Shown: in pieces, positions 1 to 64,000 of the stretch
Layout of the letters: each line of letters starts with the position of its first letter
Numbering within the stretch: position 1 is the stretch's first letter
Virus record (IMG/VR): IMGVR_UViG_3300035703_000012
Location: 64,001-128,000 of that record
Length of the DNA stretch: 64,000 nucleotides
Direction: 5' to 3' (one strand)
Origin: a virus
The notes under the pieces: generated by a model
What the model was told of the DNA's origin: nothing
Seen by the model: the letters and a program-made list of their open reading frames with translations, nothing else
The model's database searches: none
Program-made: the position numbers and the translations under genes

Positions 1-57
1 AGCTCACGAATTGCCAGGGCGGATGCCGGGGTAACTTTCGAAGCCATTGTCGAGTGA
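1..57 (+). CDS. C-terminal end of an upstream gene (partial)
   Basis: An open frame enters from the left edge and stops at TGA 55-57. Its last residues read ..VTFEAIVE. Only 18 codons are visible, so no function can be given. The stop lies about 70 bases before the giant gene, which has its own -10 box. The frame is plausible but too short to prove. Confidence 0.4.
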   Translation, partial: SSRIARADAGVTFEAIVE

Positions 58-116
58 GGCCACAGGGCAATTCTGGGCGCATCCAGACAGCCCAGAAAAG
101 GGTGGCGCCGCCTTGC

Positions 117-122
117 TACAAC
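117..122 (+). promoter_or_regulatory. -10 box for a leaderless transcript of the giant gene
   Basis: TGCTACAAC gives an extended -10 (TGC + TACAAC). It ends exactly 6 bases before ATG 129, so transcription would begin at or next to the start codon. There is no good Shine-Dalgarno before that ATG. The same 6-base spacing recurs at 40243 and 43833. Confidence 0.45.
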
Positions 123-128
123 AGGGCC

Positions 129-3100
129 ATGAACCCCTTGGGTCGCGACCGCCTGCAGCCCGACCAGAACCCGAGCCTGCGCTTCCTCGAGCGCGGGCTC
201 TACGACGCCCTGGGCCACCAGAGCCTGCTCGACGACGGCCTGCAGGACAACGAGCGCTCGCTCGAGTCGCTCTCGGAGTCCGAGTCCGACCGCTTGGGCC
301 AGCAGCTGCTGGCCGAGTCGCGCCTGAGCCGGCCCGACGGCCCCGACCCGGGTCGGGCGGACTGGTTCAAGGAGGTCGGCAACCTCTCGGTCGGGCAGAT
401 CGAGCAGCGCCTCTTGCGACGCGAGGGCCTGTCGCTCAGCGCGGATGGCATGCAGGTCACAGGCGCGTTTGGAACCCGCGACCTGGGCGTGGACGCTTAC
501 ATGGACCTGCAGAGCTGGCGTCGGCAGCTCGACAGAACGGTGCTGCAGGCCAACCGCAACGCCTGGACTCCGGAAGCTGTCAAAGCGGACCTTATGCAGC
601 GCCATCTGCCAGGCTCTGTTGTGCCAACCATGCGCTCCGGCTTGGCATTTGACGGTCACCTGCACCGGTACATGAACATTCTGCAAGGCGCTCAGACAGA
701 TGCGTATCTTGGACTGTTCATGGCAGAGCATCCCGCACTTGCCGCTGGAGCACTTGAAGCGCAAGACCGGAATGTTCAGGTTACGGTTAGAACCAATGCA
801 GCTTTCAACGAACGTGGTCAAGCTTTTGCGCGTGGTGTTTGGAGTCAGTTTAAAAACTACAGCACGGCGCCGTCCGGGATGACGGACCACTACAAGTTTG
901 CTTTAGGAGACATGCAAGATCCTCGGACAGCGCGTGCACTGCTGACCTCTGCCAACGCAACCATGGCCGCACTCGGTGGCGGCGTTCGGCGGGATAACTC
1001 CTTGGTTTCAATGGGGGCAAACTTCGAAAGCAGCGTCATGTTTTCAGCCGAGACGTTTAGCGACGGCGCGGTCTGGCTTAGCATGCACGAGCAGCTACAG
1101 GGCATGCAGCGGTGGGTGCAGTCGGGTGAAACAGACCTCGTCGAAAAGCTGATTTTAGACCAACGTGTCTCGGCCGCACTGGACCTCACCAAGACTGAAG
1201 ATATACGGCAAGCCCTAAGAAACGCGCAAAATCTTATGGGCAGCCAGCTTATGGATCAGTTTACTGGCTTGCAAAAAACAGGCGCCAGCCGAATCTTGTC
1301 GGGCAGTGGCGTAGCAGCAGCGCATAGACAGATGCTGCAGCAGCTGGGTCAAGGTGGTCGCGCGATTTTGGTCAGCTACAACTTTGGTCAAGACATCAGC
1401 AACGAAATAGAAGCAGCAGTTAGACGCGGAGCGGACGTCACACTGCTGCACGGCTCGCGCTGGGAGTTTGGGCAAGAGGGTGGACCCCGGCTTATCCACG
1501 CCACTGAACCAAAGCACAACTTGGACGCCTTGCAGCAACGCCTAGCAGACTCTCCCACTCCTGTTGCCGGAAAACTTACGGTTGTACAAAACGTCAGCAG
1601 CTTGGTGCACATTAAAGCCTCTGTGTTCGAAGCGCCTGGTCAGGCCGGCGTTTTTATTCCCAGCACCATGAACCTGGACGACAACCAGCTTCAAGGCCGC
1701 TACATGGAAACGGAGTACGACGGACCTATTCGCAACATCGGCGCTCTTCTGCCGGAAGGCGAGTACATCCCCTACCAGGAAAGCGTTCGAATGCTGGAGC
1801 GGCTTGTTAAAGTTTCAAGCTTGACCCGTACACTTGCAACAGGCACACAAACACTAGACAGCGCCGTACAGCAAGAACTGGCCAGGCTGCGAACAGAGTA
1901 CGGTCTGACAAGCTACCACGCCAGCTCCGTAAACTTGAACAAAGCTGACGACAACCATCTCAGCTTTAAGGTGGGCGGCACCTTCCGACTGGGAGAAGGA
2001 GTTGGCGCACTCCACATTGATCTTGGCAAGATCATGGATCTTACGGCCTACCGCCCGACCCAAGAAGCGGTCTCGCGGGGCTTTGGGCGCAGCACGACGG
2101 ACCTGTACGTGCCGCAGCTCTCCAAGTTCGTCAACTCCGTGCGGGGCGTCGGCTGGGCCACGTCGGACGATCCGCTGGTCGGCGACGCCCGGACGGCCTC
2201 GGGCCTCGAAGTGCTGGTGGCCGGCATCGCCGCGGCTCAGGCCCAGACCCAGGGCTACCTCAACGCGCTGGTCGACCTCGTGGGCACCGACATGGCCCAG
2301 CAGATCCTGCGCAACCCCTACGAGATGGGCCGGCTGCGCTTCACCATCCGCGAGTTCACCAAGGGCCGCTTCAAGAACTTCGCGGGCCTCGAGCCCGGCA
2401 CCCCCGCCTACGCCGCCAAGCAGTACGCCCAGCTGCTGATGCGCGTGGGCTCCAACGGCCTGCTCGACCTCAACAGCAGCATCGACCTCAACGCCGAGAC
2501 CCTCGACAAGATCCTGGCGGGCGAGCTCACGCGGGCCGACCTCGGCGGACGCAACTACCTGTTCACGGCGAGCGGGCTGTCTCGCTTCAACCGCTACGGC
2601 GACGCCAAGACGGCCCGCATGTACGACGTCGAGATGCTCAACACCTTGCCTGTGGCGGACTTCGACCAGCAAAACGACGACTTCATGTTCCTCATGCCGA
2701 TCGGCAAGCTGGCCCAGCTGCCCCAGCGGCTGCAGAACATCATCTCGACGCGCAATTTGACACCCGTCGTCGAGCAGGAGCTGCTGCAGCTGATGGGCAC
2801 GGACGACCCGCGTGAGCGCGGGCTCGTGGGGCTCAGCCGCTTCGTGGGCAACCGCGTGCGCGCCGCCGACCGCAAGCCCGTCATCCGCTTCCGCGGCTAC
2901 GCCGTGCCGGGCTTCTCTGGCGACCAGAACGCCTACTTGATGGGTGATGCCTTCGAGCACCTGTACCTGGGCAACGAGTCGTTCCGCAAAACCGTCAAGA
3001 TCACGAGCAGCACCGCCATTCCCACCGACATGGGCCGGCTCTTGCACGAGCAGCTCGCCGGTCTGGCCGACACCGCCGACAGCGGCGTGCACCGCCTGAG

Positions 3101-6100
3101 CGGCGACCGGTACTTCCTCAACGCCCAGGCCCTCGACGCGCTGGAGGCCAAGCTGGACCTGGCCGGGCACCGCATCGGCGACACCGGCATGCACATGCTC
3201 CAGCAGCTCGACCTGGGGCTTGCCGGCAAGGAGACGGCCGGCGTGCTGCTCGACCTGTCCAAGGAAGGCAGCGGCCTCGTGCGCACCTCCTCGGGCTGGG
3301 AGTTCACGCTGACGGGCGTGCCGATGGAGCGCATCACGTCGGGCTCGCGCAACCTGCTCGGCGCCAAGGTGCCCTTCGTGATGGCCCTGCGCGAGTCGCG
3401 CTTCTTCCAGGGCATCGACCGACTGGCCCGGGCCATGTACGGCGACATGCCGGGCGGCGTGTACACTGGCCTCAACATGCAGGACTTCAACATCGTCTTT
3501 GGCATGGGCACGCTGAAGACCGGTCAGGTCTTTGTCGAGACGGGCATCGAGATGCTCGAGACGGGCATGTACAAGACCCAGCTGGCCTACTTGCGCAAGG
3601 CGCACAGCGAGGGCCTGGCCCCGCTGCGCCAGATGCAGACCGTCATCAACAAGCTGGCTTCGGGCGTGCAAAACCGCACGGTGCGCCGGGAGCTGGAGGC
3701 CGTGGGCGAGTCGCTGGGCAAGGAGAACTTCACGGACGCCGACTTCGACGCCTTCGAGCGCGTGCTGGACCGCACGGCCGATTACCTGGCCGACAGCCCC
3801 AACAACCTGATCAGCCTGCGCGGCTTCGGTCGGCGCCGGCACGCAGCCGCGGCCATGTTGGCTTTCGGCTTGCACGCCAGCTTCTCGCTCACGCGCCTGG
3901 ACAAGCTGTCGCAGTCACCGAAGGGGCACCAGCTCTTCGACGAGGTGCAGATGGGCGCGCTGGAGGCGCGCGACGGCGCCGGGCGCTTGATGCGCGAGCA
4001 GCTGCCCGACCAGCTGGTGTTCGGCACGATGTACCTGTCGTTCACCAGCAGCGCGAGCGCCCTGACGACGCCGATGTCGAGCCGCAACCGGGTGAACCTG
4101 CTGGCGTACCACCGCTCGAGCACGACGCAGGCCCTCTACGACATGATGGCGCGCTCGGAGGCGATGCAAGGCAAGATGGCGGCGTTCGAGGGCCTGATGG
4201 CCCACGGCCTGCTGGGGGCGGCCGGCGACATGCGCTTCGCCGAAGGGCCGCAGATCTTCTCCGACTACGTGCCCGGCTTGATGATCCAGCACGGCGGACG
4301 CCAGGTGGACCCGTACGTGGCGCTGCAGGATCTGCAAAACCGCATCGAAGCCGAAGCCTTGCACAACCGTCGCGAAGCGGCCCTCGTGGCACAGGAGCAG
4401 GGCCGCTCCATGCTCGGCCTGATGGGTGTAAGCGCCGAAGAGCAAGCCGAGCGCATGGGCCGTCTGCAAGGTCTGACGCAAGAAATCGACGAGGTTCACG
4501 CCAAGCTGCGCGGCGCCATCGCAGCGCTGCGGGGCGACGAGAGCGCGCCGGACGCGGACCGCAAGTGGGCCTACAAGAGCGTGGGCTCGGCGGAGTCTTC
4601 GCTCACGACGCGCACGCTGACGGCCGAGATCGAGGCCGGGGTGCGCACGCAGACGCTCCTGCTGCCGAACGTGGATCCGCGCAACCGAGGCGGGCAGCAG
4701 GTGAGCTACACGCCTGTGCAGTTCCTGTCGCGCGAGCACCTCATGAGCCTGGGTGCCTTCGAGGACTTCGCGCACGACGTCATCCAGCTGCAGGCCAAGG
4801 CGGGCCAGCTGCTCGGGCGCTTGGGCGGCATCCAGCGGCAGGGCCAGGTGTTCATGAGCACCATGAGCGAGCACGACAGCGACGTCTACGACGAGCTGAT
4901 GAGCACGGTGGGCAAGCTGCGCGAAGCTCAGCGCCTGGCGATGACCTCGGGCCTGCAGAAGCTCATCGGCGGCATGCTGGCGCTGCCGGGCACCAACATG
5001 GTCATCGGCACGCTGCCGGAGGTCGAGCTGGGCACGATGGTCGTCTCGGAGCGGGCTTACCAGGTGATGCGCACGGAAGCCGTCAGCGAAATGACGGCGA
5101 GCGTCGAGGCCAACGTGACACTTTTGCGCGAAGCAGCCGCGCAGCGCGGTGAAACGCTCAGCCGACGTCAGGCCACGGCCCAGGCGCTCGGCTTGCTCTT
5201 GAGCGGCGTCAACCGCGAGCTGCACGGCGCGGTGAACGGCTTGCAGCAGATGCTGCTGGACCAGTTCGAACAAGGCTTTACGGCCGAGAACGCGTACCAA
5301 GAACAAATCGACGAACTGTCACTGCAGCGCGACCAGCTAACGCTGGAGATGGATCTGTACCGCCAAAGCATCTACGGCGAAGGCGGTATTGCCGCAGAGT
5401 GGCGAGCGGAAAAAAAACAGCTCGAACGCAAGGCCATGCGCGCAGCTCGACAGCTGGTGGGTTACAACAAAGCCCAGACACAGCTGCATGCAGAGCACCG
5501 CGCAAAGCAGCAGCAGGGGCGTCAGGCCTACCAGGCGCAGCTGCGCGCGCTCAACACGGCCTACGAAAGCCGTCTGTCTGCGCTGGAGGCAGATGCCAAC
5601 GACTTCTACGCCAGCGAGCTGGAGCCTTTGACAGCACTCGAAGCACAGGTCAACGAGTTGACACGTGTGCAGGTCGGCCGCTCCAAGGTCATCTACGCCA
5701 CTCAGCTGTCTCAAGAGCGGCTGGTGCGACTGCGTGACCGCATTGCAGTTCGCATGCAACCTTCGGCGGAAGAAACCTCGCTGCGCCGGGACCGCAGCCG
5801 GTTGCTGCGGCTGGCGGAGCAGCAAAAAATTACCAGCCGTCTCAGCACCGCACGGCATAAGATGCTGCAGCCGCTGCGCGAGCTGCACGGCCGCCAGACA
5901 CCCGCCAGCGCCGCGCAGCTGCGCGATGCGCTCGGCCGTGTGCGCACCCGCAGCAGCGAGCTCGACGCCCGCGAAGCGCAGCAACGCAGCCGCGCCGAGA
6001 GGGTAACCCTCGATGAGCTCCAGGCCACTAACCTCAGCCGGGAACAGCGCGACACCCTCAACGACATCGAGGCCTCGCTGGCCGACCTCGAGCTGGCCCG

Positions 6101-9100
6101 CACGGAAAAGATGTCTGCCTGGCTTGCACGCAAGCGACGCGCGCACGACCTGTTGATGCGCGGCTCCGTTCGGCTGCACGGCATGAAAGACCTGCAGGCG
6201 TCAGGGGCTGACGCCTTGCGGGCCGAGCGCGAGGCGTTGACGGCCCTGCGCGACGACGCCCGCGCGCGACACGCCGCCTACAAGTCGCTCAGCGCAGAGG
6301 CCCGCGGCATCATCGACCAGGACTTCGGCGTGGTGCGCCGAGCGGCGGACATGCAGCATGCGGCCCTGCGCAGCCGCGAGCAGCAACGCTTCGAACAAGA
6401 AAAGAAAGCGCTGGATGCGGGCTACCAGGACCAGCTGCGCGCCATGCGCAACCGCTTGCTCGAAGGACGGCAAACCGCTTTGAGCGACGTGACCGAAGAG
6501 GTTTTCGACCGCCTGACGGACCTGGCCGAGCTGAGCGGCAACAGCCCCGACGTGCTGCTCGGCGACTTCCGAGAAGTCGAGACGCTGCAAGAAACGCTGC
6601 AAGACCGGTTGCTGGGCGCTGCAGATGTGCCCCTTACAGCAGACAGCAAGCAGCTTCACCTGGCGCGTCAAGACACCGCGGTCGGCCAAGAACACCTTAA
6701 AGCCTACGGGGTCACCCTAAAGCCAACCATGAGTCCTGACAGCCAGCTCCTCGGCAACCCCGTGTCACCACCCGATGCAGTGGCGGCTCAGCAGGCCCGA
6801 GGCATCTTCAACCAAGCGGACCAGGAGCGCTACGAACAGATTCAACGCGAGGAGCAGCGCGTGCGCGACCACTTGCAAGGTCTGCGCAACCAGAAGAACC
6901 GACTGACGGCTGGTATACAGCAGCTGCGCCAGGCACGTCAGGGTCAAGGCCGCACGTCGGTGCAGCAGGTGCTGCAGAGCGTGCTGGGCGCCCTGGTCGA
7001 CAGCAACGAGACGGTCCGGGCCATCTTCATGCGCGGGGGCATGCAGCGCGCGGGCGCCCCGGTCGGTCCCGACGCCGTGCTCTACAGCCGGGTGGCGCGC
7101 CAGAGCGAGCTCAACCAGCGCAACCCCAACATCCGCATCGACGAGGCGCTCTCCACCCGCGGCGTGTTCTTCAACCTGGGCGCGATGGGCTTCTTCCTCG
7201 GCGACTTCGACGGCGACACCGGCTCCATCTTCAACCTGGCGGACTACACCCGCCTGCGCACGCTGGCCCTCTCGGGCGCGCCGATGAGCGAGGAGGACGC
7301 CCGGGTTTACCAGGACGTCGAGAAGCGCATGCGCATGGGAGCAGCCGAGCAGGCCTGGAGTTTCGCGCGCCACTACACCAGCCTTACGGAGGCCTTTGCG
7401 CCCGAGCGGTTCTTCTCGGACCTGCCAGGAGCCACGGGCAGCCTCGAGCAGGACCGCGAGCACTTCTTCCGGCTGGTGCAGCGCGCCGAGGCCGAGGTGC
7501 TCAAGCTGCCCAACGCCCCCTACAGCAGCCTGCAGGCCGCGCGCATGGCCATCCCTGACGCCCGGCAGCTGGGCGCCACGCTCTTCGGCGAGGGCTCCGC
7601 GGAGGCCGCGCAGTTCGCCGCCTTCAGCGACCGCGAGAAACAGGCCACCAACCTCGCCGAGAGCCTCAACCAGTACGTGGCCGAGATGCGCGAGACCCAC
7701 AACAAGTTCCTGGAGTACAGCCTCGACGCGCGGCACGAGGGCCGCAACGCCCGCGAGGTGTACCAGAGCTTCTTCCGCCGGGAGGTGGGCTCGAAGGCCT
7801 TCGCCGCGTCCGTGGCCGAGTTCGAGAAGGCCCTGAAAAAGGCCAGCGCCACCGTCAACGACACCTCCTTCAAGGACGGCGGCACGCTGAACTACAACGT
7901 GCTGGTCGGCTACTTCGTGCAGACCTCGTTCGCCAGCAGCCAGGTCATCTCGAAGGCCTTCGAGTTCTCGTACACGATGCAGCTCGCCTCGGACATGGGC
8001 TACGCCAGTGACATGGCCCGCGGGCTCTCGCAGGAGGTGGCCGGCGAGGCCCGCGACCTGCGCCAAGGCACCATCCTGATGCTCCAGCAGATGGCCCGCG
8101 AGGCCATCAAGCCCAAGGACGGCGGCGCCCAGGAGCTCGGCATGCTGCGCACGCTGCTCCAGGGCGCCAACCGCGACACCATCGTCGTGCGCTCCATCAA
8201 CCGCATCTTCGAGCGGCCGCGCATGAAGGGCCTCAACTGGCTCTCGATCCTCTCGACCGGCCAGACGATGCTCAACGAACGCGTGGACGCCGACGCGATC
8301 GCCCACCGCATCGCGCTCACCGCGGAGCCGCCAACCGCCACGCCCGTGGGCGCCAGCCCCGAAGCCGAAGCCCAGCTCGCGCCGGACGCAACGGCGCGCC
8401 CCAGCTGGCTCGAGCGTCTGGTCAACCTGGGCGTGAGGACGCTGGAGGCCAACGCCGACGTGCCGCGCGACATGACGTGGGAGGCCGTCTACGACGAGGT
8501 TTCCACCGCCGTCCGGGACTACCACAGCGGAACGGTCGAGGCCGCCTTCAAGAACGGCACAGGCCTGCAGCTCATCAACCTGAAAGAAGACCAGCTTGCA
8601 GGCATGGACGCCGAAGAGCGCAAGACCTTCATCAAGACCCAGACCGACAGCTACCTCGACCGGATCGTCGGCCGTCAGACCAACCTGGCCATCGAGATGG
8701 CGCTGTCGGCGCGTGGCGTGCAAGAAACGCTCAGCACCTACCGCCGGGGCATCACCAGCGGAGACGTCAACGAGGTCAACCAGCTCTCGGCCACCATGGG
8801 CCTGCAGGAGCGCGCGCTGGGCTTCTACGCCATCGCGGCCCGCGGCAAGTTCGTCGATGCGGACGCCGTGGAAGCCGGCATGAAGAACCTGTTCCAGGAC
8901 GTTGACCACCTGGAGCTGCCCGAGGCGCAAGAACGCCTGCGCAGCGTCGGCCGCGAGGTGACGGGGGCCAGCGCCTACGGCGACAGCCTCGCGCGCATCT
9001 ACGGCATCGTCCGCACCCAGGGCACGGACTTGCAGGCAGCCATTTACCGCAGCGGGGCCGAGGAGCGCCGGGTGGATGCCGGCGAGCGTCAGCAGGCACG

Positions 9101-10199
9101 GCGCTTCGCCGTGGCCAACCTCGCGGCCATCAACCAAGGCAACGCCGGCGACCTCGACCAGCTCAGCGACCGCCAGCTTTTCGACCGGCTGTCGCATCAC
9201 ACCGGGGCCTTGCACGAGCACCTGGAGAAGAACAACCAGGCGCACGAGATTCAGCGCCTGCAGCAGACGCAGAACCTGCTGGGCTTCACGGGGGCCATGG
9301 ACCACCTGGCGCAGGGCTACCAGGAGAAGCAGGCCGCAGCCCAGCAGGCCGCGGGGCAGACCAGCGCCCAGCAGCAGCACCGCACGGCCCAGGTGCTGGA
9401 CGCGGCGCTCAGCAACCCGCACGCCAACAACGCGATCTTCAACGTCGGCCTCGGCACCGTGATGGGCTTCGGGGCCGCCATGATGTTCGCACCTCCCGCC
9501 ATGGCCGCGGAGCAGGACACCATGGAGGGCCTCGGCAGCATGTTGGCCGCCACGCTGGCCTTCAGCAAGCCCTCCACGATGTACCGGCAGATCAACCGCT
9601 CGAACAAGGAAGAAAAAGAAAAGCTCGGCGAGACGGCGATGCTGACCGCAGCCCTGGTGGGCGGCATCGGCGGGGCCCAGCTCGGCACCATGGCGGCAAG
9701 CCAGCTCGCCGACAGCGTTTTCAACCCCGAAGACGAGCGCCACAGCCTGCGCACCCAGCGGCACCTGCGCAACAAGGTCCGCTTCGCAGGCGGCACGGGC
9801 GGCGCAATCGGCGGCGCGGTGGGCGGCACCGTGGCGGGCTTGTTGGCCCAAGGCCTGCTGCAGCGCGCGTTCAACATCGGCCCCGTCAACCCCATGGAGC
9901 AGATGATGCTGGGCGTGGCCGGCTTCTTGCCCGACAACGCCGACGAGATCCAGGCGGGCGACGAGTTCGTCGCGGAAGAGGAGGCGGGCATCAGCGTCAC
10001 GGGCACGCTCGAGCTCGTGGACGAGGCCGGGGAGTACATCGACCAGACCGTCTGGCAGGTCAGCTGGGCCAGCTTCGACGACGAGCACGGCTTCGAGGCG
10101 TTCGGCAGCCTCGTGGAGGGCGACCAGGACACCTACGTCAGCGGCATCAACTTCGAGGCGTACGCCGCCGAGGCGGACCTGCCGACCGAGCCGTTCTGA
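129..10199 (+). CDS. giant PLD-domain / RNA-polymerase-like protein (probable virion protein)
   Basis: 3,356 aa. Seen: two phospholipase-D HKD motifs, HYKFALGD at H254 and HIKASVFE at H494, each followed by a Asn-containing stretch, as in a complete bilobed PLD-type phosphodiesterase or nuclease. A DFDGD motif sits at residues 2359-2363 in the context LGDFDGDTGSIF. In double-psi beta-barrel RNA polymerases (beta', YonO, crAss-like phage enzymes) these Asp residues bind the catalytic Mg. Residues about 1720-2250 are long charged helices likely to form coiled coils. Near the C-terminus are two glycine-rich hydrophobic stretches (about 3110-3145 and 3220-3260), which fit membrane passage during injection. 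Inference: an injected virion transcriptase-like protein. The start was set at ATG 129 because of the -10 box; GTG 54 is also in frame. Bases about 600-2040 are lower in GC than the rest. Family membership rests on motifs only. Confidence 0.7.
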   Translation: MNPLGRDRLQPDQNPSLRFLERGLYDALGHQSLLDDGLQDNERSLESLSESESDRLGQQLLAESRLSRPDGPDPGRADWFKEVGNLSVGQIEQRLLRREGLSLSADGMQVTGAFGTRDLGVDAYMDLQSWRRQLDRTVLQANRNAWTPEAVKADLMQRHLPGSVVPTMRSGLAFDGHLHRYMNILQGAQTDAYLGLFMAEHPALAAGALEAQDRNVQVTVRTNAAFNERGQAFARGVWSQFKNYSTAPSGMTDHYKFALGDMQDPRTARALLTSANATMAALGGGVRRDNSLVSMGANFESSVMFSAETFSDGAVWLSMHEQLQGMQRWVQSGETDLVEKLILDQRVSAALDLTKTEDIRQALRNAQNLMGSQLMDQFTGLQKTGASRILSGSGVAAAHRQMLQQLGQGGRAILVSYNFGQDISNEIEAAVRRGADVTLLHGSRWEFGQEGGPRLIHATEPKHNLDALQQRLADSPTPVAGKLTVVQNVSSLVHIKASVFEAPGQAGVFIPSTMNLDDNQLQGRYMETEYDGPIRNIGALLPEGEYIPYQESVRMLERLVKVSSLTRTLATGTQTLDSAVQQELARLRTEYGLTSYHASSVNLNKADDNHLSFKVGGTFRLGEGVGALHIDLGKIMDLTAYRPTQEAVSRGFGRSTTDLYVPQLSKFVNSVRGVGWATSDDPLVGDARTASGLEVLVAGIAAAQAQTQGYLNALVDLVGTDMAQQILRNPYEMGRLRFTIREFTKGRFKNFAGLEPGTPAYAAKQYAQLLMRVGSNGLLDLNSSIDLNAETLDKILAGELTRADLGGRNYLFTASGLSRFNRYGDAKTARMYDVEMLNTLPVADFDQQNDDFMFLMPIGKLAQLPQRLQNIISTRNLTPVVEQELLQLMGTDDPRERGLVGLSRFVGNRVRAADRKPVIRFRGYAVPGFSGDQNAYLMGDAFEHLYLGNESFRKTVKITSSTAIPTDMGRLLHEQLAGLADTADSGVHRLSGDRYFLNAQALDALEAKLDLAGHRIGDTGMHMLQQLDLGLAGKETAGVLLDLSKEGSGLVRTSSGWEFTLTGVPMERITSGSRNLLGAKVPFVMALRESRFFQGIDRLARAMYGDMPGGVYTGLNMQDFNIVFGMGTLKTGQVFVETGIEMLETGMYKTQLAYLRKAHSEGLAPLRQMQTVINKLASGVQNRTVRRELEAVGESLGKENFTDADFDAFERVLDRTADYLADSPNNLISLRGFGRRRHAAAAMLAFGLHASFSLTRLDKLSQSPKGHQLFDEVQMGALEARDGAGRLMREQLPDQLVFGTMYLSFTSSASALTTPMSSRNRVNLLAYHRSSTTQALYDMMARSEAMQGKMAAFEGLMAHGLLGAAGDMRFAEGPQIFSDYVPGLMIQHGGRQVDPYVALQDLQNRIEAEALHNRREAALVAQEQGRSMLGLMGVSAEEQAERMGRLQGLTQEIDEVHAKLRGAIAALRGDESAPDADRKWAYKSVGSAESSLTTRTLTAEIEAGVRTQTLLLPNVDPRNRGGQQVSYTPVQFLSREHLMSLGAFEDFAHDVIQLQAKAGQLLGRLGGIQRQGQVFMSTMSEHDSDVYDELMSTVGKLREAQRLAMTSGLQKLIGGMLALPGTNMVIGTLPEVELGTMVVSERAYQVMRTEAVSEMTASVEANVTLLREAAAQRGETLSRRQATAQALGLLLSGVNRELHGAVNGLQQMLLDQFEQGFTAENAYQEQIDELSLQRDQLTLEMDLYRQSIYGEGGIAAEWRAEKKQLERKAMRAARQLVGYNKAQTQLHAEHRAKQQQGRQAYQAQLRALNTAYESRLSALEADANDFYASELEPLTALEAQVNELTRVQVGRSKVIYATQLSQERLVRLRDRIAVRMQPSAEETSLRRDRSRLLRLAEQQKITSRLSTARHKMLQPLRELHGRQTPASAAQLRDALGRVRTRSSELDAREAQQRSRAERVTLDELQATNLSREQRDTLNDIEASLADLELARTEKMSAWLARKRRAHDLLMRGSVRLHGMKDLQASGADALRAEREALTALRDDARARHAAYKSLSAEARGIIDQDFGVVRRAADMQHAALRSREQQRFEQEKKALDAGYQDQLRAMRNRLLEGRQTALSDVTEEVFDRLTDLAELSGNSPDVLLGDFREVETLQETLQDRLLGAADVPLTADSKQLHLARQDTAVGQEHLKAYGVTLKPTMSPDSQLLGNPVSPPDAVAAQQARGIFNQADQERYEQIQREEQRVRDHLQGLRNQKNRLTAGIQQLRQARQGQGRTSVQQVLQSVLGALVDSNETVRAIFMRGGMQRAGAPVGPDAVLYSRVARQSELNQRNPNIRIDEALSTRGVFFNLGAMGFFLGDFDGDTGSIFNLADYTRLRTLALSGAPMSEEDARVYQDVEKRMRMGAAEQAWSFARHYTSLTEAFAPERFFSDLPGATGSLEQDREHFFRLVQRAEAEVLKLPNAPYSSLQAARMAIPDARQLGATLFGEGSAEAAQFAAFSDREKQATNLAESLNQYVAEMRETHNKFLEYSLDARHEGRNAREVYQSFFRREVGSKAFAASVAEFEKALKKASATVNDTSFKDGGTLNYNVLVGYFVQTSFASSQVISKAFEFSYTMQLASDMGYASDMARGLSQEVAGEARDLRQGTILMLQQMAREAIKPKDGGAQELGMLRTLLQGANRDTIVVRSINRIFERPRMKGLNWLSILSTGQTMLNERVDADAIAHRIALTAEPPTATPVGASPEAEAQLAPDATARPSWLERLVNLGVRTLEANADVPRDMTWEAVYDEVSTAVRDYHSGTVEAAFKNGTGLQLINLKEDQLAGMDAEERKTFIKTQTDSYLDRIVGRQTNLAIEMALSARGVQETLSTYRRGITSGDVNEVNQLSATMGLQERALGFYAIAARGKFVDADAVEAGMKNLFQDVDHLELPEAQERLRSVGREVTGASAYGDSLARIYGIVRTQGTDLQAAIYRSGAEERRVDAGERQQARRFAVANLAAINQGNAGDLDQLSDRQLFDRLSHHTGALHEHLEKNNQAHEIQRLQQTQNLLGFTGAMDHLAQGYQEKQAAAQQAAGQTSAQQQHRTAQVLDAALSNPHANNAIFNVGLGTVMGFGAAMMFAPPAMAAEQDTMEGLGSMLAATLAFSKPSTMYRQINRSNKEEKEKLGETAMLTAALVGGIGGAQLGTMAASQLADSVFNPEDERHSLRTQRHLRNKVRFAGGTGGAIGGAVGGTVAGLLAQGLLQRAFNIGPVNPMEQMMLGVAGFLPDNADEIQAGDEFVAEEEAGISVTGTLELVDEAGEYIDQTVWQVSWASFDDEHGFEAFGSLVEGDQDTYVSGINFEAYAAEADLPTEPF

Positions 10200-10211
10200 C
10201 CCCCGCCGGCC

Positions 10212-10469
10212 TCAGGGCCCGGCGTCCGCACCCGGCAGCTTGCGCTCCCGGATCATCGGCAGCTCGCAGTGCTCGTAGATGACGTAGTTCCCGCCCGGCT
10301 GAAACACCGTGCAGGTGTAGGTGCACTGCGTGCAGGCCAGCGCCACCCACTCGCCGTCCAGCGAGACCTTCTCGCACGCCGGGCAGACCACCTCGTAGTA
10401 GTACGAGGCGGCCGACCCCAGGTAGTCGCAGCCCGGGCAGTAGAAGTAGCTAATCTCCCGTCTGGCCAT
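10212..10469 (-). CDS. small zinc-ribbon protein
   Basis: 85 aa. Three Cys pairs (CPGC, CPAC, CTQC plus TYTC) suggest one or two zinc ribbons. It is the last gene of the leftward phoH operon: its start ATG 10469 lies inside the end of the preceding gene. It converges with the giant gene, leaving 12 bases between stops. GTG 10475 is an alternative start two codons upstream. Role unknown; zinc binding is inferred from spacing. Confidence 0.75.
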   Translation of the reverse strand: MARREISYFYCPGCDYLGSAASYYYEVVCPACEKVSLDGEWVALACTQCTYTCTVFQPGGNYVIYEHCELPMIRERKLPGADAGP

Positions 10470-10755
10470 GTGCACGCTCCGCGGCCCCGGCCCACTCTAC
10501 AAGGTAGCTAGCCAGCTCCCGCGCGAAAAAAATTTGCTCCCGGCTGGCCATCAAGCTGGCGTCTTGGCCCCGCAGCCACTTGAGCCACTTGAGCCAGCCC
10601 TTGAACTCGCCAAGCGCCAGCTTGAGCAAGATGCCGAGCAAGGGGCTGGGCCGCTGGCCGTAGCCCATGCGCCGGCCGAGCTCCCGGAAAAGCTCCGCCT
10701 CGGCCGTCGAGACGAACAGGTTCAGCTGGGTCTTGTTGGGGTTGGGCGCCGGCAT
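10450..10755 (-). CDS. small unknown protein in phoH operon
   Basis: 101 aa, no recognised family. The N-terminal part (NPNKTQLNLFVSTAEAELF) looks like a short strand followed by helices, reminiscent of ribbon-helix-helix proteins but not convincing. Its ATG follows the phoH stop directly (TAG-ATG), and its end overlaps the zinc-ribbon gene. All three are probably one transcript. Confidence 0.7.
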   Translation of the reverse strand: MPAPNPNKTQLNLFVSTAEAELFRELGRRMGYGQRPSPLLGILLKLALGEFKGWLKWLKWLRGQDASLMASREQIFFARELASYLVEWAGAAERAHGQTGD

Positions 10756-11496
10756 CTAACGCTCCTCGTACACCTGCAGCACCGTGCGCACGAGCTTGGA
10801 GCGCACGACGTCCCGCATGGAGAGCTGCACGAAGCCGATGCTCGGCACCTTCACAAAGCGCTCGAGGTCGTCGACGGCCGAGGGCTTGTCGTACGGCAGG
10901 TCGATCTGAGAGGGGTCCATCGTGACGATGACCTTGCAGTCCTCGCCCGCCCGCGTCAGCGCCAGCTTGAGCTGCTCGGGGCTGGCGTTCTGCATCTCGT
11001 CGAGGATCACCACCGCGCGGTTGAAGGTGCGGCCCCGCAGGTAGGTCATCGAGGTGACCTCGACCGTGCCCTGCTGCTGCAGCACCGTCAGCATCTCCTT
11101 GCCGACGAAGTAGCCCAGGCTGTCGAGGATGGGCCTGACGAAGGGCCCCATCTTCTCGTTGAGGTCGCCTTTGAGAAAGCCGATGCCGTCTCCGGCCTCG
11201 ACGGCCGGACGGGCCGCGACGATGCTGTCGATGGCCCCGGCGGCCAGCAGCTCCATCGCGATCGCTGCTGCCAAGAAGGTCTTGCCCGTGCCCGCCGGGC
11301 CCACCAAGAAGGTCAGGTCGTTGGCCATCACCTGGCGGTAGGCGTCGGCCTGGCTCTCAATCTTGTTCTTGTAGGGCCGGTAGGTGAGCTTGGTGGGGTC
11401 GAGGATGAGCCGCGTGGAGGGAGCGTAAGCCTGGTTGGGTGGCAGGCCGTTGAAATCGCCAGGACCGTGGCTACGACCTTTCCGGGGCTTGGACAT
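10756..11496 (-). CDS. phoH: PhoH-like ATPase
   Basis: 246 aa. Walker A GPAGTGKT (residues 66-73), Walker B VVILDEMQN (162-170) and the ..AARPAVEAG.. segment are typical of PhoH-family P-loop ATPases. Some PhoH homologues act with RNases or as helicases, and the gene is very common in phages. Start ATG 11496 is preceded by GAGGT at good spacing; the frame is open 27 codons further upstream but without a ribosome site. First gene of the leftward three-gene operon. The upstream non-coding block at 11.5-12.6 kb separates it from the rightward polymerase region. Confidence 0.93.
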   Translation of the reverse strand: MSKPRKGRSHGPGDFNGLPPNQAYAPSTRLILDPTKLTYRPYKNKIESQADAYRQVMANDLTFLVGPAGTGKTFLAAAIAMELLAAGAIDSIVAARPAVEAGDGIGFLKGDLNEKMGPFVRPILDSLGYFVGKEMLTVLQQQGTVEVTSMTYLRGRTFNRAVVILDEMQNASPEQLKLALTRAGEDCKVIVTMDPSQIDLPYDKPSAVDDLERFVKVPSIGFVQLSMRDVVRSKLVRTVLQVYEER

Positions 11497-11820
11497 GGGT
11501 CTTGCTACCTCGCGCGTCGGGGGCTTGCCGGGGCTGGCCCAGGCGTGCTTCGAGCATCGCAGAGCCTCGCAGGCCAAAGCTGGGCGACGTGCGGCTTTCA
11601 GGGCCTGGCACCGCCATGGTCCCCGCCTGTCGCAGCCCTGCCTGCCGGTGCGTTAGCCCCCGGGGTTTTGGAGCCGGGGACGATTCTGGGCAAGGCCGGC
11701 CGCCAACAAGGTAAAAACTTTTACCTTACGCCTCGCGACAGGCGTGAAGCGTGCAGGCGTCAGGCTTTCAGGGCGTAAGAGGGGGATGGACCCGGTCGGC
11801 GTGAGGCCTCGAAGGTTAAG

Positions 11821-11842
11821 AAATCTGGGTTAACCCAGATTT
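11821..11842. promoter_or_regulatory. perfect palindrome, copy 1 (operator-like)
   Basis: A 22-bp perfect palindrome with core ATCTGGGTTAACCCAGAT. The same core is found at 11871-11892 and 21132-21153, with a near copy at 54199-54214. Recurrence at distant sites suggests a binding site for a dimeric protein. Confidence 0.6.
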
Positions 11843-11870
11843 GGGCGTGAGGCAGGTGGCCAAGGTTAAG

Positions 11871-11892
11871 AAATCTGGGTTAACCCAGATTT
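11871..11892. promoter_or_regulatory. perfect palindrome, copy 2 (operator-like)
   Basis: Identical to the palindrome 50 bp to the left, as part of the 42-bp direct repeat. The 50-bp spacing is close to five helical turns, so both sites would lie on the same face of the DNA. Confidence 0.6.
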
Positions 11893-12079
11893 GGGCGTGA
11901 GGCCTCCAAGAGCTGTGGGGGTGGCTGGGCCTCTGAGGCTAGAAAACCTGGGTCTGAAACTTCAGGTCTCGGGATTTTGGCTGAGCGTAAAGCTTTGGTA
12001 GGCGTAAAGCCCCAAGGGCATTGAGGGCGCTTAGTCTAGAAAACCTGGGTCTGAAACTTTAGGTCGCGGGATTTTGGCT

Positions 12080-12481
12080 ATTTATGGTCCTCGCTTATAC
12101 CCCTCCCCCAAACAATATCGCGGTCTGGAAAAAAGACCGGGGGTGGGGTCCATTCGGCTGGACCGGTTCGGAATTAACTGGGTGGTTCCCAGACTCCGCA
12201 CCTGGTGCGATGCGCTGACACGACCGTCGAGCGCAACCCGCAGACGTCGAGACCTCCCGGTTCTCGGCTCGATGCAGACCGGCATTTCCCCATTCGGTCC
12301 AACCAACCCCCTGTGCCTCGGTGCAGCACAGGGGGCTTCGTCGTAGCACCCTACCGAGCGGTGGGAGGCCGCGTCCCGGACCTCGTCCGGGCGGTCGCCA
12401 ACCTCCTCGGCTGATCCTCACCCGGGCCGTTCTCCGCGCGGAGGGAACGGCCTGACCGGTATCCGCGCACCGTTATCACAC
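12080..12481. other. gene-free stretch with several hairpins
   Basis: No convincing coding frame. Inverted repeats include CGGTCT..AGACCG (about 12120-12138), GGTCC..GGACC, and a strong stem CCCCCTGTG / CACAGGGGG (about 12308-12335). A hairpin of the type GGGCCGTTCTC..GGGAACGGCC lies at about 12424-12451 and resembles those at 13525 and 13590. It may hold an untranslated leader or a small RNA; nothing firmer can be said. Confidence 0.4.
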
Positions 12482-12571
12482 GGGAAGCTGCGTCGCACAC
12501 GCTGGGCATCGCGCGCCAGCAGCACGGCTTCCCACCCCACAGGGCCACTTCCGCAAGGAGGTGGCCCTTTT
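12482..12571 (+). ncRNA. structured RNA element with terminator hairpin, copy A
   Basis: An outer stem GGGAAGC / GCTTCCC (12482-12488 / 12527-12533) encloses a small GCG-T-CGC hairpin and a GCTGG..CCAGC hairpin. A GCAA-loop terminator follows: GGGCCACTTCC / GGAGGTGGCCC, then TTTT (12542-12571). Copy B at 18164-18255 keeps the loop sequences and the pairing while stem bases change together. It lies 33 bases before a gene whose paralogue follows copy B. It could be an attenuator-type leader or a small RNA gene. Confidence 0.7.
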
Positions 12572-12604
12572 CGCGTCTTTGGACGCAGGAAAGGCGTATC
12601 TAAA

Positions 12605-13507
12605 ATGTCCGCACTAAATGCGCTGTTCGCAGCGCTGCGGGAGTTCATCCTCCCCGAAACGGCCTGCCTGGAGGCCCAGGAGGAGACCCTTGCCACCCCG
12701 GTGGGCGGCGCCGTGGTGGTGTACAACACCACCGCCTCGTTCGACCAGGACGAGACGGTGGTCTACACCATCTCGTCCGGCAAGGCCGGCGAGGGCCGGA
12801 CCTCGACCGGCCGGGTGTGCCACGGCCTGGAGGGGGGCATGGTCGTGGGCCCCTCTCGGGGCGGGAGCACCAGCTCCCCTATGCTCAACGGGTACCTCAT
12901 GGCCATCGACGGGGACACCCGTGCCACCGTGCACGGTGTGGCCATCCGCGGCCACAGCTACCCCGACGGGCTCTACGCCCGCTTCGGGGTGGAGCTTAAC
13001 CTGAGCCAGAGCGCCTACAACGCCCTGGCCCGCGCCATCCGGGGCAAGGCGGAGTTCCAGCTCCGCATCACGGCGCTGCGGGGCGCCTACGGGGTGAACA
13101 ACAAGAAGTTCAACCCCGATCTCGGGGGCGAGTTCACGGAGTACGTCTACGGGCGTGTCCGTGAAATGCGCTCCCCGGTGGAGCCCATCCGCATCGAGGT
13201 CCTCTACCCGGGGCACCCCGAGTGGGTCGTCCCAACGGTCGAGGCCGTCTCCCGCAAGGGGGTCTACGGCACGGGCACCCGGGCCCAGGCCCGTCGGGCG
13301 GCCGACCTCGCCCAGGTCTTCGCCAACCTGGGCACGGGGGCTTCGGCTCCTGTGCCCACCCCCACCCCGACGGCGGCCACGGCGGCTCCCACCCAGGAGC
13401 CGGCCGTGACGCCGGCGGCCGACGCCACGGCGGACGCCGAGGCCCAGGCCCTGCTCGACCAGCTGATGGGGCAAGCCCCTGAGGCTGACGAGCCCGACCT
13501 GGGCTAG
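12605..13507 (+). CDS. unknown protein, paralogue A flanking the RNA-polymerase-like gene
   Basis: 300 aa, no recognised family. It aligns with the 279-aa product of 18282-19121 along most of its length. Shared landmarks are VVYT near 55-60, DGDT..ATVHG near 100-110, DGL.ARFG near 120, YGVNNK near 160, VSR.GVYGT near 215 and the C-terminal tail EAQA.LDQLMGQ. A Pro/Thr/Ala-rich linker separates the tail from the folded part. Start ATG 12605 is preceded by AGGAAAGG. Expression is probably shaped by the structured element and terminator just upstream. Placement on both sides of the polymerase-like gene suggests related work, but function is unknown. Confidence 0.85.
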   Translation: MSALNALFAALREFILPETACLEAQEETLATPVGGAVVVYNTTASFDQDETVVYTISSGKAGEGRTSTGRVCHGLEGGMVVGPSRGGSTSSPMLNGYLMAIDGDTRATVHGVAIRGHSYPDGLYARFGVELNLSQSAYNALARAIRGKAEFQLRITALRGAYGVNNKKFNPDLGGEFTEYVYGRVREMRSPVEPIRIEVLYPGHPEWVVPTVEAVSRKGVYGTGTRAQARRAADLAQVFANLGTGASAPVPTPTPTAATAAPTQEPAVTPAADATADAEAQALLDQLMGQAPEADEPDLG

Positions 13508-13524
13508 GTCTCACCTCACTCACG

Positions 13525-13622
13525 GCTGGGCCGGTCTCCGCGCAGAGAGACCGGCCCTTCTACCACATCTGCGCTTCTCCACTGCACAGGGCCGTTCTCC
13601 GCGCGGGGAGTTCGGCCTTTCC
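13525..13622 (+). terminator. two terminator-like hairpins
   Basis: GGGCCGGTCTC / GAGACCGGCCC followed by TTCT (about 13530-13561) and GGGCCGTTCTCC / GGGGAGTTCGGCC followed by TTTCC (about 13590-13622). They separate paralogue A from the polymerase-like gene. Confidence 0.6.
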
Positions 13623-13648
13623 TTGTCCGCGCAAAGAAAGGGAATCCA

Positions 13649-16600
13649 ATGTTCGAGCAGACGATCTTCGAGGACGGTTACGTCCTCGAGGTAATCACGG
13701 TCGAGGCAGACGAAGTTTGCCCGGCCGCCGACCTGGCCCTGGCGAAGGCCGAGAAGGCCGACGCCACGACACGGGCCAAGGCGCGCCGCAAGGCCCGCAA
13801 GGCCCGCAAGGCCCGCAAGGGCACCGCTGCCCAGGTCCTGGTGGACTTGGGCAACGCTCTGCGCAAGCGGGGCGTCAAGGTCGTCGCCGAGGCCAAGGCC
13901 AAGGCGGCGAAGGCCCCGAAGGCCAAGGCCCGCAAGGCCAAGGCCAAGAAGTCCACGCACCAGAAGGGTCTGGCGCGTGGCATCCAGATCCGGTCCCGCC
14001 TCGCCCGCAAGGCGAAGGCGGCCGCCAAGGTGCGGGCCTACGTGCCCACCTTGGTTCGCCTCGCGCGGGTGCAGACCCGTGCGGTCGGGGCGACCGGAAG
14101 AAAGGAGAACCTCGTGAATCCCAACAACCTCTACATCAACGGCCTGAGCGAGGCCGTGGAGGTGCTGAACCAGGTGTCCGACGACGTCGGCATCGGGTTC
14201 GACTTCTACAACTCCACCACGAAAGCCAGCGTGGTGGAGATCGCTAAGGGACGCCTGCCCAAGGAGTCCCACAACGTGCTCGTCCTCAACGGCGAGGTCG
14301 ACTACATCGACGATGCCACCTACGCCCTCGCGGTGGTGGCACTGACCTGCGGCGTTCCCCTCGTGGATCGTCCGGTCTTCGTCGACGGCGACATCGACGG
14401 GGTGGACAGCTACTGGGGTGACTGGGCGCTGTCCCTGCCCCAGTTCGACCCGCAGCACCTGAGCGGCAACGCGAAGGTGTGGGTGCTCCCGGGTACCGGT
14501 GGGGTGCTCGACGTGGAGGACGAAGCGAATGCCAAGTGGGTTCTCACCCCGCAGGCGTTCGTCAGTTCGCTCGTCGAGCGCTCGGTGATCGACCAGAAGC
14601 GGTTTGCTGCCATGCTTGCCCTCATGGGCGGCGAGAAGCACACCGTGAAGGGCAAGGTCGCCATGATCGTCCGCCGGGGTCGCGACGAGCTGGTCTTCCA
14701 GCCGGCCGACAAGACCCTGAACGGCAACCCGCTCCGCAACGGGTACTGGGTCGAGGGGCTCGACAACGAGGGTTACAAGGCCCTCTTCTGGGCGACCTGG
14801 TACGCGCTCACGGGCGAGTCGGGCAACACGATGAAGGGGCGCCTGGCGTTCCTGACCGAGTTGTTCGGCGACCCCGGCCACGGCGAGCTCCGGCTCGGCG
14901 CGGTGGGCGAGTACTACGGCAACCAGCCTGGCAAGCTGGTGGTGAAGGCCACGACGGAGACCCTCGGCTTCGAGGTCACCAACGGCGGGACCGACACCGT
15001 GCTTGAGATCCTCGAGCACTGCTACGGGCAGGAAACTCCGGTTACGGCGCTCCCGAGCCACCAGGTCGACAACGTCGCCATCGGCGAGTTGGCCTGCGCG
15101 GGCAAGGGCTTCGCGATCACCAAGAACGGGGACGACTTCACCGTCGTCACCCGGGTCCCCGCTTCCACGGAGATCAAGAAGGTGGTCAACCGGTTCGCCC
15201 TCATCAAGGCGAGCTGCGAAGCCGTGCTCAAGCACGGTCAGCGCTCGTCGGGGGTGGTCCCCAGCCCGGTCGCAACCCGCACCTCGGACGGAAGCCTGGT
15301 GCGCTTCCACGGCGTGAAGACGCGCGTCGCCATCATCGGTGACTGCGTGTCCTTCAACGACGGCTCCGGCACGGCACACCTGAGCGAGGATGCCACGATC
15401 ACGACGTACCGTGACGTGGTCCTCAAGGCCAAGGTCCCTGTCGCCGGCCTCGACGCCGACACCGCCATCTCCCAGGTGAAGGCCTCCACCTTCATCGCCA
15501 CGGAGTGCGCGGAAGGCGAGTACGCGTTCTCGGTCGAAGGCGCCCCGCGTGCCAAGAACCGGCGCAACGCTCGTCGCACCCCCGACCCCACCAAGGTCGA
15601 GTTCCGCTACGACGCCAAGTCCGAGACGGTCACGGTCCTCGTGCCGGCTCGGGAAGAGAACACCTCCGAGGTGGCGAAGTTCGCCAAGGAGGGCGTCAAA
15701 GCGGTCGGTCGCAACAACCCGCATCTCCGCGTCTTCGCCGCGGGGGATCGGAGCAAGGAGCTCGACGCCACCCTGTTCATCGGCCCGGAAGGGCTGAAGG
15801 GTCTCCACGAGAACATCCTGGAGATGGCGTGCTTCCGGTACGGCGTTGAGGTTGTGCGTCCCGCGCACAACGGAGCCCCGCCGGAAGTTCGGGACCTGGT
15901 CAACCGCCTGGTGGCGGACCCGGCGGCAACGCCGGAGGTCGAGGTGGTCTACGACAACCTCAGCCACGACCAGTACGAGCTCTACCGCCAAGAGCACTCC
16001 GGCAACCCGTCGTACGGGTTCTCGGAGGACAACGGCGTCTACACCATGACCTGGAAGGGTCGTGCGATCGTGGGCGACGTGGTGCTCGCGGTGGAGAACA
16101 CCCCAATCTACCTGTCGATGGGTCGCTCCAACCTCACGGTGGAGATGACCCTCGCGCTGTCCGCCATCAGCCCGGAGCTGGTGGCGTACTACACAGGCGA
16201 TCTAAAGCCCGAAGCCGTCATCGAGCTGCCCGCGGTCCACGCGGCGCTCTCCGCCATGGAGTACTTCCTGGTGTGGGCTGGTGGTGTGGATCCGTTCGAG
16301 CTGGCGGGTGACCCCCGTTTCTCCTCGGCGGAAGGTCGTCGGTACAAGGAGCGCTGCTTCGCGTTGCAGCGTCTCCTCAACTGTGTCAACGCGCGCACGG
16401 CCCCGGATGGCGTGCCTGTGTTCGAGGTGGATCCCACCGAGAACGCGAGCATCGACACCACGGGAACGGACCGGGCCATCTTGCGGCGCCTCGCCAAGGC
16501 GTTCAAGAACGGCCTCGTGTTCCGCTACCAGGGGCAGGAGGACCTGTACCTCGACTTCAACGCCATCCGAGAGATCGGACCGGTGGACGAAGACGACAAC

Positions 16601-18076
16601 GGGTTCTCGTACGTCGAGGAGTTGGCCGCCTTCGTGCGGTTCCTCGGGCGTGCGAAGTCGTTCGCTCCGGCAGTTCAGCAACGTAGGACGGAACGGTTCT
16701 TCAACCTGATGCGCAAGCATCTCACGTCCGCCGTGGCTGAGTCTCCTCGGTTCATCGCGAAGATGCTGCGGCCCATCCCGGCTCACGTCACGAAGGTGAC
16801 GACCATGAGCTGGGTGAAGCCCGGAGAAATCCGCATCAACCCCAACGATCCGCGTGTGCTCAGGGGCGAAATCCGCGAGGATGACGTCCTTATCAGTGAG
16901 CGCTGCCCGGTGTACTACCCGGCAGCAGGACAGGTTGTCCTCGACGCTCGGATCAAGGTTGGCCTCTGGGCCGTGAACCCCCTGTGGTGGCATGCCGCCA
17001 ACGAGGGTGACGCGGACGGTGACCAGTTGTTCGCAGCCCTGGTGCCCGGCCTCCTCAAGGGGCACGTGCTCCGTCAGTTCGCTTCGGTGGGCTGGCTCAG
17101 CACGGACGGCTACTACCGGTTGCGCGCGGCAGGGTCGCTCCCCTTCCTCGACTTCGTTGAGGATGCGGCCGCCAAGAAGGGCTTCGCGAGCCACAGCTAC
17201 GACACCCTCCCCAGCGGGAAGCCGGGGGCGTTCCAGTTCTTCGAGGCTCCCCTCTCGAGCTGGCGCAACACGATCCGAGAGATCCAGCTGCAGTACAAGG
17301 TCCGGGTGGGGCAGGGCTACGCCCTCAAGCACCTGACGCTGTACATCCTGCTGGCGGCCAAGGCTTGCACGGGGTCCGACCCCGCGTTTGTCGAAGCCGC
17401 TGCGGAAGCCCACGTGGCTTGCGGCCGTTTGGTCTACGAGGGACTCGGCCTGGCCGGGTACACCGCGGAAGCCAAGGTGTTCTTCGACGCACTCCCGCGT
17501 CTCGCTTATGACGGCTTCGTGCTGGTCGAGCGTGCCGGGATGCCTCTCGAGGAGCGCTACTGCGTGGTCACGCAGGAGGAACTCAAGGAGCTCGAGCTCG
17601 GTCAGGATGACACCTGCTATCAGGGTACTTCCGCGCTGCAGCGCCTCTTCGAGGACTGCACCGGGTACCAGCTCTCAGAGCAGGCTGCCGAGATCGTCCG
17701 CATCGCGCGTCGCATCCACGTGTGCGCGCGGGACATGGCCAAGGGGAAAGAGAGCCCGAAGTTCAAGGACGAGCCCTTCATGGGTCTCACCTTGGGCTTC
17801 TTCGCGCCGATCGCTCAGATGATGCGTCATGCGTCGAAGGGTGAACTCGGTCACGGAGCCCAGGTGGACGCGGCTGTCGCTGCGTACACCGAGGGGTTCG
17901 GCTTCGAGGAGGGCCCGGTGGCCCTGGTGGACCTCGTTGACGAGCGGGCCGTCCGGTACTTCTTCGGGTCTGACCCGTTGGTGACCGGTCTGGTCTTCCG
18001 GGCGCTCAACACGCAACGGGGCATGCTCAACGCGCGACGCCAGCAGGCCGAGCGCAACAGCGTGTTCTTCGCGTAG
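13649..18076 (+). CDS. RNA-polymerase-like protein with double-psi barrel signature
   Basis: 1,475 aa as one open frame. Seen: HAANEGDADGDQLFAALVP with D1121, D1123 and D1125, close to the beta' catalytic motif NADFDGDQMAVHVP. The preceding 60 residues (GEIRINPNDPRVLRGEIREDDVLIS.. then RCPVYYP) match the spacing of the beta' segment just upstream of that motif. This fits single-chain two-barrel RNA polymerases such as YonO, not the T7 type. The first 155 residues are extremely Lys/Ala/Arg-rich, like a histone-H1 tail. An internal AAAGGAG-GTG at 14114 could start a 1,320-aa form without the tail. ATG 13649 has an upstream AAAGGGAA. Flanked by paralogues A and B. Likely job: transcribing phage genes. 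Confidence is high that it is a gene, moderate for polymerase. Confidence 0.72.
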   Translation: MFEQTIFEDGYVLEVITVEADEVCPAADLALAKAEKADATTRAKARRKARKARKARKGTAAQVLVDLGNALRKRGVKVVAEAKAKAAKAPKAKARKAKAKKSTHQKGLARGIQIRSRLARKAKAAAKVRAYVPTLVRLARVQTRAVGATGRKENLVNPNNLYINGLSEAVEVLNQVSDDVGIGFDFYNSTTKASVVEIAKGRLPKESHNVLVLNGEVDYIDDATYALAVVALTCGVPLVDRPVFVDGDIDGVDSYWGDWALSLPQFDPQHLSGNAKVWVLPGTGGVLDVEDEANAKWVLTPQAFVSSLVERSVIDQKRFAAMLALMGGEKHTVKGKVAMIVRRGRDELVFQPADKTLNGNPLRNGYWVEGLDNEGYKALFWATWYALTGESGNTMKGRLAFLTELFGDPGHGELRLGAVGEYYGNQPGKLVVKATTETLGFEVTNGGTDTVLEILEHCYGQETPVTALPSHQVDNVAIGELACAGKGFAITKNGDDFTVVTRVPASTEIKKVVNRFALIKASCEAVLKHGQRSSGVVPSPVATRTSDGSLVRFHGVKTRVAIIGDCVSFNDGSGTAHLSEDATITTYRDVVLKAKVPVAGLDADTAISQVKASTFIATECAEGEYAFSVEGAPRAKNRRNARRTPDPTKVEFRYDAKSETVTVLVPAREENTSEVAKFAKEGVKAVGRNNPHLRVFAAGDRSKELDATLFIGPEGLKGLHENILEMACFRYGVEVVRPAHNGAPPEVRDLVNRLVADPAATPEVEVVYDNLSHDQYELYRQEHSGNPSYGFSEDNGVYTMTWKGRAIVGDVVLAVENTPIYLSMGRSNLTVEMTLALSAISPELVAYYTGDLKPEAVIELPAVHAALSAMEYFLVWAGGVDPFELAGDPRFSSAEGRRYKERCFALQRLLNCVNARTAPDGVPVFEVDPTENASIDTTGTDRAILRRLAKAFKNGLVFRYQGQEDLYLDFNAIREIGPVDEDDNGFSYVEELAAFVRFLGRAKSFAPAVQQRRTERFFNLMRKHLTSAVAESPRFIAKMLRPIPAHVTKVTTMSWVKPGEIRINPNDPRVLRGEIREDDVLISERCPVYYPAAGQVVLDARIKVGLWAVNPLWWHAANEGDADGDQLFAALVPGLLKGHVLRQFASVGWLSTDGYYRLRAAGSLPFLDFVEDAAAKKGFASHSYDTLPSGKPGAFQFFEAPLSSWRNTIREIQLQYKVRVGQGYALKHLTLYILLAAKACTGSDPAFVEAAAEAHVACGRLVYEGLGLAGYTAEAKVFFDALPRLAYDGFVLVERAGMPLEERYCVVTQEELKELELGQDDTCYQGTSALQRLFEDCTGYQLSEQAAEIVRIARRIHVCARDMAKGKESPKFKDEPFMGLTLGFFAPIAQMMRHASKGELGHGAQVDAAVAAYTEGFGFEEGPVALVDLVDERAVRYFFGSDPLVTGLVFRALNTQRGMLNARRQQAERNSVFFA
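14101..14116 (+). promoter_or_regulatory. internal ribosome site and GTG start in the polymerase-like gene
   Basis: AAAGGAGAACCTCGTG gives an ideal Shine-Dalgarno and GTG start, in frame, exactly where the basic Lys/Ala-rich region ends. It could produce a second, tail-less protein. Confidence 0.55.
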
Positions 18077-18163
18077 CGAGCGCGGCTCTCCCACCGGAGG
18101 CTTGGTCAGCCTTAAAAGCGACCCCTGTTAGGCTTTCAGGCTATCCAAAGCCGCATTCATCCC

Positions 18164-18255
18164 GTGGGGGCTGCGTCGCACACACTGGGCACGCGAGCGC
18201 CAGTAGCACAGCACCCACACCGCCAGGGCCACCTCCGCAAGGAGGTGGCCCTTTT
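18164..18255 (+). ncRNA. structured RNA element with terminator hairpin, copy B
   Basis: Outer stem GTGGGGGCTG / CAGCACCCAC (18164-18173 / 18209-18218, one mismatch), the same GCG-T-CGC mini-hairpin, and inner stem ACTGG / CCAGT where copy A has GCTGG / CCAGC. The terminator GGGCCACCTCC-GCAA-GGAGGTGGCCC-TTTT is at 18226-18255. Paired changes relative to copy A support real RNA structure. It ends 26 bases before ATG 18282. Confidence 0.7.
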
Positions 18256-18281
18256 GGCGTTTGTCCAGAAAAGAGGACCCC

Positions 18282-19121
18282 ATGTTCCGTTTCCTCGCCA
18301 CCCTGCTGGGTGGCATCCCGGCGGCCGTCGAAGCCGCCACCATGCCCGAGGCCCCCACGGCCACGGGCCCCGTCACCCTCTACAGCTCCTCGGCCCTCGT
18401 GGCCCAGGAGGAGCTCGTGGTGTACACCCTGGCCCACAAGCCGGGTGGGCGAACCAAGACCAACACCGGCCGTCACTGCGTCGCCCTCCAGGGCGGCGAG
18501 CTGATCGGTCCGGCCAAGACCGGGGGTTCCTCCCCCATGGTGTATGGCCACGTTCTGGCCGTCGACGGTGACACGTTCGCCACGGTCCACGGCTTGCCCC
18601 TGCAGGGGCACGCTTACGCCGACGGGCTCCACGCCCGCTTTGGCATCGAGGGCAACCTCGACGAGCGCGCGTACACCCGGATCGCGGCGGCCCTGGGTCG
18701 CAACCCGGGGGCGCAGCTGCGCGTCACGGCGGTGCGCAGCCGCTACGGCGTGAACAACAAGCGCTACGACTCCCGCTTCGGCGGGGAGTTCGTTGAGCAT
18801 GCCTACGGGGCGGTCCGGGAGCTGCGTGCTCCCGTGACCATCCTCAAGGTGGAGCTGGTCCCTGAGGGGACCGACGGCTGGGTGGCCCCGGCCGTGAAGG
18901 CCGTCTCCCGCGAGGGGGTGTACGGCACGTCCGAGACCCCCAAGGCCCACAAGGCCGCGGACCTCAAGAAGGTCTTCGGCAGCCTGGGCCAGGGGCCGGT
19001 CTACGTGCCGGCCGCCACGACCGCCGCTCCCGCCAAGGAGCCGGTCGCCGCCCCCGCGGCTGACGAGGAGGCTCAGGCCATCCTCGACCAGCTCATGGGG
19101 CAGGAGCCCGACCTCGGCTAA
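18282..19121 (+). CDS. unknown protein, paralogue B flanking the RNA-polymerase-like gene
   Basis: 279 aa, paralogous to the product of 12605-13507 over nearly the whole length, including the DGDT..ATVHG, YGVNNK and EAQAILDQLMGQ blocks. The N-terminus (FRFLATLLGG) is mildly hydrophobic. ATG 18282 follows AAAGAGGA at good spacing; the frame is open to a TTG seven codons upstream. Function unknown. Gene and leader element were evidently duplicated together. Confidence 0.85.
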   Translation: MFRFLATLLGGIPAAVEAATMPEAPTATGPVTLYSSSALVAQEELVVYTLAHKPGGRTKTNTGRHCVALQGGELIGPAKTGGSSPMVYGHVLAVDGDTFATVHGLPLQGHAYADGLHARFGIEGNLDERAYTRIAAALGRNPGAQLRVTAVRSRYGVNNKRYDSRFGGEFVEHAYGAVRELRAPVTILKVELVPEGTDGWVAPAVKAVSREGVYGTSETPKAHKAADLKKVFGSLGQGPVYVPAATTAAPAKEPVAAPAADEEAQAILDQLMGQEPDLG

Positions 19122-19132
19122 CGGTCAGCCCC

Positions 19133-19210
19133 GGCGTGCAGCCAGCACGTCGGGGCTTCTCCCCCTCGCACACACACACAGGGCTCCAGGCATCGCCTGG
19201 GGCCCGCTTT
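19133..19210 (+). terminator. two terminator-like hairpins
   Basis: AGCCCCG.CGTGC / GCACG.CGGGGCT followed by TCT (about 19131-19160), then GGGCTCCAGGC / GCCTGGGGCCC followed by GCTTT (about 19181-19210). They close the paralogue B transcript. Confidence 0.6.
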
Positions 19211-19228
19211 GCATGAAAAGAGGATCTT

Positions 19229-19450
19229 ATGTTCTACGTCACCACCCTGGCTGCTCTCCTTGCTCTGAAGGCCTACCAGGCGCACCAGCTGCAAAAGCAG
19301 CAGGACGCCTGGGCCGAGAGCCCGGAAGGGCAGGCCAAGATCGCCGCCGAGGCGGCCTTCGAGGCCGCTTGCATGGCGGCCATGGAGGCCGAGTTCGAGG
19401 CGGAAAAAGCCCGCTGGGCCGCCTTCGAGCGGCTCACCTTCCCCTACTAG
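19229..19450 (+). CDS. small Ala/Glu-rich protein with N-terminal hydrophobic segment
   Basis: 73 aa. Residues 1-15 (MFYVTTLAALLALKA) are hydrophobic and could anchor in a membrane; the rest is an Ala/Glu-rich helix. ATG 19229 is preceded by AAGAGGA. No family recognised. Confidence 0.65.
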   Translation: MFYVTTLAALLALKAYQAHQLQKQQDAWAESPEGQAKIAAEAAFEAACMAAMEAEFEAEKARWAAFERLTFPY

Positions 19451-19683
19451 ATTCCAGCTGGCAGGTCCCCACCCGGGGGCCTGCCGGTCGTCTTTCTTCC
19501 AGATGTCCAGGTTGCGTCAGCCTGCTGATGAAGGCCCTCTCGCAGGGGTCGAAACATCTGTGCCCTCCGTCGTCCCGCTCTCCGGTCCGGCCGCACCACT
19601 CCCACCCCGCCGCGTCCCACCTGCCCCTGCGGGGGCGTGCCTATCCCTCTAACTCGCCCGGTTCCCTTGTTCCCCTTCTTCCA
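19451..19683. other. gene-free stretch before the tandem repeats
   Basis: No supported frame. It has an inverted repeat around 19455-19490 (GGTCCCCACCCGGGGGCC) that may be a terminator, and a pyrimidine-rich run of GTTCCCTTGTTCCCC type leading into the repeats. Confidence 0.35.
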
Positions 19684-19935
19684 TAGTTCGTGAGGTGTGC
19701 AGTGGAACCGTTCCCTCTGTTCCCTCACGTTCCCTGGTTCCCGGATTCCCGGATTCCATAGTTCGTGGGGCGTGCAGTGGAAACGTTTCCGCTGTTCCCT
19801 CTCGTTCCCGGGCTCCCAGATTACCTGGTTCCCTGGTTCGTGAGGAGTGCAGTGGAAAAAGTTCCGCTCACTCCCCGCGTGACCTTGGTTCCCAGATTCC
19901 CGGGTTCCCTGGTTCGTGGGGAGTGCAGTGGAACG
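19684..19935 (+). repeat. 75-bp tandem repeat array in the leader of the next gene
   Basis: Four copies start with TTCGTGRGGNGTGCAGTGGAA at 19687, 19762, 19837 and 19913 (spacing 75, 75 and 76). After GTGGAA, each of the first three holds a short inverted repeat whose arms change together: GGAAC-C-GTTCC, GGAAA-CG-TTTCC, and GGAA with TTCC. Between copies are stretches of GTTCCCTGG / CCCAGATTCCC. The fourth copy runs into the ribosome site of the gene at 19957. It may be a translational or protein-binding leader. Confidence 0.75.
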
Positions 19936-19956
19936 ATTACGAAAGGAGTAATTCCG

Positions 19957-20376
19957 ATGGACACCCTCAACAACCTGGCTTCCCAGGCTGACGAGCTCAC
20001 CTTGGTCGCGCAGGAGATCAACGTCCCTGTCGACGGGATTCTCTACATCGACGGCATGGCCGAAGATGTGAAGAAGACCGAAGGCGAGCGGAATATCACC
20101 TACGCCCGGGTCCGCCCCTTCGAGACGGGCGCCTCGTGCGTCGCGATCCTCGGGGTGCCTGAAGGCCGCATCCGCGGCATCCAAACCGGCACGTCGGCAC
20201 GGTTCCTGGTGACGCCCGTCGCCGGACAAGAGAACTTGTTCCGGTACGCCGGACACCAGCCTCTTGCCGTGGCCAGCCTGGCCGCGGCGGCGAAGCCCGC
20301 CAGGCTGGCGAAAGCCACGGACGTCAAGGACAAGCTGGCAGCCGCCGGCAAGGCCGCTCCCAAGGCCAAGCTCTAG
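19957..20376 (+). CDS. unknown protein with Lys/Ala-rich tail
   Basis: 139 aa. The body (residues 1-105) looks like a small beta-rich domain; the last 35 residues are rich in Lys and Ala, similar in style to the basic tail of the polymerase-like protein. ATG 19957 follows AAAGGAG. The gene is led by the 75-bp tandem repeats and followed by a strong terminator. No family recognised. Confidence 0.8.
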   Translation: MDTLNNLASQADELTLVAQEINVPVDGILYIDGMAEDVKKTEGERNITYARVRPFETGASCVAILGVPEGRIRGIQTGTSARFLVTPVAGQENLFRYAGHQPLAVASLAAAAKPARLAKATDVKDKLAAAGKAAPKAKL

Positions 20377-20420
20377 TAGCTTGGCCTTGGGCCCCCTGCC
20401 CGCAAGGGCGGGGGATTTTT
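20361..20420 (+). terminator. strong Rho-independent terminator pair
   Basis: A 12-bp hairpin over the stop codon (CCAAGGCCAAGC / GCTTGGCCTTGG) is followed by CCCCCTGCCC-GCAA-GGGCGGGGG-ATTTTT at 20392-20420. Confidence 0.85.
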
Positions 20421-20439
20421 CAAGTCCATACGGTGAACT

Positions 20440-21106
20440 CTTTGTCCTGGGCAGGACGTTAAACTGCAGCCCCTGCGCTGGCCCGCAGGTGAAACAAAGA
20501 GAGCCCTTGCCCCCGTCACCCCGGACGGATCGGCAAGTAAAGCAACATGGGGTATGGCCTCGAACAGCTCGGTTCCTTGCTGTGAGAGAAGAATAGCTGC
20601 CGGTCCAGGCCCTAAACGGACAAAGGAACCCACCCGCTCGCGGGTGAAAGGGAAGCTACCAGAATGTCAGGCATTAGCCTGCACAGCGCTGGTTAGAAAC
20701 ACACCTTACCGGGGTGCAGGGATTTGCCTGTACAACGCCGGTAAAACAACGGTTCGCAGACCTTCCGCTGCCCAAGCACCGGTGTCCTGGGCGGGACGTT
20801 AAATTGCCTCCTGCGCTGGCCCGCAGGCTAAACATAGCTCCCCCTGGACGGCGAACTTTCCAGGTTAAGCAGGATACAAGGGATGCAGGAGTTCCCATGC
20901 CCCTTGCGCGTGCAGCTTGATGCTTGCAGTGCACGCGTGTTGAGCAACGTCTAAATGCTCAAAGCATCACCCTGCGCTGGCCCGCAGGCTAAACAAAGAG
21001 AGCCCACCCGCGTGCACGCAGTCCTTGCACCGCACCGCTGGTGACACAGGCCAGGGGCCCTCGACGGAGTCGGCAACCGTCGAGGGCCACCGCCTTGAAG
21101 TTTTTT
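20440..21106 (+). ncRNA. hairpin-array region, candidate large structured RNA
   Basis: No coding frame is supported in this 750-base gap, but short perfect hairpins follow one another, most with TAAAC/GTTAAA just 3'. Module: GTCCTGGGC.GGAC + GTTAAA + CCTGCGCTGGCCCGCAGG + (C/T)(T/G)AAAC, at 20444-20494 and 20784-20832. A third copy of the second hairpin is at 20971-20988, preceded by GAGCA..TGCTC. A second repeated module CAGG.ATT.GCCTG occurs at 20668 and 20717. The region ends with a 12-bp stem GGCCCTCGACGG / CCGTCGAGGGCC (21056-21088) and T6 at 21101. Large ornate RNAs such as GOLLD and ROOL lie near tRNA genes in phages, as here, but identity is not established. Confidence 0.5.
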
Positions 21107-21131
21107 GCCTGGACCCCTTGCGTCCAGATAA

Positions 21132-21153
21132 CCATCTGGGTTAACCCAGATGG
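21132..21153. promoter_or_regulatory. perfect palindrome, copy 3 (operator-like)
   Basis: A 22-bp perfect palindrome with the same 18-base core ATCTGGGTTAACCCAGAT as at 11821 and 11871, but different outer pairs (CC/GG in place of AA/TT). It lies 17 bases before ATG 21171, where a repressor could block transcription or the leader could fold into a hairpin. Confidence 0.6.
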
Positions 21154-21170
21154 CCAGAAAGGAGCACCCC

Positions 21171-21491
21171 ATGACACTCGTCAACTTGACGCCACACGCC
21201 CTGCACCTGGTGCTCCCCAATGGGGACACCCAGACCGTCGCCCCCTCGGGCACGGTCGCTCGCTGCGCCTCCCAGAGCTCCCCGGCGGGGAACTGGGACG
21301 GCGTGCCCCTGTCCCGCACCACCTTCGGGGCGGTGCAGGACCTGCCGGCCCCCCAGGCTGGCACTCTCTTCGTGGTCTCAGCTCTGGTCCGTCAGGCGGT
21401 GCCTGACCGGACGGACGTGGCCTCTCCCGGAGACCTGCTCCGGGATGCCGACGGCGCTGTCGTCGGCTGCAAGGGTCTGATCGTCAACTGA
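21171..21491 (+). CDS. conserved phage protein of the NLTPH type, function unknown
   Basis: 106 aa. The opening MTLVNLTPHAL, the Pro-Ser-Gly-Thr-Val segment, the PQAGTLFVVSALV..AVP segment and the end RDADGAVVGCKGL match a small protein family I recognise from many phages and prophages of GC-rich bacteria. Its role is unknown. ATG 21171 follows AAAGGAGCACCCC. The frame is open to 21150, but that start lacks a ribosome site and lies on the palindrome. Confidence 0.85.
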   Translation: MTLVNLTPHALHLVLPNGDTQTVAPSGTVARCASQSSPAGNWDGVPLSRTTFGAVQDLPAPQAGTLFVVSALVRQAVPDRTDVASPGDLLRDADGAVVGCKGLIVN

Positions 21492-21545
21492 CGGTCGGGC
21501 CTTTGCCGTCGTGGGGACCGACGTGAACTGTCCCCAAGCCCACGC

Positions 21546-21733
21546 GGTGCGTTCGTCTAAAAGGACAACGGACACCTGCTCTTGCTTCCTGGCCGGACAA
21601 ATACTCCTCGCATCATCCGGAATGCGTGGAGCGGTCACAGGCGTGCGGTCTCGCCAGACCCAAAGCGCACAGAAGGTTTCGGGGTGGCTCCCCGGGACGG
21701 CAGGAGATGCGGGTTCGATCCCCGCACGCGCCA
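21546..21733 (+). tRNA. tRNA-like gene interrupted by about 112 bases
   Basis: 5' half: acceptor GGTGCGT 21546-21552, U8, D arm GTCT..GGAC with GG in the loop, then CCTGCT. 3' half: GGCAGG 21701-21706, variable loop AGAT, T arm GCGGG-TTCGATC-CCCGC 21710-21725, acceptor ACGCGCC and A73. All four stems pair across the gap (acceptor 7/7 with one G-U). With the insert removed, the loop is best read as CU-UGC-AC, giving anticodon UGC (Ala). Because the splice point is uncertain, UGG (Pro) is possible. The insert (about 21586-21697) is too short for a usual group I intron. No CCA is encoded. Confidence 0.55.
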
Positions 21734-21759
21734 ACTTTTTCTTCCAAAAGGAGCATCTC

Positions 21760-21993
21760 ATGAACGGCACGGAACTATGCCCCGAGTGCCATGGCTTTCT
21801 GGCCATGGCCTGCCCCACCTGCCGCGGCCTGGGCATGGTGGCGGCCACGCCCAAGATCCAGGCCGTCATCGGGGCGACGGCCTGGTCGGCTCACCTCTGT
21901 GAGCCCTGCCTGGGCAAGGCCCTGGAGGCCGAGCCCCACCTGGAGGTCTACCCCTCCCGGGAGCCGCGCTGCACGAAGTGTGGCGCGCACTGA
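21760..21993 (+). CDS. small zinc-finger protein
   Basis: 77 aa with four Cys pairs: CPEC, CPTCRGLG, CEPC and CTKC. The CxxCxGxG flavour of the first two recalls DnaJ-type zinc fingers. ATG 21760 has an AAAAGGAG site. It starts 27 bases after the tRNA-like gene. Function unknown. Confidence 0.8.
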   Translation: MNGTELCPECHGFLAMACPTCRGLGMVAATPKIQAVIGATAWSAHLCEPCLGKALEAEPHLEVYPSREPRCTKCGAH

Positions 21994-22005
21994 AAGGAGC
22001 ATCTC

Positions 22006-22278
22006 ATGACCAAGAATCTCACGGCCACGGCCCGGTTCAAGGACCGGGCCAAAGTCGACGCGCTCCTGGCCGCAAGGCCGGACGCCAAGGTGCGCGAGCT
22101 GGGGCTCCAGTGCTTCGCCGTGCACAGCTGCTGCTGCAGCTGTGACGACAACTGGTGTCGTGACAGCTGGGTCCCGGCCTGGGAGGTCACGGGCCTCTAC
22201 AACCGGGAGATTGCCAACATCCTCCATGCCGCCGGCTTCGTGCCGCGCGACACCCACCTGGTGGAGGAGCTGGCATGA
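22006..22278 (+). CDS. small Cys-rich unknown protein
   Basis: 90 aa. The centre carries CFAVHSCCCSCDDNWC, a dense Cys cluster that may bind metal. ATG 22006 follows AAAGGAG. The end overlaps the next start as ATGA. No family recognised. Confidence 0.75.
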   Translation: MTKNLTATARFKDRAKVDALLAARPDAKVRELGLQCFAVHSCCCSCDDNWCRDSWVPAWEVTGLYNREIANILHAAGFVPRDTHLVEELA

Positions 22279-22481
22279 AACCTGAACAGCTGCTGATGTG
22301 TCTGGCCCACGACCTGCCCGAGGTGGTGGGTCGGCTGGACATGCTGGAGGACCTGCTGCGGGAGGCGGACTGGGAGTTCGCCACCGAGCAGGCCAAGACC
22401 AGCAAGGACATTCTCAAGACCTGGGTGGCGGAGATCCGCGCCCAATTGGAGCTGCCGCCGCGCCTGCGCGTGCTGCGCTAG
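22275..22481 (+). CDS. small helical unknown protein
   Basis: 68 aa, predicted mostly helical, acidic in the middle. Its ATG overlaps the stop of the preceding gene, implying translational coupling. Function unknown. Confidence 0.72.
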   Translation: MKPEQLLMCLAHDLPEVVGRLDMLEDLLREADWEFATEQAKTSKDILKTWVAEIRAQLELPPRLRVLR

Positions 22482-22494
22482 AAAGGAGCATCCC

Positions 22495-22680
22495 ATGACG
22501 ACGACGACGACCCAACCCCAAAAGGCCACACCCCAGAAGGCCACGCAGTGGCTCAAGGCTCACGGGAACCACTGGGGCAGCTGCAACGACTGCCACACGC
22601 GTCTGGCCCTGCCCAAGAGCAAGCCGCTGCCGCCAGATTCCCCCTGGCCCTGCGACTTCTGCGACGTCCCCACCCCCTAG
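22495..22680 (+). CDS. small zinc-binding unknown protein
   Basis: 61 aa. A Thr/Gln-rich start is followed by CNDC and CDFC pairs 33 residues apart, a likely single zinc ribbon. ATG 22495 follows AAAGGAG. Function unknown. Confidence 0.72.
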   Translation: MTTTTTQPQKATPQKATQWLKAHGNHWGSCNDCHTRLALPKSKPLPPDSPWPCDFCDVPTP

Positions 22681-22693
22681 AAAGGAGCACCCC

Positions 22694-22885
22694 ATGGACG
22701 CCCAACCCGGTCTCAAGGAGACCCTCGCGGAGTACCGCGCACTCAGGGATGCTCGGGCCCAGTGGCTCGAGCACCACCTGGAGGCGCACCCCGGGCTCGA
22801 GCTCAAGCTCGCGACAGCCGCCGCCCGGCTGCGCGGCTTCGGCAGCCAGAAGCTGTCGGACGCCGCGGACGACGCCTGTTCCTGA
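22694..22885 (+). CDS. small helical unknown protein
   Basis: 63 aa, predicted as two helices, no motif. ATG 22694 follows AAAGGAG, and a terminator follows the stop. Confidence 0.7.
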   Translation: MDAQPGLKETLAEYRALRDARAQWLEHHLEAHPGLELKLATAAARLRGFGSQKLSDAADDACS

Positions 22886-22901
22886 ACCCAATCGCACCCG
22901 A

Positions 22902-22928
22902 AAGGCCTCGCTTCGGCGGGGCCTTTGA
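22902..22928 (+). terminator. terminator hairpin
   Basis: AGGCCTCGC-TTCG-GCGGGGCCTTT stem-loop with a short T run, directly before the ribosome site of the kinase gene. Confidence 0.7.
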
Positions 22929-22946
22929 CTTTGAAAGGAGCACCTC

Positions 22947-23438
22947 ATGCACGACGCCCGCGTCATCCTGACGACCGGCATCCCTGCCTGTGGCAAGTCC
23001 ACGTTCGCCGACTGGCTCGGCGACGAGCACGGCCACTGGGAGCTCAACCTGGACCTGCTGCGGCTGCACCTCTCGGGCGACGCCACCGACCAGAGCGTGA
23101 CGCTCGAGGCGGTGAAGCTACGGGACCGGCTGCTGGCCGAGTGGCTGCAGGCGGGCCGCAAGGTCGTCCTCAGCGACACCAACGCGGACCCTACCTTCCG
23201 ACGGCTGCTCATCGAGCAGGTGCTGGCGCTGGGCGTGGCCCCGGCCGACGTCTTGCTCGTGCACTTCCCCGTCTCGCTGACCGAAGCGAAGCTGCGCAAC
23301 GCCCGGCGGGTTGAGCCCGTGCCTGTGCATGTGCTCGAGCGGATGGCCCAGCAGCTGGAAGCGCAGCCCCCCGCGGTCGACGCCGAGGCCTACGGGCTGG
23401 GCTACGCCGAGTACACCCAGCGGGCCTTCGCCGTCTGA
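22947..23438 (+). CDS. polynucleotide 5'-kinase (T4 Pnk N-terminal type)
   Basis: 163 aa. P-loop GIPACGKST (residues 11-19), catalytic Asp in NLDLLR (D36), the LSDTNADP.FRR segment (75-86) and RVEPVPVHVLERM near 138-150 match T4 polynucleotide kinase segment by segment: GCPGSGKST, NRDDYR, ISDTN.NP.RR, KAVPIDVLR.M. It transfers a phosphate to 5'-OH ends of RNA or DNA. The 3'-phosphatase domain of T4 Pnk is absent, so it is a kinase-only form. In T4 this enzyme repairs tRNAs cut by host anticodon nucleases; here it lies 1.2 kb after the tRNA-like gene. No RNA ligase is seen in the window. ATG 22947 follows AAAGGAG. Confidence 0.88.
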   Translation: MHDARVILTTGIPACGKSTFADWLGDEHGHWELNLDLLRLHLSGDATDQSVTLEAVKLRDRLLAEWLQAGRKVVLSDTNADPTFRRLLIEQVLALGVAPADVLLVHFPVSLTEAKLRNARRVEPVPVHVLERMAQQLEAQPPAVDAEAYGLGYAEYTQRAFAV

Positions 23439-23454
23439 CTTTCCCTGGTTCCCG

Positions 23455-23479
23455 GGCCCCGCTGCGGCGGGGCCTTTTT
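23455..23479 (+). terminator. Rho-independent terminator
   Basis: GGCCCCGC-TGCG-GCGGGGCC followed by TTTTT. Confidence 0.88.
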
Positions 23480-23497
23480 GCTGAAAGGAGAATCCCC

Positions 23498-23665
23498 ATG
23501 TTCGACCCCCACGAGATCACGCTGCGTCAGCACTGGCACGTCGTGCGGCCCGGCCTCATCGAGCAGGCCATCGAGGACGAGCTCGCGGCGCAGGCCGCGG
23601 ACCGCTTCGTGCGCGACGCGCTCGACCGCAACGACGGCGTGTTGCCGGTTCTGAGGGTGTTCTGA
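23498..23665 (+). CDS. small unknown protein
   Basis: 55 aa, begins MFDPHEITLRQ, helical and acidic. ATG 23498 follows AAAGGAG. The stop overlaps the next start (TGATG). No family recognised. Confidence 0.7.
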   Translation: MFDPHEITLRQHWHVVRPGLIEQAIEDELAAQAADRFVRDALDRNDGVLPVLRVF

Positions 23666-23925
23666 TGGCGTACCATTCGACCGCCATGCGGCACCCCAAC
23701 TTTCATGAAATCCGCATCCTGATGGGGCTGGCCGTGGTCGGCTCCATCGGGGCCGGCGTGCTACTGGCGGACGCCTTGCGGCCGAAGCCCGGCCCGGTGC
23801 CCAAGTACCACGAGGTCATCGCCGAGGGTTCGCGGGTGCTCGTGCTCGAGGCACCCACGGGCACGTACGCGCTCTTCAGCGCAGGCGATCGCCAGTACCG
23901 GCTGCGGCTCGAGAGCGCGCTCTAG
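23665..23925 (+). CDS. small single-pass membrane protein
   Basis: 86 aa. Residues 19-37 (LMGLAVVGSIGAGVLLADA) form one hydrophobic segment; the C-terminal 45 residues look like a small beta domain. Coupled to the preceding gene by TGATG overlap. Function unknown. Confidence 0.75.
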   Translation: MAYHSTAMRHPNFHEIRILMGLAVVGSIGAGVLLADALRPKPGPVPKYHEVIAEGSRVLVLEAPTGTYALFSAGDRQYRLRLESAL

Positions 23926-23954
23926 GTTTTTTTCTCGCGTCGATTCCCCCGCGC

Positions 23955-23982
23955 CCCGGCTTCGGTCGGGGCGTCGCCTTTG
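23955..23982 (+). terminator. terminator-like hairpin
   Basis: GCCCCGGC-TTCG-GTCGGGGC then GTCGCCTTT, just before the ribosome site at 23984. Confidence 0.65.
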
Positions 23983-23995
23983 AAAGGAGAAACTC

Positions 23996-24262
23996 ATGCC
24001 TGGTTACCAACGTCTGGCTGGCACCGTCGTGAAGACCCAGATGATGATGGAGATCATCCTGGAGGACGGGCGCCGCGTGCGCATTCCCGGCAACGCGCCC
24101 TCGGGCAGCGACGTCGAGCTGTACTGCACGGACATCCAGAACGGAAAGATCTTCGGCTACGACGGTTACGAGGTCACGCGCAACGCCAAGAAGTTGCTGG
24201 CGGCGCAGGCCGATGCCCTCTCGGCGGTCCGACCGCCCACCATGGAAAGGCTGCCGCTGTGA
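23996..24262 (+). CDS. small unknown protein
   Basis: 88 aa. Short beta-like segments with a DGRRVRIPG turn recall an OB-like or SH3-like fold, which is a guess. ATG 23996 follows AAAGGAG. The end overlaps GTG 24259 of the next gene. Confidence 0.75.
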   Translation: MPGYQRLAGTVVKTQMMMEIILEDGRRVRIPGNAPSGSDVELYCTDIQNGKIFGYDGYEVTRNAKKLLAAQADALSAVRPPTMERLPL

Positions 24263-24717
24263 GCCACGAAACCTACAACAACGTGCAGGTGTTCGTGTTC
24301 GGGCACCCGCTGAGCCGCACCACCCAGAAGTGGCTCAAGGAGACCTACGACCGGGTGCGCGTGCACCATGTGCTGGTGCATGTGAACAGCTGGTCGGAGG
24401 TCTGCCTCGAGGTCGAGCGCGTCATCGACGTGCTCAAGGCGCAGGGTGCCGACCTCAGCGGCAACACCAACACGCTCATCACGACCACGGGTTCGAGCAC
24501 GGCCACGGCCACGCTGCTGGCGGCCCTGCTCGGGTGTCTGGGCAAGCTGCCCGGTGTCTTGAACCTGATCCGGCACCCTCAGGGCCACTACGCGCCCGCG
24601 CCGGAGCTGCCCATCGTCGGGCTGGACGACTTCCGCAACACCGTCGGTCGCAAGGCGCGCAAGAGCTTCATGCAGCGCGTCGATGCACTGGACGGCGTCG
24701 AGGAGATCGTCGCATGA
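24259..24717 (+). CDS. Rossmann-like unknown protein, tentative Csx15 resemblance
   Basis: 152 aa, GTG start overlapping the previous stop. Alternating strands and helices; landmarks are FVFGHPLS near residue 12, LITTTGSSTATATLLAALLG near 75, and VGLDDFRNTVGRKAR near 125. The layout, with a Gly-Ser turn in the middle and an Asp-Leu..R..R end, reminds me of Csx15-type nucleotide-sensing proteins, but this is from memory and weak. Its stop overlaps ATG 24714, so it is coupled to the secreted and membrane genes that follow. Confidence 0.75.
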   Translation: MSHETYNNVQVFVFGHPLSRTTQKWLKETYDRVRVHHVLVHVNSWSEVCLEVERVIDVLKAQGADLSGNTNTLITTTGSSTATATLLAALLGCLGKLPGVLNLIRHPQGHYAPAPELPIVGLDDFRNTVGRKARKSFMQRVDALDGVEEIVA

Positions 24718-25226
24718 CCCGCTTCCTGCGCAGCCTGCTGTGGCCGGCGGGGGCGCTGGTCTTCGCGGTGGGCGGGAGCTACCTTACAGCTTCCGCCCCC
24801 GCGGCCAAGGCCGCCGACGGCCAGGCCCTGCTGTCCACCCCGTTGCACACCCGCGTGGTGGTCAACGGCCAGGTGCTGCAGAAGGGCGCTGGCAAGGACG
24901 GTCAGCCGGTGCTGACGCTCGAGACCCGCCAGGGCCTCATCCTGCAGGTGTACGTGTCCGCGGACGCGGGGCCGGTCTCCGTCCAGACGGGGGCGAGCTA
25001 CGAGTTCACGGGCACGCTGCAGGGCCCACGGTTCTTGATCCTCGACCAGCGCAACAGCCTCCAGCCGATCCCCGTCGTGCACCGCGCAGCGGTGCAGGCG
25101 GAGGTCGTCGACGGCTGGGCGATGGTGCCCGCCTACGGCCTGCGGGTGCAGGCCCCGCGGGTGCCCAACGGCTACCACCAGGGCTACCTGGTGGAAAGCG
25201 GGGTGAAGACCCGCTTCGAGCTGTGA
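24714..25226 (+). CDS. exported unknown protein
   Basis: 170 aa. An N-terminal signal peptide is visible: basic start MTRFLR, hydrophobic core LLWPAGALVFAVGG, and a likely cleavage near AKA-ADG (about 34-36). The rest is beta-rich (VVVNGQVL, LTLETRQGLILQVYV, FTGTLQGPRFLIL), suggesting a small OB-like barrel outside the membrane. ATG overlaps the upstream stop, and the downstream GTG overlaps its own stop. Confidence 0.8.
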   Translation: MTRFLRSLLWPAGALVFAVGGSYLTASAPAAKAADGQALLSTPLHTRVVVNGQVLQKGAGKDGQPVLTLETRQGLILQVYVSADAGPVSVQTGASYEFTGTLQGPRFLILDQRNSLQPIPVVHRAAVQAEVVDGWAMVPAYGLRVQAPRVPNGYHQGYLVESGVKTRFEL

Positions 25227-26452
25227 TCGGGCTCGGCGTCGCGCTCGGCGTGGGCTTCGGCCTGACGCTGGGCCTGGTGCCGGGGCTGCACCTCGGCCTG
25301 CTGCTGAGCCTGCTGGCCACGGCCGCGTGGCACAGCGGCTTGCCGGCTCCTGCGATCGCGGCGTTCCTCGCCGCGGCCGCGGGCGTCGGGCTGTACACCA
25401 AGCGTTTGAGCCTGGTGTACCACCCGGCCGCCGGAGCCGACAACCTGGCGTCGCTCGACCCCGCCATGCGCCTGGCCCTCTCGGGGCAAGGCCGTGCGGC
25501 CGTGCTGCTGGGGGTGTGGGCCACGGACTGGGCCTGCCTCGCCACCGGCGTGCTGCTCGCGGTGCTGGCACTCGCCAGCCTCGTGGGCTTCCCGCTGGTG
25601 CAAGGCGCCCAGGCCGTGCTCGCGCCGCTGGGCTTCACCATGTTGCTCGTGTGGGTGGCGCTCACGTGGCACCACGCGCGCAACAAGGCGGCGACGGCCT
25701 TCGGGCTGCTGGCGGCCGGCCTGTTCGGCTACCTGGTGCTGCACCACCCCGGTCTACGGGGCAACGCGCACCAGCTGGCCCCCATCCTCACGGGCTTCTT
25801 CGCCCTGCCCGCAGCCGTCATGCTGCTGCAGGCGGCGCCCGCCTCGCAGCCAGTTAGCACCCAGCCCGTGCAGGTCAACGCCGAGCTGGTGCCGCTGGGT
25901 CTCGGTCTGGGCGCCCTCACGGGCTTCCTGGCCGGCCTGGGGGCAGGCTCGCTCGCCTCGCTGGCCCAAAGCCAGACCGAGGGGGACGGCGACTATTTGG
26001 TGCTGGCGGCCAGTGCCGAGGCCATGAACGACTGGATGGCGCTCTTGCTGATGCTGTGGGTGGGCTTGGGCCGCTCCGGCGAGGCGATCGCGCTCGGCCA
26101 GTTCGTGCAGCCCGGGCAGACCGGCGCCATCGTCGGCACCGTCGCGGTGCTGGCGGCGAGCGCGTACCTGGCGCGTCGCTGGGTGCTGGCCATCCAGGAT
26201 CGCTACGCCAGCTTTGTCCAGGCCGTGCCCCGGCTGGTCTGGTTCGGCTTGATTCTTCTCTTCTCGCTGGGACAGCTGGCCCTCACGGGTCAGTTTGCCC
26301 TCGCGCTGGCGCTCACCCTCGCAGGCTTCTGCCTGGCGATGGGGCTGCGGCAGCTGCGCGTGCCCCAGCAGGTCAGCTTCGGAACGCTGGTCTTCCCGCT
26401 CTTCGTGCACCACCTCGGGCTCGTGCCCACCCTGAACGGCTGGATGTTCTAG
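25223..26452 (+). CDS. polytopic membrane protein resembling TctA/DUF112 permeases
   Basis: 409 aa with about 10-12 hydrophobic segments. The start GLGVALGVGFGLTLGLVPGLH carries the G...G...PG-H pattern found at the N-terminus of TctA-like permeases (COG1784 type). A second, similar segment, LGLGLGALTGFLAGLGAGSLAS near 230-250, suggests the two-fold internal repeat of that family. Family members move small organic acids; what this one moves is unknown. Large transporters are rare in phages. The GTG start overlaps the stop of the exported protein, so the two are probably made together. Confidence 0.8.
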   Translation: MIGLGVALGVGFGLTLGLVPGLHLGLLLSLLATAAWHSGLPAPAIAAFLAAAAGVGLYTKRLSLVYHPAAGADNLASLDPAMRLALSGQGRAAVLLGVWATDWACLATGVLLAVLALASLVGFPLVQGAQAVLAPLGFTMLLVWVALTWHHARNKAATAFGLLAAGLFGYLVLHHPGLRGNAHQLAPILTGFFALPAAVMLLQAAPASQPVSTQPVQVNAELVPLGLGLGALTGFLAGLGAGSLASLAQSQTEGDGDYLVLAASAEAMNDWMALLLMLWVGLGRSGEAIALGQFVQPGQTGAIVGTVAVLAASAYLARRWVLAIQDRYASFVQAVPRLVWFGLILLFSLGQLALTGQFALALALTLAGFCLAMGLRQLRVPQQVSFGTLVFPLFVHHLGLVPTLNGWMF

Positions 26453-26493
26453 TCCCTCGCGAAGCCCGTTGGGCTTACAAGGAGGACAGACCA

Positions 26494-26892
26494 TTGCCCG
26501 GTTCAACCCCGCACGAAGTGCCTTTAACGATGACCAACTTCCAGAGCCTGCGCGTCGAATGTCTGGCGCGGTTCTGGCAGGAACCCACCCGCACACTCGA
26601 CCCGCAGGAGTTCAAGGTCGTGTGCCGCCTGTTTGCGCTCGCCGCCCGCGAGCACATCCTCGGCCCGCACTACCAGGGTCCCACCTCCAAGTCGGGACAC
26701 CGCGACTGGCGCGACAACGAGGGCCTCGTGATCATCAACCGCGACCTGGAAGAGCTCCCGGTGGAGCTGCCCAAGTGGCTGATGCTCGCGTCCTGGCTCA
26801 CGCCGGAGTCCGCCGTCTCGCACTGCCCCGACCTCGTCGATCGGATCGTCCGGCTTGCCCTGACGAACGAGCTGCATTCCCACCCCGTCTAG
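26494..26892 (+). CDS. unknown protein
   Basis: 132 aa, no recognised family. TTG 26494 is preceded by AAGGAGGAC at 9 bases; ATG 26530 is the alternative but has no ribosome site. It has one Trp-rich helical region near the N-terminus and a DWRDNEGLVIINRDLEELP segment in the middle. Confidence 0.72.
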   Translation: MPGSTPHEVPLTMTNFQSLRVECLARFWQEPTRTLDPQEFKVVCRLFALAAREHILGPHYQGPTSKSGHRDWRDNEGLVIINRDLEELPVELPKWLMLASWLTPESAVSHCPDLVDRIVRLALTNELHSHPV

Positions 26893-26912
26893 TCTCAAGG
26901 AGTTTTTCACCC

Positions 26913-27326
26913 ATGCGTTTCACCGGCACCGTCATCTCCCACCCCACCCGCTTCGACAACGGCGCAGGCGCCTGCCTGGTCCGCCTCACGCGCCAGGACG
27001 ACGCCCCCCTCGGCGAGTCCGTCGTCGTCAACCTCAAGGGCTCCAAGGAGGTCTTCGACCGCCTGACGGACGCCGGCATCGGCAAGGCCGCCCGCATCGC
27101 CTTCGAGGCCGACGGCTGGATCCTCCACCAGCCGGGCGTCGACCGGGTGCTGCCCGCCCGCGGCAGCTACAGCGAGACCCTCATCCACCGGCTCGACAGC
27201 CTCAAGCCCGAGAGCATCGAGGTGCTCGCCTGGGTCAAGCGCGGCAACAGCCTCAGCGAGGCCGCCGAGGGGCTCATCGAGAAGGCCATGTCGGCCTTCT
27301 CCCGCAAGCACCAGGTCGAGGCCTGA
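26913..27326 (+). CDS. unknown protein
   Basis: 137 aa. The N-terminal half (FTGTVISHPTRFDNGAG.., VVVNLKG) is beta-rich; the C-terminal half is helical with a Lys/Arg-rich region. ATG 26913 follows CAAGGAG. No family recognised. Confidence 0.75.
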   Translation: MRFTGTVISHPTRFDNGAGACLVRLTRQDDAPLGESVVVNLKGSKEVFDRLTDAGIGKAARIAFEADGWILHQPGVDRVLPARGSYSETLIHRLDSLKPESIEVLAWVKRGNSLSEAAEGLIEKAMSAFSRKHQVEA

Positions 27327-27329
27327 ACC

Positions 27330-27465
27330 CCAACCACCCACCCCCGCCGCAAATCCTGCGCCCGGGGGTGGGTGCTATCGCCTGGGCGCACATGCCCCTC
27401 CTGCATGCCTCAGTGGCTCAGGAGGGCCTTTGTTTTGCCTCGCAGGTATCCCAGGACCTCCAGGC
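27330..27465 (+). terminator. two terminator-like hairpins
   Basis: CACCCACCCCCG / CGGGGGTGGGTG (about 27336-27374), then CCCTCCTG..CAGGAGGG followed by CCTTTGTTTT (about 27393-27436). Confidence 0.6.
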
Positions 27466-27538
27466 CCCCAGAGACCCCTTGCCGGGCCTCTCAGCGCCGG
27501 AATCCTGGAAAGCCTCATCCCAACGAAAGGAGCACCCC

Positions 27539-27850
27539 ATGACCGAGCTTGAAATCCAGCAGGACCTGGCCTTCGAGAGCCTGCTCACCGCAAGCTGCGC
27601 GCTCGACGACTGGCTCAAGGTCCACCCCGAAGAGGAGAGGCTCGCCGAGGCCAGCTTCTACCTCGAACACGGCCGCATGGCCCTGGTCCGCACCGTCCGC
27701 GACCTGCACCCCTCGGTGGACTGCCTCGAGCGGGCCATCGAGCAGCTGGCCAGCCTGCGCCAGCTGCAGGTGCCCGGCACCCCGCTGCACACCCAGCTGG
27801 GCGTCGTCCGCGAGCTCTGCCGCGACGCGCTGGGCCCGCTCAAGGGCTGA
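27539..27850 (+). CDS. small helical unknown protein
   Basis: 103 aa, acidic and almost wholly helical, likely a helical bundle. ATG 27539 follows AAAGGAG and is followed by a strong terminator. Function unknown. Confidence 0.75.
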   Translation: MTELEIQQDLAFESLLTASCALDDWLKVHPEEERLAEASFYLEHGRMALVRTVRDLHPSVDCLERAIEQLASLRQLQVPGTPLHTQLGVVRELCRDALGPLKG

Positions 27851-27874
27851 AAACCCAGTTTTGGGCCAAAACCG

Positions 27875-27919
27875 CCCGTCCTCGTCAGGCACCTGTCTGG
27901 CGGGGACGGGGTCCTTTTT
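27875..27919 (+). terminator. Rho-independent terminator with 14-bp stem
   Basis: CCCGTCCTCGTCAG (27875-27888) pairs with CTGGCGGGGACGGG (27897-27910) using three G-U pairs; TTTTT follows at 27914. Confidence 0.85.
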
Positions 27920-28310
27920 CCTCTCTTTTTGCCTTTATTTTCAAGCTGATACGGGCGTCTCAGGGGCCAAAAGCCACCAAAAACCCACCGGCGATATTTG
28001 GCCGTTTTTGCCACTTCTCAGGCGATGAGGGTTCAAAGTTGGGGCTCTAGCTCGCTCTAGCTCGAAAATGCCCAAAAAACACCCGATTCCTCTACACGCA
28101 GCGTGGGGAGGACGAATGTGCTCTTCGCGCGGGGCCGAAACCGGCGAAGAAGGCCTGGTGGTGCGCTCCAGCGGCGATGCCCAAAAAACGCTGCCCAATT
28201 ATGGGAGGAGAGGGGAGGAGAAGGTTTATATGTATAAGCTAAGTAAGTTTATACGGGCGCCAGGGTAGAGTCCCCATGTTCGAAAACAACCCCGGGGTCT
28301 GGAGGTCGCC
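27920..28310. other. gene-free stretch with direct and inverted repeats
   Basis: No convincing gene. It holds a 10-bp tandem direct repeat GCTCTAGCTC at 28044 and 28054, and the motif ATGCCCAAAAAAC at 28068 and 28178 (also at 30261). An AT-rich island carries GTATAA..TTATAC arms (28232-28254). The island is a likely promoter or binding region for the small gene pair that follows. Confidence 0.4.
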
Positions 28311-28532
28311 GTGACGCCTGACGAGAGTTACCAGCTGGAGAGCCTCAAGCTGCAGGTGGCGCACCTGGAGATGCGGCTCAACGAGATGACGCTGCGGGTC
28401 TCGCGGGACCAGCTCGAGACGCACCGGGCCCTGAAGCTGCTGCACGAGATGGTGGCGAAGCTCAGCGCGTTCATACCGGGCTACGCGAAGTTCAAGGGGC
28501 CGACCAAGGCCAAGGCGCCGGCGACGCCGTGA
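28311..28532 (+). CDS. small coiled-coil protein, tandem paralogue 1
   Basis: 73 aa. A heptad-like leucine pattern (LESLKLQVAHLEMRLNEM) indicates a coiled coil. It is similar to the next gene from residue 1, so the two are a tandem duplication. GTG 28311 follows GGAGG. Overlaps the next start as GTGA. Confidence 0.72.
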   Translation: MTPDESYQLESLKLQVAHLEMRLNEMTLRVSRDQLETHRALKLLHEMVAKLSAFIPGYAKFKGPTKAKAPATP

Positions 28533-28726
28533 CGCCCGAGGAAACTCAGCGCCTCAAGGAGCTGGAGCTGGTGGTCGCCCGCCTGGAGGCCAGGCTCACG
28601 GAGCTGAACCTGGAGTTCCACAGCCACCGGGTACAGACGGTCTACGCGCTGGTGACGGTGCGAGAGGCCGCCGAAGCCGTGAGCAGCTACTTGCGAGACA
28701 AGTTCGGGATCCGGCGGGCTTCTTAA
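28529..28726 (+). CDS. small coiled-coil protein, tandem paralogue 2
   Basis: 65 aa, begins MTPEETQRLKELELVVARLE, parallel to MTPDESYQLESLKLQVAHLE of the previous gene. GTG start overlaps the upstream stop. The pair could form a heterodimer. Function unknown. Confidence 0.72.
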   Translation: MTPEETQRLKELELVVARLEARLTELNLEFHSHRVQTVYALVTVREAAEAVSSYLRDKFGIRRAS

Positions 28727-28728
28727 GC

Positions 28729-28753
28729 AAAAAAAAGCGTCACGAAGTGACGC
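28729..28753. terminator. terminator shared by convergent genes
   Basis: GCGTCAC-GAA-GTGACGC with an A8 run on the left: on the minus strand this is a stem followed by T8, an ideal terminator for the leftward polymerase gene. Confidence 0.85.
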
Positions 28754-28769
28754 CTGCGTCAGCCGGGGC

Positions 28770-30158
28770 TCAGGCCAGGGGCTTTTCCTCGAGCGTCAGC
28801 CCTTCGATCCCCAGGGCCGTGACCACCCGGTCGAACAGCGCCTGGGGGATGGCGCCCCGTGTAACGAGGCCGTCGTGCTCGTTGCCCTGGAGCTGGAAGC
28901 CCGCAAGGTCCGCCCCGAGCTCCAGGCCCTGGATGACGGCCCGCTCGAGCCCCTGCAAGCGGTGACAAGCCAGCCTGCGCAGACACCCGTGCCGGCTGCG
29001 GGCGTAGTCCGCCTCGAAGTAGTAGCGCGCCTGGCAGGCGTTGCGCACGAAGCGGCCCTGGCGCGTGCGGACAGCCGAATCCAGCTGCCCCTCCAGGTGC
29101 CTGTACCAGGCGTGCAATACCGCGCGCAGCGGCTGCGTCACGGCCGTGAAGTCCTGCTGGACCGCCTCGAGGTCGTCCCCGGCCAGATTTTCTGCCGCCA
29201 GAATGCCCCGGATGCTGTGGCCGTTCACGCGTGCGCCCATCAGGAGGCTGTACAGCAGGTCCTTCCAGCAGCCCACCGACACCCCCAGGGCCGCCGCACA
29301 CAGGCGCTTGCCGTCGGGCTCGGCCAGGTAGTCCTCGAGCCAGCCCGTGTCCACCTGCAGGCCCTGCGCCTCCGCCAGCCGGAGCTCGTGGCGCAGACAC
29401 ACCAGCTGAGCGTTGCGCAAATCGTAGTTGCGCACCCCGGGCACACCCCGGTAGGCCGCCGCCTTCATGGCCCGCGAAGCCGTCTGCAAGCCTCCGCCCC
29501 GCTGGAAAAGCCGCCCCGTGGTCGCCACCTCGTAGGCCGGCACGTACACCCCGAAGGTGTCATCCGTCGCCTCAAACCCCTGCCGGGCCACCGCCAACAA
29601 GCACAGCTGGTCCTGGCGGTAGCGGGCCTGACCTCCCGCTGCCTCACGCCGTGACGCCTGCAGGGCCTGCATCGCCGCATGGTTCACGACCGTGCCGCGG
29701 TAGCTTGTAAGCACCCGCAGGGTCGCTTCAGGCAGCTTGTTTCGCTGCATGTCATAGCGCCCACTTTGTTCCACTGTGGCTGCGCTACCCTGAAACAGAT
29801 CCACCAGGCCCGCCTGCTGCAAGGCCGCCAGCCCCTCGGGCAGACCCGCCAGCAGCGCCTCCCACCAGCACCCTGACACCCGAAAGCGCCGGCTCAAACC
29901 CTGCGACACCGCATGGGGCTGCACCTCCAGCCAGCCTGCCTCGACCAGCCGCGACAGCCGCAGCTTGCGCCCGAAGTGCTGCCGCACCCAGGCCTGACCC
30001 AACGGCACCCAGCCCTCGCCGTAGGCCTGGCACAGCTGCGAGCCCACCACATGCCGCAGCACCTGCGCCTCGGCCTTGTCGAGCCCCGCAACCCAGGCGC
30101 TGACCGCATCGTACACCGCCCGAGGGACCGAGAGCCGCTTGAGCAGATAACCTGCCAA
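28770..30158 (-). CDS. palm-domain polymerase of the PolA / T7-RNAP superfamily type
   Basis: 462 aa. Three motifs appear in the right order and spacing: A at NYDLRNAQL (D246), B at CWKDLLYSLLMGA (K299) and C at NEHDGLV (H428-D429). In family A DNA polymerases and single-subunit RNA polymerases these are the metal-binding Asp, the fingers-helix Lys and the second metal-binding Asp. The GRLFQRGGGLQTASRA segment before motif A also fits the family. There is no 3'-5' exonuclease domain, and the enzyme is much shorter than PolA or T7 RNAP. DNA- versus RNA-polymerase activity cannot be told from sequence. Start TTG 30158 has GGGAGGA at ideal spacing; TTG 30182 is also in frame. Alone on the minus strand, divergent from the transglycosylase. 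Confidence 0.7.
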   Translation of the reverse strand: MAGYLLKRLSVPRAVYDAVSAWVAGLDKAEAQVLRHVVGSQLCQAYGEGWVPLGQAWVRQHFGRKLRLSRLVEAGWLEVQPHAVSQGLSRRFRVSGCWWEALLAGLPEGLAALQQAGLVDLFQGSAATVEQSGRYDMQRNKLPEATLRVLTSYRGTVVNHAAMQALQASRREAAGGQARYRQDQLCLLAVARQGFEATDDTFGVYVPAYEVATTGRLFQRGGGLQTASRAMKAAAYRGVPGVRNYDLRNAQLVCLRHELRLAEAQGLQVDTGWLEDYLAEPDGKRLCAAALGVSVGCWKDLLYSLLMGARVNGHSIRGILAAENLAGDDLEAVQQDFTAVTQPLRAVLHAWYRHLEGQLDSAVRTRQGRFVRNACQARYYFEADYARSRHGCLRRLACHRLQGLERAVIQGLELGADLAGFQLQGNEHDGLVTRGAIPQALFDRVVTALGIEGLTLEEKPLA

Positions 30159-30391
30159 CTTTTGTCCTCCCTCAGCGGACAAAGCCTTTCAAAAACCACA
30201 CCATCAAACACCTTGAATTTGCGTTTTTTCTGTGCTAGAAAAGACCCTATTCTACAATAAATGCCCAAAAAACACCCCGGGAGCGATGCCCTCGTGCGCG
30301 ACCTCTGCGGGGCTTTTCAGGGGCGTTTGCCGCAACCCCTTGTGGCACCTGCTTCTGGACCCACTTCCCCTCCAACACCTCAGGAGGTCTC
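30159..30391. promoter_or_regulatory. AT-rich divergent promoter region
   Basis: Lies between the leftward polymerase and the rightward transglycosylase. It has a T-rich stretch (30220-30232) and a -10-like TACAAT at 30253-30258 on the + strand. ATGCCCAAAAAAC at 30261 repeats a motif from 28068. A short frame starting there has no ribosome site and is not called. Confidence 0.45.
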
Positions 30392-30886
30392 ATGCTTCCT
30401 TTCGACTGGCTGCTGGCCTTGAGCCTGAAGCCTACCCCTTCTTCGCTCCGGCCCCCGAAGCCGGTCCACCGCGCCCCCGTGCAGGCCGACGCCCACGCGG
30501 AGGTGCACGCTTACTTGCGCCTGGCCACCTCCAGGGCCACAGCCGACAAGCTGACGGCCCCGCTGGTGGCAGCCGCCCGCCGGCACAGGCTGCCGCCTGT
30601 GCTGGTGGCCCGTCTCGTCGTGCGCGAGTCCGGCGGCAACGCCAAGGCCGTCAACGGCTGGTGCGTCGGCCTCATGCAGGTGGACCGCCGGCTGTGGTTC
30701 AAGGCCAGCGAGCGCCCCTTCAGCGTGGGCGACAACCTCGAGGCGGGCTGCAGGCTGCTGGCCCGGCTCAAGCGCCGCTACCCCACCTGGGAGCAGGCGC
30801 TCACGGCCTACAACTTTGGCGAGAACCACCATGTGACGCGCAGGCTCGCCACCTCGCGCTACGCCCGGGCCATCCTGGCCCGCTGA
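30392..30886 (+). CDS. lytic transglycosylase (SLT fold)
   Basis: 164 aa. The catalytic Glu motif VVRESGGN (E79), the GLMQVDRRLW segment and the late AYNFGE motif are typical of soluble lytic transglycosylases, which cleave peptidoglycan between MurNAc and GlcNAc. In a phage it would serve entry or lysis. The N-terminus is weakly hydrophobic (FDWLLALSL), perhaps a signal or anchor. ATG 30392 follows CAGGAGG. Confidence 0.88.
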   Translation: MLPFDWLLALSLKPTPSSLRPPKPVHRAPVQADAHAEVHAYLRLATSRATADKLTAPLVAAARRHRLPPVLVARLVVRESGGNAKAVNGWCVGLMQVDRRLWFKASERPFSVGDNLEAGCRLLARLKRRYPTWEQALTAYNFGENHHVTRRLATSRYARAILAR

Positions 30887-30948
30887 AACCAGCCCACAAA
30901 GCCCCCGGAGGCTCTGCTTCACTGGAGCAGACCCCCGAGGACCCTTCC

Positions 30949-31161
30949 GTGAAAGTGACACGCTACGTGAGTGAAGTCTGCTACGAGCTGAACGTCGTCG
31001 GCCTGAACCTGACGGTGCGCAAGCCCGCGTTCGGCCCGGCGCTCGTGCAGCTGGAGATGCCGGGTCCCCACCAGACGCTCAACGAGAACGCCTTCGCCGC
31101 GTGGATGGAGGCCTTCCGAGAGGCCGAGCGCATCTTGCAGAGCGAGACCTACAGCCACTAA
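30949..31161 (+). CDS. small unknown protein
   Basis: 70 aa. GTG 30949 is preceded by GAGGA. A beta-rich N-terminal half is followed by one helix. Its stop lies at the edge of the tRNA-like fragment. No family recognised. Confidence 0.6.
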   Translation: MKVTRYVSEVCYELNVVGLNLTVRKPAFGPALVQLEMPGPHQTLNENAFAAWMEAFREAERILQSETYSH

Positions 31162-31169
31162 CTTGCGAC

Positions 31170-31212
31170 GCGAAGGTTCGCTCGCGCGGGTTCGACTCCC
31201 GCGGTGTCGCCT
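31170..31212 (+). other. tRNA 3'-half-like fragment
   Basis: GCGGG-TTCGACT-CCCGC forms a perfect T arm, preceded by GCGAA-GG-TTCGC, which looks like the variable arm of a class II (Ser/Leu type) tRNA, and followed by GGTGTCGCC. No matching complete 5' half was found. It may be a tRNA remnant or an attachment site copying a host tRNA 3' end. Confidence 0.3.
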
Positions 31213-31302
31213 GGGGAAGCGCGTCCGGAATTAGTGGGCCGGACCTGCTCGCAAGGACCCTTCACGACGGGGTCTCCCCTTCCTTTTTTGCCTGGAGCCG
31301 TT

Positions 31303-31575
31303 ATGCACCACGACTTCTGCCTCGACACCCCCACGCCCACCAGCTGGCTGCTCTTCGTGCCGACGCGCGCCCCCGAGGGCGGCTTCCACGCCCGGGTGCG
31401 GCTCTGCCACGACACCGAGGAGGTCTTCGCCCTGTGCGCGGACGCCGACGGCACCTGGCTCAAGCACTTCGTCGACATCGAGAGCTACATCGACTGGCTC
31501 GACGGCATCGCCGCGGGCCCTGTGCGCAGCCTGCCGCGCGAGCAGCCCTTGCCCCGCCAGGACGGTGTGGCATGA
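31303..31575 (+). CDS. unknown protein
   Basis: 90 aa. ATG 31303 with a weak GGAG upstream. Its stop overlaps ATG 31572 of the next gene. No family recognised. Confidence 0.7.
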   Translation: MHHDFCLDTPTPTSWLLFVPTRAPEGGFHARVRLCHDTEEVFALCADADGTWLKHFVDIESYIDWLDGIAAGPVRSLPREQPLPRQDGVA

Positions 31576-32147
31576 AGCCGCTCGACGAGCGCACGAGCCC
31601 TTACTGGACGCACTTCGTCGCGCACACCCGCGACCGGTGGCGCAGCCACTTCGGCACGGCACCGCTGCAGCTCCAGGCCATGCGCGCGCAGCGCCGCAGC
31701 GGGGGTATCTCGCGGCCCGTGGTGCGCCACCACCTGGTGGGCCCTCACGGCCCTCTCGGCTACATCGAGTGTGCCCCGGATGAGCCAGTGCCAGCCGAGG
31801 CCCACGCGCTCGCGCTGCAGGAAGCCCCTATGCTCGTCAACGTGCTGGCGCAGCGCTTCTTGCTGCCGCCTGAGGCTTCTTGGGACGGGGCCTTTCCTGA
31901 CCTGCGTCTGCTTGAAGAGCGCTATCAGCAGGCTTTCAACATGCTGGGAAAGTGCGGCCTGCGGCCTTACCACCGCCAGGTCCGCTGCATGCACACAGAC
32001 CCCAGCGGCACGCCCCGGGTGCTCTGGACCTTCCGTCGTGAGATTCGCTACATCACGCTGCTGAACGCCGGCCAGGACATCTGCACGCTCATCACGCTCT
32101 GGCAGCAGGCCTGCGAGGCTCACTTCCAGGAGGTGCTGGGTGCTTGA
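31572..32147 (+). CDS. unknown protein
   Basis: 191 aa, ATGA-coupled to the previous gene. It has a Trp/Tyr-rich N-terminus (SPYWTHFVAHTRDRW) and a strand-rich C-terminal part (VLWTFRREIRYITLL). No family recognised. Its end overlaps GTG 32140. Confidence 0.75.
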   Translation: MKPLDERTSPYWTHFVAHTRDRWRSHFGTAPLQLQAMRAQRRSGGISRPVVRHHLVGPHGPLGYIECAPDEPVPAEAHALALQEAPMLVNVLAQRFLLPPEASWDGAFPDLRLLEERYQQAFNMLGKCGLRPYHRQVRCMHTDPSGTPRVLWTFRREIRYITLLNAGQDICTLITLWQQACEAHFQEVLGA

Positions 32148-32724
32148 ACACACGAAGAAAGCCACGCCCATGCTCGAGCACGGTTACCGCACATGCGCGC
32201 AGTGTTACCAGGCGAAACGCCGCGAAAAGTTCGTCTTCAAGCGCGGCCAGCGGCCTGTTTGCAAGACCTGCGTGGCGTCCCTCAAGGTCAAGTCGTTCAC
32301 GGAGCGGACATGTGAAAAGTGCGGCCAGACCAAGTCGGCGGCCGAACACTTCCGCGTCTTGAGCTCAGGCGAGCGCTCCCGCTTTTGCATCCCCTGCCAG
32401 GACCTCGTCCAGTCCAACAAGGTGGACTTCACCAAGCGCGAGACACTCGCACCGCCCGAGAGCCCGCTGACCTTCGCCCTGAACCAGCTCGACCACCAGA
32501 CGCAGCTGCTGGCCACCCAGGCAGAGCAGCTGAAGGTTGCGCAGGCCCTGCTGGATGAGGGCCTGGATTCCAGCCTGGATGGCACCGTCATCCGGCTGCA
32601 CCAGCTGCTCAACGCCAAGAGCCATGAAGTGTTGCTGTACAAGGCCGAGGTGTACCGGCTGCGCGAGCAGCTCGAGTCGCTGCGGCGTTCGTTCAAGGCC
32701 CAGAAACAACCATCTGCCACCTGA
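32140..32724 (+). CDS. zinc-finger coiled-coil protein, paralogue 1
   Basis: 194 aa. Two CxxC pairs (CAQC..CKTC; CEKC..CIPC) form two tandem zinc modules in residues 15-90, followed by a long coiled coil with ESPLTFALNQLDHQTQLLA. The next gene shares the CxxC..CxxC module and the ESPL.FAL..L.HQ.QLLA segment, so the two are paralogues. The CxxC layout resembles phage endonuclease VII-like zinc sites, without evidence of activity. GTG 32140 is chosen for its AGGAGG site; ATG 32170 is the alternative. Confidence 0.78.
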   Translation: MLEHTKKATPMLEHGYRTCAQCYQAKRREKFVFKRGQRPVCKTCVASLKVKSFTERTCEKCGQTKSAAEHFRVLSSGERSRFCIPCQDLVQSNKVDFTKRETLAPPESPLTFALNQLDHQTQLLATQAEQLKVAQALLDEGLDSSLDGTVIRLHQLLNAKSHEVLLYKAEVYRLREQLESLRRSFKAQKQPSAT

Positions 32725-32741
32725 CGTCAAAGGAGAACCTC

Positions 32742-33197
32742 ATGACCACGACCCTTGCCACCCGGACCTGCCAGAAGTGCCAGAAGACCAAGTCGCTGGT
32801 GCACGCCTTCGCCCGCGTGGGGGTCGGCCGGCTGAAGACCTGCCGGGCCTGTTACGTGCACCCCAACCAGAAGCGGCCTTTTGTGTCGGCTGACGAGGCC
32901 GCCACGGCCCCCGCGCCGGCGGCCGTCAGCGCGCCGTCTGCCGAGGCGGCCGAGTCGCCTTTGGCCTTCGCGCTGCGCACGCTGGAGCATCAGAGCCAGC
33001 TGCTCGCGCAGCAGGCCAAGCAAATTGCCCTGTTGGAGTCCCGGCTCGAGACCAAGGGGAAGGACCTGGCCGTGTACCAGGATGAGATCGCGAAGCTGCG
33101 CGCCCAGCTGGCAATGATTCAGAGCACCAAGCGCTACGACCTGACGGAGCGCGACCGCAGCCTGCTGACCAAGTTCGGCTACCCGCTGCCTGCCTGA
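32742..33197 (+). CDS. zinc-finger coiled-coil protein, paralogue 2
   Basis: 151 aa. One CQKC..CRAC module, an Ala-rich linker, then the coiled coil ESPLAFALRTLEHQSQLLA shared with the preceding protein. ATG 32742 follows AAAGGAG. Probably works with or in place of paralogue 1; function unknown. Confidence 0.8.
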   Translation: MTTTLATRTCQKCQKTKSLVHAFARVGVGRLKTCRACYVHPNQKRPFVSADEAATAPAPAAVSAPSAEAAESPLAFALRTLEHQSQLLAQQAKQIALLESRLETKGKDLAVYQDEIAKLRAQLAMIQSTKRYDLTERDRSLLTKFGYPLPA

Positions 33198-33210
33198 AAG
33201 GAGCCCCTGC

Positions 33211-33597
33211 ATGGGACTCGACATGTACGCCGTCGCCGTGGATCCCGCCATCTGGGATGCCGCGACGCAGACCCTGCACAAGGACGCCACCCAGGACCAG
33301 GTCAAACGCCTGGCCTACTGGCGCAAGCACCACGACCTGCACGGCTGGATGGAGAACCTGTACCGCCAGCGCGGCGGCACCAAAGACTTCAACTGCGTGC
33401 AGCTGCCGCTGGACAGCGCAGACCTCGACGCGCTCGAGCAGGCCATCGTCCAGCGCAGGCTGCCGGCCACCTCCGGCTTCTTCTTCGGCAACCACCCGCC
33501 CGACCGCGAGAGCGACATCGAAGATTTGGCCTTCATCGCCAAGGCCCGCGACGCCATCGCAGCCGGCAAGGTCGTGCTCTACGACTCGTGGTGGTGA
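33211..33597 (+). CDS. conserved phage protein of the MGLDMYA type
   Basis: 128 aa. The start MGLDMYA, the middle YWRKHHDLHGWMENLY, the segment GFFFGNH and the end VVLYDSWW belong to a small protein family common in phages, sometimes mislabelled as phosphoglycerate kinase. Function unknown. ATG 33211 follows AAAGGAG. Confidence 0.85.
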   Translation: MGLDMYAVAVDPAIWDAATQTLHKDATQDQVKRLAYWRKHHDLHGWMENLYRQRGGTKDFNCVQLPLDSADLDALEQAIVQRRLPATSGFFFGNHPPDRESDIEDLAFIAKARDAIAAGKVVLYDSWW

Positions 33598-33648
33598 AGA
33601 CCGCCCGCAAAAGCATAGACATTTTCAACACCTCGGAAGGAGGCTGCC

Positions 33649-33828
33649 ATGTTCGATGAAGTCCGCAACGCCGCCCAGGCTGTGACCGACTACTACGCCG
33701 ACCGCATTCCGGCCATTCCCGTGGCCGTGCTCGAGGACCTGCTCTTCGCGGTGGCCAACACCAACGTGCTGTTCGCCAACCTCGTGGAAGAGGCCCTCGC
33801 CCGGGGGAACTCCGACGCGTGCGCCTGA
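33649..33828 (+). CDS. small unknown protein
   Basis: 59 aa, helical, MFDEVRNAAQAVTDYY start. ATG 33649 follows GGAAGGAGG. Overlaps the next gene's GTG 33819. Confidence 0.65.
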   Translation: MFDEVRNAAQAVTDYYADRIPAIPVAVLEDLLFAVANTNVLFANLVEEALARGNSDACA

Positions 33829-34130
33829 CGACGCTGCAGACCGTCGCCGCGCACCTCAACACGCAGCTCACGCGCGCCCAGCTCAATCCCGCCGGCACCA
33901 CGCTGACGTTCCTCCTGCAGCCACAAGGCGGTCTGCTCATCCAGGTGAACGCCCGCTGGTGCAAGCAGCCTCCGCCCTGGCTGACGGTGCCCGCCAGCCT
34001 CAGCCGCGCGGAGTGGGCCGCCCTGGCACAACCCGACGAAGCCACGCGCGAGGCCCTGGTGGCCCAGCTGAAAGGCTACGGCTGGGTCGCAGCCTTCACG
34101 GGGTACAAGGCGCCTGTTGCCACCCCGTGA
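33819..34130 (+). CDS. unknown protein
   Basis: 103 aa. GTG 33819 overlaps the previous gene by 10 bases. It reads as a helix, then strands (TLTFLLQPQGGLLIQV), then a helix. The stop is directly followed by the next ATG. Confidence 0.68.
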   Translation: MRLTTLQTVAAHLNTQLTRAQLNPAGTTLTFLLQPQGGLLIQVNARWCKQPPPWLTVPASLSRAEWAALAQPDEATREALVAQLKGYGWVAAFTGYKAPVATP

Positions 34131-34412
34131 ATGGAGCCGACCGTGACCGACGACCCGCTGTGGCTGATCAAAGACATTCTGCTGCGTTGGAGCGCGGGCC
34201 AGACCGGCGCCCTCACGGGCGGCACGCAGCCCCTGGTCGAGAACGACCTGCTGGGCACCGTGCAACGCCTGCACCCGCAGCACCACGGGCGGCTGTCCGA
34301 GCTGCTGGATTGGATGCAGAGCACGCTCGACCCCGAGTGCTGGGGCTCGCGCGAGGCCGTGCAGACCTGGCACCGGCGGCACAGCCCGCCGGACTTTCCT
34401 TCCACCCCCTAG
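34131..34412 (+). CDS. unknown protein
   Basis: 93 aa, Trp-rich and helical. ATG 34131 follows the previous stop with no gap, so it is probably translated by coupling. A 9-bp hairpin CGAGCCTGC / GCAGGCTCG follows (34412-34438). No family recognised. Confidence 0.65.
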   Translation: MEPTVTDDPLWLIKDILLRWSAGQTGALTGGTQPLVENDLLGTVQRLHPQHHGRLSELLDWMQSTLDPECWGSREAVQTWHRRHSPPDFPSTP

Positions 34413-34453
34413 CGAGCCTGCCACGTCGTGCAGGCTCGGACTGAGAGGCCTGC

Positions 34454-34879
34454 ATGAACTCCCATCTCATCGACCTGTTCGAGCGCTGTCGCGCGCAAGG
34501 CTTCCAGGTTGCGCTCAACGCGCCGTCGCTGGACCGCATCGAGTTCCACGACAGCACTCCAGACCTGACGCTGGGCCTGTCCGTGCAGGGCGAGGCCGTC
34601 GAAAACGTCCGCTGGGCGCTGATGCTCTGGCAGCCTGGCATGCAGACGATGTGGCTGGAGTGTTTCGAAGACCGCACCGCGCTGGAAGACGCCCTGACCC
34701 GGCCCTTCGACGAGATGGCGCCCTTCGAGATGAACCTGATTCCGCTGCTGGCGCTGGACCTGGAGACGGGCGATCGCCACCGGCTGGAAGCCACCTACAC
34801 GCTGGACCTGGTCGGGCCCTACAGCAACGGCATGGCCGTCGACGGCTTCACCGACGGCGGCAACCGCACGGTGTGCTAG
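34454..34879 (+). CDS. unknown acidic protein
   Basis: 141 aa, mixed strands and helices, net acidic. The ribosome site is weak (GAGAGG). No family recognised. Confidence 0.72.
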   Translation: MNSHLIDLFERCRAQGFQVALNAPSLDRIEFHDSTPDLTLGLSVQGEAVENVRWALMLWQPGMQTMWLECFEDRTALEDALTRPFDEMAPFEMNLIPLLALDLETGDRHRLEATYTLDLVGPYSNGMAVDGFTDGGNRTVC

Positions 34880-34882
34880 CCC

Positions 34883-35137
34883 ATGTGGGTGATTGCCGAT
34901 CAGACGTTCCCCGACTTCGTCGCGCACCAGCCTCTGCCCACCGACCGCGAGGCCTTCGAAGCGCTGGTCTACAACGTGTACCGCGCCGGCATCGAGACAG
35001 GCGTCGGCCTGCTGGGTGACGTGCTGCGCGACCACGTCGAGACCCAACTCGACCCCTACCTCGACCCCGTCTTCGTGAGCTTGTTTGTGCAGGGCCTGCG
35101 CGTGGCGGAAGAGACCTGCCTCTCGCGCCCGCTTTAG
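34883..35137 (+). CDS. small unknown protein
   Basis: 84 aa, mainly helical (MWVIADQTFPDFV start). No clear ribosome site; likely coupled to the gene ending three bases earlier. Confidence 0.65.
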   Translation: MWVIADQTFPDFVAHQPLPTDREAFEALVYNVYRAGIETGVGLLGDVLRDHVETQLDPYLDPVFVSLFVQGLRVAEETCLSRPL

Positions 35138-35146
35138 GAGATCTGC

Positions 35147-35992
35147 ATGACCACCGAAACGACCCCGACCGAAACGCTGTCGCCGCGCAAGTACGGCAAC
35201 ATGCTGCGCCGGCACCTGAAGCAAGCCGTCGACCAGCGCCTGCTGCCACCGGGCGACTACAAGGTGCAAATCACCTCCGCCGGGGCCTGGGGCCGCGAGG
35301 TGCAGTTTTTCGTTGATGCCATCTCACTGACTGGTGTGCTGGAGGTCGAGAACGCCTTCGAGCTCGCCATGAATCCGCCCGATTACATCCGGCTTCAGCT
35401 GACGGCTGAGGCCCGAGAGGCACTGCAGGCGCTGCGCGACCAGTTCAACGTGTTTCACCAAACGGTGGCAGCCCCGCAGGAACACCCACGCTTTGGCACC
35501 AGTTTTGCGGGTGTGCAGCTCAACACGCACTGGCTGCGCAGCGAGCGCAACAAGGTCTACTGCGCCCTGGGCCTCGAAACCTACGCCGAGCCCAGCCACT
35601 TCTTGGACCCGCAGGAGAAGTCGTACATGCCTGTGGGTTCCAGCCGCGGCTACTTGGGCCGGCAGGACGTGCGGTACATCAACAACAGGCTTGAAGCCCG
35701 CGCGCGGTTCACGCAGAACCTCATCGCGCTGCGCAACCACCTGACAACCAGCCTGACGACCCAGCTCGACGCAGCGGGCTGGCAGGTGAACCTGCCGGTC
35801 GAGACGCTGCAGCTGCTGGGGGCCCACCTTGCCAAGCAAGCTATCGAGTTCTTGCATTCCCACGTGCACCCTGAATTTTACCGCGAGCACCTGCCGCACG
35901 CGTTCCCCGCGCTGTACGTGACGGAGGAACCAAAGGCTGAGGGCGATGCAGCAACTGCGGGGCCCCTGTTCAAGGCCTCGACCCATGGCTGA
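35147..35992 (+). CDS. unknown protein with LPD29-like N-terminal motif
   Basis: 281 aa. The opening SPRKYGNMLRRHLKQAV..LLPPGDYKVQITS resembles the S..(E/D)..AK.LR..IK.A...LP.G.Y.VR pattern of LPD29-type domains of large mobile-element proteins. The same pattern opens the products at 35985 and 53717. The rest is unrecognised. ATG 35147 follows AGGAG. Overlaps the next gene by 8 bases. Confidence 0.78.
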   Translation: MTTETTPTETLSPRKYGNMLRRHLKQAVDQRLLPPGDYKVQITSAGAWGREVQFFVDAISLTGVLEVENAFELAMNPPDYIRLQLTAEAREALQALRDQFNVFHQTVAAPQEHPRFGTSFAGVQLNTHWLRSERNKVYCALGLETYAEPSHFLDPQEKSYMPVGSSRGYLGRQDVRYINNRLEARARFTQNLIALRNHLTTSLTTQLDAAGWQVNLPVETLQLLGAHLAKQAIEFLHSHVHPEFYREHLPHAFPALYVTEEPKAEGDAATAGPLFKASTHG

Positions 35993-36635
35993 GCCGTGTG
36001 CCGTTCCAGCGGCTGTCGTGAAAGTCTTCACCTCGCTGACGGGTGAACCCTTCTGGGGGCCTTACAGCGCGCGGGACTGGCGCGGCACCAACCCGAGCCA
36101 TGCCGATTACGCCAAGCTCCTGCGCTTCGCGATCGCCCAGGCCGTGGCGAGCAAGGAGCTGCCCCAGGGCACGTACCGGCTGCGGCTGGCGTCTTGCCCC
36201 GCCCGGTACGAAAAGGTCTACGAGCCCAGCGCGATTCGCCAGGAGCCCTGGTACGTGGCGCGCGAAGGCTACCTGACTTACGACCGGAAGCTGCAGCTGA
36301 CCATCGAGGAAGCGGACATCGCGCTGCTGGATGCCAGCCGCTGGCTCGAGGTGGCGCTCGGCGAACGGCAAGGGCGTAACGAGCAGATGTGGCGTTACAG
36401 CGAGGAGGCTCATGAGCTCAGCCGTCAGCTGCGTCGGCTGTGCCGCTGGGAGCATCTCCACAGCCTTTTCAACGACCTGGCTGCCATCTACAAGCCAGAC
36501 TGGCGTGACCGTCACGAGGTGCCCCCTTACACCGTCGACGTGCGCGTCGGGGCGGCGTGGCGGCGGCGGGAGATCGCCAAGGGGATGCGCTGGCTGCAAG
36601 ACAAGGAGAAGAACGATGCAGCGTGTGCCCAGTGA
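35985..36635 (+). CDS. unknown protein with LPD29-like motif
   Basis: 216 aa. HADYAKLLRFAIAQAV..ELPQGTYRLRLAS near residues 38-70 follows the pattern seen in the preceding gene, so the two are probably distant paralogues. The C-terminal half is helical and Arg-rich. Overlaps the next start. Confidence 0.76.
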   Translation: MAEPCAVPAAVVKVFTSLTGEPFWGPYSARDWRGTNPSHADYAKLLRFAIAQAVASKELPQGTYRLRLASCPARYEKVYEPSAIRQEPWYVAREGYLTYDRKLQLTIEEADIALLDASRWLEVALGERQGRNEQMWRYSEEAHELSRQLRRLCRWEHLHSLFNDLAAIYKPDWRDRHEVPPYTVDVRVGAAWRRREIAKGMRWLQDKEKNDAACAQ

Positions 36636-36870
36636 CTGGGAGAGTCTTTGCGCGTGCGTCGACTGGGAGGAGCTGCGGCTTCAGAAGCTGGCCCTGGTCG
36701 AGCTGCTGGATCAGGACCCCGGAACCATGCTGCAAAACGTGCTGGGGTCTGCGGCGTTGCAGGCCCAGCTAAACGGGCTGGTCACGTTCCTGGATGCCGT
36801 TCAAGACACCGCCGCGGACACCTACGTCAGCAAAGAAACCGTGTTCGGCCCCCTGGAGGATGACGCATGA
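36616..36870 (+). CDS. small unknown protein
   Basis: 84 aa, acidic and helical. ATG 36616 follows AAGGAGAA and lies 20 bases before the previous stop. Its stop overlaps ATG 36867. Confidence 0.7.
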   Translation: MQRVPSDWESLCACVDWEELRLQKLALVELLDQDPGTMLQNVLGSAALQAQLNGLVTFLDAVQDTAADTYVSKETVFGPLEDDA

Positions 36871-37409
36871 GCCACGCCATGGCCTTTCACAAGTACACGG
36901 GCCCGCTGGAGCTGACGCTGGATGCCGAACAGCGCACGGCTGTGCTGGCGCGCATCACAACCCCGCTGCGGTTCTTCAAGGCGCTGGAGTTTCAGCCCGA
37001 GGCACCGCTGCAGGCGCTGTACGCGCAGCTGGGCTTGACGCTGGCTGAACAAGCGCAAATCCAGGCCATGCTCGACCACCTGGGCTGGCTGGAAGACTAC
37101 GGCGACGACCCGGACCTCGCAGCGGACTGCTTGCACGAGTTCAAGCGCTCGTTGCCCGCGCACATGATGTGGTCGAAGCCGGTCGAACACCTGGCCGACG
37201 ACATCCTGACCAGCCTGCTCGACTTCTGGAAGTGCCCATACACAGAAGACACGGACCACCATGACGTGCGCGGCGTGCCGTTCCACGAGTTTCGGCTGGT
37301 GTGGACGGCCAGCTGCGCCAATGACGACTACGTGGGGCCCGGCGGCAGGCTGATGGCGCTGGCGGAGCTGTTGAAGCTGCTCGCACCGCTGGGCCTTCAG
37401 GTGGTCTGA
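36867..37409 (+). CDS. unknown protein
   Basis: 180 aa, ATGA-coupled. A helical N-terminal part with repeated Leu/Gln/Ala segments leads to an acidic, His-rich centre (YTEDTDHHDV). No family recognised. Last gene of the run from 31.3 kb; a terminator follows. Confidence 0.75.
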   Translation: MSHAMAFHKYTGPLELTLDAEQRTAVLARITTPLRFFKALEFQPEAPLQALYAQLGLTLAEQAQIQAMLDHLGWLEDYGDDPDLAADCLHEFKRSLPAHMMWSKPVEHLADDILTSLLDFWKCPYTEDTDHHDVRGVPFHEFRLVWTASCANDDYVGPGGRLMALAELLKLLAPLGLQVV

Positions 37410-37429
37410 GCGCCGCGCGTCGAGAGCTC

Positions 37430-37462
37430 AGCCCGTTCGGCTCACGCCGGGCGGGCTTTTTC
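37430..37462 (+). terminator. Rho-independent terminator
   Basis: AGCCCG / CGGGCT stem with a partly paired 16-base loop, then TTTTT. Confidence 0.8.
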
Positions 37463-37526
37463 CTGGCAGCTTGCCCAAAAACCCCGGCCCTGCGGGCCTT
37501 ATTCTACGAGCAGAAAGGAGTCCCGC

Positions 37527-38444
37527 GTGGATTCGACCGTGGCGTTTCTCCAGGCCAAGAAGGCCAGCCAGACCCAGCGCACGCGCAAGGGGCTGGTCGT
37601 CAGGCCCAACGGCCGCAGCGCGGACTTCATCATCCCGAGCTTCGCGGTGGGCTGCGAGCTCGCGTGCAGCTACTGCTACGTGGCGCGCCACCGGGCCTAC
37701 GGGAACCCCCTCGAGCTCTACGACAACCGCGAGGCCATCTGGCAGGCCGTGAAGGCCCACTGGGAAGGCCTGCCGCCCAAGCCCGCACCCAACCAGTGCG
37801 ACGCGACGGCCTGGACCTACGACATCGGCGAGAGCACGGACTGTTTGAGCCCGGCGGTGGTGGAGACCACGCGCTGGTTCATCGAGCGCTTTCTCGACGA
37901 GACGGATGCCAAGCCGACGTTTGCCACCAAGCTGGCCGTCGGCCCCAAGGTGCTCGAGGCCATCCCCCATGCCCCCAGGCAGGCGCGCGTGCGGCTGAGC
38001 CTGAGCCCGGCGCCCGTCATCAAGCAGCTGGAGGCGGGCACGAGCCCGCTCGAAGCACGGCTCGTCGCGATCGAGCAGCTGGTGGCGCTGGGTTACGAGG
38101 TGCACCTGAACTTCAGCCCGGTGGTGGTGTACGAGGGCTGGGTGACGGACTACACGCGGCTGTTCAAGCAGCTGCGGCTGGTTGTCTCCCAGGCCGTGCT
38201 CGACCAGCTGGCCTGCGAGGTCATCTTCCTGACGCACCACCCGCGGCTGCACGCGCTCAACATGCAGTGGCGGCCCGAGGCCGAGGACCTGCTGTGGACG
38301 CCTGCCTGGCAGGAAGCCAAGACCAACGAGCGGGGTGATGGCGTGCTGCGCTACGAGCACGCCATGAAGGCCCAGCTCGTGGCCCGCTTCAAGCAGCTGC
38401 TGGCCGAGCACCTGCCGGGTGTGACGCTGCGTTACATCTTCTGA
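37527..38444 (+). CDS. radical SAM protein of the spore photoproduct lyase family
   Basis: 305 aa. The radical SAM iron-sulphur motif is C43-ELA-C47-SY-C50, in the context VGCELACSYCYVARHR. The late LSLSP, LGYEVHLNFSPVV and TLRYIF segments match the layout of spore photoproduct lyase family proteins. Family members use SAM radical chemistry; true lyases reverse UV-made thymine dimers. Whether this one does is unknown, since the family is wider than the repair enzyme. GTG 37527 follows GAAAGGAG. It is preceded by a terminator and so starts a new unit. Confidence 0.87.
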   Translation: MDSTVAFLQAKKASQTQRTRKGLVVRPNGRSADFIIPSFAVGCELACSYCYVARHRAYGNPLELYDNREAIWQAVKAHWEGLPPKPAPNQCDATAWTYDIGESTDCLSPAVVETTRWFIERFLDETDAKPTFATKLAVGPKVLEAIPHAPRQARVRLSLSPAPVIKQLEAGTSPLEARLVAIEQLVALGYEVHLNFSPVVVYEGWVTDYTRLFKQLRLVVSQAVLDQLACEVIFLTHHPRLHALNMQWRPEAEDLLWTPAWQEAKTNERGDGVLRYEHAMKAQLVARFKQLLAEHLPGVTLRYIF

Positions 38445-38456
38445 GAGGAGTCTGGG

Positions 38457-38624
38457 ATGTCTCTGGCGCCTTCGTTGCAAACGCCGGCTCAGCTCGAGCA
38501 GCTGCTGCACCAGGCCCACCGCCTGGCGGTGGCGCTGGGGCGCGAGCACCAGGCCGAGCTGATCGCCTCGGCCCTCCACCACGTGCCGATGCCGCCGCCC
38601 CAGCTGATGGACTGGCGCCCCTGA
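38457..38624 (+). CDS. small unknown protein
   Basis: 55 aa, one helix of about 35 residues then a Pro-rich end (MPPPQLMDW). ATG 38457 follows GAGAGGAG. No family recognised. Confidence 0.68.
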   Translation: MSLAPSLQTPAQLEQLLHQAHRLAVALGREHQAELIASALHHVPMPPPQLMDWRP

Positions 38625-38628
38625 ACTT

Positions 38629-39033
38629 ATGCACTCCTCCTCGCTCGACAGCCGTGAGTTGCTCCAGGCCTTCTCGAAGGCCTACGGGCGCATCGCGATC
38701 GTGGGCAACCGCGACTTCCAGCGCTGGGAGTGGGTCATGAGCTTCGTGAGCCTGGTGCCCGCGGACTGGACCCTCCTGTCGCGCGGCTGCGCGGGCGTGG
38801 ACAGCTGGGTCGAGGACATCGCCCAGGCCGCCGAGCGCAAGTTCGAGGCCCGTCCGCCCGACTGGGAACGGCACTACCGCATGGCGCCACTCGCGCGCAA
38901 CCGGCTGCTCATCGACGAGGTCGACTGGGTCGTCGCCTTCTGGGACGGGGCCAGCACCAGCCTCAACGACCTGCTCGCCAAGGCGCGCAAAACTCAAAAG
39001 CTGCTGCACACCTTCGTGGATGACGGCAGCTAG
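38629..39033 (+). CDS. SLOG-superfamily (DUF2493-like) protein
   Basis: 134 aa. The order VGNRDF (25-30), LSRGCAGVDSWVEDIAQ (50-66), LARNRLLIDEVDWVVAFWDG (88-107) and S.SLND matches the Rossmann-type SLOG proteins related to DprA and YspA/DUF2493: VxGSRxW, GGAxGAD, RNxxM, VIAFWDG. They are thought to bind nucleotides or nucleotide-like signals. Its stop overlaps the 3' end of the leftward regulator gene by 4 bases. Confidence 0.82.
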   Translation: MHSSSLDSRELLQAFSKAYGRIAIVGNRDFQRWEWVMSFVSLVPADWTLLSRGCAGVDSWVEDIAQAAERKFEARPPDWERHYRMAPLARNRLLIDEVDWVVAFWDGASTSLNDLLAKARKTQKLLHTFVDDGS

Positions 39034-39887
39034 CTGGCTTCGAAGCGCCAGCCCTGCGTGTGCCAATGCCGGGCCGGAATGGCCAGCTCCTCGCTGTAGC
39101 TGCGCCCGCGTGGCGTCTGTCGGGTGCGCTGCACCTTGACGCAGTCCGGTCGGGCCGTGGTCACGGGGTAGCGGCTGCCATCCGGGCTCACGGCCACGAG
39201 CGTCTCGGCTGCCGCGGGCGCTGCGATGGCGGCGGGTTCGTCGGCTTGGGCTGACTCCGGCACGGCAATGGCCTGCACCGGGGGCTTGACCTCGGCCGTG
39301 AAGACCCAGTCGGCCTCGCAGGCCCGCACCAGCAGCCCCATGAAGCTGGCCCGGATGCGGCTGTCGTCGGGGTAGCTCGCAACGAGCTCCCGGGCCTTGG
39401 CCAGCACCGTGGCCTCGCCGTGTTTGGCGACGAGCTGCTGCAGCCGCTGGGTCTCGACGCCCTTGCGGCCCAGCACGAAGGCCAGCGACTCCGGCAGGTT
39501 CTCAGGCGGCGCGGGTGGTTTCGCAGCGCTGCGAGGAGAACCCGGTTCCAACAAGGTTGGTTGGTTGTTTGAAACAAGTTTCAGAGAACCACCACCGATT
39601 GGTTCTGCTTGCACAGCTGTGAGAAAGCGAGAACCCAGAAAAAGGCGGTGGTTCTCGCCAGCAACCAGCCAGCCTGCTGCTTTCAGGCGGGCCAGGGCGC
39701 GGTAGGCGGTGGCCTGGCTCATGTGGGCCTTGCGTGCCAGCGTGCCGACGCTCATGTGGGCTTCGAGCGTCTCGGCGTTGAGGTGCTGGAGGTAGGCGAG
39801 CAGGAGGCGCAGCTCGCGCTCCTCGAACTCGGCCATGTGCTGGGACATCGCCAGCGCAACGCGCCCGGCGAGTTCGTAGAACGGCAC
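39030..39887 (-). CDS. winged-helix DNA-binding protein
   Basis: 285 aa. A helix-turn-helix is visible at SVGTLARKAHMSQATAYRALARLKAAGWL, typical of winged-helix replication initiators and transcription regulators. A Pro/Ala-rich linker leads to a second helical domain. GTG 39887 follows GAAAGAGGA; the frame continues open upstream with a Lys-rich stretch lacking a ribosome site. Divergent from a strong rightward promoter at 39916, which it could control. Confidence 0.8.
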   Translation of the reverse strand: MPFYELAGRVALAMSQHMAEFEERELRLLLAYLQHLNAETLEAHMSVGTLARKAHMSQATAYRALARLKAAGWLVAGENHRLFLGSRFLTAVQAEPIGGGSLKLVSNNQPTLLEPGSPRSAAKPPAPPENLPESLAFVLGRKGVETQRLQQLVAKHGEATVLAKARELVASYPDDSRIRASFMGLLVRACEADWVFTAEVKPPVQAIAVPESAQADEPAAIAAPAAAETLVAVSPDGSRYPVTTARPDCVKVQRTRQTPRGRSYSEELAIPARHWHTQGWRFEAS

Positions 39888-39915
39888 GGAAAATCCTCTT
39901 TCTTGGCGTGAACAC

Positions 39916-39944
39916 TTGCCACGCGGGATCGGCCGTGCTACATT
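39916..39944 (+). promoter_or_regulatory. sigma-70-type promoter
   Basis: TTGCCA, 17 bases, TACATT. Start expected near 39951. It sits 29 bases from the start codon of the divergent winged-helix gene, and no gene begins on the + strand until 40255. Confidence 0.7.
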
Positions 39945-39950
39945 GGCAGC

Positions 39951-40242
39951 ACGACGGCTCCTGCTGGCAGGGGACGGCGGGTTGGGAAAAAACTCAAAAC
40001 ACAGCGCTCGCTTTGCTTTGGGGCACCTCCTTTCCTTTCCTTTTCTCTTCTTTCTTTTCAAACGAGAGACGCAAGTCTCACAAACGGGCGGCCCTGTTGC
40101 AGCGGGGTCGCCCGATTCGTTTGCCTGTTATGTCGCGAGCTTAACCCAAACGAACCTGGTTTGCAAGGGATGTGATCACACGGCGGATCCACGCCCGGTC
40201 GTCTGTGTGAACCTTGCCTAGTTCAAGCCTGCAAAATATACC
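39951..40242 (+). other. gene-free transcribed stretch, possible small RNA or long leader
   Basis: It follows the promoter at 39916. It has a pyrimidine tract (about 40022-40060), a GAGAC-GCAA-GTCTC hairpin (about 40064), and a long hairpin whose outer arms are CAAACG / CGTTTG and inner arms GGGCGGCCC / GGGGTCGCCC (about 40079-40123). No coding frame is supported. Confidence 0.4.
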
Positions 40243-40248
40243 TAAAAT
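40243..40248 (+). promoter_or_regulatory. -10 box for a leaderless transcript
   Basis: TAAAAT ends exactly 6 bases before GTG 40255, as at 117 and 43833. A possible -35 (TTCAAG) lies 15 bases upstream. Confidence 0.5.
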
Positions 40249-40254
40249 ACCTGC

Positions 40255-40464
40255 GTGAAGTCCACCGGAATGCGGGGTATTTTTCGCTTGAGCTGCCCTG
40301 AAAAAGACGCCATCCTGAAGGCCCTCGCCCTGCTGGTCGAGGTCAAGCGCGCGCTGTGGCTGGATCCGCTGCTGCTGGGCAACCCCAGCGTGACCAAGCA
40401 AATCGGCAACCTCAACGACATCAGCCAGATCCTGCGCGATCACGTCACGGAGCCCCATGCCTGA
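40255..40464 (+). CDS. small unknown protein
   Basis: 69 aa. GTG 40255 has no ribosome site but a -10 box at leaderless spacing; ATG 40270 is the alternative. Helical, with no motif. Its end overlaps the next start by 8 bases. Confidence 0.65.
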   Translation: MKSTGMRGIFRLSCPEKDAILKALALLVEVKRALWLDPLLLGNPSVTKQIGNLNDISQILRDHVTEPHA

Positions 40465-41155
40465 AGTCCAACCCCCACCCTTTACCTTGCAGTGGGCCCT
40501 CACGCCCGAGACGGCAGCCACCATCCGCCGCCTCAAGCTGCTGCAAGGCGAGGCCAGCCTGGCCCGCCCCGAAGGCGCCGCCTACGCCGAGCGCTGGATG
40601 AGCGGCCTCGAGCTGCGCTACCACCTCAAAGCCAACCAGGTCGTTGCCGCCGCCTACAGCGACTACGCCACGCACATGCTGCACCACCTGGAGCGCCACC
40701 CGCTGCCGGCCCTGCCCACGTCGAACGCTTTCGACGGGCCTTCGGCCCTGGTGCTGCTCGGACGCAACCACCCCGAAAGCTTCGTGTGGGTGCAGCTGCC
40801 TGGCGATCGCCAGCGCGCCCTGCTCGACCAGCCGCGCTTCTTGCAGGAGCTGGCCTTCGTCTTGAGCCCCACCCCCATCGCCGTGCGGCCCGCACGCGCA
40901 ACGCCGCGGGTGCTCTTCCGGGCCGCCACCCAGCGGCCGTTTACGTCCATGCCCCTGCAGCCCCACCCCATGAGCTCCTTGCTCGACCTGCCCGGTCTGG
41001 CGGCGCTCACCACCCTGCTGCAGGACGTGGGGGAGACGCTCTACCACGACGCCGAACCCGTCGAGGCCACCCTCGCAAGCCTGCACCTCGAGCTGGTGCG
41101 CGCCCGCCACACGGCCGCAGCCGCGTTGCTGCGGGCCTGGAAAGGAGCCGCCTGA
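40457..41155 (+). CDS. unknown protein
   Basis: 232 aa. ATG 40457 overlaps the upstream gene. It has a helical N-terminal half and a Pro-rich middle (SMPLQPHPMSS). No family recognised. Followed by an overlapping ATG. Confidence 0.76.
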   Translation: MPEVQPPPFTLQWALTPETAATIRRLKLLQGEASLARPEGAAYAERWMSGLELRYHLKANQVVAAAYSDYATHMLHHLERHPLPALPTSNAFDGPSALVLLGRNHPESFVWVQLPGDRQRALLDQPRFLQELAFVLSPTPIAVRPARATPRVLFRAATQRPFTSMPLQPHPMSSLLDLPGLAALTTLLQDVGETLYHDAEPVEATLASLHLELVRARHTAAAALLRAWKGAA

Positions 41156-41544
41156 TGCGCACCTACTTGGCTGTGCTGCTGCTCGGCCGCACCAGCCACG
41201 GCTTCTTTCTCGGCCCCGTGGGGCCGGCTGGCGAAGCCTGGTTGCAAGACCACTACGCCGCGCTCGATGTCGCCATGCAGCTCGGGGGCGTGCCCCTGGG
41301 CTTCGTCGAGGAGCCGGACCCGGATGCCGAGAGCTGCACCGTCTTGGGCGTGGAGGACTGGCTCACGCAGGGCCTGCGCGCCATCGAGACGCTGCGCGAC
41401 GACGGGGATGTCACAGACGGCGACGCCGAGACACGCGCCCGGCTCGCCGAGCGGCGTGCGGCGCTGGAGATTGAACTGGATGCGGTGGAGACCCAGCTGC
41501 GCGACGCGCTGGCGAGCTACCACCATGTGGAGATTTTGCGATGA
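41155..41544 (+). CDS. unknown protein
   Basis: 129 aa. ATG 41155 follows AAAGGAG and overlaps the upstream stop. Strand-rich start (TYLAVLLLGRTSHGFFLG), acidic middle, and a C-terminal coiled coil. Coupled by ATGA to the next gene. Confidence 0.74.
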   Translation: MRTYLAVLLLGRTSHGFFLGPVGPAGEAWLQDHYAALDVAMQLGGVPLGFVEEPDPDAESCTVLGVEDWLTQGLRAIETLRDDGDVTDGDAETRARLAERRAALEIELDAVETQLRDALASYHHVEILR

Positions 41545-41921
41545 ACATGGAACGTGTGGCGGGTGTCCGCTTTGCCGGCTACGGGGAGTACCTCCAGGCC
41601 GAAACGCTGGCGGCCAAGCTGACAGCCCTCAACCCCAAGCTGCCCGTGCAGCTGGTGCTGACTTCCTGGTACCCGCAAGAGGGCCTGGAGGACGTGCCGG
41701 GACCCGAAAGCTTGGACGGCACCGAGCCCGTCTACGCCGACGTGCGCTGCGAGAGCCCCAGCCGGCTCGAGCACTTCGTCGAGCTGCTCGCGCGCATGCG
41801 CGCCAAGAACCGGCAGCTCACGCAGCAGCTCAAGCAGCCTGCCGCCGAGGTGGCGGAGCCCGTCGAGGAGACGGGTGACGAGACGCCGTGGCTCACGGCT
41901 TACCTCAACCAGGACTTCTGA
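41541..41921 (+). CDS. unknown protein
   Basis: 126 aa, ATGA start. A small alpha/beta body is followed by a coiled coil (ELLARMRAKNRQLTQQLK) and an acidic tail. No family recognised. Confidence 0.74.
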   Translation: MNMERVAGVRFAGYGEYLQAETLAAKLTALNPKLPVQLVLTSWYPQEGLEDVPGPESLDGTEPVYADVRCESPSRLEHFVELLARMRAKNRQLTQQLKQPAAEVAEPVEETGDETPWLTAYLNQDF

Positions 41922-42053
41922 AGCACCTCGTTTTTGGTGGTTTTGGCCGCTAGAAAGCCTGGCCGGAAACAGGGTACGATAGACGTGGCGCGAGCGGGAT
42001 TTGCACCTGTGTGCGAGCCGTTTGCGGTGTCTTCGTTCCCAGGAGAGATGGCC

Positions 42054-43775
42054 ATGCGTCACCCGTTGTTGCTTGCGCTGAGTCTGAGCTGCCTGGTGGG
42101 CTGCCCTGCCGGAACCCCCATGGCGCTTTACATGGGCCCCAACGCCATGCCCATGAACTTCGCCATGCCCGGCACCGGCAACCTGCGGGCGCTGACCACC
42201 AGCCTGGTGCTGAAGGTGGGCGACACGCTGGACCTCGCAACGCATGTCCGACACGCCGACAGCAGCCTCGTGACCACCCCCGTGCTGTGGACCTCCAACA
42301 GCGACGCTGTCGCGTCGGTGAAGGTCAACACCGGCGTGGTCACGGGCCGCAGCGTGGGTCGAACCATCCTGACAGGCCGCTTGGCGAACAACCTGGACAG
42401 CGTCGTCGCCCTCGAGGTGAACGTCGTCGAGCAGCACACCGTGGCGCTCATCAAGGTGGAGCCGGCCACGCCCAAGCTGGAAGTCGGGCAGATGCTCAAG
42501 CTCAGCGCCCAGGTCATCCTCGCCGACGGGCAGATCAACGGCAACGTGGCCTGGGCCTCCTCCGACAGCACCATCGCCGTCGTCAACCCCACCACGGGCA
42601 CGCTCTCGGCCCTGCGCGAAGGCAAGGTTACCATCCTTGCCACCTACAGCGCGGACCTGCGCTACAAGGGCCTGGCCGAGGTCGAGATCGTCAAGGCCCT
42701 GCCCACAACCCCCTTGCCGACAACCGCTCCCATCGTGTTCGGTCCCAGTGCCACGCCCATTCCCGCGGTCGTGACCCCGCCGCCCCCGGCCCTGACGCCC
42801 GCGCCCGTGCGCACCCCCAGCCCGGCGCCCGCTTCAGGCGGCAGCGCCAGCGGCGAAGACGAGGTGGGCGTCACGGCGCCGAGCGCAGCGACCTTCCGCG
42901 CGCCAGGCTTCGTCATGGTGCGGGACTTCAGCAGCTACGCCGTGTTCTCCCTCGTCGACTTCAACCAGGTGGTCGTCGCGGACGGCACCACGCTGACGGT
43001 GACGCGCAACGCCGGCCGGTCCTGGACCGTCTTCAAGAACGTCGGCACCCAGGCCATCCGCAGCATGCACTGGTTCTCGGCCTCGGAAGGCTGGGTAGGC
43101 GGCGACAACGGCACCTTGCTCAAGGTGAGCATCCAGGATGGCGTGCTGACCACCCAGGTGCACGACTCGGGCACGACCCAACCTGTCAATTCCATCTACT
43201 TTGCTTCCAAGCAAGTGGGTTGGTTCAAGGCTTCTTACTACTCAGTTGTTAACAAGCAAACCTTGGATGGAGGCGTTACATGGGAGCCCGTGCCCGGGAA
43301 CGGCAACAGCTGGTATGACGACGGGTTTGGCGGGGCCGTTCAAGCAGCATACAACCGGCCAGGCTACAACGGGCATCACGAAGCGTTTCGAAGTTTTGAT
43401 GGCATCGTGACCAAGGTCGTTTCAGATGATGCGTCGAAATTCTCCAACGTTCGAGTCGTTCCAGGCGCTGCGTTTCTCAATTCGGAATCAGGTTGGCTTT
43501 GCACCAAAGACTGGAAAACGTTCACGCCCATTTCGTCCAACTTGCAAACGCCGAGTCAGATTCTTAGAAAACAGCTGTACGACATCTACCCCATCTCGCC
43601 CACAACCTTGTTGGCGCGTGTCGATGGCGGCTACGCACTCAGCCGCGACGGTGGCGCGTTGTGGTCCGACCCGGTCAAGGACCTGAACAGCTTTTCAAGC
43701 GTGAAGCCGGTCAGCGAGACGCAGATGTGGGCTCACACGGACTACGGCGAGCTGTACCGCGCCGGTACGCCCTGA
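42054..43775 (+). CDS. lipoprotein with Big2 domains and beta-propeller (BNR) repeats
   Basis: 573 aa. Lipobox LVGC with C17 after a hydrophobic signal (PLLLALSLSC). Residues about 45-115 and 130-210 are two Big2-type Ig domains (VLKVGDTLDL.., LWTSNSDAVASV.., VTGRSVGRTILTG). A Pro/Thr/Ala linker (220-285) follows, then BNR/YCF48-like repeats (NAGRSWTVF, SEGWVGGDNGTLL, DGGVTWEPV, DGGALWSDP). It is predicted to be anchored outside the cell membrane. Candidate roles are host surface change or blocking superinfection. ATG 42054 follows AGGAG at good spacing; the frame is open upstream. About 43190-43660 is lower in GC than its surroundings. Confidence 0.85.
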   Translation: MRHPLLLALSLSCLVGCPAGTPMALYMGPNAMPMNFAMPGTGNLRALTTSLVLKVGDTLDLATHVRHADSSLVTTPVLWTSNSDAVASVKVNTGVVTGRSVGRTILTGRLANNLDSVVALEVNVVEQHTVALIKVEPATPKLEVGQMLKLSAQVILADGQINGNVAWASSDSTIAVVNPTTGTLSALREGKVTILATYSADLRYKGLAEVEIVKALPTTPLPTTAPIVFGPSATPIPAVVTPPPPALTPAPVRTPSPAPASGGSASGEDEVGVTAPSAATFRAPGFVMVRDFSSYAVFSLVDFNQVVVADGTTLTVTRNAGRSWTVFKNVGTQAIRSMHWFSASEGWVGGDNGTLLKVSIQDGVLTTQVHDSGTTQPVNSIYFASKQVGWFKASYYSVVNKQTLDGGVTWEPVPGNGNSWYDDGFGGAVQAAYNRPGYNGHHEAFRSFDGIVTKVVSDDASKFSNVRVVPGAAFLNSESGWLCTKDWKTFTPISSNLQTPSQILRKQLYDIYPISPTTLLARVDGGYALSRDGGALWSDPVKDLNSFSSVKPVSETQMWAHTDYGELYRAGTP

Positions 43776-43832
43776 GGCGTAACCAGCGGACGGGTCTGCG
43801 GGCCTGCCCACTTTTTGCCCGAGGCTGCGCGC

Positions 43833-43838
43833 TACACT
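43833..43838 (+). promoter_or_regulatory. -10 box for a leaderless transcript
   Basis: GCTACACT with TACACT ending exactly 6 bases before ATG 43845. No ribosome site is present before that ATG. Confidence 0.55.
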
Positions 43839-43844
43839 GCGGCC

Positions 43845-44294
43845 ATGCCTCGTTACCTTGCTGATCAGATCGACCCGGCCACGCTGCACCTGGTGGTGGA
43901 CCAGCCCTTTCTGGACCACCTCGAGGAGCTGACGCAGCGGGCGGTCGCGATCGCGCAATTCCAGCAGCTCGTCGTGCTCATCCACCACCAGACGGTGGAG
44001 GAGGAAGGCACGCGCAAGGAGAAGCTGGTCTACCGCACCTACGCGCCGGAGATGTTCCACCGGGGCCTGGTGCGCTGCCCGCGGGACGCCGACGCGCTCT
44101 GGGAGCAACAGAACCAGCGCCCGCGTTACTTCCCTTCGATCCTCGTGGCGCCTAGACAGCCCATGTGGAGCGCGCCCGAGGTGGTGGTCAGCAAGCCCAG
44201 CCTCTGCGAGGGCTGCCAGCACTACCTGCGCCGGCAGACCACCGGCGACTGCCACGGCCTCGCCTACCAGGCTCTGGAGCCGCCCGTTCCGTGA
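43845..44294 (+). CDS. unknown protein with C-terminal Cys motif
   Basis: 149 aa. Helical N-terminal part, then CEGC..C near the C-terminus, perhaps metal-binding. Leaderless start is likely. First of five closely overlapping genes. Confidence 0.74.
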   Translation: MPRYLADQIDPATLHLVVDQPFLDHLEELTQRAVAIAQFQQLVVLIHHQTVEEEGTRKEKLVYRTYAPEMFHRGLVRCPRDADALWEQQNQRPRYFPSILVAPRQPMWSAPEVVVSKPSLCEGCQHYLRRQTTGDCHGLAYQALEPPVP

Positions 44295-44458
44295 GCGGCA
44301 CCTACCTGCGCGTCACCGCGGACGAGTTCAAGCTGGTCTGCCCGCACTGCGACAGCACGCTCGAGGAGGTGTTCGTGCACCGGCTTTACGAGCTGACCTT
44401 CGAGTGCCCTTACTGCCTGGCGGAGGTGCAGCTGTGCGTGACGCTCAGCCCGGCGTGA
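44291..44458 (+). CDS. small zinc-ribbon protein
   Basis: 55 aa. CPHC and CPYC 22 residues apart make a classic single zinc ribbon. GTG start overlaps the preceding stop, and the next GTG overlaps its own stop. Confidence 0.75.
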   Translation: MSGTYLRVTADEFKLVCPHCDSTLEEVFVHRLYELTFECPYCLAEVQLCVTLSPA

Positions 44459-44784
44459 TCCCCTTCTGGGTGACGCTGGTGGCAAAGCTGCCCAGCTCAC
44501 ACCTGCTGAAGGTGGCGCCTATGCGGCCGTGCCGGGTGGGGGCGATCGACTCGGGTTGCGAAGTGAGCTGGCAGCCCGTGCCGGGCGTGCTGGCTGTGGG
44601 CTACCGGGCCGAGCACCTGGAGGCCGTGCCCGCGCTGCTGCGCATCCCCGCAGGCGTGCTCGAAGCGCTGCCGGCCGAGGCCGTGAGCCTGCCTTTCTTG
44701 TGGATCTGGCCGGACCGCCAGCTGCACTCGTACCGCTGGGCGGACCTCGCCCAGGCCCTGACGCTGGAGGACCCCACACCATGA
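44455..44784 (+). CDS. unknown protein
   Basis: 109 aa. GTG 44455 overlaps the zinc-ribbon gene's stop. Beta-rich, with Trp-containing strands (FLWIWPDRQLHSYRW). No family recognised. Confidence 0.7.
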   Translation: MIPFWVTLVAKLPSSHLLKVAPMRPCRVGAIDSGCEVSWQPVPGVLAVGYRAEHLEAVPALLRIPAGVLEALPAEAVSLPFLWIWPDRQLHSYRWADLAQALTLEDPTP

Positions 44785-45128
44785 CCCTGCCGCGCCTCGC
44801 CAAGATTCCAAGCCATGTCGGGCAGTACAGCGACATGCGCTGGCAGTACGACATGGCCCTGCCGCTCCCTGGCGCCACGGTGCAGACCATCCTGTTCGGG
44901 GAGATGGACCCGGCCGAGGCCGAGACACGGTTGCTCGCGCTGAAAGCGGCCTTTGAGGCGGATCAACGCGCGAGCCTGAACGCGCCGGCCACCTGGCACA
45001 ACGTGGGCCTGTACGTGGCCCCCACCGGGCACGTCACGGGCGTGTACCAGCTGAGCACCCTGTGGGCGCCGCCCAAGCCCTACTGGGACAACTACCCAGA
45101 CGAGCCCCCCACCTACCTGCCCGCTTGA
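44781..45128 (+). CDS. unknown protein
   Basis: 115 aa, ATGA-coupled. It has a helical middle (EAETRLLALKAAFEAD) and a Pro/Trp/Tyr-rich end. No family recognised. Confidence 0.72.
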   Translation: MTLPRLAKIPSHVGQYSDMRWQYDMALPLPGATVQTILFGEMDPAEAETRLLALKAAFEADQRASLNAPATWHNVGLYVAPTGHVTGVYQLSTLWAPPKPYWDNYPDEPPTYLPA

Positions 45129-45148
45129 GCGGGCTTTCGAGGTCTTCT

Positions 45149-45526
45149 ATGCCCCTGGCCATCACCCCCGGGCGCACGCTGACCCTGCTGGGCACCCGCG
45201 ACGAGCTGCTGCGGGAGCTCGCGCCGCTGGCGCCCCTGCACGTCATGCTGCGCCTGGTGGCCCCCACCACCACCAAGTACAAGGTCACGGCCGAGGCCCT
45301 GCACGACGCCCACCAGCAGCCCCGCTCGCTGGCCTGCCCGGCGCTGCTGCACGGCAAAGCCGTGGCCGCGGGGCTGGTCCAAGTTGGCATCCTGACGCCC
45401 GCTGGTTTCCACACGGGCGAAGCCGCCTGTCACCACTGCCAGCACCAGCTGCTCTGCGCTGTGGACGGACAAACACGTCTTTTCAAGGCGCTGACCGCCC
45501 AAATACCGCAGGAAAACTCGGCTTAA
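45149..45526 (+). CDS. unknown protein with C-terminal Cys cluster
   Basis: 125 aa. CHHCQHQLLC near residue 93 may bind a metal. No strong ribosome site (CGAGGTC). No family recognised. Confidence 0.7.
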   Translation: MPLAITPGRTLTLLGTRDELLRELAPLAPLHVMLRLVAPTTTKYKVTAEALHDAHQQPRSLACPALLHGKAVAAGLVQVGILTPAGFHTGEAACHHCQHQLLCAVDGQTRLFKALTAQIPQENSA

Positions 45527-45537
45527 GCTTGTGATAA

Positions 45538-45566
45538 TTGACACATATTCGTTTGCTCGCTAGGAT
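45538..45566 (+). promoter_or_regulatory. sigma-70-type promoter
   Basis: TTGACA, 17 bases, TAGGAT: consensus -35 and optimal spacing. The expected start near 45573 falls on the ribosome site of the gene beginning at 45580, so the leader would be nearly absent. Confidence 0.75.
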
Positions 45567-45579
45567 GCAGGAGGTGCCC

Positions 45580-45828
45580 ATGCCCGTACAAATCGCGGTG
45601 GACGACGCCGATGTCGAGGTCTTGCTCGAGATTCGAAAAAGCCTGCAAGGCCACCCCGTGCGCTACTGGTGGGAGCCTGCCGCCGGCAGACAGCAACGCC
45701 CCGTGAAGCCCACTCACGTCAGCATTGTGGCCGAGGAGGCGCAGTTCGTGGAGTACGTCCTTTTCGAGCTCGCCAAGCACCGGCGGATGCGCCAGGCCCT
45801 GCACAAAACTTTGCCTCGTCTCTCGTAG
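45580..45828 (+). CDS. small unknown protein
   Basis: 82 aa, mixed alpha/beta with a YWWEP segment. ATG 45580 follows AGGAGG; an in-frame ATG 45565 lies within the promoter. It heads the unit with the DHH protein. Confidence 0.72.
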   Translation: MPVQIAVDDADVEVLLEIRKSLQGHPVRYWWEPAAGRQQRPVKPTHVSIVAEEAQFVEYVLFELAKHRRMRQALHKTLPRLS

Positions 45829-45840
45829 AAAGGACCGATT

Positions 45841-46881
45841 GTGGAGCGCATTCTCGCCTTGTGCCACAACGACCTGGACGGCATCGCCGCCTCAGTCGCG
45901 CTCAACCAAGCCCATCCCGAGGCCCACGTCTGCATCCGCTACGTGGACTACGGCACCGTGAACCAGGCCTTGCTGAAGGGCCTGGAAGCCAAGCGGTCTT
46001 ATGACCGCATCATTCTCGCGGACATCAGCTTCGAGGCCTACGACCCGCTCAAGCGTTACGCCGACGTGGCGACGCAGCAGCTCGTCAACCAGCAGCTGCC
46101 GGCGGCCATCGTGGCGTACACCCAGGCGGGCGGCGAGCTCGTGCTGCTCGACCACCACCCGCGGGCGCTGCACACGCGCACCATGTACGCGAACCACCTG
46201 CACCCGGACTCCATCACGGAGACGCAGGACGCCCAGGGCACGGCCCGAGCGGGCTCCGAGCTTGCGGGCCGGTACTTCTGCCAGGTCTCGGGCTGCGACA
46301 ACGAGGAGACGACAGCCGCCCTGCTCGAGTTGATGGAGCTGGCCGGCGAGTACGACACCTGGCGCAACCCCCACGGGTACGGCGGGTTGCTCGCCATGGC
46401 CGTGATGCTCATGCACGACCCGCACCTCGTCAAGCAGGAGCTGGAGCTCGCGCTGCTCGAAAAGACGCTGTTTCCCGAGTTCAGCTACGCGCTGGCGCTC
46501 GAGGGCTCGCGGCTGGCGGACTACGTGCAGCTGGCCGAGGCCGAGTTCGAAGCGGTGCTGCAGGCTGCGCTGGCGACCCGCGTGGTGCACAGCCCGCTGC
46601 TCACCGAGGTGCACGTCACGGACTACCCGAGCCTGATCGCCGAGCGCGTCTACATGGAGACCCGCGGCGTCGTGCTGGTGCGCTACCAGGCCGACCGGCT
46701 GAAGGCCGACAAAATCAGCCTGCGGCGGCACCCGGCCTGCGCTGTGGACCTCAACGCGCTGCTCAACCCCTTCGGAGGGGGCGGGCACGCGGCGGCAGCC
46801 GGCCTCAAGCTTAAGCCCGGCGAGCTACCCGAGCTGGCGTTCACGCTCGCCAACGCGCTCACGGCCGTTCGCAGCGCCTGA
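45841..46881 (+). CDS. DHH-family phosphoesterase (nanoRNase / pAp-phosphatase type)
   Basis: 346 aa. Metal-binding motifs are in order: HNDLDG (D11, D13), ADIS (60-63), LLDHHPR (DHH at 104-106), and a DHHA1 motif GGGGHAAAAG near the C-terminus that binds the nucleic acid end. This layout is that of NrnA/NrnB-type enzymes, which degrade very short oligonucleotides or pAp. In a phage it could recycle nucleotides from host DNA or RNA. GTG 45841 follows AAAGGA. Expressed from the promoter at 45538. Confidence 0.87.
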   Translation: MERILALCHNDLDGIAASVALNQAHPEAHVCIRYVDYGTVNQALLKGLEAKRSYDRIILADISFEAYDPLKRYADVATQQLVNQQLPAAIVAYTQAGGELVLLDHHPRALHTRTMYANHLHPDSITETQDAQGTARAGSELAGRYFCQVSGCDNEETTAALLELMELAGEYDTWRNPHGYGGLLAMAVMLMHDPHLVKQELELALLEKTLFPEFSYALALEGSRLADYVQLAEAEFEAVLQAALATRVVHSPLLTEVHVTDYPSLIAERVYMETRGVVLVRYQADRLKADKISLRRHPACAVDLNALLNPFGGGGHAAAAGLKLKPGELPELAFTLANALTAVRSA

Positions 46882-46967
46882 GCCCTCCACCTCACGAACG
46901 CACCGTGCACCTGGCCCTTGGCAGCCGGGTTGCGGGGCGTTGCCCTTTGAAAGGAGTCTCCAGCCCT

Positions 46968-47387
46968 GTGGGCAACCGACAAATCACGCTGTCGAGCCGG
47001 TTCTTGATCGACTACTTCTTCGAGAACTTCGCGCAGACCCTGCCGCTGCTCATTCAGGAGAACGAAAAGCGCTTCAACGGCGCCCGGCGCAAGAAGAAGC
47101 TGCTGGAGCTGTGGTGGCACAACCTGTTCTCCATCGCCACCGAAGACAAGGCCACCTGCCCGCCTTACCGGAAGCGCCAGGCCGAAAAAAACGCCTGGTA
47201 CGCCTGGTACGAAACCCACACGCTGTTCTGGTTCGAGGACCAGGTCTACTGGCCCGGCGACACCCGCCTGTGCGACCTCTGCGAGAACCGCCTGGTTTGC
47301 GCCCTCAAAGACGAGCCGATCGGCAAGTTCAAGTACGCGAAGCCGGCCCGCAGCCGCAAGTCACCTGCCGCTCCCCCACCCCTCTGA
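46968..47387 (+). CDS. unknown protein with Cys cluster
   Basis: 139 aa. Aromatic-rich (NAWYAWYETHTLFWF), then CDLCENRLVC near residue 107. GTG 46968 is 12 bases after AAAGGAG. The C-terminus is basic. The following GHKL gene and the gene at 49128 also carry or neighbour CxxC..C motifs of the type CENC..C. Confidence 0.7.
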   Translation: MGNRQITLSSRFLIDYFFENFAQTLPLLIQENEKRFNGARRKKKLLELWWHNLFSIATEDKATCPPYRKRQAEKNAWYAWYETHTLFWFEDQVYWPGDTRLCDLCENRLVCALKDEPIGKFKYAKPARSRKSPAAPPPL

Positions 47388-47398
47388 AGGAGCCTTTC

Positions 47399-49135
47399 AT
47401 GACCTCTCAACTCATCGTGGCCGACCGCATCCGGTCGACCATCAAGCGCATGTTTTCGGGCAGCCACGCCGAGGTCTTCTCCGAGCTGCTGCAGAACGCC
47501 CAGCGGGTCAAGGCCACCCGCGTCGACTTCAGGATCGCGCGCACGGACGCCGTGACGCTGCACTACCAGGACAACGGTCCCGGGCTCGCCGATGCCGACG
47601 CGTTCTTCCGGCTGCTCGCCTTGGGTGCCAGCGGCTACGACGCCGAGACCGAGCAGGCTCAGAACCCGATGGGCTTCGGCTTCAACAGCCTGCTGGCCCA
47701 CGAGGACGTCGACGCCGTGCTGGTGCGCTCGCGCGGGCTCAGCCTGCACATCGAGGCGGCCCGCTGGTGGCAAGACGCGAGCTACGCCGAGGGCTGGCGC
47801 GAGCGGCTCGTGCCGTGCGAGGACCAGTACGGCCTGGCGCTCTCCGTGCACTACAAGCCGACGGCCGGTCGCAACCACAGCTGGCAGACCTTCGACGCCT
47901 ACGTCGAGGGCGAGCTGCGCCGGCAGGCCGAGACCTACTTCGGTTTTTTCGGCGTGACCATCAACGAGGTGCCGGTGGCCCAGAAGCTGCCCAGCAGCAT
48001 CGACCCGGCCGTGTGCGAGCCTGTGCTGTGCGTCGAGGGGCAGCTGGCAGACGGCACGCCCATCCGCTGGCTGCGTGGGAAGGAGAACAGCTTCTACAAC
48101 CTGTTCGTGCGCTGGTACGGGCAGATGATGTCCGAGAACCTGCCAAGTCGCATTCCCAATTGCTGGACGCTGTACCTGGACGTGACGCAGGGGCAGCCGG
48201 TGGATCTGGTCGCGCCCACGCGCAAGAGCGTGATCCGCAACGACAAGTTCGAGCGGGTGCTGGCCGAGGCCAAGGCCGTGCTGTTCCACGCGCTCAACGC
48301 CCGGCCGACGCTGCCGGTCGCAGGCGTGCGGGCTCTTTACGACATGGCCCCGGACCTGTTCGATGCCCACAGCCGCTTCGGGCTGCTGCGCACGGGCCCG
48401 CTCTCGGAGGTCCGCGACCCCGAGGTCGTCACCCAGGCCGAGGTTGACAAGTTGCTGGCGGCCCAGAAGCTCTACAAGCTGGATTCCGACGTGCACGTCG
48501 TGAGCGAGGGGCTGTACCGCACCACCTGCTGCACGGCAGAGGGCCTGGACAGTTTCTTGCCGTACGCCCCCAAGGGCCACACGCTCGCCCAGAGCGTGCT
48601 GCTGCCTGAAAACTGGGGCACGGTGCCGATGCTCACGTGTTTCTGGCGCAAGGGCCAGCCTTACGAGCGCCAGCCGGCTTACGGCTTCAAGCTGTTCGAG
48701 CCAGGCGAGGTCGCCTGGATGGCCGAGGGCGCCGAGCCTGACGACAGCGACTTCAAGGCGCTGCCGGCCAAGGCCGTGGTGCACGTGGGTGAAAGCAAGG
48801 AAGACAGCCTGGACGAGCTCGACGTGTGTGTCGGTCTCAAGGGCAGCTTCGAGGCGTACCTCGACGCCCACGCCAAGAACTGGCTGAGCGGCAACGCCGA
48901 CGAGGAGGCCACGCAGGACGCCTGCTGGGACCTCAAGCGTCGGTTGCGCGGCAACGCCGTCGCGGCCAGCTTCACGCTGGCGAGCTTCACGCCGTTCCTG
49001 GCCGACGACGAGTTCGTTTTGGCCTGCAAGCTCGGCTACAAGAAGCTGGCCGAACCCGTCGATCGCCCCGAGCCCTCGCATGTGACCGTCACGACGAGCC
49101 AGGGCAGAAAGCTGAAGTTCGAGCTGTATGGCTAA
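47399..49135 (+). CDS. GHKL (Hsp90/MORC-like) ATPase
   Basis: 578 aa. N-terminal ATPase signatures: FSELLQNAQ (E29, N33), DNGPG (58-62) and MGFGFNSLL (91-99) are boxes N, G1 and G2 of the Bergerat fold shared by gyrase B, Hsp90, histidine kinases and MutL. No kinase or topoisomerase domain follows; the layout best fits Hsp90/MORC-like proteins that clamp shut on ATP. The C-terminal 300 residues are unrecognised. ATG 47399 follows AAGGAG. Such ATPases occur in some defence systems, but here a role in phage chromosome handling or protein folding is equally open. Confidence 0.8.
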   Translation: MTSQLIVADRIRSTIKRMFSGSHAEVFSELLQNAQRVKATRVDFRIARTDAVTLHYQDNGPGLADADAFFRLLALGASGYDAETEQAQNPMGFGFNSLLAHEDVDAVLVRSRGLSLHIEAARWWQDASYAEGWRERLVPCEDQYGLALSVHYKPTAGRNHSWQTFDAYVEGELRRQAETYFGFFGVTINEVPVAQKLPSSIDPAVCEPVLCVEGQLADGTPIRWLRGKENSFYNLFVRWYGQMMSENLPSRIPNCWTLYLDVTQGQPVDLVAPTRKSVIRNDKFERVLAEAKAVLFHALNARPTLPVAGVRALYDMAPDLFDAHSRFGLLRTGPLSEVRDPEVVTQAEVDKLLAAQKLYKLDSDVHVVSEGLYRTTCCTAEGLDSFLPYAPKGHTLAQSVLLPENWGTVPMLTCFWRKGQPYERQPAYGFKLFEPGEVAWMAEGAEPDDSDFKALPAKAVVHVGESKEDSLDELDVCVGLKGSFEAYLDAHAKNWLSGNADEEATQDACWDLKRRLRGNAVAASFTLASFTPFLADDEFVLACKLGYKKLAEPVDRPEPSHVTVTTSQGRKLKFELYG

Positions 49136-49520
49136 CATCAACCTGGAAAGCTACCGCCTCAAGCAGGCCGAGGCCGGCACGCACGACCTCGAAACCGTCG
49201 TGGCGCGCTGGCTGAAGCAAACCACCGTCGGCAAGTCGCACGCCAGCCTGGCAAGCCCCAAGGCCCCCATGCTGGTGCTGCGGCACCGCGACGGCAGCCA
49301 CAGCGCCCACTTCAGCGTGCGCTGCGACCTCTGGAACCACTTCGGGAACGAAACGGACAGCCGCGTCGTGCTGGTCTACGACGGACAGCACCCGCGCGTG
49401 CTGGCAGCCGTCTCGCCCTGCGAGAACTGCGTGCACGCCCTGGCCTGCAGCCTGGCGAGCGAGCGCCAGCACCAACACACCCCCGCTCAGTCGTGGGCTC
49501 AGTTGTCAGAAAAAAGCTAA
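49128..49520 (+). CDS. unknown protein with CENC..C motif
   Basis: 130 aa, starts 8 bases inside the GHKL gene. A central beta region is followed by CENCVHALAC near residue 108, similar to CDLCENRLVC of the gene at 46968. Possibly the three genes form one module. Function unknown. Confidence 0.72.
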   Translation: MANINLESYRLKQAEAGTHDLETVVARWLKQTTVGKSHASLASPKAPMLVLRHRDGSHSAHFSVRCDLWNHFGNETDSRVVLVYDGQHPRVLAAVSPCENCVHALACSLASERQHQHTPAQSWAQLSEKS

Positions 49521-49558
49521 AAACAAGCACATCAAGCAAGGCAAAAGTGACAAATCGG

Positions 49559-49588
49559 TTGACCTGAACAAAGGCCGATTGCTACACT
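49559..49588 (+). promoter_or_regulatory. sigma-70-type promoter for thyX
   Basis: TTGACC, 18 bases, TACACT. The start is expected near 49595, 22 bases before ATG 49617, leaving room for the GGAGG site. Confidence 0.72.
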
Positions 49589-49616
49589 TGGCCCACGTGC
49601 TCGCAGGAGGTGTGCC

Positions 49617-50441
49617 ATGGCCCGGTGTGTCATTCCCGCCGCAGAGGCGCTGCTTGACCAGCCCCTGTCGGTGCTCGACGAGGGGTTCGTGCGCCTGGTC
49701 GACTACATGGGCGGTGACGCCCGCGTGGTGCAGGCCGCTCGCGTCTCCTACGGCGAGGGCACCAAGACCGTTCGCGAGGACGCCGGGCTCATCGACTACC
49801 TGATGCGCCACGACCACACCAGCCCGTTCGAGCAGGTGGCGATCGTGGTGCACCTGAAGCTGCCTCTCTTCATCATGGCGCAGCTGGTGCGCCACCGCAC
49901 GGCCAAGCTCAACAGCCTGTCCGCGCGCTACAGCAAGATGGCCGACCAGTTCTACACGCCAAGCTCCGCGGAGCTGCGCGCGCAGGGCAGCGGCAACAAG
50001 CAGGTGGGCGAGGGCGCCTTGCCGGAGGACGCCGGCTTCAACCTGGCGTGCGCCATCGAGTCCCACACGACGCTCGCCTACGAGCGTTACGAGGAATTGC
50101 TCGCCGAAGGCCTCAGCCGCGAGCAGGCGCGCATGGTCTTGCCGCAGAACCTCTACACCGAGTGTTACTGGCAGGCGGACCTGCACAACCTCTTCCACTT
50201 CCTGCAGCTGCGGCTGCACCCGCATGCGCAAGCCGAGATCCAGGTCTACGCGCAGGCGCTGCTGGTGCTGGCCGAGGCCGTCGCGCCGCTGTGCACGGCG
50301 TCTTTCAAGCGACACCGGCTCCACGGCCGACGCTTCTCGGCCGACGAGCTTGCCGCCTTGCGGACCTGGCTGACGCACGGTGCGCCCCCGGCGCTTTCCG
50401 AGCGTCAGGCGGGCGAGCTCAAGGCGAAGCTGGGGCTGTAG
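49617..50441 (+). CDS. thyX: flavin-dependent thymidylate synthase ThyX
   Basis: 274 aa. The ThyX signature RHR-x7-S is present at R92-H93-R94 to S102 (RHRTAKLNSLSARYS); the usual NE of the motif is NS here. The RHDHTSPFEQ segment before it and LPQNLYTECYW after it are also typical. It makes dTMP from dUMP using FAD and methylene-tetrahydrofolate. With thymidylate kinase at 51384 it would supply dTTP for phage DNA. ATG 49617 follows AGGAGG. Confidence 0.94.
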   Translation: MARCVIPAAEALLDQPLSVLDEGFVRLVDYMGGDARVVQAARVSYGEGTKTVREDAGLIDYLMRHDHTSPFEQVAIVVHLKLPLFIMAQLVRHRTAKLNSLSARYSKMADQFYTPSSAELRAQGSGNKQVGEGALPEDAGFNLACAIESHTTLAYERYEELLAEGLSREQARMVLPQNLYTECYWQADLHNLFHFLQLRLHPHAQAEIQVYAQALLVLAEAVAPLCTASFKRHRLHGRRFSADELAALRTWLTHGAPPALSERQAGELKAKLGL

Positions 50442-50442
50442 C

Positions 50443-50946
50443 GTGCGGGCAAGCCGTGCCTGCCGCCAGCAGCTCGAGGCCGCGCAGCGGCCCCGGCAGT
50501 GCGCCGTGTCCGGGTGCACGGCCCACCAGCTGACCATCCACCACATCCAGCCCGTCGCCCTGGGCGGCGACCACCCTCACAACCTGACCTACATGTGCGA
50601 AGCCCACCATGCGCTCATCGAGCGCTACGTGTTCTGGGAGCGCGCCAAGCTTGCCCCTGCGGTGGCCAAGGAGCTGCTCGCGCTCGCGCGGGCCTTCGAC
50701 GCCAGCCGGGTTCACCCGCTGGAGCTGCCCGTGGCCAAGGCCCGCAGCAAGGCGCTCTGGCAGCAGCTCGACGCCTTGCCTGCCGTGCAGGGCTTCAGCT
50801 GGTGGCAGGTCGCCTTCGAGCGGGCCTGCCACTGGGCGCGCCACCAGGTCTGCGTGCGGGAGGTCAAGCCCAAGCGGGCGTTGATCGAAGCGCCGTGGTT
50901 CTACCCGCGGCTGAAAGGATTTCCCCATGACGTTGCATCTCGGTAA
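50443..50946 (+). CDS. HNH endonuclease
   Basis: 167 aa. C..C (AVSGC) then IHHIQPVALGGDHPHNLTYMC..HH gives the His-Asn-His core with a Cys4-type zinc site. GTG 50443 lies just after the thyX stop. It could be a free-standing homing endonuclease or a packaging-type HNH nuclease. The C-terminal 90 residues are helical and unrecognised. Confidence 0.85.
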   Translation: MRASRACRQQLEAAQRPRQCAVSGCTAHQLTIHHIQPVALGGDHPHNLTYMCEAHHALIERYVFWERAKLAPAVAKELLALARAFDASRVHPLELPVAKARSKALWQQLDALPAVQGFSWWQVAFERACHWARHQVCVREVKPKRALIEAPWFYPRLKGFPHDVASR

Positions 50947-51382
50947 GGGCCGCAAGGTGCAGGCCCCCCTGAACCTGCCGCTGCCAAGCGACGCGACCGC
51001 CTACGACATGCCGCCCGTGCAGGCCGAGACGCCGGTGGCGCAAGAAATCACGCTGGTGGGCGTCACCTTCTCGGGTTACGCCTTCGACACGCTGCGGCTC
51101 TACCAGCCCGTGCGGCTGGTGCCGGACCCTTACGGGCAGGTCGTGAAGCCCGAGACGGGCCACCCCGATCCGCACGCGCTCTCGGTGCAAGACGAGCAGG
51201 GCGGCCACATCGGCTACGTGCCCAAGGCGATCGCGCATGTCGTCAGCGCCTTCTGGCGCACGCACCCCACCATGCGGGTCGAGGCCCACGTGCTGCGCAT
51301 CAAGGGCGGCACGGACGGGCTTTCGTACGGCGTGGACGTGCTCGTGCGCTACGCCCTCGACGACGACGCGCAGGTGGCCTGA
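50927..51382 (+). CDS. HIRAN-domain protein
   Basis: 151 aa. VGVTFSGYAFDTLRLY, VRLVPDPYG, HPDPHALSV and GHIGYVPKAIAHVV match the HIRAN domain, which binds 3' ends of single-stranded DNA at stalled forks. It stands alone here, without helicase. ATG 50927 follows AAAGGA and overlaps the HNH gene. Confidence 0.8.
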   Translation: MTLHLGKGRKVQAPLNLPLPSDATAYDMPPVQAETPVAQEITLVGVTFSGYAFDTLRLYQPVRLVPDPYGQVVKPETGHPDPHALSVQDEQGGHIGYVPKAIAHVVSAFWRTHPTMRVEAHVLRIKGGTDGLSYGVDVLVRYALDDDAQVA

Positions 51383-51383
51383 C

Positions 51384-52064
51384 GTGCGCGGGCGCCTGAT
51401 TGTCTTCGAGGGCCTCGACGGGGTGGGCAAGACCACCCAAGCCCGGCTGCTGGCCGAGTACCTGCAGGAGCAGGAGGGCATCCCCTGCGTGTACGCCAAG
51501 CAGCCAGGTCAGGTCTTCGAGGGCAAGCTGCGCGAGCTGATCCTCACGCAAACGGCCACGCCGCTTGCGGAGCTTTTCTTGTTCCTCGCGGATCGGCACC
51601 AACATGTCACGCAGGTGGTCAAGCCGCTGCTGGCCGCCGGCCAGTGGGTCGTGCTGGATCGCTACAGCGACTCGACGGTGGCCTACCAGTGGTACGGCCG
51701 CAGCGAGGCTGCCTTCAAGGCGGCCTTCGACAACGACCTGCCGCACTTCTTGCGGGTGGTGGCCGCCGCCGAGGAACGCCTGGAGCCGGACGCTCTGGTG
51801 CTGCTCGACGCCCCCGAGCCCGTGATCGCCGCCCGGCTTGCCCGGCGCGCCGAGACCACCCGCTTGGGCGAGGCCGCCGGGGCGGAGTTCCGCAAGAACC
51901 TGCGCGCCTACTACAAGCACGTGATGCCCTACATCCGGCGCTACCCGGTGCTGCCCGTGCGCTGCGAGGCGGACATCCCCGCGGTGCACGCCCAGGTGGT
52001 GTCGGTCCTGCTCGACCACTTCAAGCTGCGCTCGCTCGCGACCCCCGACGATGGACCTGAGTGA
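51384..52064 (+). CDS. tmk: thymidylate kinase
   Basis: 226 aa. P-loop EGLDGVGKTTQ (9-19), the DRY motif VVLDRYSDSTVAYQ, and LLDAPEPVIAARLARR are typical of dTMP kinase. It phosphorylates dTMP to dTDP, the step after ThyX. GTG 51384 follows the HIRAN stop by one base, suggesting coupled translation. Confidence 0.93.
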   Translation: MRGRLIVFEGLDGVGKTTQARLLAEYLQEQEGIPCVYAKQPGQVFEGKLRELILTQTATPLAELFLFLADRHQHVTQVVKPLLAAGQWVVLDRYSDSTVAYQWYGRSEAAFKAAFDNDLPHFLRVVAAAEERLEPDALVLLDAPEPVIAARLARRAETTRLGEAAGAEFRKNLRAYYKHVMPYIRRYPVLPVRCEADIPAVHAQVVSVLLDHFKLRSLATPDDGPE

Positions 52065-52293
52065 TCCCCGCGCGGTGCTGCAGGCCTGGAACCAGGTCGA
52101 GCGCCGCTGCGGGTCGTACCGGCACGACGCCTGGCGCCACGCCGTCGCGCAAGGCTTCACCAACGCCGAGTTCGTCTCTCCCGACTACCCCTGCGGCCAG
52201 TGCTGCTTCGTGCTGGCCTGCACCCTGGAAGGACGCCATGACCCAACTGAAATCAGCCCCGGGCCCGACGGGTACCGCGGGCTTCACGGCTGA
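52051..52293 (+). CDS. small Cys-containing unknown protein
   Basis: 80 aa. CGQCCFVLAC near residue 48 may bind metal. It overlaps tmk at its start and the next gene at its end. No family recognised. Confidence 0.65.
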   Translation: MDLSDPRAVLQAWNQVERRCGSYRHDAWRHAVAQGFTNAEFVSPDYPCGQCCFVLACTLEGRHDPTEISPGPDGYRGLHG

Positions 52294-53707
52294 GGAAGCC
52301 GACACGCTGCGCCAACGCTACGGCACCGCGCTGCAGCACATCATCCTGCCCAGCCGCGAGCATGCCAAGCCCGGCCACCCGTTCTACATGACCTTCGCCC
52401 AGGCCCTGCGCTACCGCGAGGTGGGCACCGACAGCGACATCGCCGTGGCGGCCGTGGGCTTCGTGCCCAAGAGCCCCGTGGGCAGCCTCTACCTCAACGT
52501 GCCCGTCTGCAGCCGCATGAAGCTGCGCGAGTTTTCGGGCGTCGTCGTGCACGAGCTGCTGCACGTCATCCTCGGGCACGTGCACCTCGACACGGCTTTC
52601 CGCCGCCACCACCCCGAGCTCTTCGCCATCGCGATCGACTTAGTCGTGAACCAGACGGTGCTCAAAGACGGCTACGCCCTGCCCTTCGGCAAGGGCTACT
52701 TCCCCGATGACCCCGACCAGCTGGTCGATCCCGTCACGCTCGACTCCGTCGAGGCAATCGTGGGCAAACGGCCTCCGGCCGAGCAATCCGTCGAGTTCTA
52801 CTGCGACTGGCTGCTCGAAAACCTGCCCCCGCAAGCCGGCCCTTCCGACGGGGGCGACAGCGGCGAGGACGAGGGGAAAGGCAGCGGCTCCCAGCGGCCC
52901 GGCCCGCAGGCCAGCAGTCAGCGCAAGCGCCAGTACCTGTACGACCAGACGGACCACGAGAACAGCCTGCTCGACGAGGAGGGCAACCCCCTGTCGGAGG
53001 CCGAACGCGAGATCGTGAAGCGCACGGTGGCGCAGGTGGTGAAAGAAGCCGTCGACAACGCCGGCGGGCTCGGCCAGCTGCCGGGGCACCTGCAGCGCGC
53101 CTGCCAGCAGGTCATCGCGGTGCTCGAGCCCAAGGTCAGCCTGGAGCACCTGCTGAGTTCCGCCATGGGCGGGGCCGGCCGCATGGAGCCGTATCTGCGG
53201 CGCAACCGGCTCAACCGCTACGAGCAGCCCGGCAAGCTCGGCTACAAGCCCAGCCTGGCGCTCGGCATCGTTGCGGACGTCTCGGGGTCGGTGGACAACG
53301 CCGAGCTCTCGTACGCCTTCGGCGTGTGCCGCAAGCTCGCCCATCAGGCCGGGCTGGAGGTCTACATCCAGCAGGCGTCAGACGGCAACGTCGAGGACAT
53401 CCAGCCGCTCGACGCGGTGCTCGACGCCGACGGCGGCAAGCGGCTGGGCTACGGCGGGACCGACATGCGGCCTTCCGTGCTGGCCTTTCAGGAAGAGATC
53501 GAGCAGGGCGGGGCCTGCCGGGTGGGCGCCATCTTCGTGCTGACGGACGGCGAGCTCGACAGCCGCTCACGGGTGCTGCCGCACGAGGTGGACGTGCCCG
53601 TGTACTGGCTCTCGTACCGCAGCCAGAAGGTGCCCTTCGCGGGTCCCTACGCCGGCGAGTGGTACTGGTTCTCGCCGCAGTCCGGCGAGGTCAAGCGACT
53701 CGATTAG
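52238..53707 (+). CDS. VWA-like metallopeptidase (DUF2201 type), partner of MoxR
   Basis: 489 aa. A zinc-peptidase motif HELLHVILGH lies at 105-114, and a C-terminal VWA-like domain carries MIDAS residues DVSGS (347-351), GGTD (T408) and TDG (436-438). The two are joined by an acidic, Gln/Arg-rich linker. This two-domain layout is that of DUF2201 proteins, which are encoded with MoxR AAA ATPases. The MoxR gene is at 56108, separated here by five genes. Such pairs remodel or process target proteins. ATG 52238 follows GGAAGGA. Confidence 0.86.
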   Translation: MTQLKSAPGPTGTAGFTAEEADTLRQRYGTALQHIILPSREHAKPGHPFYMTFAQALRYREVGTDSDIAVAAVGFVPKSPVGSLYLNVPVCSRMKLREFSGVVVHELLHVILGHVHLDTAFRRHHPELFAIAIDLVVNQTVLKDGYALPFGKGYFPDDPDQLVDPVTLDSVEAIVGKRPPAEQSVEFYCDWLLENLPPQAGPSDGGDSGEDEGKGSGSQRPGPQASSQRKRQYLYDQTDHENSLLDEEGNPLSEAEREIVKRTVAQVVKEAVDNAGGLGQLPGHLQRACQQVIAVLEPKVSLEHLLSSAMGGAGRMEPYLRRNRLNRYEQPGKLGYKPSLALGIVADVSGSVDNAELSYAFGVCRKLAHQAGLEVYIQQASDGNVEDIQPLDAVLDADGGKRLGYGGTDMRPSVLAFQEEIEQGGACRVGAIFVLTDGELDSRSRVLPHEVDVPVYWLSYRSQKVPFAGPYAGEWYWFSPQSGEVKRLD

Positions 53708-53716
53708 GAGGTTTCC

Positions 53717-54172
53717 ATGACCGACACCTGTTACGGCTCGCGCTACCGGAGCGGGCTTTCCACCACCGAAATCGCCAAGCTGGTCCGGCTCGACATCAAG
53801 CAGGCCATCAAGGCGCGAACCCTGCCCAAGGGCAGGTACAGCGTGCGCTCGGCGTACTTTGCCAACGGGTCGAGCATCACCATCCGCATCCTGGACCTTG
53901 CGTTGCAGGTCGTGAGCCCGCAGTGGGCGATGGTGGAGGTGATCGACCCCGGTCGCAACCGGGAGCCCGTGTACACGCCGGCGGCCGGCGAGGTCCTCAA
54001 GACGCTCGAGGGGCTGCTGGCGGCCTACAACTACGACGGGTCCGACCTCAACACGGACTACTTCCACGTCAACTTCTACACCAGCGTGGACTTCGACTGG
54101 CGCCTTGTCGAGGCCCAGAAGGCCGGGCTGTGCCAGGCCTGCAAGCAGCTGCCCCTGCCCGAGGTCGCGTGA
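53717..54172 (+). CDS. LPD29-type domain protein
   Basis: 151 aa. STTEIAKLVRLDIKQAIKAR, LPKGRYSVRS, the S.TI.I strand and YNYDGSDLNTDYFHVNFY match the LPD29 domain and related phage proteins, common in mobile elements and of unknown function. The C-terminal CQAC may bind zinc. ATG 53717 follows AGGAGG. Confidence 0.78.
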   Translation: MTDTCYGSRYRSGLSTTEIAKLVRLDIKQAIKARTLPKGRYSVRSAYFANGSSITIRILDLALQVVSPQWAMVEVIDPGRNREPVYTPAAGEVLKTLEGLLAAYNYDGSDLNTDYFHVNFYTSVDFDWRLVEAQKAGLCQACKQLPLPEVA

Positions 54173-54525
54173 TGCCCGCCCTCGTGCCGACCCGCTCGTC
54201 TGGGTTGACCCAGATCGTCAGCGCCAGCCTGGGGGCTGCCACCCGCAGGCGCTGGCACAACATGCGCGTGCTGTGGCAGGCCCTCGGCCGGCTGCAGCTG
54301 GGCGTGGACGCGCAGGGCTTCACGCTGGGCTACGCGGGCAGCCAGGTGCGGCTGCGGCACGACGGCAACGTCGATGTGTTCACGGCCCGCAACTTCTGGC
54401 TGCAGACCGGCGGCCTGGCCCAGCTCAACCCGACCAGCCCGCACCACGACAGCTACACCGAGGTGGGCAGCTGGTGCCAGGTCGAAGACCCCCTCGAGGC
54501 AGGAGGCTGCGCCCATGCCGAGTGA
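54172..54525 (+). CDS. unknown protein
   Basis: 117 aa. ATG overlaps the preceding TGA. Bases 54199-54214 within it are a near copy of the operator palindrome (TCTGGGTTGACCCAGA). Beta-rich C-terminal half. No family recognised. Confidence 0.65.
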   Translation: MPALVPTRSSGLTQIVSASLGAATRRRWHNMRVLWQALGRLQLGVDAQGFTLGYAGSQVRLRHDGNVDVFTARNFWLQTGGLAQLNPTSPHHDSYTEVGSWCQVEDPLEAGGCAHAE

Positions 54526-55132
54526 CGTCTGCGAGATGATGTCGGACCTCGGCCTGGTCGCCGACGCCAGCGCGGCCGGCTACCACGAGGGCATCCGCAA
54601 CCACGGCACGTGCCAGCTCGGCATGATCACCACAGCCCAGCCCCTGGCGTTCAGCCGGGCGCTGCTGCTCAAGCACGGGCTCGAGCGGCCGTACTGGAAC
54701 CTGGCCTGCGAGTGCCCGGCGGGCATTCCTGCCTGGATGACGAGCTTCACCATCACGCCGAGCGTGGTGACGCCGCCCCCGCCCGGGTTCTTGCCCGTGG
54801 TGTTCACGCCCGGCGTGCCGCCGGTCCTGCCGGCGGTGCCGCCTGTGGCGACCACGGCCTTCGGGCTGACGACGCCCACCGTGATCCCCTTCTCGCCGCC
54901 TCTGGCCGAGCAGCAGATCGCGGCGCTGGCGGCGGTGCCGGGAGGCTTCGCCTCCTGGAGCATGCCAGGCACCGTGTATCAGTTCCTGGTGACGGGAAGC
55001 GTGCCGCCGGGGCTCGCGCCCGGGCTGTACCGCCACGCTTTCTACGTGACGGCGGCCCCGGCGTTCAACAGCGCGGCGCGCGAGCGCCTCGCCAAGTTCA
55101 GCTTCGGGCTGGTGGTGGGAGACACGCGATGA
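54515..55132 (+). CDS. unknown Pro-rich protein, possible tail component
   Basis: 205 aa. A Cys-containing N-terminal region, a Pro/Val-rich middle (PPPPGFLPVVFTPGVPP), and a beta-rich end. Its position before the PAAR gene suggests a structural or tail-linked role, by context only. ATG 54515 follows GGAGG. Confidence 0.7.
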   Translation: MPSDVCEMMSDLGLVADASAAGYHEGIRNHGTCQLGMITTAQPLAFSRALLLKHGLERPYWNLACECPAGIPAWMTSFTITPSVVTPPPPGFLPVVFTPGVPPVLPAVPPVATTAFGLTTPTVIPFSPPLAEQQIAALAAVPGGFASWSMPGTVYQFLVTGSVPPGLAPGLYRHAFYVTAAPAFNSAARERLAKFSFGLVVGDTR

Positions 55133-55740
55133 GCCAGGCCTACGTGCCGCGCAGCGAGCAAGTGAAGACCGCGCCGGAGAGCCCCATCGAGGGGCAGAAG
55201 GTCTGGCAGTGTGAGCTGGCGGACTTCGTCGACCAGCGTGTGACGCTGCCGGAGGTCGCCTTGCGCGTGACGGAGGTGGTGGCGGTGTACCAGGCGGCGC
55301 TGCCAGCGTTGCCGATCGGGCTCGGGGGTCAAAACCTCTGGCCCGACCTCGAACGGGTTTACACCCCGGCCTCCCAGCCCGTGCGCGTCACGGCCGACGG
55401 CGAAACCGTCGGCACCTACACCAGCTTCGCGCTGGAAGCCCAGCCGCTGGATGACACGCTGCGTCACACCGTGACGCTCACATGGCCGCCGCCCACCTTC
55501 ACGCACCCCGTCACGGGGGCGCTGACGACCCGCGACGACCTGCCGCCCGACACCGCCCAGGTCACGGCCTGGCTGGTCTTCGAGGGGCCGCTGCCGACGG
55601 CGGACTACGCCCTCGTGGCCGATGCCGAGAACCAGCTGAAAGTCCTGCACGTGCGCCAGCACTTCGACCGGCTGCTGCCGCTCAAGGCGCTGTGCGTGTA
55701 CTACACCGCCGAGGTCGCCCCCGGCTTCGTGAGGGAGTAG
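55129..55740 (+). CDS. unknown protein next to PAAR gene
   Basis: 203 aa, ATGA-coupled to the previous gene. Beta-rich with a repeated Thr/Val pattern (VRVTADGETVGTYTSF), fitting a beta-sandwich tail protein. Function inferred from neighbours only. Confidence 0.72.
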   Translation: MSQAYVPRSEQVKTAPESPIEGQKVWQCELADFVDQRVTLPEVALRVTEVVAVYQAALPALPIGLGGQNLWPDLERVYTPASQPVRVTADGETVGTYTSFALEAQPLDDTLRHTVTLTWPPPTFTHPVTGALTTRDDLPPDTAQVTAWLVFEGPLPTADYALVADAENQLKVLHVRQHFDRLLPLKALCVYYTAEVAPGFVRE

Positions 55741-55742
55741 CC

Positions 55743-56081
55743 GTGGGAAGCAAAGGCCTCGCACGTCAGTTCGACCCGGTCCAGAACAACGCCGACACGC
55801 ACGGGTGGTGGTTCTCCGCCCCCGTTTACGGCTGGTTCTTCCTTGGCAGCCCCAACGTCTTCGTCAACTCGCGGGCTGCCATCCGCGAGGGCGACGGCGG
55901 CCCCCATGTGGCCTGCCCCGGCCCGAACAGCTTCAAGGCCGTTTCGGGGGCCAGCAAGACCCTCATCAACTCCAAGCCCGCGGTCCGCAACGGTGACCGC
56001 ACCGAGCACTGCAACAACCCCATGAGCACAGGCGCGGTGATGGAAGGTTTCACGAGCCCCAACACCTTCGCCGACCAGTGA
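55743..56081 (+). CDS. PAAR-repeat spike-tip protein
   Basis: 112 aa. GSPNVFVNSRAAIREGDG, GPNSFKAVSGASKTLINSKPAVRNGD and SPNTFAD are PAAR-type repeats. PAAR proteins cap the needle of contractile tails and type VI secretion systems and bind a metal through His/Cys. Supports a contractile-tailed phage. GTG 55743 lies two bases after the preceding stop. Confidence 0.87.
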   Translation: MGSKGLARQFDPVQNNADTHGWWFSAPVYGWFFLGSPNVFVNSRAAIREGDGGPHVACPGPNSFKAVSGASKTLINSKPAVRNGDRTEHCNNPMSTGAVMEGFTSPNTFADQ

Positions 56082-56107
56082 GTTTCACGAAAGGACCATC
56101 CTCCCCC

Positions 56108-57490
56108 ATGACCCCGATCGTCAAGATGATGGACAAGAAGATCGCCACGGCCGCCGACGACTCCACCGGCGCGTACGCCCGCACGCTGGCCGCTCTGCAG
56201 GCCCTGGACGACGCGCGCATCGCCCAGGTCGCAACCGAGCTGTTCGGCGAGAACGTGCACCAGCGCATCATGTTCATCTGCTGGGTGAAGACCCTGCAGA
56301 ACCGCCCCAACCGCAACCTCAACCCGCGCAGCTACCCTGTCAACCTCATCTCCGAGCCCGGCGAGGGCAAGTCCGCCATCGTCTACGCGATGCAGCCCGC
56401 CATGGAGAAGTTCCTGAGCCAGCTGGCGGGTGAGCCGATGGCCTTCCACGTCTGCGTGCAGACGCTGGCCGGCGTGAACGACCTCTCCGAGATCCTCGGC
56501 ATCGTCCACCTCGACCCCGTGCGCGGCATCTCCAAGCTGTTCCCGCACGAGAACCTGCCGTCCGGCGACGATCCCGTCTTCGGGCTGCTGTTCATCGACG
56601 ACTACAACCGCGGCGACGACCGCACCATCGCGGGCGTGATGGAGCTCGTCAACACGGGCCGCTACAACAGCTACGTGCTGCCGGCGGGCTTCTCGGTGGT
56701 GGCGGCCTCGAACCCGCAGGGCAAGGCCCACAAGGTGCGCACCGTCGACATGGCGCAGTTCACGCGCTTCGTGAACCTGCCCGTGGCCCCGCCGCGCAGC
56801 CAGTGGATCCAGAACCTGGCGGAGCAGGGCATCGACAAGGAGCTGATCGCCTACGCCGTGAAGTTCCGCGACGTGGCGGCCACCGCCAGCATCGCCAACT
56901 ACCTGCCCGAGCCCCGCCCCGTGAACAAGCGCAACTTCGCCCTGTACGGCCACCTGCGCGGCGTGCTCAAGCACGACGAGATGGCCCACAACGAGGTGGC
57001 CTTCGCCATGTTCGGCCCCAACTCGATGCGCGACCTCTCGGCCATGCTCGACGGGCTCTCGCCGCTCGACGCGCACGAGATCCTCGGCGTGAACAAGCGC
57101 GAGAAGCTGGCGGGCATCCAGGGTGAGGAGCCGACGGTCGCAGGCCCGAAGGCGATCGCGCGCATGCGGCAGTTCGAGAAGGACCGCCACAGCGAGATCA
57201 CGGCCGTGTCGGTGCTGTACCTGGTCAACCACCTCAACAAGGAAGACACCCAGCTCTCGGACGAGCAGTTCGACGCGCTGGGCGAGTTCTTGCTGGCGCT
57301 GCCGGCCGAAACCGCCAACCTCGGGCTGCGCAAGCTCGTGCTGGAGGGCACGCCGCGTAAGGGCTACTACCTGCCCAAGCTCTCGCAGTGGCGCGCCGCC
57401 CCCGGCGAGCCCGGCGGTCCGCTCGTCAAGCGGATGATGGAGAAGCTGCACGAGCTCAAGCAGCAGCTGCACCATGAGCTCGGTGCCTGA
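56108..57490 (+). CDS. MoxR-family AAA+ ATPase
   Basis: 460 aa. Walker A SEPGEGKS (82-89), Walker B LLFIDDYNRG (160-169), sensor 1 AASNP (199-203) and the LPAGFSVVA strand are typical of MoxR ATPases. The C-terminal 200 residues add helical extensions. MoxR proteins work with VWA-domain partners as chaperones or for metal-centre insertion. The likely partner is the metallopeptidase/VWA protein at 52238. ATG 56108 is chosen; GTG 56078 is in frame upstream. Confidence 0.88.
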   Translation: MTPIVKMMDKKIATAADDSTGAYARTLAALQALDDARIAQVATELFGENVHQRIMFICWVKTLQNRPNRNLNPRSYPVNLISEPGEGKSAIVYAMQPAMEKFLSQLAGEPMAFHVCVQTLAGVNDLSEILGIVHLDPVRGISKLFPHENLPSGDDPVFGLLFIDDYNRGDDRTIAGVMELVNTGRYNSYVLPAGFSVVAASNPQGKAHKVRTVDMAQFTRFVNLPVAPPRSQWIQNLAEQGIDKELIAYAVKFRDVAATASIANYLPEPRPVNKRNFALYGHLRGVLKHDEMAHNEVAFAMFGPNSMRDLSAMLDGLSPLDAHEILGVNKREKLAGIQGEEPTVAGPKAIARMRQFEKDRHSEITAVSVLYLVNHLNKEDTQLSDEQFDALGEFLLALPAETANLGLRKLVLEGTPRKGYYLPKLSQWRAAPGEPGGPLVKRMMEKLHELKQQLHHELGA

Positions 57491-57872
57491 AGCGCTGCGC
57501 CCCTGGCTTCCGCTGGGCGACCTGCTCGCCCGGCTGGAGGCCGGGGAGGTGCCAGCCAAGACCTCCGTGCACCACGACCCCCTCACGGGGGTCTACCGGG
57601 TGCTCTTCTACAAGCACAAGCTCCTCAAGAAGCTCAAGTACCTCGGCTGCAGCGTGCCCCTGCACGACCCCGCTTTGCGCTTCGCCCGCGCGCTGCTGGA
57701 CGGCGGCGGGGAGCTGCTGCAGCTCGAACTGCACCCCTTTGTGCCCGGCCGGACCCACGAGGTCTGGCTGGCGCTCGCAGACCCGAAAGAGACGCCTTGC
57801 GATGACGAACCGCTACCTTCAGATGGAGCGCGAGCTGGGGCCCGAGCCGACGGCCCGCATCTTGCTGGCTGA
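57474..57872 (+). CDS. unknown protein
   Basis: 132 aa, overlapping the MoxR gene by 17 bases and the next gene by 71, so its last third may be less constrained. YRVLFYKHKLLKKLKYLG is a strongly basic strand-helix segment. No family recognised. Confidence 0.6.
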   Translation: MSSVPEALRPWLPLGDLLARLEAGEVPAKTSVHHDPLTGVYRVLFYKHKLLKKLKYLGCSVPLHDPALRFARALLDGGGELLQLELHPFVPGRTHEVWLALADPKETPCDDEPLPSDGARAGARADGPHLAG

Positions 57873-58047
57873 CGCCCGCTACCTGGTCGCCGAGGCCGCC
57901 GAGCCCGCCGCGCTGGCTGGCTTGCTCGCGCTGGTGCTGGACCACCATGCAGCCTGCTTGGCGTCGCTGGCCGCCAGCGAGCCCGTGCAGCTGCTGCTCG
58001 CGGCCCTGAACCGCCAGGTGCAGGCCCGCCAGCCCGTGACCTTCTAG
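57802..58047 (+). CDS. small helical unknown protein
   Basis: 81 aa, Ala/Leu-rich helices. ATG 57802; the upstream GAAAGAG is a weak ribosome site. No family recognised. Confidence 0.65.
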   Translation: MTNRYLQMERELGPEPTARILLADARYLVAEAAEPAALAGLLALVLDHHAACLASLAASEPVQLLLAALNRQVQARQPVTF

Positions 58048-58056
58048 GCGCCGCCA

Positions 58057-58539
58057 ATGCGCGTGGAGATCCTGTTCCGGCCGCACCCGCAAAAAAGCTT
58101 TCGCTACAACTTCGTGCCCAACGCGTTCCTGTGGTGCTACGCCACCGCCCTGGCCGAGCACCTGCGCGACGAGGCCGGTCAGCCGCTGGCCTTCACAGCG
58201 CACACCGGGCAGAACGGCCGCTGGACCTTCGCTGGCATTGCCAACGTCGTGACGTGCGTTCCCGGCCTGGCCAACACGCACTGGCTCATGCACGAGCCGG
58301 AACGCTACCGGCACTTCGCCATGGCGCTGTGGGTGCTCGAGCACCTGTTCAAAGACGACATCAAGGTTTCGCCGATGCTCGAGAAGGACAGGTGCACCCG
58401 CTGGACCGGGCTGGGCACGCCGGAGGCGTGGCGCACGCTCTGGTTCGACACCTGGCGGCTGGTGAACGCCCAGCTGGGCACGCCGCTGCCTGAGAGCCTG
58501 GCCGAGTTCCAGATGAACGCGGCGCTCGGCGCCGCCTGA
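58057..58539 (+). CDS. unknown protein
   Basis: 160 aa, Trp- and His-rich, mixed alpha/beta (MRVEILFRPHPQKSF start). No ribosome site is obvious. No family recognised. Confidence 0.75.
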   Translation: MRVEILFRPHPQKSFRYNFVPNAFLWCYATALAEHLRDEAGQPLAFTAHTGQNGRWTFAGIANVVTCVPGLANTHWLMHEPERYRHFAMALWVLEHLFKDDIKVSPMLEKDRCTRWTGLGTPEAWRTLWFDTWRLVNAQLGTPLPESLAEFQMNAALGAA

Positions 58540-58550
58540 AGGAGACCCCC

Positions 58551-59102
58551 ATGGGATACACCCACTACTGGTACCAAAAGCAGGACTGCCCGCCGTACAC
58601 CTGGGCGGTGCTCGTGGCCAAAGCTCGCCGGGCGTTGGCGCCCGAAGTGCCGTTGCTGTGTTACGAGGACACCAGCGACATCCCGAAGCCGGGCTTTTGG
58701 GTCACGGACAACGACGAAATCATCTTCAACGGCCGCGGCGACGACAGCTACGAGACCTTCTGGCTCAACCGCAAGCAAAGTTCTCTCGAACCCTGGCAAG
58801 AACACTACCGAGACGAGGGCGTTTTCAACTGCTGCAAGACCGGTCGTGCGCCTTACGACACCGCGGTCCAGCTGGTGCTGCTGCTCGCCGAGCAGCTGGC
58901 GCCCGAGGCCTACACGCTCAAGAGCGACGGCGACTTGCTCAACTGGCTCTCGGCCATCCACAAGCTCTCGCGCAGGCTGAGCGAGCCGCCTTATGTGCCT
59001 CAGTTCCTGCGCGACAGCCTGCTGCCGACCCTGCTTGAGCAGGACTTGTCAGAAACCGAGCGGACGTTGCTGCAAGAGATTCTCCCGGAGCACGCGGCAT
59101 GA
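58551..59102 (+). CDS. conserved phage protein of the MGYTHYW type
   Basis: 183 aa. The start MGYTHYWYQ, the DEIIFNGRGDDSYETF segment and FNCCKTGRAPYDTAVQLVLLL belong to a family widespread in phages, function unknown. ATG 58551 follows AAGGAG. ATGA overlap with the polymerase gene. Confidence 0.84.
   Translation: MGYTHYWYQKQDCPPYTWAVLVAKARRALAPEVPLLCYEDTSDIPKPGFWVTDNDEIIFNGRGDDSYETFWLNRKQSSLEPWQEHYRDEGVFNCCKTGRAPYDTAVQLVLLLAEQLAPEAYTLKSDGDLLNWLSAIHKLSRRLSEPPYVPQFLRDSLLPTLLEQDLSETERTLLQEILPEHAA

Positions 59103-64000: not shown

What the first reader, a model, noticed from the sequence alone, without database searches (positions are those of the whole stretch)
12482..12571. Repeated structured RNA with covarying stems and terminator before two paralogous genes
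The element here and at 18164-18255 shares its loop sequences, while outer stem (GGGAAGC/GCTTCCC vs GTGGGGGCTG/CAGCACCCAC) and inner stem (GCTGG/CCAGC vs ACTGG/CCAGT) change in a paired way. Both end in a GCAA-capped terminator 26-33 bases before the gene. This is the hallmark of a selected RNA structure: an attenuator, riboswitch-like leader or a small RNA gene not described to my knowledge.
Basis: partly seen in the sequence, partly recalled or inferred. Interest (0 to 1): 0.8.

Follow-up and report, generated by a model that had tools for sequence, protein, structure and literature searches.

The report
Twin phage RNA leaders with terminators
A large phage carries two diverged copies of a folded RNA of about 90 bases, ending in a transcription stop signal just in front of each of two sister genes, which suggests an undescribed RNA switch that decides whether those genes are read; no other example was found in the collections searched.

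Summary
Two ~90-base elements (12482-12571 and 18164-18255, + strand) share 82% of bases, while the genes behind them share 62% (53% at four-fold sites). Both fold as a bulged hairpin (P1/P2) followed by a GCAA-capped intrinsic terminator. Three P1/P2 pairs changed on both sides with pairing kept, one pair broke (G.A in copy 2), and all ten internal-loop bases are identical. Simulated chance of such compensation is about 3e-4. G.U pairs point to a + strand RNA. The terminators lie 33 and 26 bases before the start codons with no visible promoter between, so read-through looks obligatory. Three corrections: copy 2 is not fully paired; hairpins in front of ribosome sites are common across this locus and at the matching Fukuivirus (Ma-LMM01) locus, so only P1/P2 is special; and no mutually exclusive antiterminator helix is shared, which argues against a textbook riboswitch. 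No Rfam match and no copy elsewhere were found. The two genes flank an RNA-polymerase-like gene homologous to Ma-LMM01 gp064. Best reading: a cis-acting leader whose P1/P2 hairpin is bound by a factor or polymerase that controls terminator read-through. A separate terminated small RNA remains the main rival.

The parts
12482..12533 (+). Element 1, P1/P2 bulged hairpin (P1 arms 12482-12490 and 12525-12533; conserved internal loop CGCACAC; P2 GCTGG/CCAGC)
12542..12571 (+). Element 1, GCAA-capped intrinsic terminator and TTTT tract
   Evidence: score 27.1, fold -22.7 kcal/mol
12572..12604 (+). 33-base gap with ribosome site (AGGAAAGG); no promoter seen
12605..13507 (+). Gene A, 300 aa, no known family; acidic C-terminal tail; about 50% identical to gene B
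18164..18218 (+). Element 2, P1/P2 bulged hairpin (one G.A mismatch in P1; P2 ACTGG/CCAGT)
18226..18255 (+). Element 2, GCAA-capped intrinsic terminator and TTTT tract
   Evidence: score 38.1, fold -25.4 kcal/mol
18256..18281 (+). 26-base gap with ribosome site (AAAAGAGGA); no promoter seen
18282..19121 (+). Gene B, 279 aa, paralogue of gene A
13649..18076 (+). RNA-polymerase-like protein, 1475 aa, with ANEGDADGDQ motif; homologue of Ma-LMM01 gp064; lies between genes A and B

Best explanation
Each element is the 5' leader of its paralogous gene and works in cis on transcription. RNA polymerase coming from upstream first makes the P1/P2 hairpin with its invariant internal loop, then meets a strong intrinsic terminator; only transcripts that read through reach the ribosome site and the gene. 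Shown: the anatomy, selection on + strand RNA structure, the terminator-like sequence, and the lack of a visible or shared promoter in the gap. Inferred: that P1/P2 binds a factor (the paralogous proteins themselves, another phage protein, or polymerase directly, in the manner of lambda nut or HK022 put) which sets read-through, so that both paralogues are switched together.
For: Duplicate leader better conserved than the coding DNA behind it. Internal-loop bases 10/10 identical while stems change, with three compensated pairs. Terminator scores 27 and 38, among the three best of the 12 hairpins scored in the locus. The gaps of 33 and 26 bases are hardly alike between copies and hold no promoter-like site. 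Element 1 lies downstream of the divergent region between phoH (- strand) and gene A, where a first leader would lie. No element-terminator helix is common to both copies, so control by a bound factor fits better than alternative pairing. In the related phage Ma-LMM01 the early genes are gp054-gp063 and no phage-specific promoter motifs were found (PMC5780444); gene B takes the place of gp063.
Against: Only two sequences; no homologues to widen the covariation. No transcript data. The terminator could simply end transcripts from upstream. Host and promoters are unknown, and the promoter scan found no sigma-70-like site in the whole region, so it says little about absent promoters.
Confidence: 0.45

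Rival explanations
1. Discrete small RNA: each element is a small RNA gene of about 90 bases with its own promoter just upstream and its own terminator. Genes A and B are the next cistrons in a compact array and get their mRNA by read-through or otherwise.
For: P1/P2 and terminator fold independently into a compact two-hairpin RNA. Sequence similarity starts at the P1 edge. Terminator-then-ribosome-site spacing is the usual one between genes here.
Against: No conserved or sigma-70-like promoter just upstream. Both copies sit before paralogous genes, which suggests a link in cis.
Confidence: 0.22
2. Passive duplicate: a gene with its leader was duplicated; the hairpins act only as intercistronic terminators or mRNA 3'-end stabilisers, and the similarity is left over.
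For: Hairpins before ribosome sites are common in this locus and at the matching Fukuivirus locus. The paralogues were clearly duplicated.
Against: Leader 82% identical while four-fold sites in the genes are 53%. Compensated pairs and unchanged internal loop.
Confidence: 0.2
3. Small-molecule riboswitch with P1/P2 as aptamer.
For: Stem with an invariant asymmetric internal loop before a terminator; a possible 3-4 base pseudoknot between internal loop and P2 loop.
Against: No Rfam match at gathering cut-offs and only chance-level matches at E up to 10. No mutually exclusive helix shared. Genes have no metabolic family.
Confidence: 0.06

Closest known systems
HK022 put RNA (putL, putR)
   Same: About 70-base two-stem-loop RNAs, two similar copies per phage, near early genes that are preceded by terminators; act in cis on polymerase (PMC9378689).
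   Different: No sequence relation tested or seen; here the second stem is itself a terminator with a U tract; binding to polymerase is not shown.
Fukuivirus (Ma-LMM01) hairpin-CCCTTTTTCTTYTAGTG leaders
   Same: GC hairpin with variable stem, U tract, about 20-30 bases, then ribosome site, in a locus with the homologous polymerase-like gene.
   Different: No P1/P2 hairpin match; a different conserved tail sequence; many copies, not two.
Classical transcription attenuators and riboswitches
   Same: Structured leader followed by an intrinsic terminator before a gene.
   Different: No competing antiterminator helix shared by both copies; no known aptamer.

Membership tests
Intrinsic terminator | GC-rich hairpin directly followed by a U tract | tested here: met
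   11-pair stems, TTTT; scores 27.1 and 38.1; termination itself not measured
Riboswitch/attenuator of the alternative-pairing type | Mutually exclusive helix between sensor and terminator | tested here: not met
   No cross helix shared by both copies
Riboswitch/attenuator of the alternative-pairing type | Match to a known aptamer family | tested here: not met
   No Rfam match at gathering cut-offs; only chance-level matches at E up to 10
HK022 put RNA | Two stem-loops in the transcript of an early region | tested here: inconclusive
   Two stem-loops met; early expression unknown here, gene B only in the place of early gp063
HK022 put RNA | Binding to the polymerase beta' zinc domain and read-through in cis | not testable with these tools
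   needs transcription assays
Small RNA gene | Own promoter and discrete transcript | tested here: inconclusive
   No sigma-70-like promoter found; no RNA data

The most novel reading that the evidence does not exclude
A new class of cis-acting antitermination RNA in a phage lineage with its own polymerase-like protein: the P1/P2 hairpin loads onto the elongating polymerase (the host's, or the phage's polymerase-like protein encoded between the two copies) and makes it ignore the run of intercistronic terminators downstream.
Probability: 0.12. Interest if true: 0.75.

Novelty: new member of a known kind. Interest (0 to 1): 0.45.

Why it matters
How phages of the Ma-LMM01 group time their genes is open: a transcriptome study found host-like promoters in all three classes and no phage-specific motif (PMC5780444). 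A duplicated RNA leader with a built-in terminator, on either side of the polymerase-like gene, makes control by termination and read-through a testable answer in a distant relative of that group.

Tried and rejected
Exact and relaxed pattern scans of viral contigs and genome contigs: no true copy; the two genome matches and 18 relaxed viral matches lack the structure. Relatives of genes A and B by peptide patterns, tblastn, Pfam, PHROGs and PDB profile: none. Genes A/B against Ma-LMM01 gp065 and gp063 by profile comparison: no homology detected, only equal position. Structure prediction of gene A failed (mean pLDDT 34.6). First covariance model R1 had its structure shifted by one column and was replaced by R2. 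A shared leader peptide was considered and dropped: the 1-base indel in the P2 loop shifts any shared frame. A DNA operator was considered and dropped: P1 arm sequences change while unpaired bases stay. A consensus fold of the gp065 leaders of five Fukuivirus phages gave no compensated pair.

Full report
The window is bases 64001-128000 of a 168,796-base virus record with 66.5% G+C. Its portal protein and a 1475-aa polymerase-like protein (13649-18076) are distantly related to those of Microcystis phage Ma-LMM01 and its kin, genus Fukuivirus. The polymerase-like protein aligns with gp064 over 374 columns around the shared motif AANEGDADGDQ (27% identity, E 5e-20), which resembles the catalytic DxDGD motif of polymerases (from general knowledge; Pfam gave no match).

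Observation. The two elements exist as described. The core occurs only twice in the record and a covariance model built from the pair finds no third copy. Each folds as P1 (9-10 pairs), an asymmetric internal loop (CGCACAC on the 5' side), P2, then a terminator hairpin with GCAA loop and TTTT. The best third match, at 20357-20425, shares only a GCAA terminator and another stem.

Selection. The elements are 82% identical, the coding DNA of genes A and B 62%, four-fold sites 53%. In P1/P2 three pairs are compensated, one is a wobble change and one is broken. A simulation with 13 random substitutions reaches this in 0.03% of trials. The ten internal-loop positions do not differ. The pair-shuffle control is not significant (67/500), as it can hardly be with two sequences. 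U.G pairs in P1 and the terminator would be A.C on the other strand, so the + strand is the RNA.

Context. Hairpins that precede ribosome sites are usual here: before 13649, 19229, 21171, 22947, 23498 and 23996, although only some look like good terminators; elements 1 and 2 score 27 and 38, and of the 12 scored only the one at 23454 is higher. In Fukuivirus phages the matching locus has repeated leaders of a variable GC hairpin, then CCCTTTTTCTTYTAGTG, then a ribosome site and ATG; in Ma-LMM01 that motif with up to two mismatches occurs five times, all in this locus. Gene order also matches: gp065, gp064 (polymerase-like), gp063, kinase, against gene A, polymerase-like, gene B, and a kinase further on. 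Genes A and B show no detectable homology to gp065 or gp063, so this is equal position, not proof of descent. Hence the terminator is part of a locus-wide plan and the P1/P2 hairpin is the distinctive part.

Mechanism. No promoter-like site lies in the 33- and 26-base gaps, and the gaps are hardly conserved, so transcripts of genes A and B probably cross the terminator. No helix between P1/P2 and the terminator region is shared by the copies, and P1/P2 stays folded at all later lengths once complete. This favours control by a bound factor over alternative pairing. HK022 put RNA is the closest working parallel (PMC9378689); the parallel is an inference. A terminated small RNA is the main rival, and a passive terminator the next.

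Novelty. No Rfam family and no copy in the collections that could be scanned; close relatives of the record may be left out of those collections, and the metagenome collection could not be scanned. It is best called a new orphan member of the known kind 'structured phage leader with terminator'.

Noticed in passing
L016 (Ma-LMM01) 6503, 6690, 7399, 7721, 8520, 13616; also L023-L026: Fukuivirus phages carry a repeated leader: variable GC hairpin, CCCTTTTTCTTYTAGTG, then in some copies a TATAAT-like sequence, ribosome site and ATG, clustered around the polymerase-like gene. The published transcriptome reports no phage-specific motif.
   Followed up: partly
window 11825-11838, 11875-11888, 21136-21149; G000 51194 and 165270: Palindrome CTGGGTTAACCCAG occurs five times in the virus record with no match to the reversed control; possible regulator site.
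   Followed up: partly
window 20425-21060: Non-coding stretch with three copies of CCTGCGCTGGCCCGCAGG followed by AAACA, two of them preceded by a GTCC...GGAC hairpin and GTTAAA; another candidate structured RNA.
   Followed up: partly
window 19657-19933: Four tandem copies of about 75 bases with TTCGTGNGGNGTGCAGTGGAA before the gene at 19957.
   Followed up: no
window 54-10199: 3381-aa ORF with FLGDFDGDTGSIF, a DxDGD motif like that of polymerases; no phage match for its first half.
   Followed up: partly
L006 2511-3386: Integrase-like protein beside the portal gene.
   Followed up: no

What the first reader, a model, noticed from the sequence alone, without database searches (positions are those of the whole stretch)
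13649..18076. Second, separate single-chain RNA polymerase candidate with DADGD catalytic loop
HAANEGDADGDQL in a segment matching the beta' run-up to NADFDGDQ points to a two-barrel polymerase of the YonO type. It replaces the usual Phe with Ala. Two different double-psi polymerase candidates in one 64-kb window suggest an early, virion-borne and a late, newly made transcriptase.
Basis: partly seen in the sequence, partly recalled or inferred. Interest (0 to 1): 0.85.

Follow-up and report, generated by a model that had tools for sequence, protein, structure and literature searches.

The report
Unrecognised cyanophage-type RNA polymerase gene
A virus of the group that includes the Microcystis phage Ma-LMM01 carries a long unannotated gene that very probably encodes its own one-chain RNA polymerase, distantly related to the cell's enzyme, although papers on its cultured relatives say those phages rely wholly on the host's polymerase.

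Summary
The ORF is real: window 13649-18076 (+), 1475 aa, with HAANEGDADGDQL at residues 1115-1127. It belongs to an unnamed family (PHROG 30979) shared with Ma-LMM01 gp064 and other Microcystis phages (26-28% identity), 18 IMG/VR contigs and a 3410-aa Microcoleus phage protein. The triad is invariant (DADGD, DGDGD, DTDGD).

The family carries the mark of the catalytic (DPBB-A) barrel of two-barrel RNA polymerases. An R-x-P lies 36-37 residues before the first catalytic Asp; in 12 sequences of five known families it lies 35-43 before (1.5-3% by chance). A profile match to the P23-45 virion polymerase gp96, upstream of the triad and in register, beats every permuted control.

The second barrel is only suggested (Lys803 in a WKG motif). 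Two fold predictions failed (pLDDT 30) and decide nothing. No specific link to YonO was found. The neighbouring giant ORF (DFDGD) lacks the R-x-P spacing and any signal outside the motif, so "two polymerases" is not established, and neither is the early/late scheme.

Verdict: a new single-chain two-barrel RNAP family (about 0.8). Interest: published statements that MaMV-DH01 lacks an RNAP and that Ma-LMM01 depends on host sigma-70 at all stages need re-testing.

The parts
13649..18076 (+). CDS P0001, 1475 aa: candidate single-chain two-barrel (double-psi beta-barrel) RNA polymerase
   Evidence: homologues
13745..14038 (+). Lys/Arg/Ala-rich N-terminal tail (about aa 33-130); residues 1-140 hold 38 K/R, 12 D/E. 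Ma-LMM01 gp064 (33 K/R, 2 D/E) and the Microcoleus protein (23 K/R, 3 D/E) also have basic N-termini
   Evidence: function (DNA tether or packaging) is inference
15995..16168 (+). Candidate DPBB-B segment (aa 783-840) with WKG; Lys803 at nt 16055-16057
   Evidence: best of 26 Lys windows in aa 500-1060 against a matrix from gp64, gp96, YonO and beta, p = 0.0011 per window; suggestive only, no profile support
16766..17068 (+). DPBB-A, catalytic barrel (about aa 1040-1140)
16901..16909 (+). R1085-C1086-P1087, counterpart of R425-A-P of E. coli beta' (R-x-P 36 residues before the first Asp)
   Evidence: invariant in the family; spacing test
17009..17023 (+). D1121-A-D1123-G-D1125, catalytic Mg-binding loop
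   Evidence: invariant triad in all homologues
17441..17476 (+). Second conservation peak, GLGLAGYTAEAK (aa 1265-1276); could belong to the bridge-helix/trigger-loop region (inference)
   Evidence: 42% identity to gp064 in aa 1251-1300; motif also in the Microcoleus protein
12605..13507 (+). 300-aa protein just upstream, paralogue of the downstream one; beta-rich domain, Ala/Pro linker and acidic C-terminus by eye
   Evidence: 49% identity to 18261-19121; only two copies in the record
18261..19121 (+). 286-aa protein just downstream, paralogue of the upstream one
54..10199 (+).

Best explanation
P0001 is a single-chain DNA-dependent RNA polymerase of the two-barrel (double-psi beta-barrel) superfamily. 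It defines, with Ma-LMM01 gp064 and the Microcoleus phage protein WOL31509.1, a family not recognised before in the literature searched. Shown here: a conserved gene family in one phage clade; a catalytic-barrel signature with an R-x-P loop 36-37 residues before an invariant D-x-D-G-D triad; a register-true profile match to the virion RNAP gp96 of P23-45. Inferred: the three Asp hold two Mg2+ ions; Arg1085 contacts the incoming NTP or RNA 3' end as beta' R425 does; Lys803 in the WKG motif is the basic residue supplied by the second barrel upstream; the C-terminal conserved block serves as bridge helix and trigger element; the basic N-terminal tail binds DNA. In infection it would transcribe phage genes independently of host RNAP. 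Whether it travels in the virion or is made after infection is open; I lean slightly to virion-borne, because the relatives are large multidomain proteins with a zincin-like HExxH motif, and P23-45 gp96 also combines a metallopeptidase with an RNAP.
For: Family: tblastn E 2e-13 to 8e-13 to nine Microcystis phage records, PHROG 30979 E 1e-14, 18 IMG/VR loci, Microcoleus phage E 3e-15 to gp064. Triad kept as DADGD/DGDGD/DTDGD. Conservation peaks on the catalytic loop: 40% identity in aa 1101-1150 against about 20% elsewhere. R-x-P at 36/37/37 residues before the first Asp; in 12 sequences of five accepted families it is at 35-43; random rate 1.5% (35-39) to 3% (35-44). hhalign family versus gp96: score 36.0, E 0.0027, 35 columns ending 33 (ours) and 35 (gp96) residues before the triad, with 120 column-permuted controls reaching at most 24.4; repeated with another alignment, E 0.0054. 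With the triad masked, gp064-gp96 is matched by 5 of 4000 random segments (none in register), Microcoleus-gp96 in register by 7 and P0001-gp96 in register by 39 of 4000. P0001 versus E. coli beta' core: 2 of 500 shuffles. Microcoleus barrel segment: best Pfam match CDC48_N, itself a DPBB family, E 0.09, below cut-off.
Against: No Pfam or PDB sequence match at all for P0001. The second barrel is not identified by profile; the KLRGLG.K lysines of the two relatives have no counterpart in P0001, which offers only K803. The gp96 profile match has a low hhalign probability (11%) because the alignments are shallow. Both AlphaFold jobs failed (pLDDT 30 and 29.7). The Ma-LMM01 transcriptome paper found sigma-70-like sequences before all gene classes (PMC5780444). 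No activity data exist.
Confidence: 0.8

Rival explanations
1. P0001 is a two-barrel polymerase, but not a transcriptase for phage genes: for example a primer-making enzyme for replication, or an RNA-templated enzyme like the eukaryotic RNAi polymerases.
For: The superfamily also contains PolD and RNA-dependent polymerases (PMC10770324, PMC7824862). The catalytic barrel alone does not fix the template. The record also encodes an A-family DNA polymerase, a DNA polymerase processivity factor-like protein and an RNR-like protein, so a role in replication is possible. Early and late Ma-LMM01 promoters look like host sigma-70 sites (PMC5780444).
Against: All characterised phage members named in the papers read are DNA-dependent RNA polymerases (YonO, gp66, gp64, gp96). 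Ma-LMM01 codes for a separate primase, gp134 (PMC5780444).
Confidence: 0.1
2. P0001 holds a DPBB barrel but is catalytically dead or serves another function, for example as a structural or DNA-binding virion protein.
For: No clear Lys pair for the second barrel; a small residue (Ala) in place of Phe/Tyr inside the triad; a long basic tail.
Against: The three Asp, Gly and the R-x-P are invariant over lineages only 24-34% identical, which is hard to explain without catalysis.
Confidence: 0.07
3. Chance or convergent motif: an unrelated metal-binding loop such as an EF-hand-like Ca site.
For: D.DGD does occur by chance in other proteins: a 275-aa predicted protein elsewhere in this record has DADGDID.
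Against: The EF-hand pattern is not met (no Gly at position 6, no Glu at 12); invariance across lineages; R-x-P spacing; profile match outside the motif.
Confidence: 0.03
4. One reading: P0002 is an early virion-borne RNAP and P0001 a late newly made one, as gp96 and gp64 in P23-45.
For: P0002 is a giant ORF next to the structural module, with glycine-rich hydrophobic C-terminal segments typical of ejected proteins and a DFDGD; a shuffle score to gp64 of Z = 3.1 with the motif included. Such pairs are common among phages with two-barrel RNAPs (PMC10770324).
Against: With the motif masked P0002 resembles no known RNAP; R-x-P lies at 28 rather than 35-43; no homologue of P0002 in phages or IMG/VR, so conservation cannot be tested. 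P0001's relatives look at least as much like virion proteins as like nvRNAPs.
Confidence: 0.2

Closest known systems
Virion RNAP fused to the tape measure protein gp96 of Thermus phage P23-45 (PMC10770324)
   Same: DPBB-A with R-x-P (38) and DFDGD; best profile match of the family, in register; gp96 also carries a metallopeptidase domain, and the gp064 and Microcoleus relatives carry an HExxH motif
   Different: P0001 is a separate 1475-aa protein, not a tape measure; it has no HExxH; Ala instead of Phe in the triad; a basic N-terminal tail
YonO of Bacillus phage SPbeta (PMC5467207)
   Same: single chain, R-x-P (43) and DNDGD, phage-encoded; a WVKG motif resembles WKG of P0001
   Different: no significant sequence or profile similarity; P0001 is 1.8 times longer
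gp66 of crAss-like phage phi14:2 and relatives
   Same: large single-chain phage RNAP with R-x-P (39) and DFD[IV]D; gp66 is annotated from virion proteomics
   Different: no profile similarity beyond these elements; the fourth motif residue differs (Ile/Val versus Gly)
gp64 non-virion RNAP of P23-45
   Same: R-x-P (38), DYDGD, and WKG preceded at nearly the same distance by FS, as in P0001
   Different: 616 aa and compact; no significant profile score
Ma-LMM01 gp064 and its orthologues (PHROG 30979; Microcystis phages)
   Same: true homologue over the catalytic region; basic N-terminus; unannotated
   Different: has HExxH and KLRGLG.K motifs that P0001 lacks; 1673 aa

Membership tests
Two-barrel (DPBB) RNA polymerase superfamily | D-x-D-x-D Mg-binding triad | tested here: met
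   D1121/D1123/D1125, invariant in all homologues
Two-barrel (DPBB) RNA polymerase superfamily | R-x-P loop 35-43 residues before the triad (empirical over five families) | tested here: met
   36/37/37 in three lineages
Two-barrel (DPBB) RNA polymerase superfamily | Catalytic barrel recognisable beyond the triad | tested here: met
   family profile versus gp96 above all 120 permuted controls, in register; P0001 alone is weak (39 of 4000 segments)
Two-barrel (DPBB) RNA polymerase superfamily | Second DPBB supplying two basic residues | tested here: inconclusive
   K803 in WKG is the best candidate; no pair, no profile match
Two-barrel (DPBB) RNA polymerase superfamily | Fold: two DPBBs forming one active site | tested here: inconclusive
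   two AlphaFold jobs with pLDDT about 30
Two-barrel (DPBB) RNA polymerase superfamily | Template-dependent RNA synthesis | not testable with these tools
   needs purified enzyme
YonO-like family | Sequence similarity to YonO beyond the few superfamily residues | tested here: not met
   shuffle Z 0.9, hhalign E 0.51
P23-45 gp96-type tape-measure-fused vRNAP | Fusion to a tape measure protein | tested here: not met
   P0001 is a separate 1475-aa ORF with no PHROG tail family match
crAss-like gp66 family | Profile similarity to gp66 | tested here: not met
   hhalign E 0.91
Multisubunit RNAP (cellular or phiKZ-type) | beta and beta' on separate chains; Pfam RNA_pol_Rpb1_2 | tested here: not met
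   PF00623 finds nothing in the record but rings in all 14 control genomes
EF-hand Ca-binding loop | DxDxDG with Glu at position 12 | tested here: not met
   DADGDQLFAALV: Gln at 6, Val at 12 (sequence)

The most novel reading that the evidence does not exclude
A whole clade of myoviruses (Ma-LMM01 and other Fukuivirus, the Microcoleus phage and this high-GC phage) delivers with its DNA a single-chain two-barrel RNA polymerase of a new family, joined in some members to a zincin-like protease motif and in one to an inserted NADAR domain, so that these phages start transcription without host RNAP; this phage adds a second, independent giant polymerase (P0002).
Probability: 0.2. Interest if true: 0.82.

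Novelty: new variant of a known kind. Interest (0 to 1): 0.62.

Why it matters
Ma-LMM01 and its relatives are the cultured model phages of toxic Microcystis blooms. The MaMV-DH01 paper states that its genome lacks an RNA polymerase (PMC9927357), and the Ma-LMM01 transcriptome paper concludes that all phases depend on host sigma-70 (PMC5780444), leaving open how three temporal classes arise with little change in host transcription. A phage polymerase at gp064, directly upstream of the early gene block gp054-gp063 and in the same orientation, gives a testable answer. It also adds a deep branch to single-chain two-barrel RNAPs, which bear on how cellular RNAP arose.

Tried and rejected
AlphaFold of aa 476-1475 with 14 Fukuivirus rows, and of the catalytic barrel alone with 12: pLDDT 30 and 29.7, useless, so no fold search was run. 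The MSA could not be deepened: IMG/VR scans with P0001 alone, A1, A2 and the Microcoleus protein gave only Fukuivirus relatives, and one genome-contig scan gave none; no plasmid match. Pfam, PDB and PF00623 searches were negative. Pairwise similarity to beta' outside the motif is not significant, so I do not rest the case on it. Similarity of the flanking paralogue pair to gp065/gp063, which look alike by eye, was not supported by BLAST. P0002 homologues were sought in phages, IMG/VR, Ma-LMM01, MaMV-DH01 and the Microcoleus partial record: none. A first null set of D.DGD segments was too small and contaminated and was replaced.

Full report
What is there. The window lies at 64001-128000 of a 168,796-bp IMG/VR virus record. 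The ORF 13649-18076 (+) is intact, 1475 aa, with typical codon-position GC. HAANEGDADGDQL is at residues 1115-1127. No tRNA is present in the window. The phage is a myovirus: portal, major head and tail sheath proteins are recognisable in the record. Its major head protein matches only Ma-LMM01-type Microcystis phages and the Microcoleus phage My-WqHQDG, so P0001 and its relatives sit in related phages.

Relatives. Pfam and PDB sequence searches find nothing. PHROG 30979 (unknown function) matches at E 1e-14 over residues 1061-1284. tblastn finds the same region in nine Microcystis phage records at 26-28% identity; in Ma-LMM01 it is gp064, 1673 aa, 'hypothetical protein'. IMG/VR adds 18 close relatives of gp064, two of them with DGDGD. 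gp064 in turn finds a 3410-aa protein of the Microcoleus phage, E 3e-15, with DTDGD. Conservation between P0001 and gp064 peaks at the catalytic loop (aa 1101-1150, 40%) and at aa 1251-1300 (42%) against about 20% elsewhere.

Is it a two-barrel polymerase? Known families of this superfamily are hardly detectable from one another by sequence, so I calibrated on them. (a) In E. coli beta', P23-45 gp96 and gp64 (two phages each), YonO and six crAss-type gp66 proteins an R-x-P lies 35-43 residues before the first Asp of the triad; P0001 has it at 36, gp064 and the Microcoleus protein at 37; chance is 1.5-3%. The Arg corresponds to beta' R425. Arg and Pro are among the few invariant columns of the family. 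(b) A family profile against the gp96 profile aligns 35 columns that do not contain the triad and end 33 and 35 residues before it, score 36.0; 120 column-permuted controls reach at most 24.4. A second alignment of the family gives the same columns. (c) With the triad masked, gp064 matches gp96 better than all but 5 of 4000 random protein segments, none of those in register; Microcoleus 7 and P0001 39 of 4000 in register; beta', YonO and gp66 against gp96 do no better than chance in the same test. (d) P0001 against the E. coli beta' core reaches a score met by 2 of 500 shuffles, in register, but this depends on the motif region. (e) The Microcoleus barrel segment's best Pfam match is CDC48_N, a DPBB family, below cut-off. 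Together these support a DPBB-A catalytic barrel.

The second barrel. P0001 has FSEDNGVYTMTWKGRAIVGD (aa 791-810), like FSRRGNEIFRAWKGVIVTHP of gp64 and GNVYAGLKGTVIVDP of gp96. Lys803 is the top of 26 lysines in aa 500-1060 in a matrix test, p 0.0011 per lysine. The leave-one-out controls of that matrix were mixed (gp64 found well; YonO and beta not), so this is suggestive only. The two relatives share KLRGLG.K, reminiscent of DKMAGRHGNKG of beta, but P0001 lacks it. Profile comparison did not find the second barrel. Both AlphaFold runs were uninformative.

The neighbour. P0002 (54-10199 in the window, open for 3475 aa from record position 63772) has DFDGD, but with R-x-P at 28 residues, no similarity to any known RNAP outside the motif and no homologue found. 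It remains a candidate only. No other RNAP-like protein was seen elsewhere in the record.

Mechanism and timing. By analogy with the superfamily, DADGD binds two Mg2+, Arg1085 contacts the substrate, and a basic residue of the other barrel stabilises the transition state. In Ma-LMM01 gp064 lies directly upstream of, and on the same strand as, the early block gp054-gp063 (PMC5780444). The relatives carry a zincin-like HExxH, and the P23-45 vRNAP is fused to a metallopeptidase-bearing tape measure protein (PMC10770324), so virion delivery is plausible, but nothing here proves it.

Novelty. Single-chain two-barrel phage RNAPs are known (YonO, PMC5467207; gp66, gp64 and gp96, PMC10770324), and many phages with such enzymes carry two. 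This family was not found in the papers searched, and the MaMV-DH01 paper explicitly reports that no RNAP is encoded (PMC9927357). The supplementary lists of PMC10770324, which could include it, were not readable here.

Noticed in passing
L045:325-10554 (-), residues 2963-3094 of the Microcoleus phage protein: A NADAR domain (Pfam E 3e-20) is inserted between the catalytic barrel and the conserved C-terminal block of the polymerase-like protein: possibly an anti-defence enzyme carried inside a polymerase.
   Followed up: partly
Ma-LMM01 gp064 residues 242-246 (L002); Microcoleus protein residues 1054-1058 (L045): HExxH (HELVH, HELFH) zincin-like motif N-terminal to the polymerase region; Peptidase_M78 E 0.007, below cut-off, in the Microcoleus protein. 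Absent from P0001.
   Followed up: partly
window 54-10199: P0002 has two HKD/phospholipase-D-like motifs by eye (HYKFALGD near residue 280, HIK near 519) and two glycine-rich hydrophobic segments near 3127 and 3251: it looks like an ejected virion protein.
   Followed up: partly
window 12605-13507 and 18261-19121: The polymerase gene is flanked on both sides by a pair of 49%-identical paralogues with no PHROG match. Ma-LMM01 gp064 is also flanked by two small proteins with Ala-rich linkers and acidic ends (gp065, gp063), without detectable sequence similarity.
   Followed up: partly
L024:9544-10368 (-), about nt 9876: A predicted 275-aa protein beside the large L024:6121-9531 (-) ORF contains DADGDID: an example of the motif occurring without polymerase context.
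   Followed up: no
L027:6113-16000 (-): Another giant ORF (more than 3296 aa) on the minus strand near the end of the record, not examined beyond the absence of D.DGD in the part seen.
   Followed up: no
window 10756-11577 (-): PhoH-like ATPase gene on the minus strand between the two polymerase candidates.
   Followed up: no

What the first reader, a model, noticed from the sequence alone, without database searches (positions are those of the whole stretch)
28770..30158. Small exonuclease-free palm polymerase on the minus strand
Motifs YDLRNAQ, K..LLYSLLMGA and EHDGLV appear in the A-B-C order of the PolA/T7-RNAP superfamily in only 462 aa, alongside a complete PolA elsewhere. It could be a primer-making, repair or transcription polymerase. 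It is isolated, divergently transcribed and has its own terminator.
Basis: partly seen in the sequence, partly recalled or inferred. Interest (0 to 1): 0.7.

Follow-up and report, generated by a model that had tools for sequence, protein, structure and literature searches.

The report
Small extra phage DNA-polymerase-like enzyme
This phage gene encodes a small, proofreading-free relative of DNA polymerase I with a DNA-binding head, one of a family left unannotated in large phages and small plasmids that probably acts as a second, accessory polymerase, although what it makes (primers, gap repair or RNA) is untested.

Summary
A 462-aa minus-strand gene (28770-30158) has a Shine-Dalgarno site, its own terminator and plus-strand neighbours. 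It carries a family-A polymerase palm and no exonuclease. AlphaFold (pLDDT 80) places residues 136-462 on Pol theta, T7 DNA polymerase and Pol I (Z up to 20). Residues ~10-105 form a winged helix.

It has no Pfam or PHROG annotation, but I collected about 25 relatives: Erwinia, Dickeya, Yersinia and Vibrio jumbo phages, cyanophage Ma-LMM01, IMG/VR phages, and Calothrix, Polaromonas and Synechocystis plasmids. The family keeps the hairpin Arg, motif-A Asp, motif-B Lys, a QGxE-like helix and an HDG motif C. It lacks the Arg of RxxxK, and the usual Glu steric gate is Gln/His.

All 11 phage carriers searched also encode a full PolA and a Toprim-type primase, so this is an extra enzyme. In one relative it heads a helicase-PolA-primase cluster. 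In Ma-LMM01 the relative lies beside IS605 genes, in the phage where a TV-Pol was reported (Iyer 2008).

Best reading: a divergent TV-Pol-like accessory DNA polymerase that starts or extends strands. Activity and sugar choice are unproven. divPolA2, published phage proteins of similar layout, is a separate sequence family.

The parts
28770..30158 (-). CDS, 462 aa, winged helix + family-A polymerase palm/fingers
30166..30170 (-). Shine-Dalgarno GGAGG, 7 nt before TTG start
29844..30131 (-). N-terminal winged-helix domain (about residues 10-105)
   Evidence: and the domain folded alone, (modest scores, Z up to 6.7, mostly winged helices)
29484..29546 (-). Hairpin with Y209, G215-R216 and Q225 (family-A template-binding Arg, 'TGRL...LQ')
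   Evidence: invariant or nearly so in the alignments
29403..29435 (-). Motif A, strand 242-248 with catalytic D246; D+5 is Q251
29232..29276 (-). Motif B / fingers helix, K299 ... G308-A309; no Arg at K-4
28941..28955 (-). QG-L-E (G403, E405) helix, counterpart of the PolA 'QGxxAD' helix
   Evidence: alignment to PolA
28866..28880 (-). Motif C, E-H428-D429-G430-L in a beta-hairpin turn
28735..28755 (-). Intrinsic terminator, stem with T-run
59099..61180 (+). The phage's regular PolA (3'-5' exonuclease + polymerase); context, not part of the gene

Best explanation
It is an accessory, exonuclease-free family-A polymerase of mobile elements. A winged helix at the N-terminus docks on DNA (inferred). 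A reduced thumb, palm and fingers then carry out two-metal, template-dependent nucleotide addition with D246 and D429, helped by R216 and K299 (catalytic residues shown conserved; activity inferred). It most likely works like a TV-Pol: it starts or extends DNA strands for the element that carries it, at an origin, a stalled fork or a recombination intermediate, and hands over to the regular PolA. The fold and the catalytic residues are shown by computation. DNA rather than RNA synthesis, and the priming step, are inferred.
For: Fold: model m24a455ff2f6f, pLDDT 80.3, pTM 0.71; the Foldseek hits shown are Pol I, Taq, theta and other family-A polymerases; the top 50 structural alignments are all family-A DNA polymerases, Z 16-20, residues 136-462. 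Conservation: active-site columns invariant across phages and plasmids at 18-28% identity. Sequence profile: the only PDB hit, weak at E 0.28, is DNA polymerase gamma, aligned at the motif-B helix. Context: all 11 phage carriers examined by family search have a PF00476 PolA and a Toprim match, none has PolB, so the enzyme is accessory. In L077 it heads a co-directional cluster with DnaB, PolA and primase. In Vibrio phage GR7B it lies between a UvrD/Rep helicase and RNase HI. In plasmid pW9NP1 it ends about 11 bp before repA. Mobile-element context: Ma-LMM01 gp030 is a family member (profile E 5.8e-18) next to IS605 tnpB/tnpA; PMC2579912 reports a TV-Pol element in that phage and IS605 or resolvase neighbours for TV-Pols. 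The Calothrix members lie two genes downstream of a serine recombinase.
Against: No biochemical data were found for any member. This phage has its own DnaG-like primase, so priming is not needed for lack of another enzyme. The RxxxK Arg that PMC2579912 names for TV-Pols is absent. The D+5 residue is Gln/His, not the Glu of DNA polymerases. In this window the gene stands alone, away from the replication genes. Profile-profile scores to PolA are weak (28.3, against at most 19.5 for 59 of 60 column shuffles, with one unexplained shuffle at 136). No convincing D5 helicase was found in any carrier.
Confidence: 0.55

Rival explanations
1. A repair or gap-filling DNA polymerase that only extends primers, for example at gaps left after RNase H or recombination, with no priming role.
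For: Jumbo-phage copies share a neighbourhood with a Holliday-junction resolvase and, in some, an annotated clamp loader or polymerase III-type gene; GR7B has RNase HI and a Rep-type helicase beside it. Every phage carrier examined has its own Toprim-type primase. Structural neighbours include Pol theta and Pol nu, though a shared fold shows no function.
Against: On a 7-kb plasmid beside repA a replication role is more natural than repair. No repair gene is conserved beside it across the family.
Confidence: 0.25
2. A single-subunit RNA polymerase that transcribes a set of phage genes, with the winged helix as promoter reader.
For: The superfamily includes T7-type RNA polymerases. The steric-gate Glu of DNA polymerases is replaced by Gln or His. 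A winged helix could read promoters. The authors of PMC11348598 left this option open for divPolA2.
Against: The top structural matches are all DNA polymerases. PF00940 found nothing in this record, though that search had no positive control. The D+5 residue is not the Gly of T7 RNA polymerase (my own knowledge of T7 RNAP). Presence on a 7-kb plasmid beside repA points to replication.
Confidence: 0.13
3. A catalytically dead palm protein kept as a DNA-binding regulator of replication.
For: The RxxxK Arg and the steric-gate Glu are lost; the gene is isolated in this phage.
Against: Both metal-binding Asp residues, the hairpin Arg and the motif-B Lys are invariant or nearly so across very distant members, which is hard to explain without catalysis.
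Confidence: 0.05

Closest known systems
TV-Pol (transposon-virus polymerases; Iyer, Abhiman and Aravind 2008, PMC2579912)
   Same: Small family-A core without nuclease, hairpin Arg, two palm Asp, carried by mobile elements. Ma-LMM01 gp030, beside IS605 genes, is in this family and is probably the Ma-LMM01 TV-Pol of that paper (the paper's text gives no gene number, so this is an inference).
   Different: No conserved Arg in the RxxxK motif in the aligned members; N-terminal winged helix rather than the all-helical domain or D5 helicase described; no convincing D5 helicase in any carrier tested.
divPolA2 (divergent phage PolA of PMC11348598)
   Same: Palm/fingers without exonuclease or standard thumb, unknown N-terminal domain, phage also has a regular DNA polymerase, variable neighbourhood.
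   Different: Separate family by sequence: hhalign probability 5-17%, the match limited to the hairpin and motif-A region. divPolA2 keeps R291xxxK295 and D276-P-Y; its motif C is D followed by E or S; its D+5 is Glu in several members, His or Trp in others.
CcPol-MP / PolA-SSB primases (PMC10061031)
   Same: Mobile-element family-A catalytic subunit; the precedent for primer-free DNA synthesis by such an enzyme with an OB-fold partner.
   Different: No adjacent co-directional partner gene in this window; direct sequence comparison was not run here.
Phage PolA replicases (PF00476), such as this phage's own at 59099-61180
   Same: Fold, TGR-LQ hairpin, motif order, QG helix.
   Different: No 3'-5' exonuclease, no Pfam PF00476 match, Gln at D+5 in place of Glu, HDG in place of HDE/HDS/HDA.

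Membership tests
Superfamily A polymerase fold (PolA/T7 type) | Palm with motif A Asp and motif C Asp, fingers inserted between, in A-B-C order | tested here: met
Superfamily A polymerase fold (PolA/T7 type) | Match to Pfam PF00476 by sequence | tested here: not met
   only the phage's regular PolA matches; the Pfam family is narrower than the superfamily
TV-Pol | Beta-hairpin with absolutely conserved Arg | tested here: met
   R216, (alignment shifts at this column in Vibrio GR7B and Ma-LMM01 gp030)
TV-Pol | Fingers RxxxK motif | tested here: not met
   K299 invariant, no conserved Arg at K-4, Ma-LMM01 gp030 included
TV-Pol | No nuclease domain | tested here: met
   winged helix plus polymerase only
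TV-Pol | Linked D5 helicase, or N-terminal helical domain with resolvase/integrase/IS630/IS605 neighbours | tested here: inconclusive
   No D5 over cut-off. IS605 beside the Ma-LMM01 member, serine recombinase near the Calothrix members; none beside the window gene
TV-Pol | Direct sequence relation to a TV-Pol named in PMC2579912 | tested here: inconclusive
   Ma-LMM01 gp030 matches at E 5.8e-18, but the paper text does not give its gene number
divPolA2 | Sequence relation to the AUR84708 family | tested here: inconclusive
   hhalign probability 4.9% and 16.9%; score 35.9 against at most 21.5 in 60 shuffles, over 26 columns only
PolA-SSB primase (CcPol-MP) | Partner OB-fold protein giving ssDNA binding and primer-free synthesis | not testable with these tools
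   No adjacent co-directional gene in the window; activity needs the bench
Single-subunit RNA polymerase | Match to PF00940 / RNAP-type motif A with Gly at the steric-gate position | tested here: inconclusive
   No PF00940 hit, but no control rang; D+5 is Gln/His, not Gly

The most novel reading that the evidence does not exclude
The Gln/His steric gate and the missing RxxxK Arg mark a polymerase with relaxed sugar choice: an enzyme that begins strands with ribonucleotides, guided by its winged helix, and serves as a second, sequence-directed primase or primer-making RNA polymerase in phages that already have DnaG and PolA, and as the element's own starter polymerase on small plasmids.
Probability: 0.2. 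Interest if true: 0.7.

Novelty: new variant of a known kind. Interest (0 to 1): 0.42.

Why it matters
An unannotated polymerase family (PHROG 30690/34692, 'unknown function') runs through jumbo phages, cyanophages and small plasmids and can now be named and tested. It widens the set of minimal family-A cores and shows which active-site parts can be lost (RxxxK Arg) or replaced (steric-gate Glu). If it starts strands, it would be another primase that is neither DnaG nor AEP. It would also help explain why large phages keep two family-A polymerases.

Tried and rejected
Pfam, PHROG and PDB single-sequence searches with the window protein gave nothing usable (PHROG 30690 at E 0.028 became meaningful only through relatives). 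Peptide-pattern searches with the single protein and with a two-sequence alignment found no relative; a hand-made degenerate pattern over the GR-GGG-Q hairpin worked. In genome contigs only the two Calothrix records were true hits; the other pattern hits were unrelated. Rejected: 'the phage's only replicase or only primase', because PolA and a Toprim/DnaG-like primase are present in all 11 phage carriers tested. Rejected as stated: 'identical to divPolA2', because motifs differ and profile scores are low. An OB-fold partner as in CcPol-MP: no gene lies beside this one on the same strand; window 26913-27326 was scanned with no significant match. No RNA polymerase appears among the 50 structural rows shown, but rows beyond 50 were not seen. 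One of 60 shuffled PolA controls gave a score of 136 that I cannot explain; the other 59 were below 19.5.

Full report
What is there. The window is bases 64001-128000 of a 168,796-base virus record. The gene runs from TTG 30158 to 28770 on the minus strand, 462 aa. GGAGG lies 7 nt before that TTG, and a strong intrinsic terminator follows the stop (28755-28735). A codon model trained on the phage calls the frame. The neighbouring genes are on the plus strand, so the gene is a one-gene unit. The record looks like a tailed phage by its terminase-like and tail-like genes. Its terminase is nearest to Microcystis phages such as Ma-LMM01 (30.8% identity). It encodes a PolA with 3'-5' exonuclease (59099-61180), a clamp-like protein (61870-63018), a clamp-loader ATPase and a DnaG-like primase (L059). 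RNase HII and helicase genes were recognised only by eye.

Family. The protein alone matches no known family. tblastn found distant relatives on a Calothrix plasmid (E 1e-23), Polaromonas and Synechocystis plasmids and an Erwinia jumbo phage. A degenerate DNA pattern over the conserved hairpin found IMG/VR relatives, and one of these as query exposed 39 Erwinia, Dickeya, Yersinia and Vibrio phage records, all annotated 'hypothetical protein' in the rows listed. Most phage members match PHROG 30690, with weaker links to 34692, both of unknown function. A tree places the window protein with the Calothrix and L077/L078 proteins (support 92/96), with unsure deep branches and an unusual amino-acid make-up for the window protein.

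Active site. In a 14-member alignment the invariant residues are Y209, R216, Q225, D246, K299, G403, E405, H428, D429 and G430. They map in order on the PolA landmarks: TGR-LQ hairpin, motif A, motif-B Lys, QG helix and motif C. Two usual features are missing throughout: the Arg of RxxxK, and the Glu five residues after the motif-A Asp, here Gln or His. The regular PolA proteins keep Glu there where that part was printed (for example DYSQMELR in L077's phage and DFSGQELS in this phage).

Structure. AlphaFold with 14 relatives gave pLDDT 80.3 and pTM 0.71, with most of residues 230-460 above 90. Foldseek ranks Pol I, Klenow and Taq first (E about 5e-7). The second aligner gives Z 20.2 to Pol theta and 19.1 to T7 DNA polymerase over residues 136-462. 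Residues 1-140 folded alone give a winged-helix topology. The best matches are winged helices such as those of TFIIE, ORC2, RepE and MarR, at modest scores (Z up to 6.7), so the type of winged helix is not assigned. Sequence-profile evidence is consistent but weak: the only PDB hit is DNA polymerase gamma at E 0.28, and hhalign to PolA scores 28.3 against a shuffled range of mostly under 19.5, with one outlier.

What it does. All 11 phage carriers searched have a full PolA, none has PolB, and all have a Toprim match (weak in the window phage, whose DnaG zinc-ribbon match is over cut-off). The enzyme is therefore an addition to a complete set. In L077 it heads a same-strand run containing DnaB, an intein-bearing PolA and a primase. 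In Vibrio phage GR7B it lies between a Rep-type helicase and RNase HI. In Erwinia-type jumbo phages it is a few kilobases from a Holliday-junction resolvase and, where annotated, a clamp loader. On Polaromonas pW9NP1 it immediately precedes repA. Replication is thus the best-supported setting. Priming against gap filling, and DNA against RNA, are inferred only.

Relation to the known. Ma-LMM01 gp030 is a member (profile E 5.8e-18) and lies beside IS605 tnpB and tnpA. Iyer and colleagues (PMC2579912) reported a TV-Pol element in Ma-LMM01 and IS605 or resolvase neighbours for TV-Pols. Very probably gp030 is that TV-Pol, but the text gives no gene number. I do not file the window protein as a TV-Pol outright, because the RxxxK motif named as conserved there was tested and not met, and no convincing D5 helicase is present in any carrier. 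On present evidence it works like one. divPolA2 (PMC11348598) has the same layout but different motifs and only a short profile match. CcPol-MP (PMC10061031) shows that a family-A subunit can prime DNA when paired with an OB-fold protein; no such partner was seen here.

Verdict. The gene is a new, divergent variant of a known kind of small mobile-element family-A polymerase. The fold is close to certain; the activity is not.

Noticed in passing
L077:8541-11591 (also the PolA in L078's contig, L097): The PolA of L077's phage carries an intein-like insertion (Pfam Intein_splicing E 1.6e-5, residues 578-683), just before the motif-A part of the polymerase domain; the L078 phage PolA is of similar length and probably has it too.
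   Followed up: partly
L004:6674-8207 (Synechocystis sp. B12 plasmid unnamed7): The family member is frameshifted: motif C lies in another frame, annotated as a separate small CDS. Decayed gene or sequencing error.
   Followed up: no
L002:12641-13693 continuing at 1-486 (Calothrix NIES-4105 plasmid6): The 512-aa family member crosses the record start and was annotated only as fragments; no recognised Rep protein was found among the ten plasmid genes scanned.
   Followed up: partly
L040:5635-6852 (Dickeya phage JA11): The annotated CDS (405 aa) probably starts too late; the open frame is about 554 aa and would restore the N-terminal domain.
   Followed up: no
L008, L009, L010 (contigs of 128, 64 and 169 kb): Three IMG/VR contigs with different sample ids encode an identical 501-aa family member.
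   Followed up: no
window:39030-39887 (-): Another isolated minus-strand gene; its N-terminal HTH resembles replication initiation proteins (PHROG 8102 E 5e-4, 391 E 8e-4). Possible origin-binding protein of this phage.
   Followed up: no
NC_008562 157489-158636 (Ma-LMM01): The regular PolA of Ma-LMM01 matches PF00476 in two different open frames (327 and 443 aa), so it seems split or interrupted.
   Followed up: no
L006:6858-7361 and counterparts in Erwinia/Yersinia jumbo phages: A 165-175 aa gene, in L006 with an acidic C-terminal part, follows the family member directly, overlapping by about 4 bases in some; no family match. Possible partner.
   Followed up: partly
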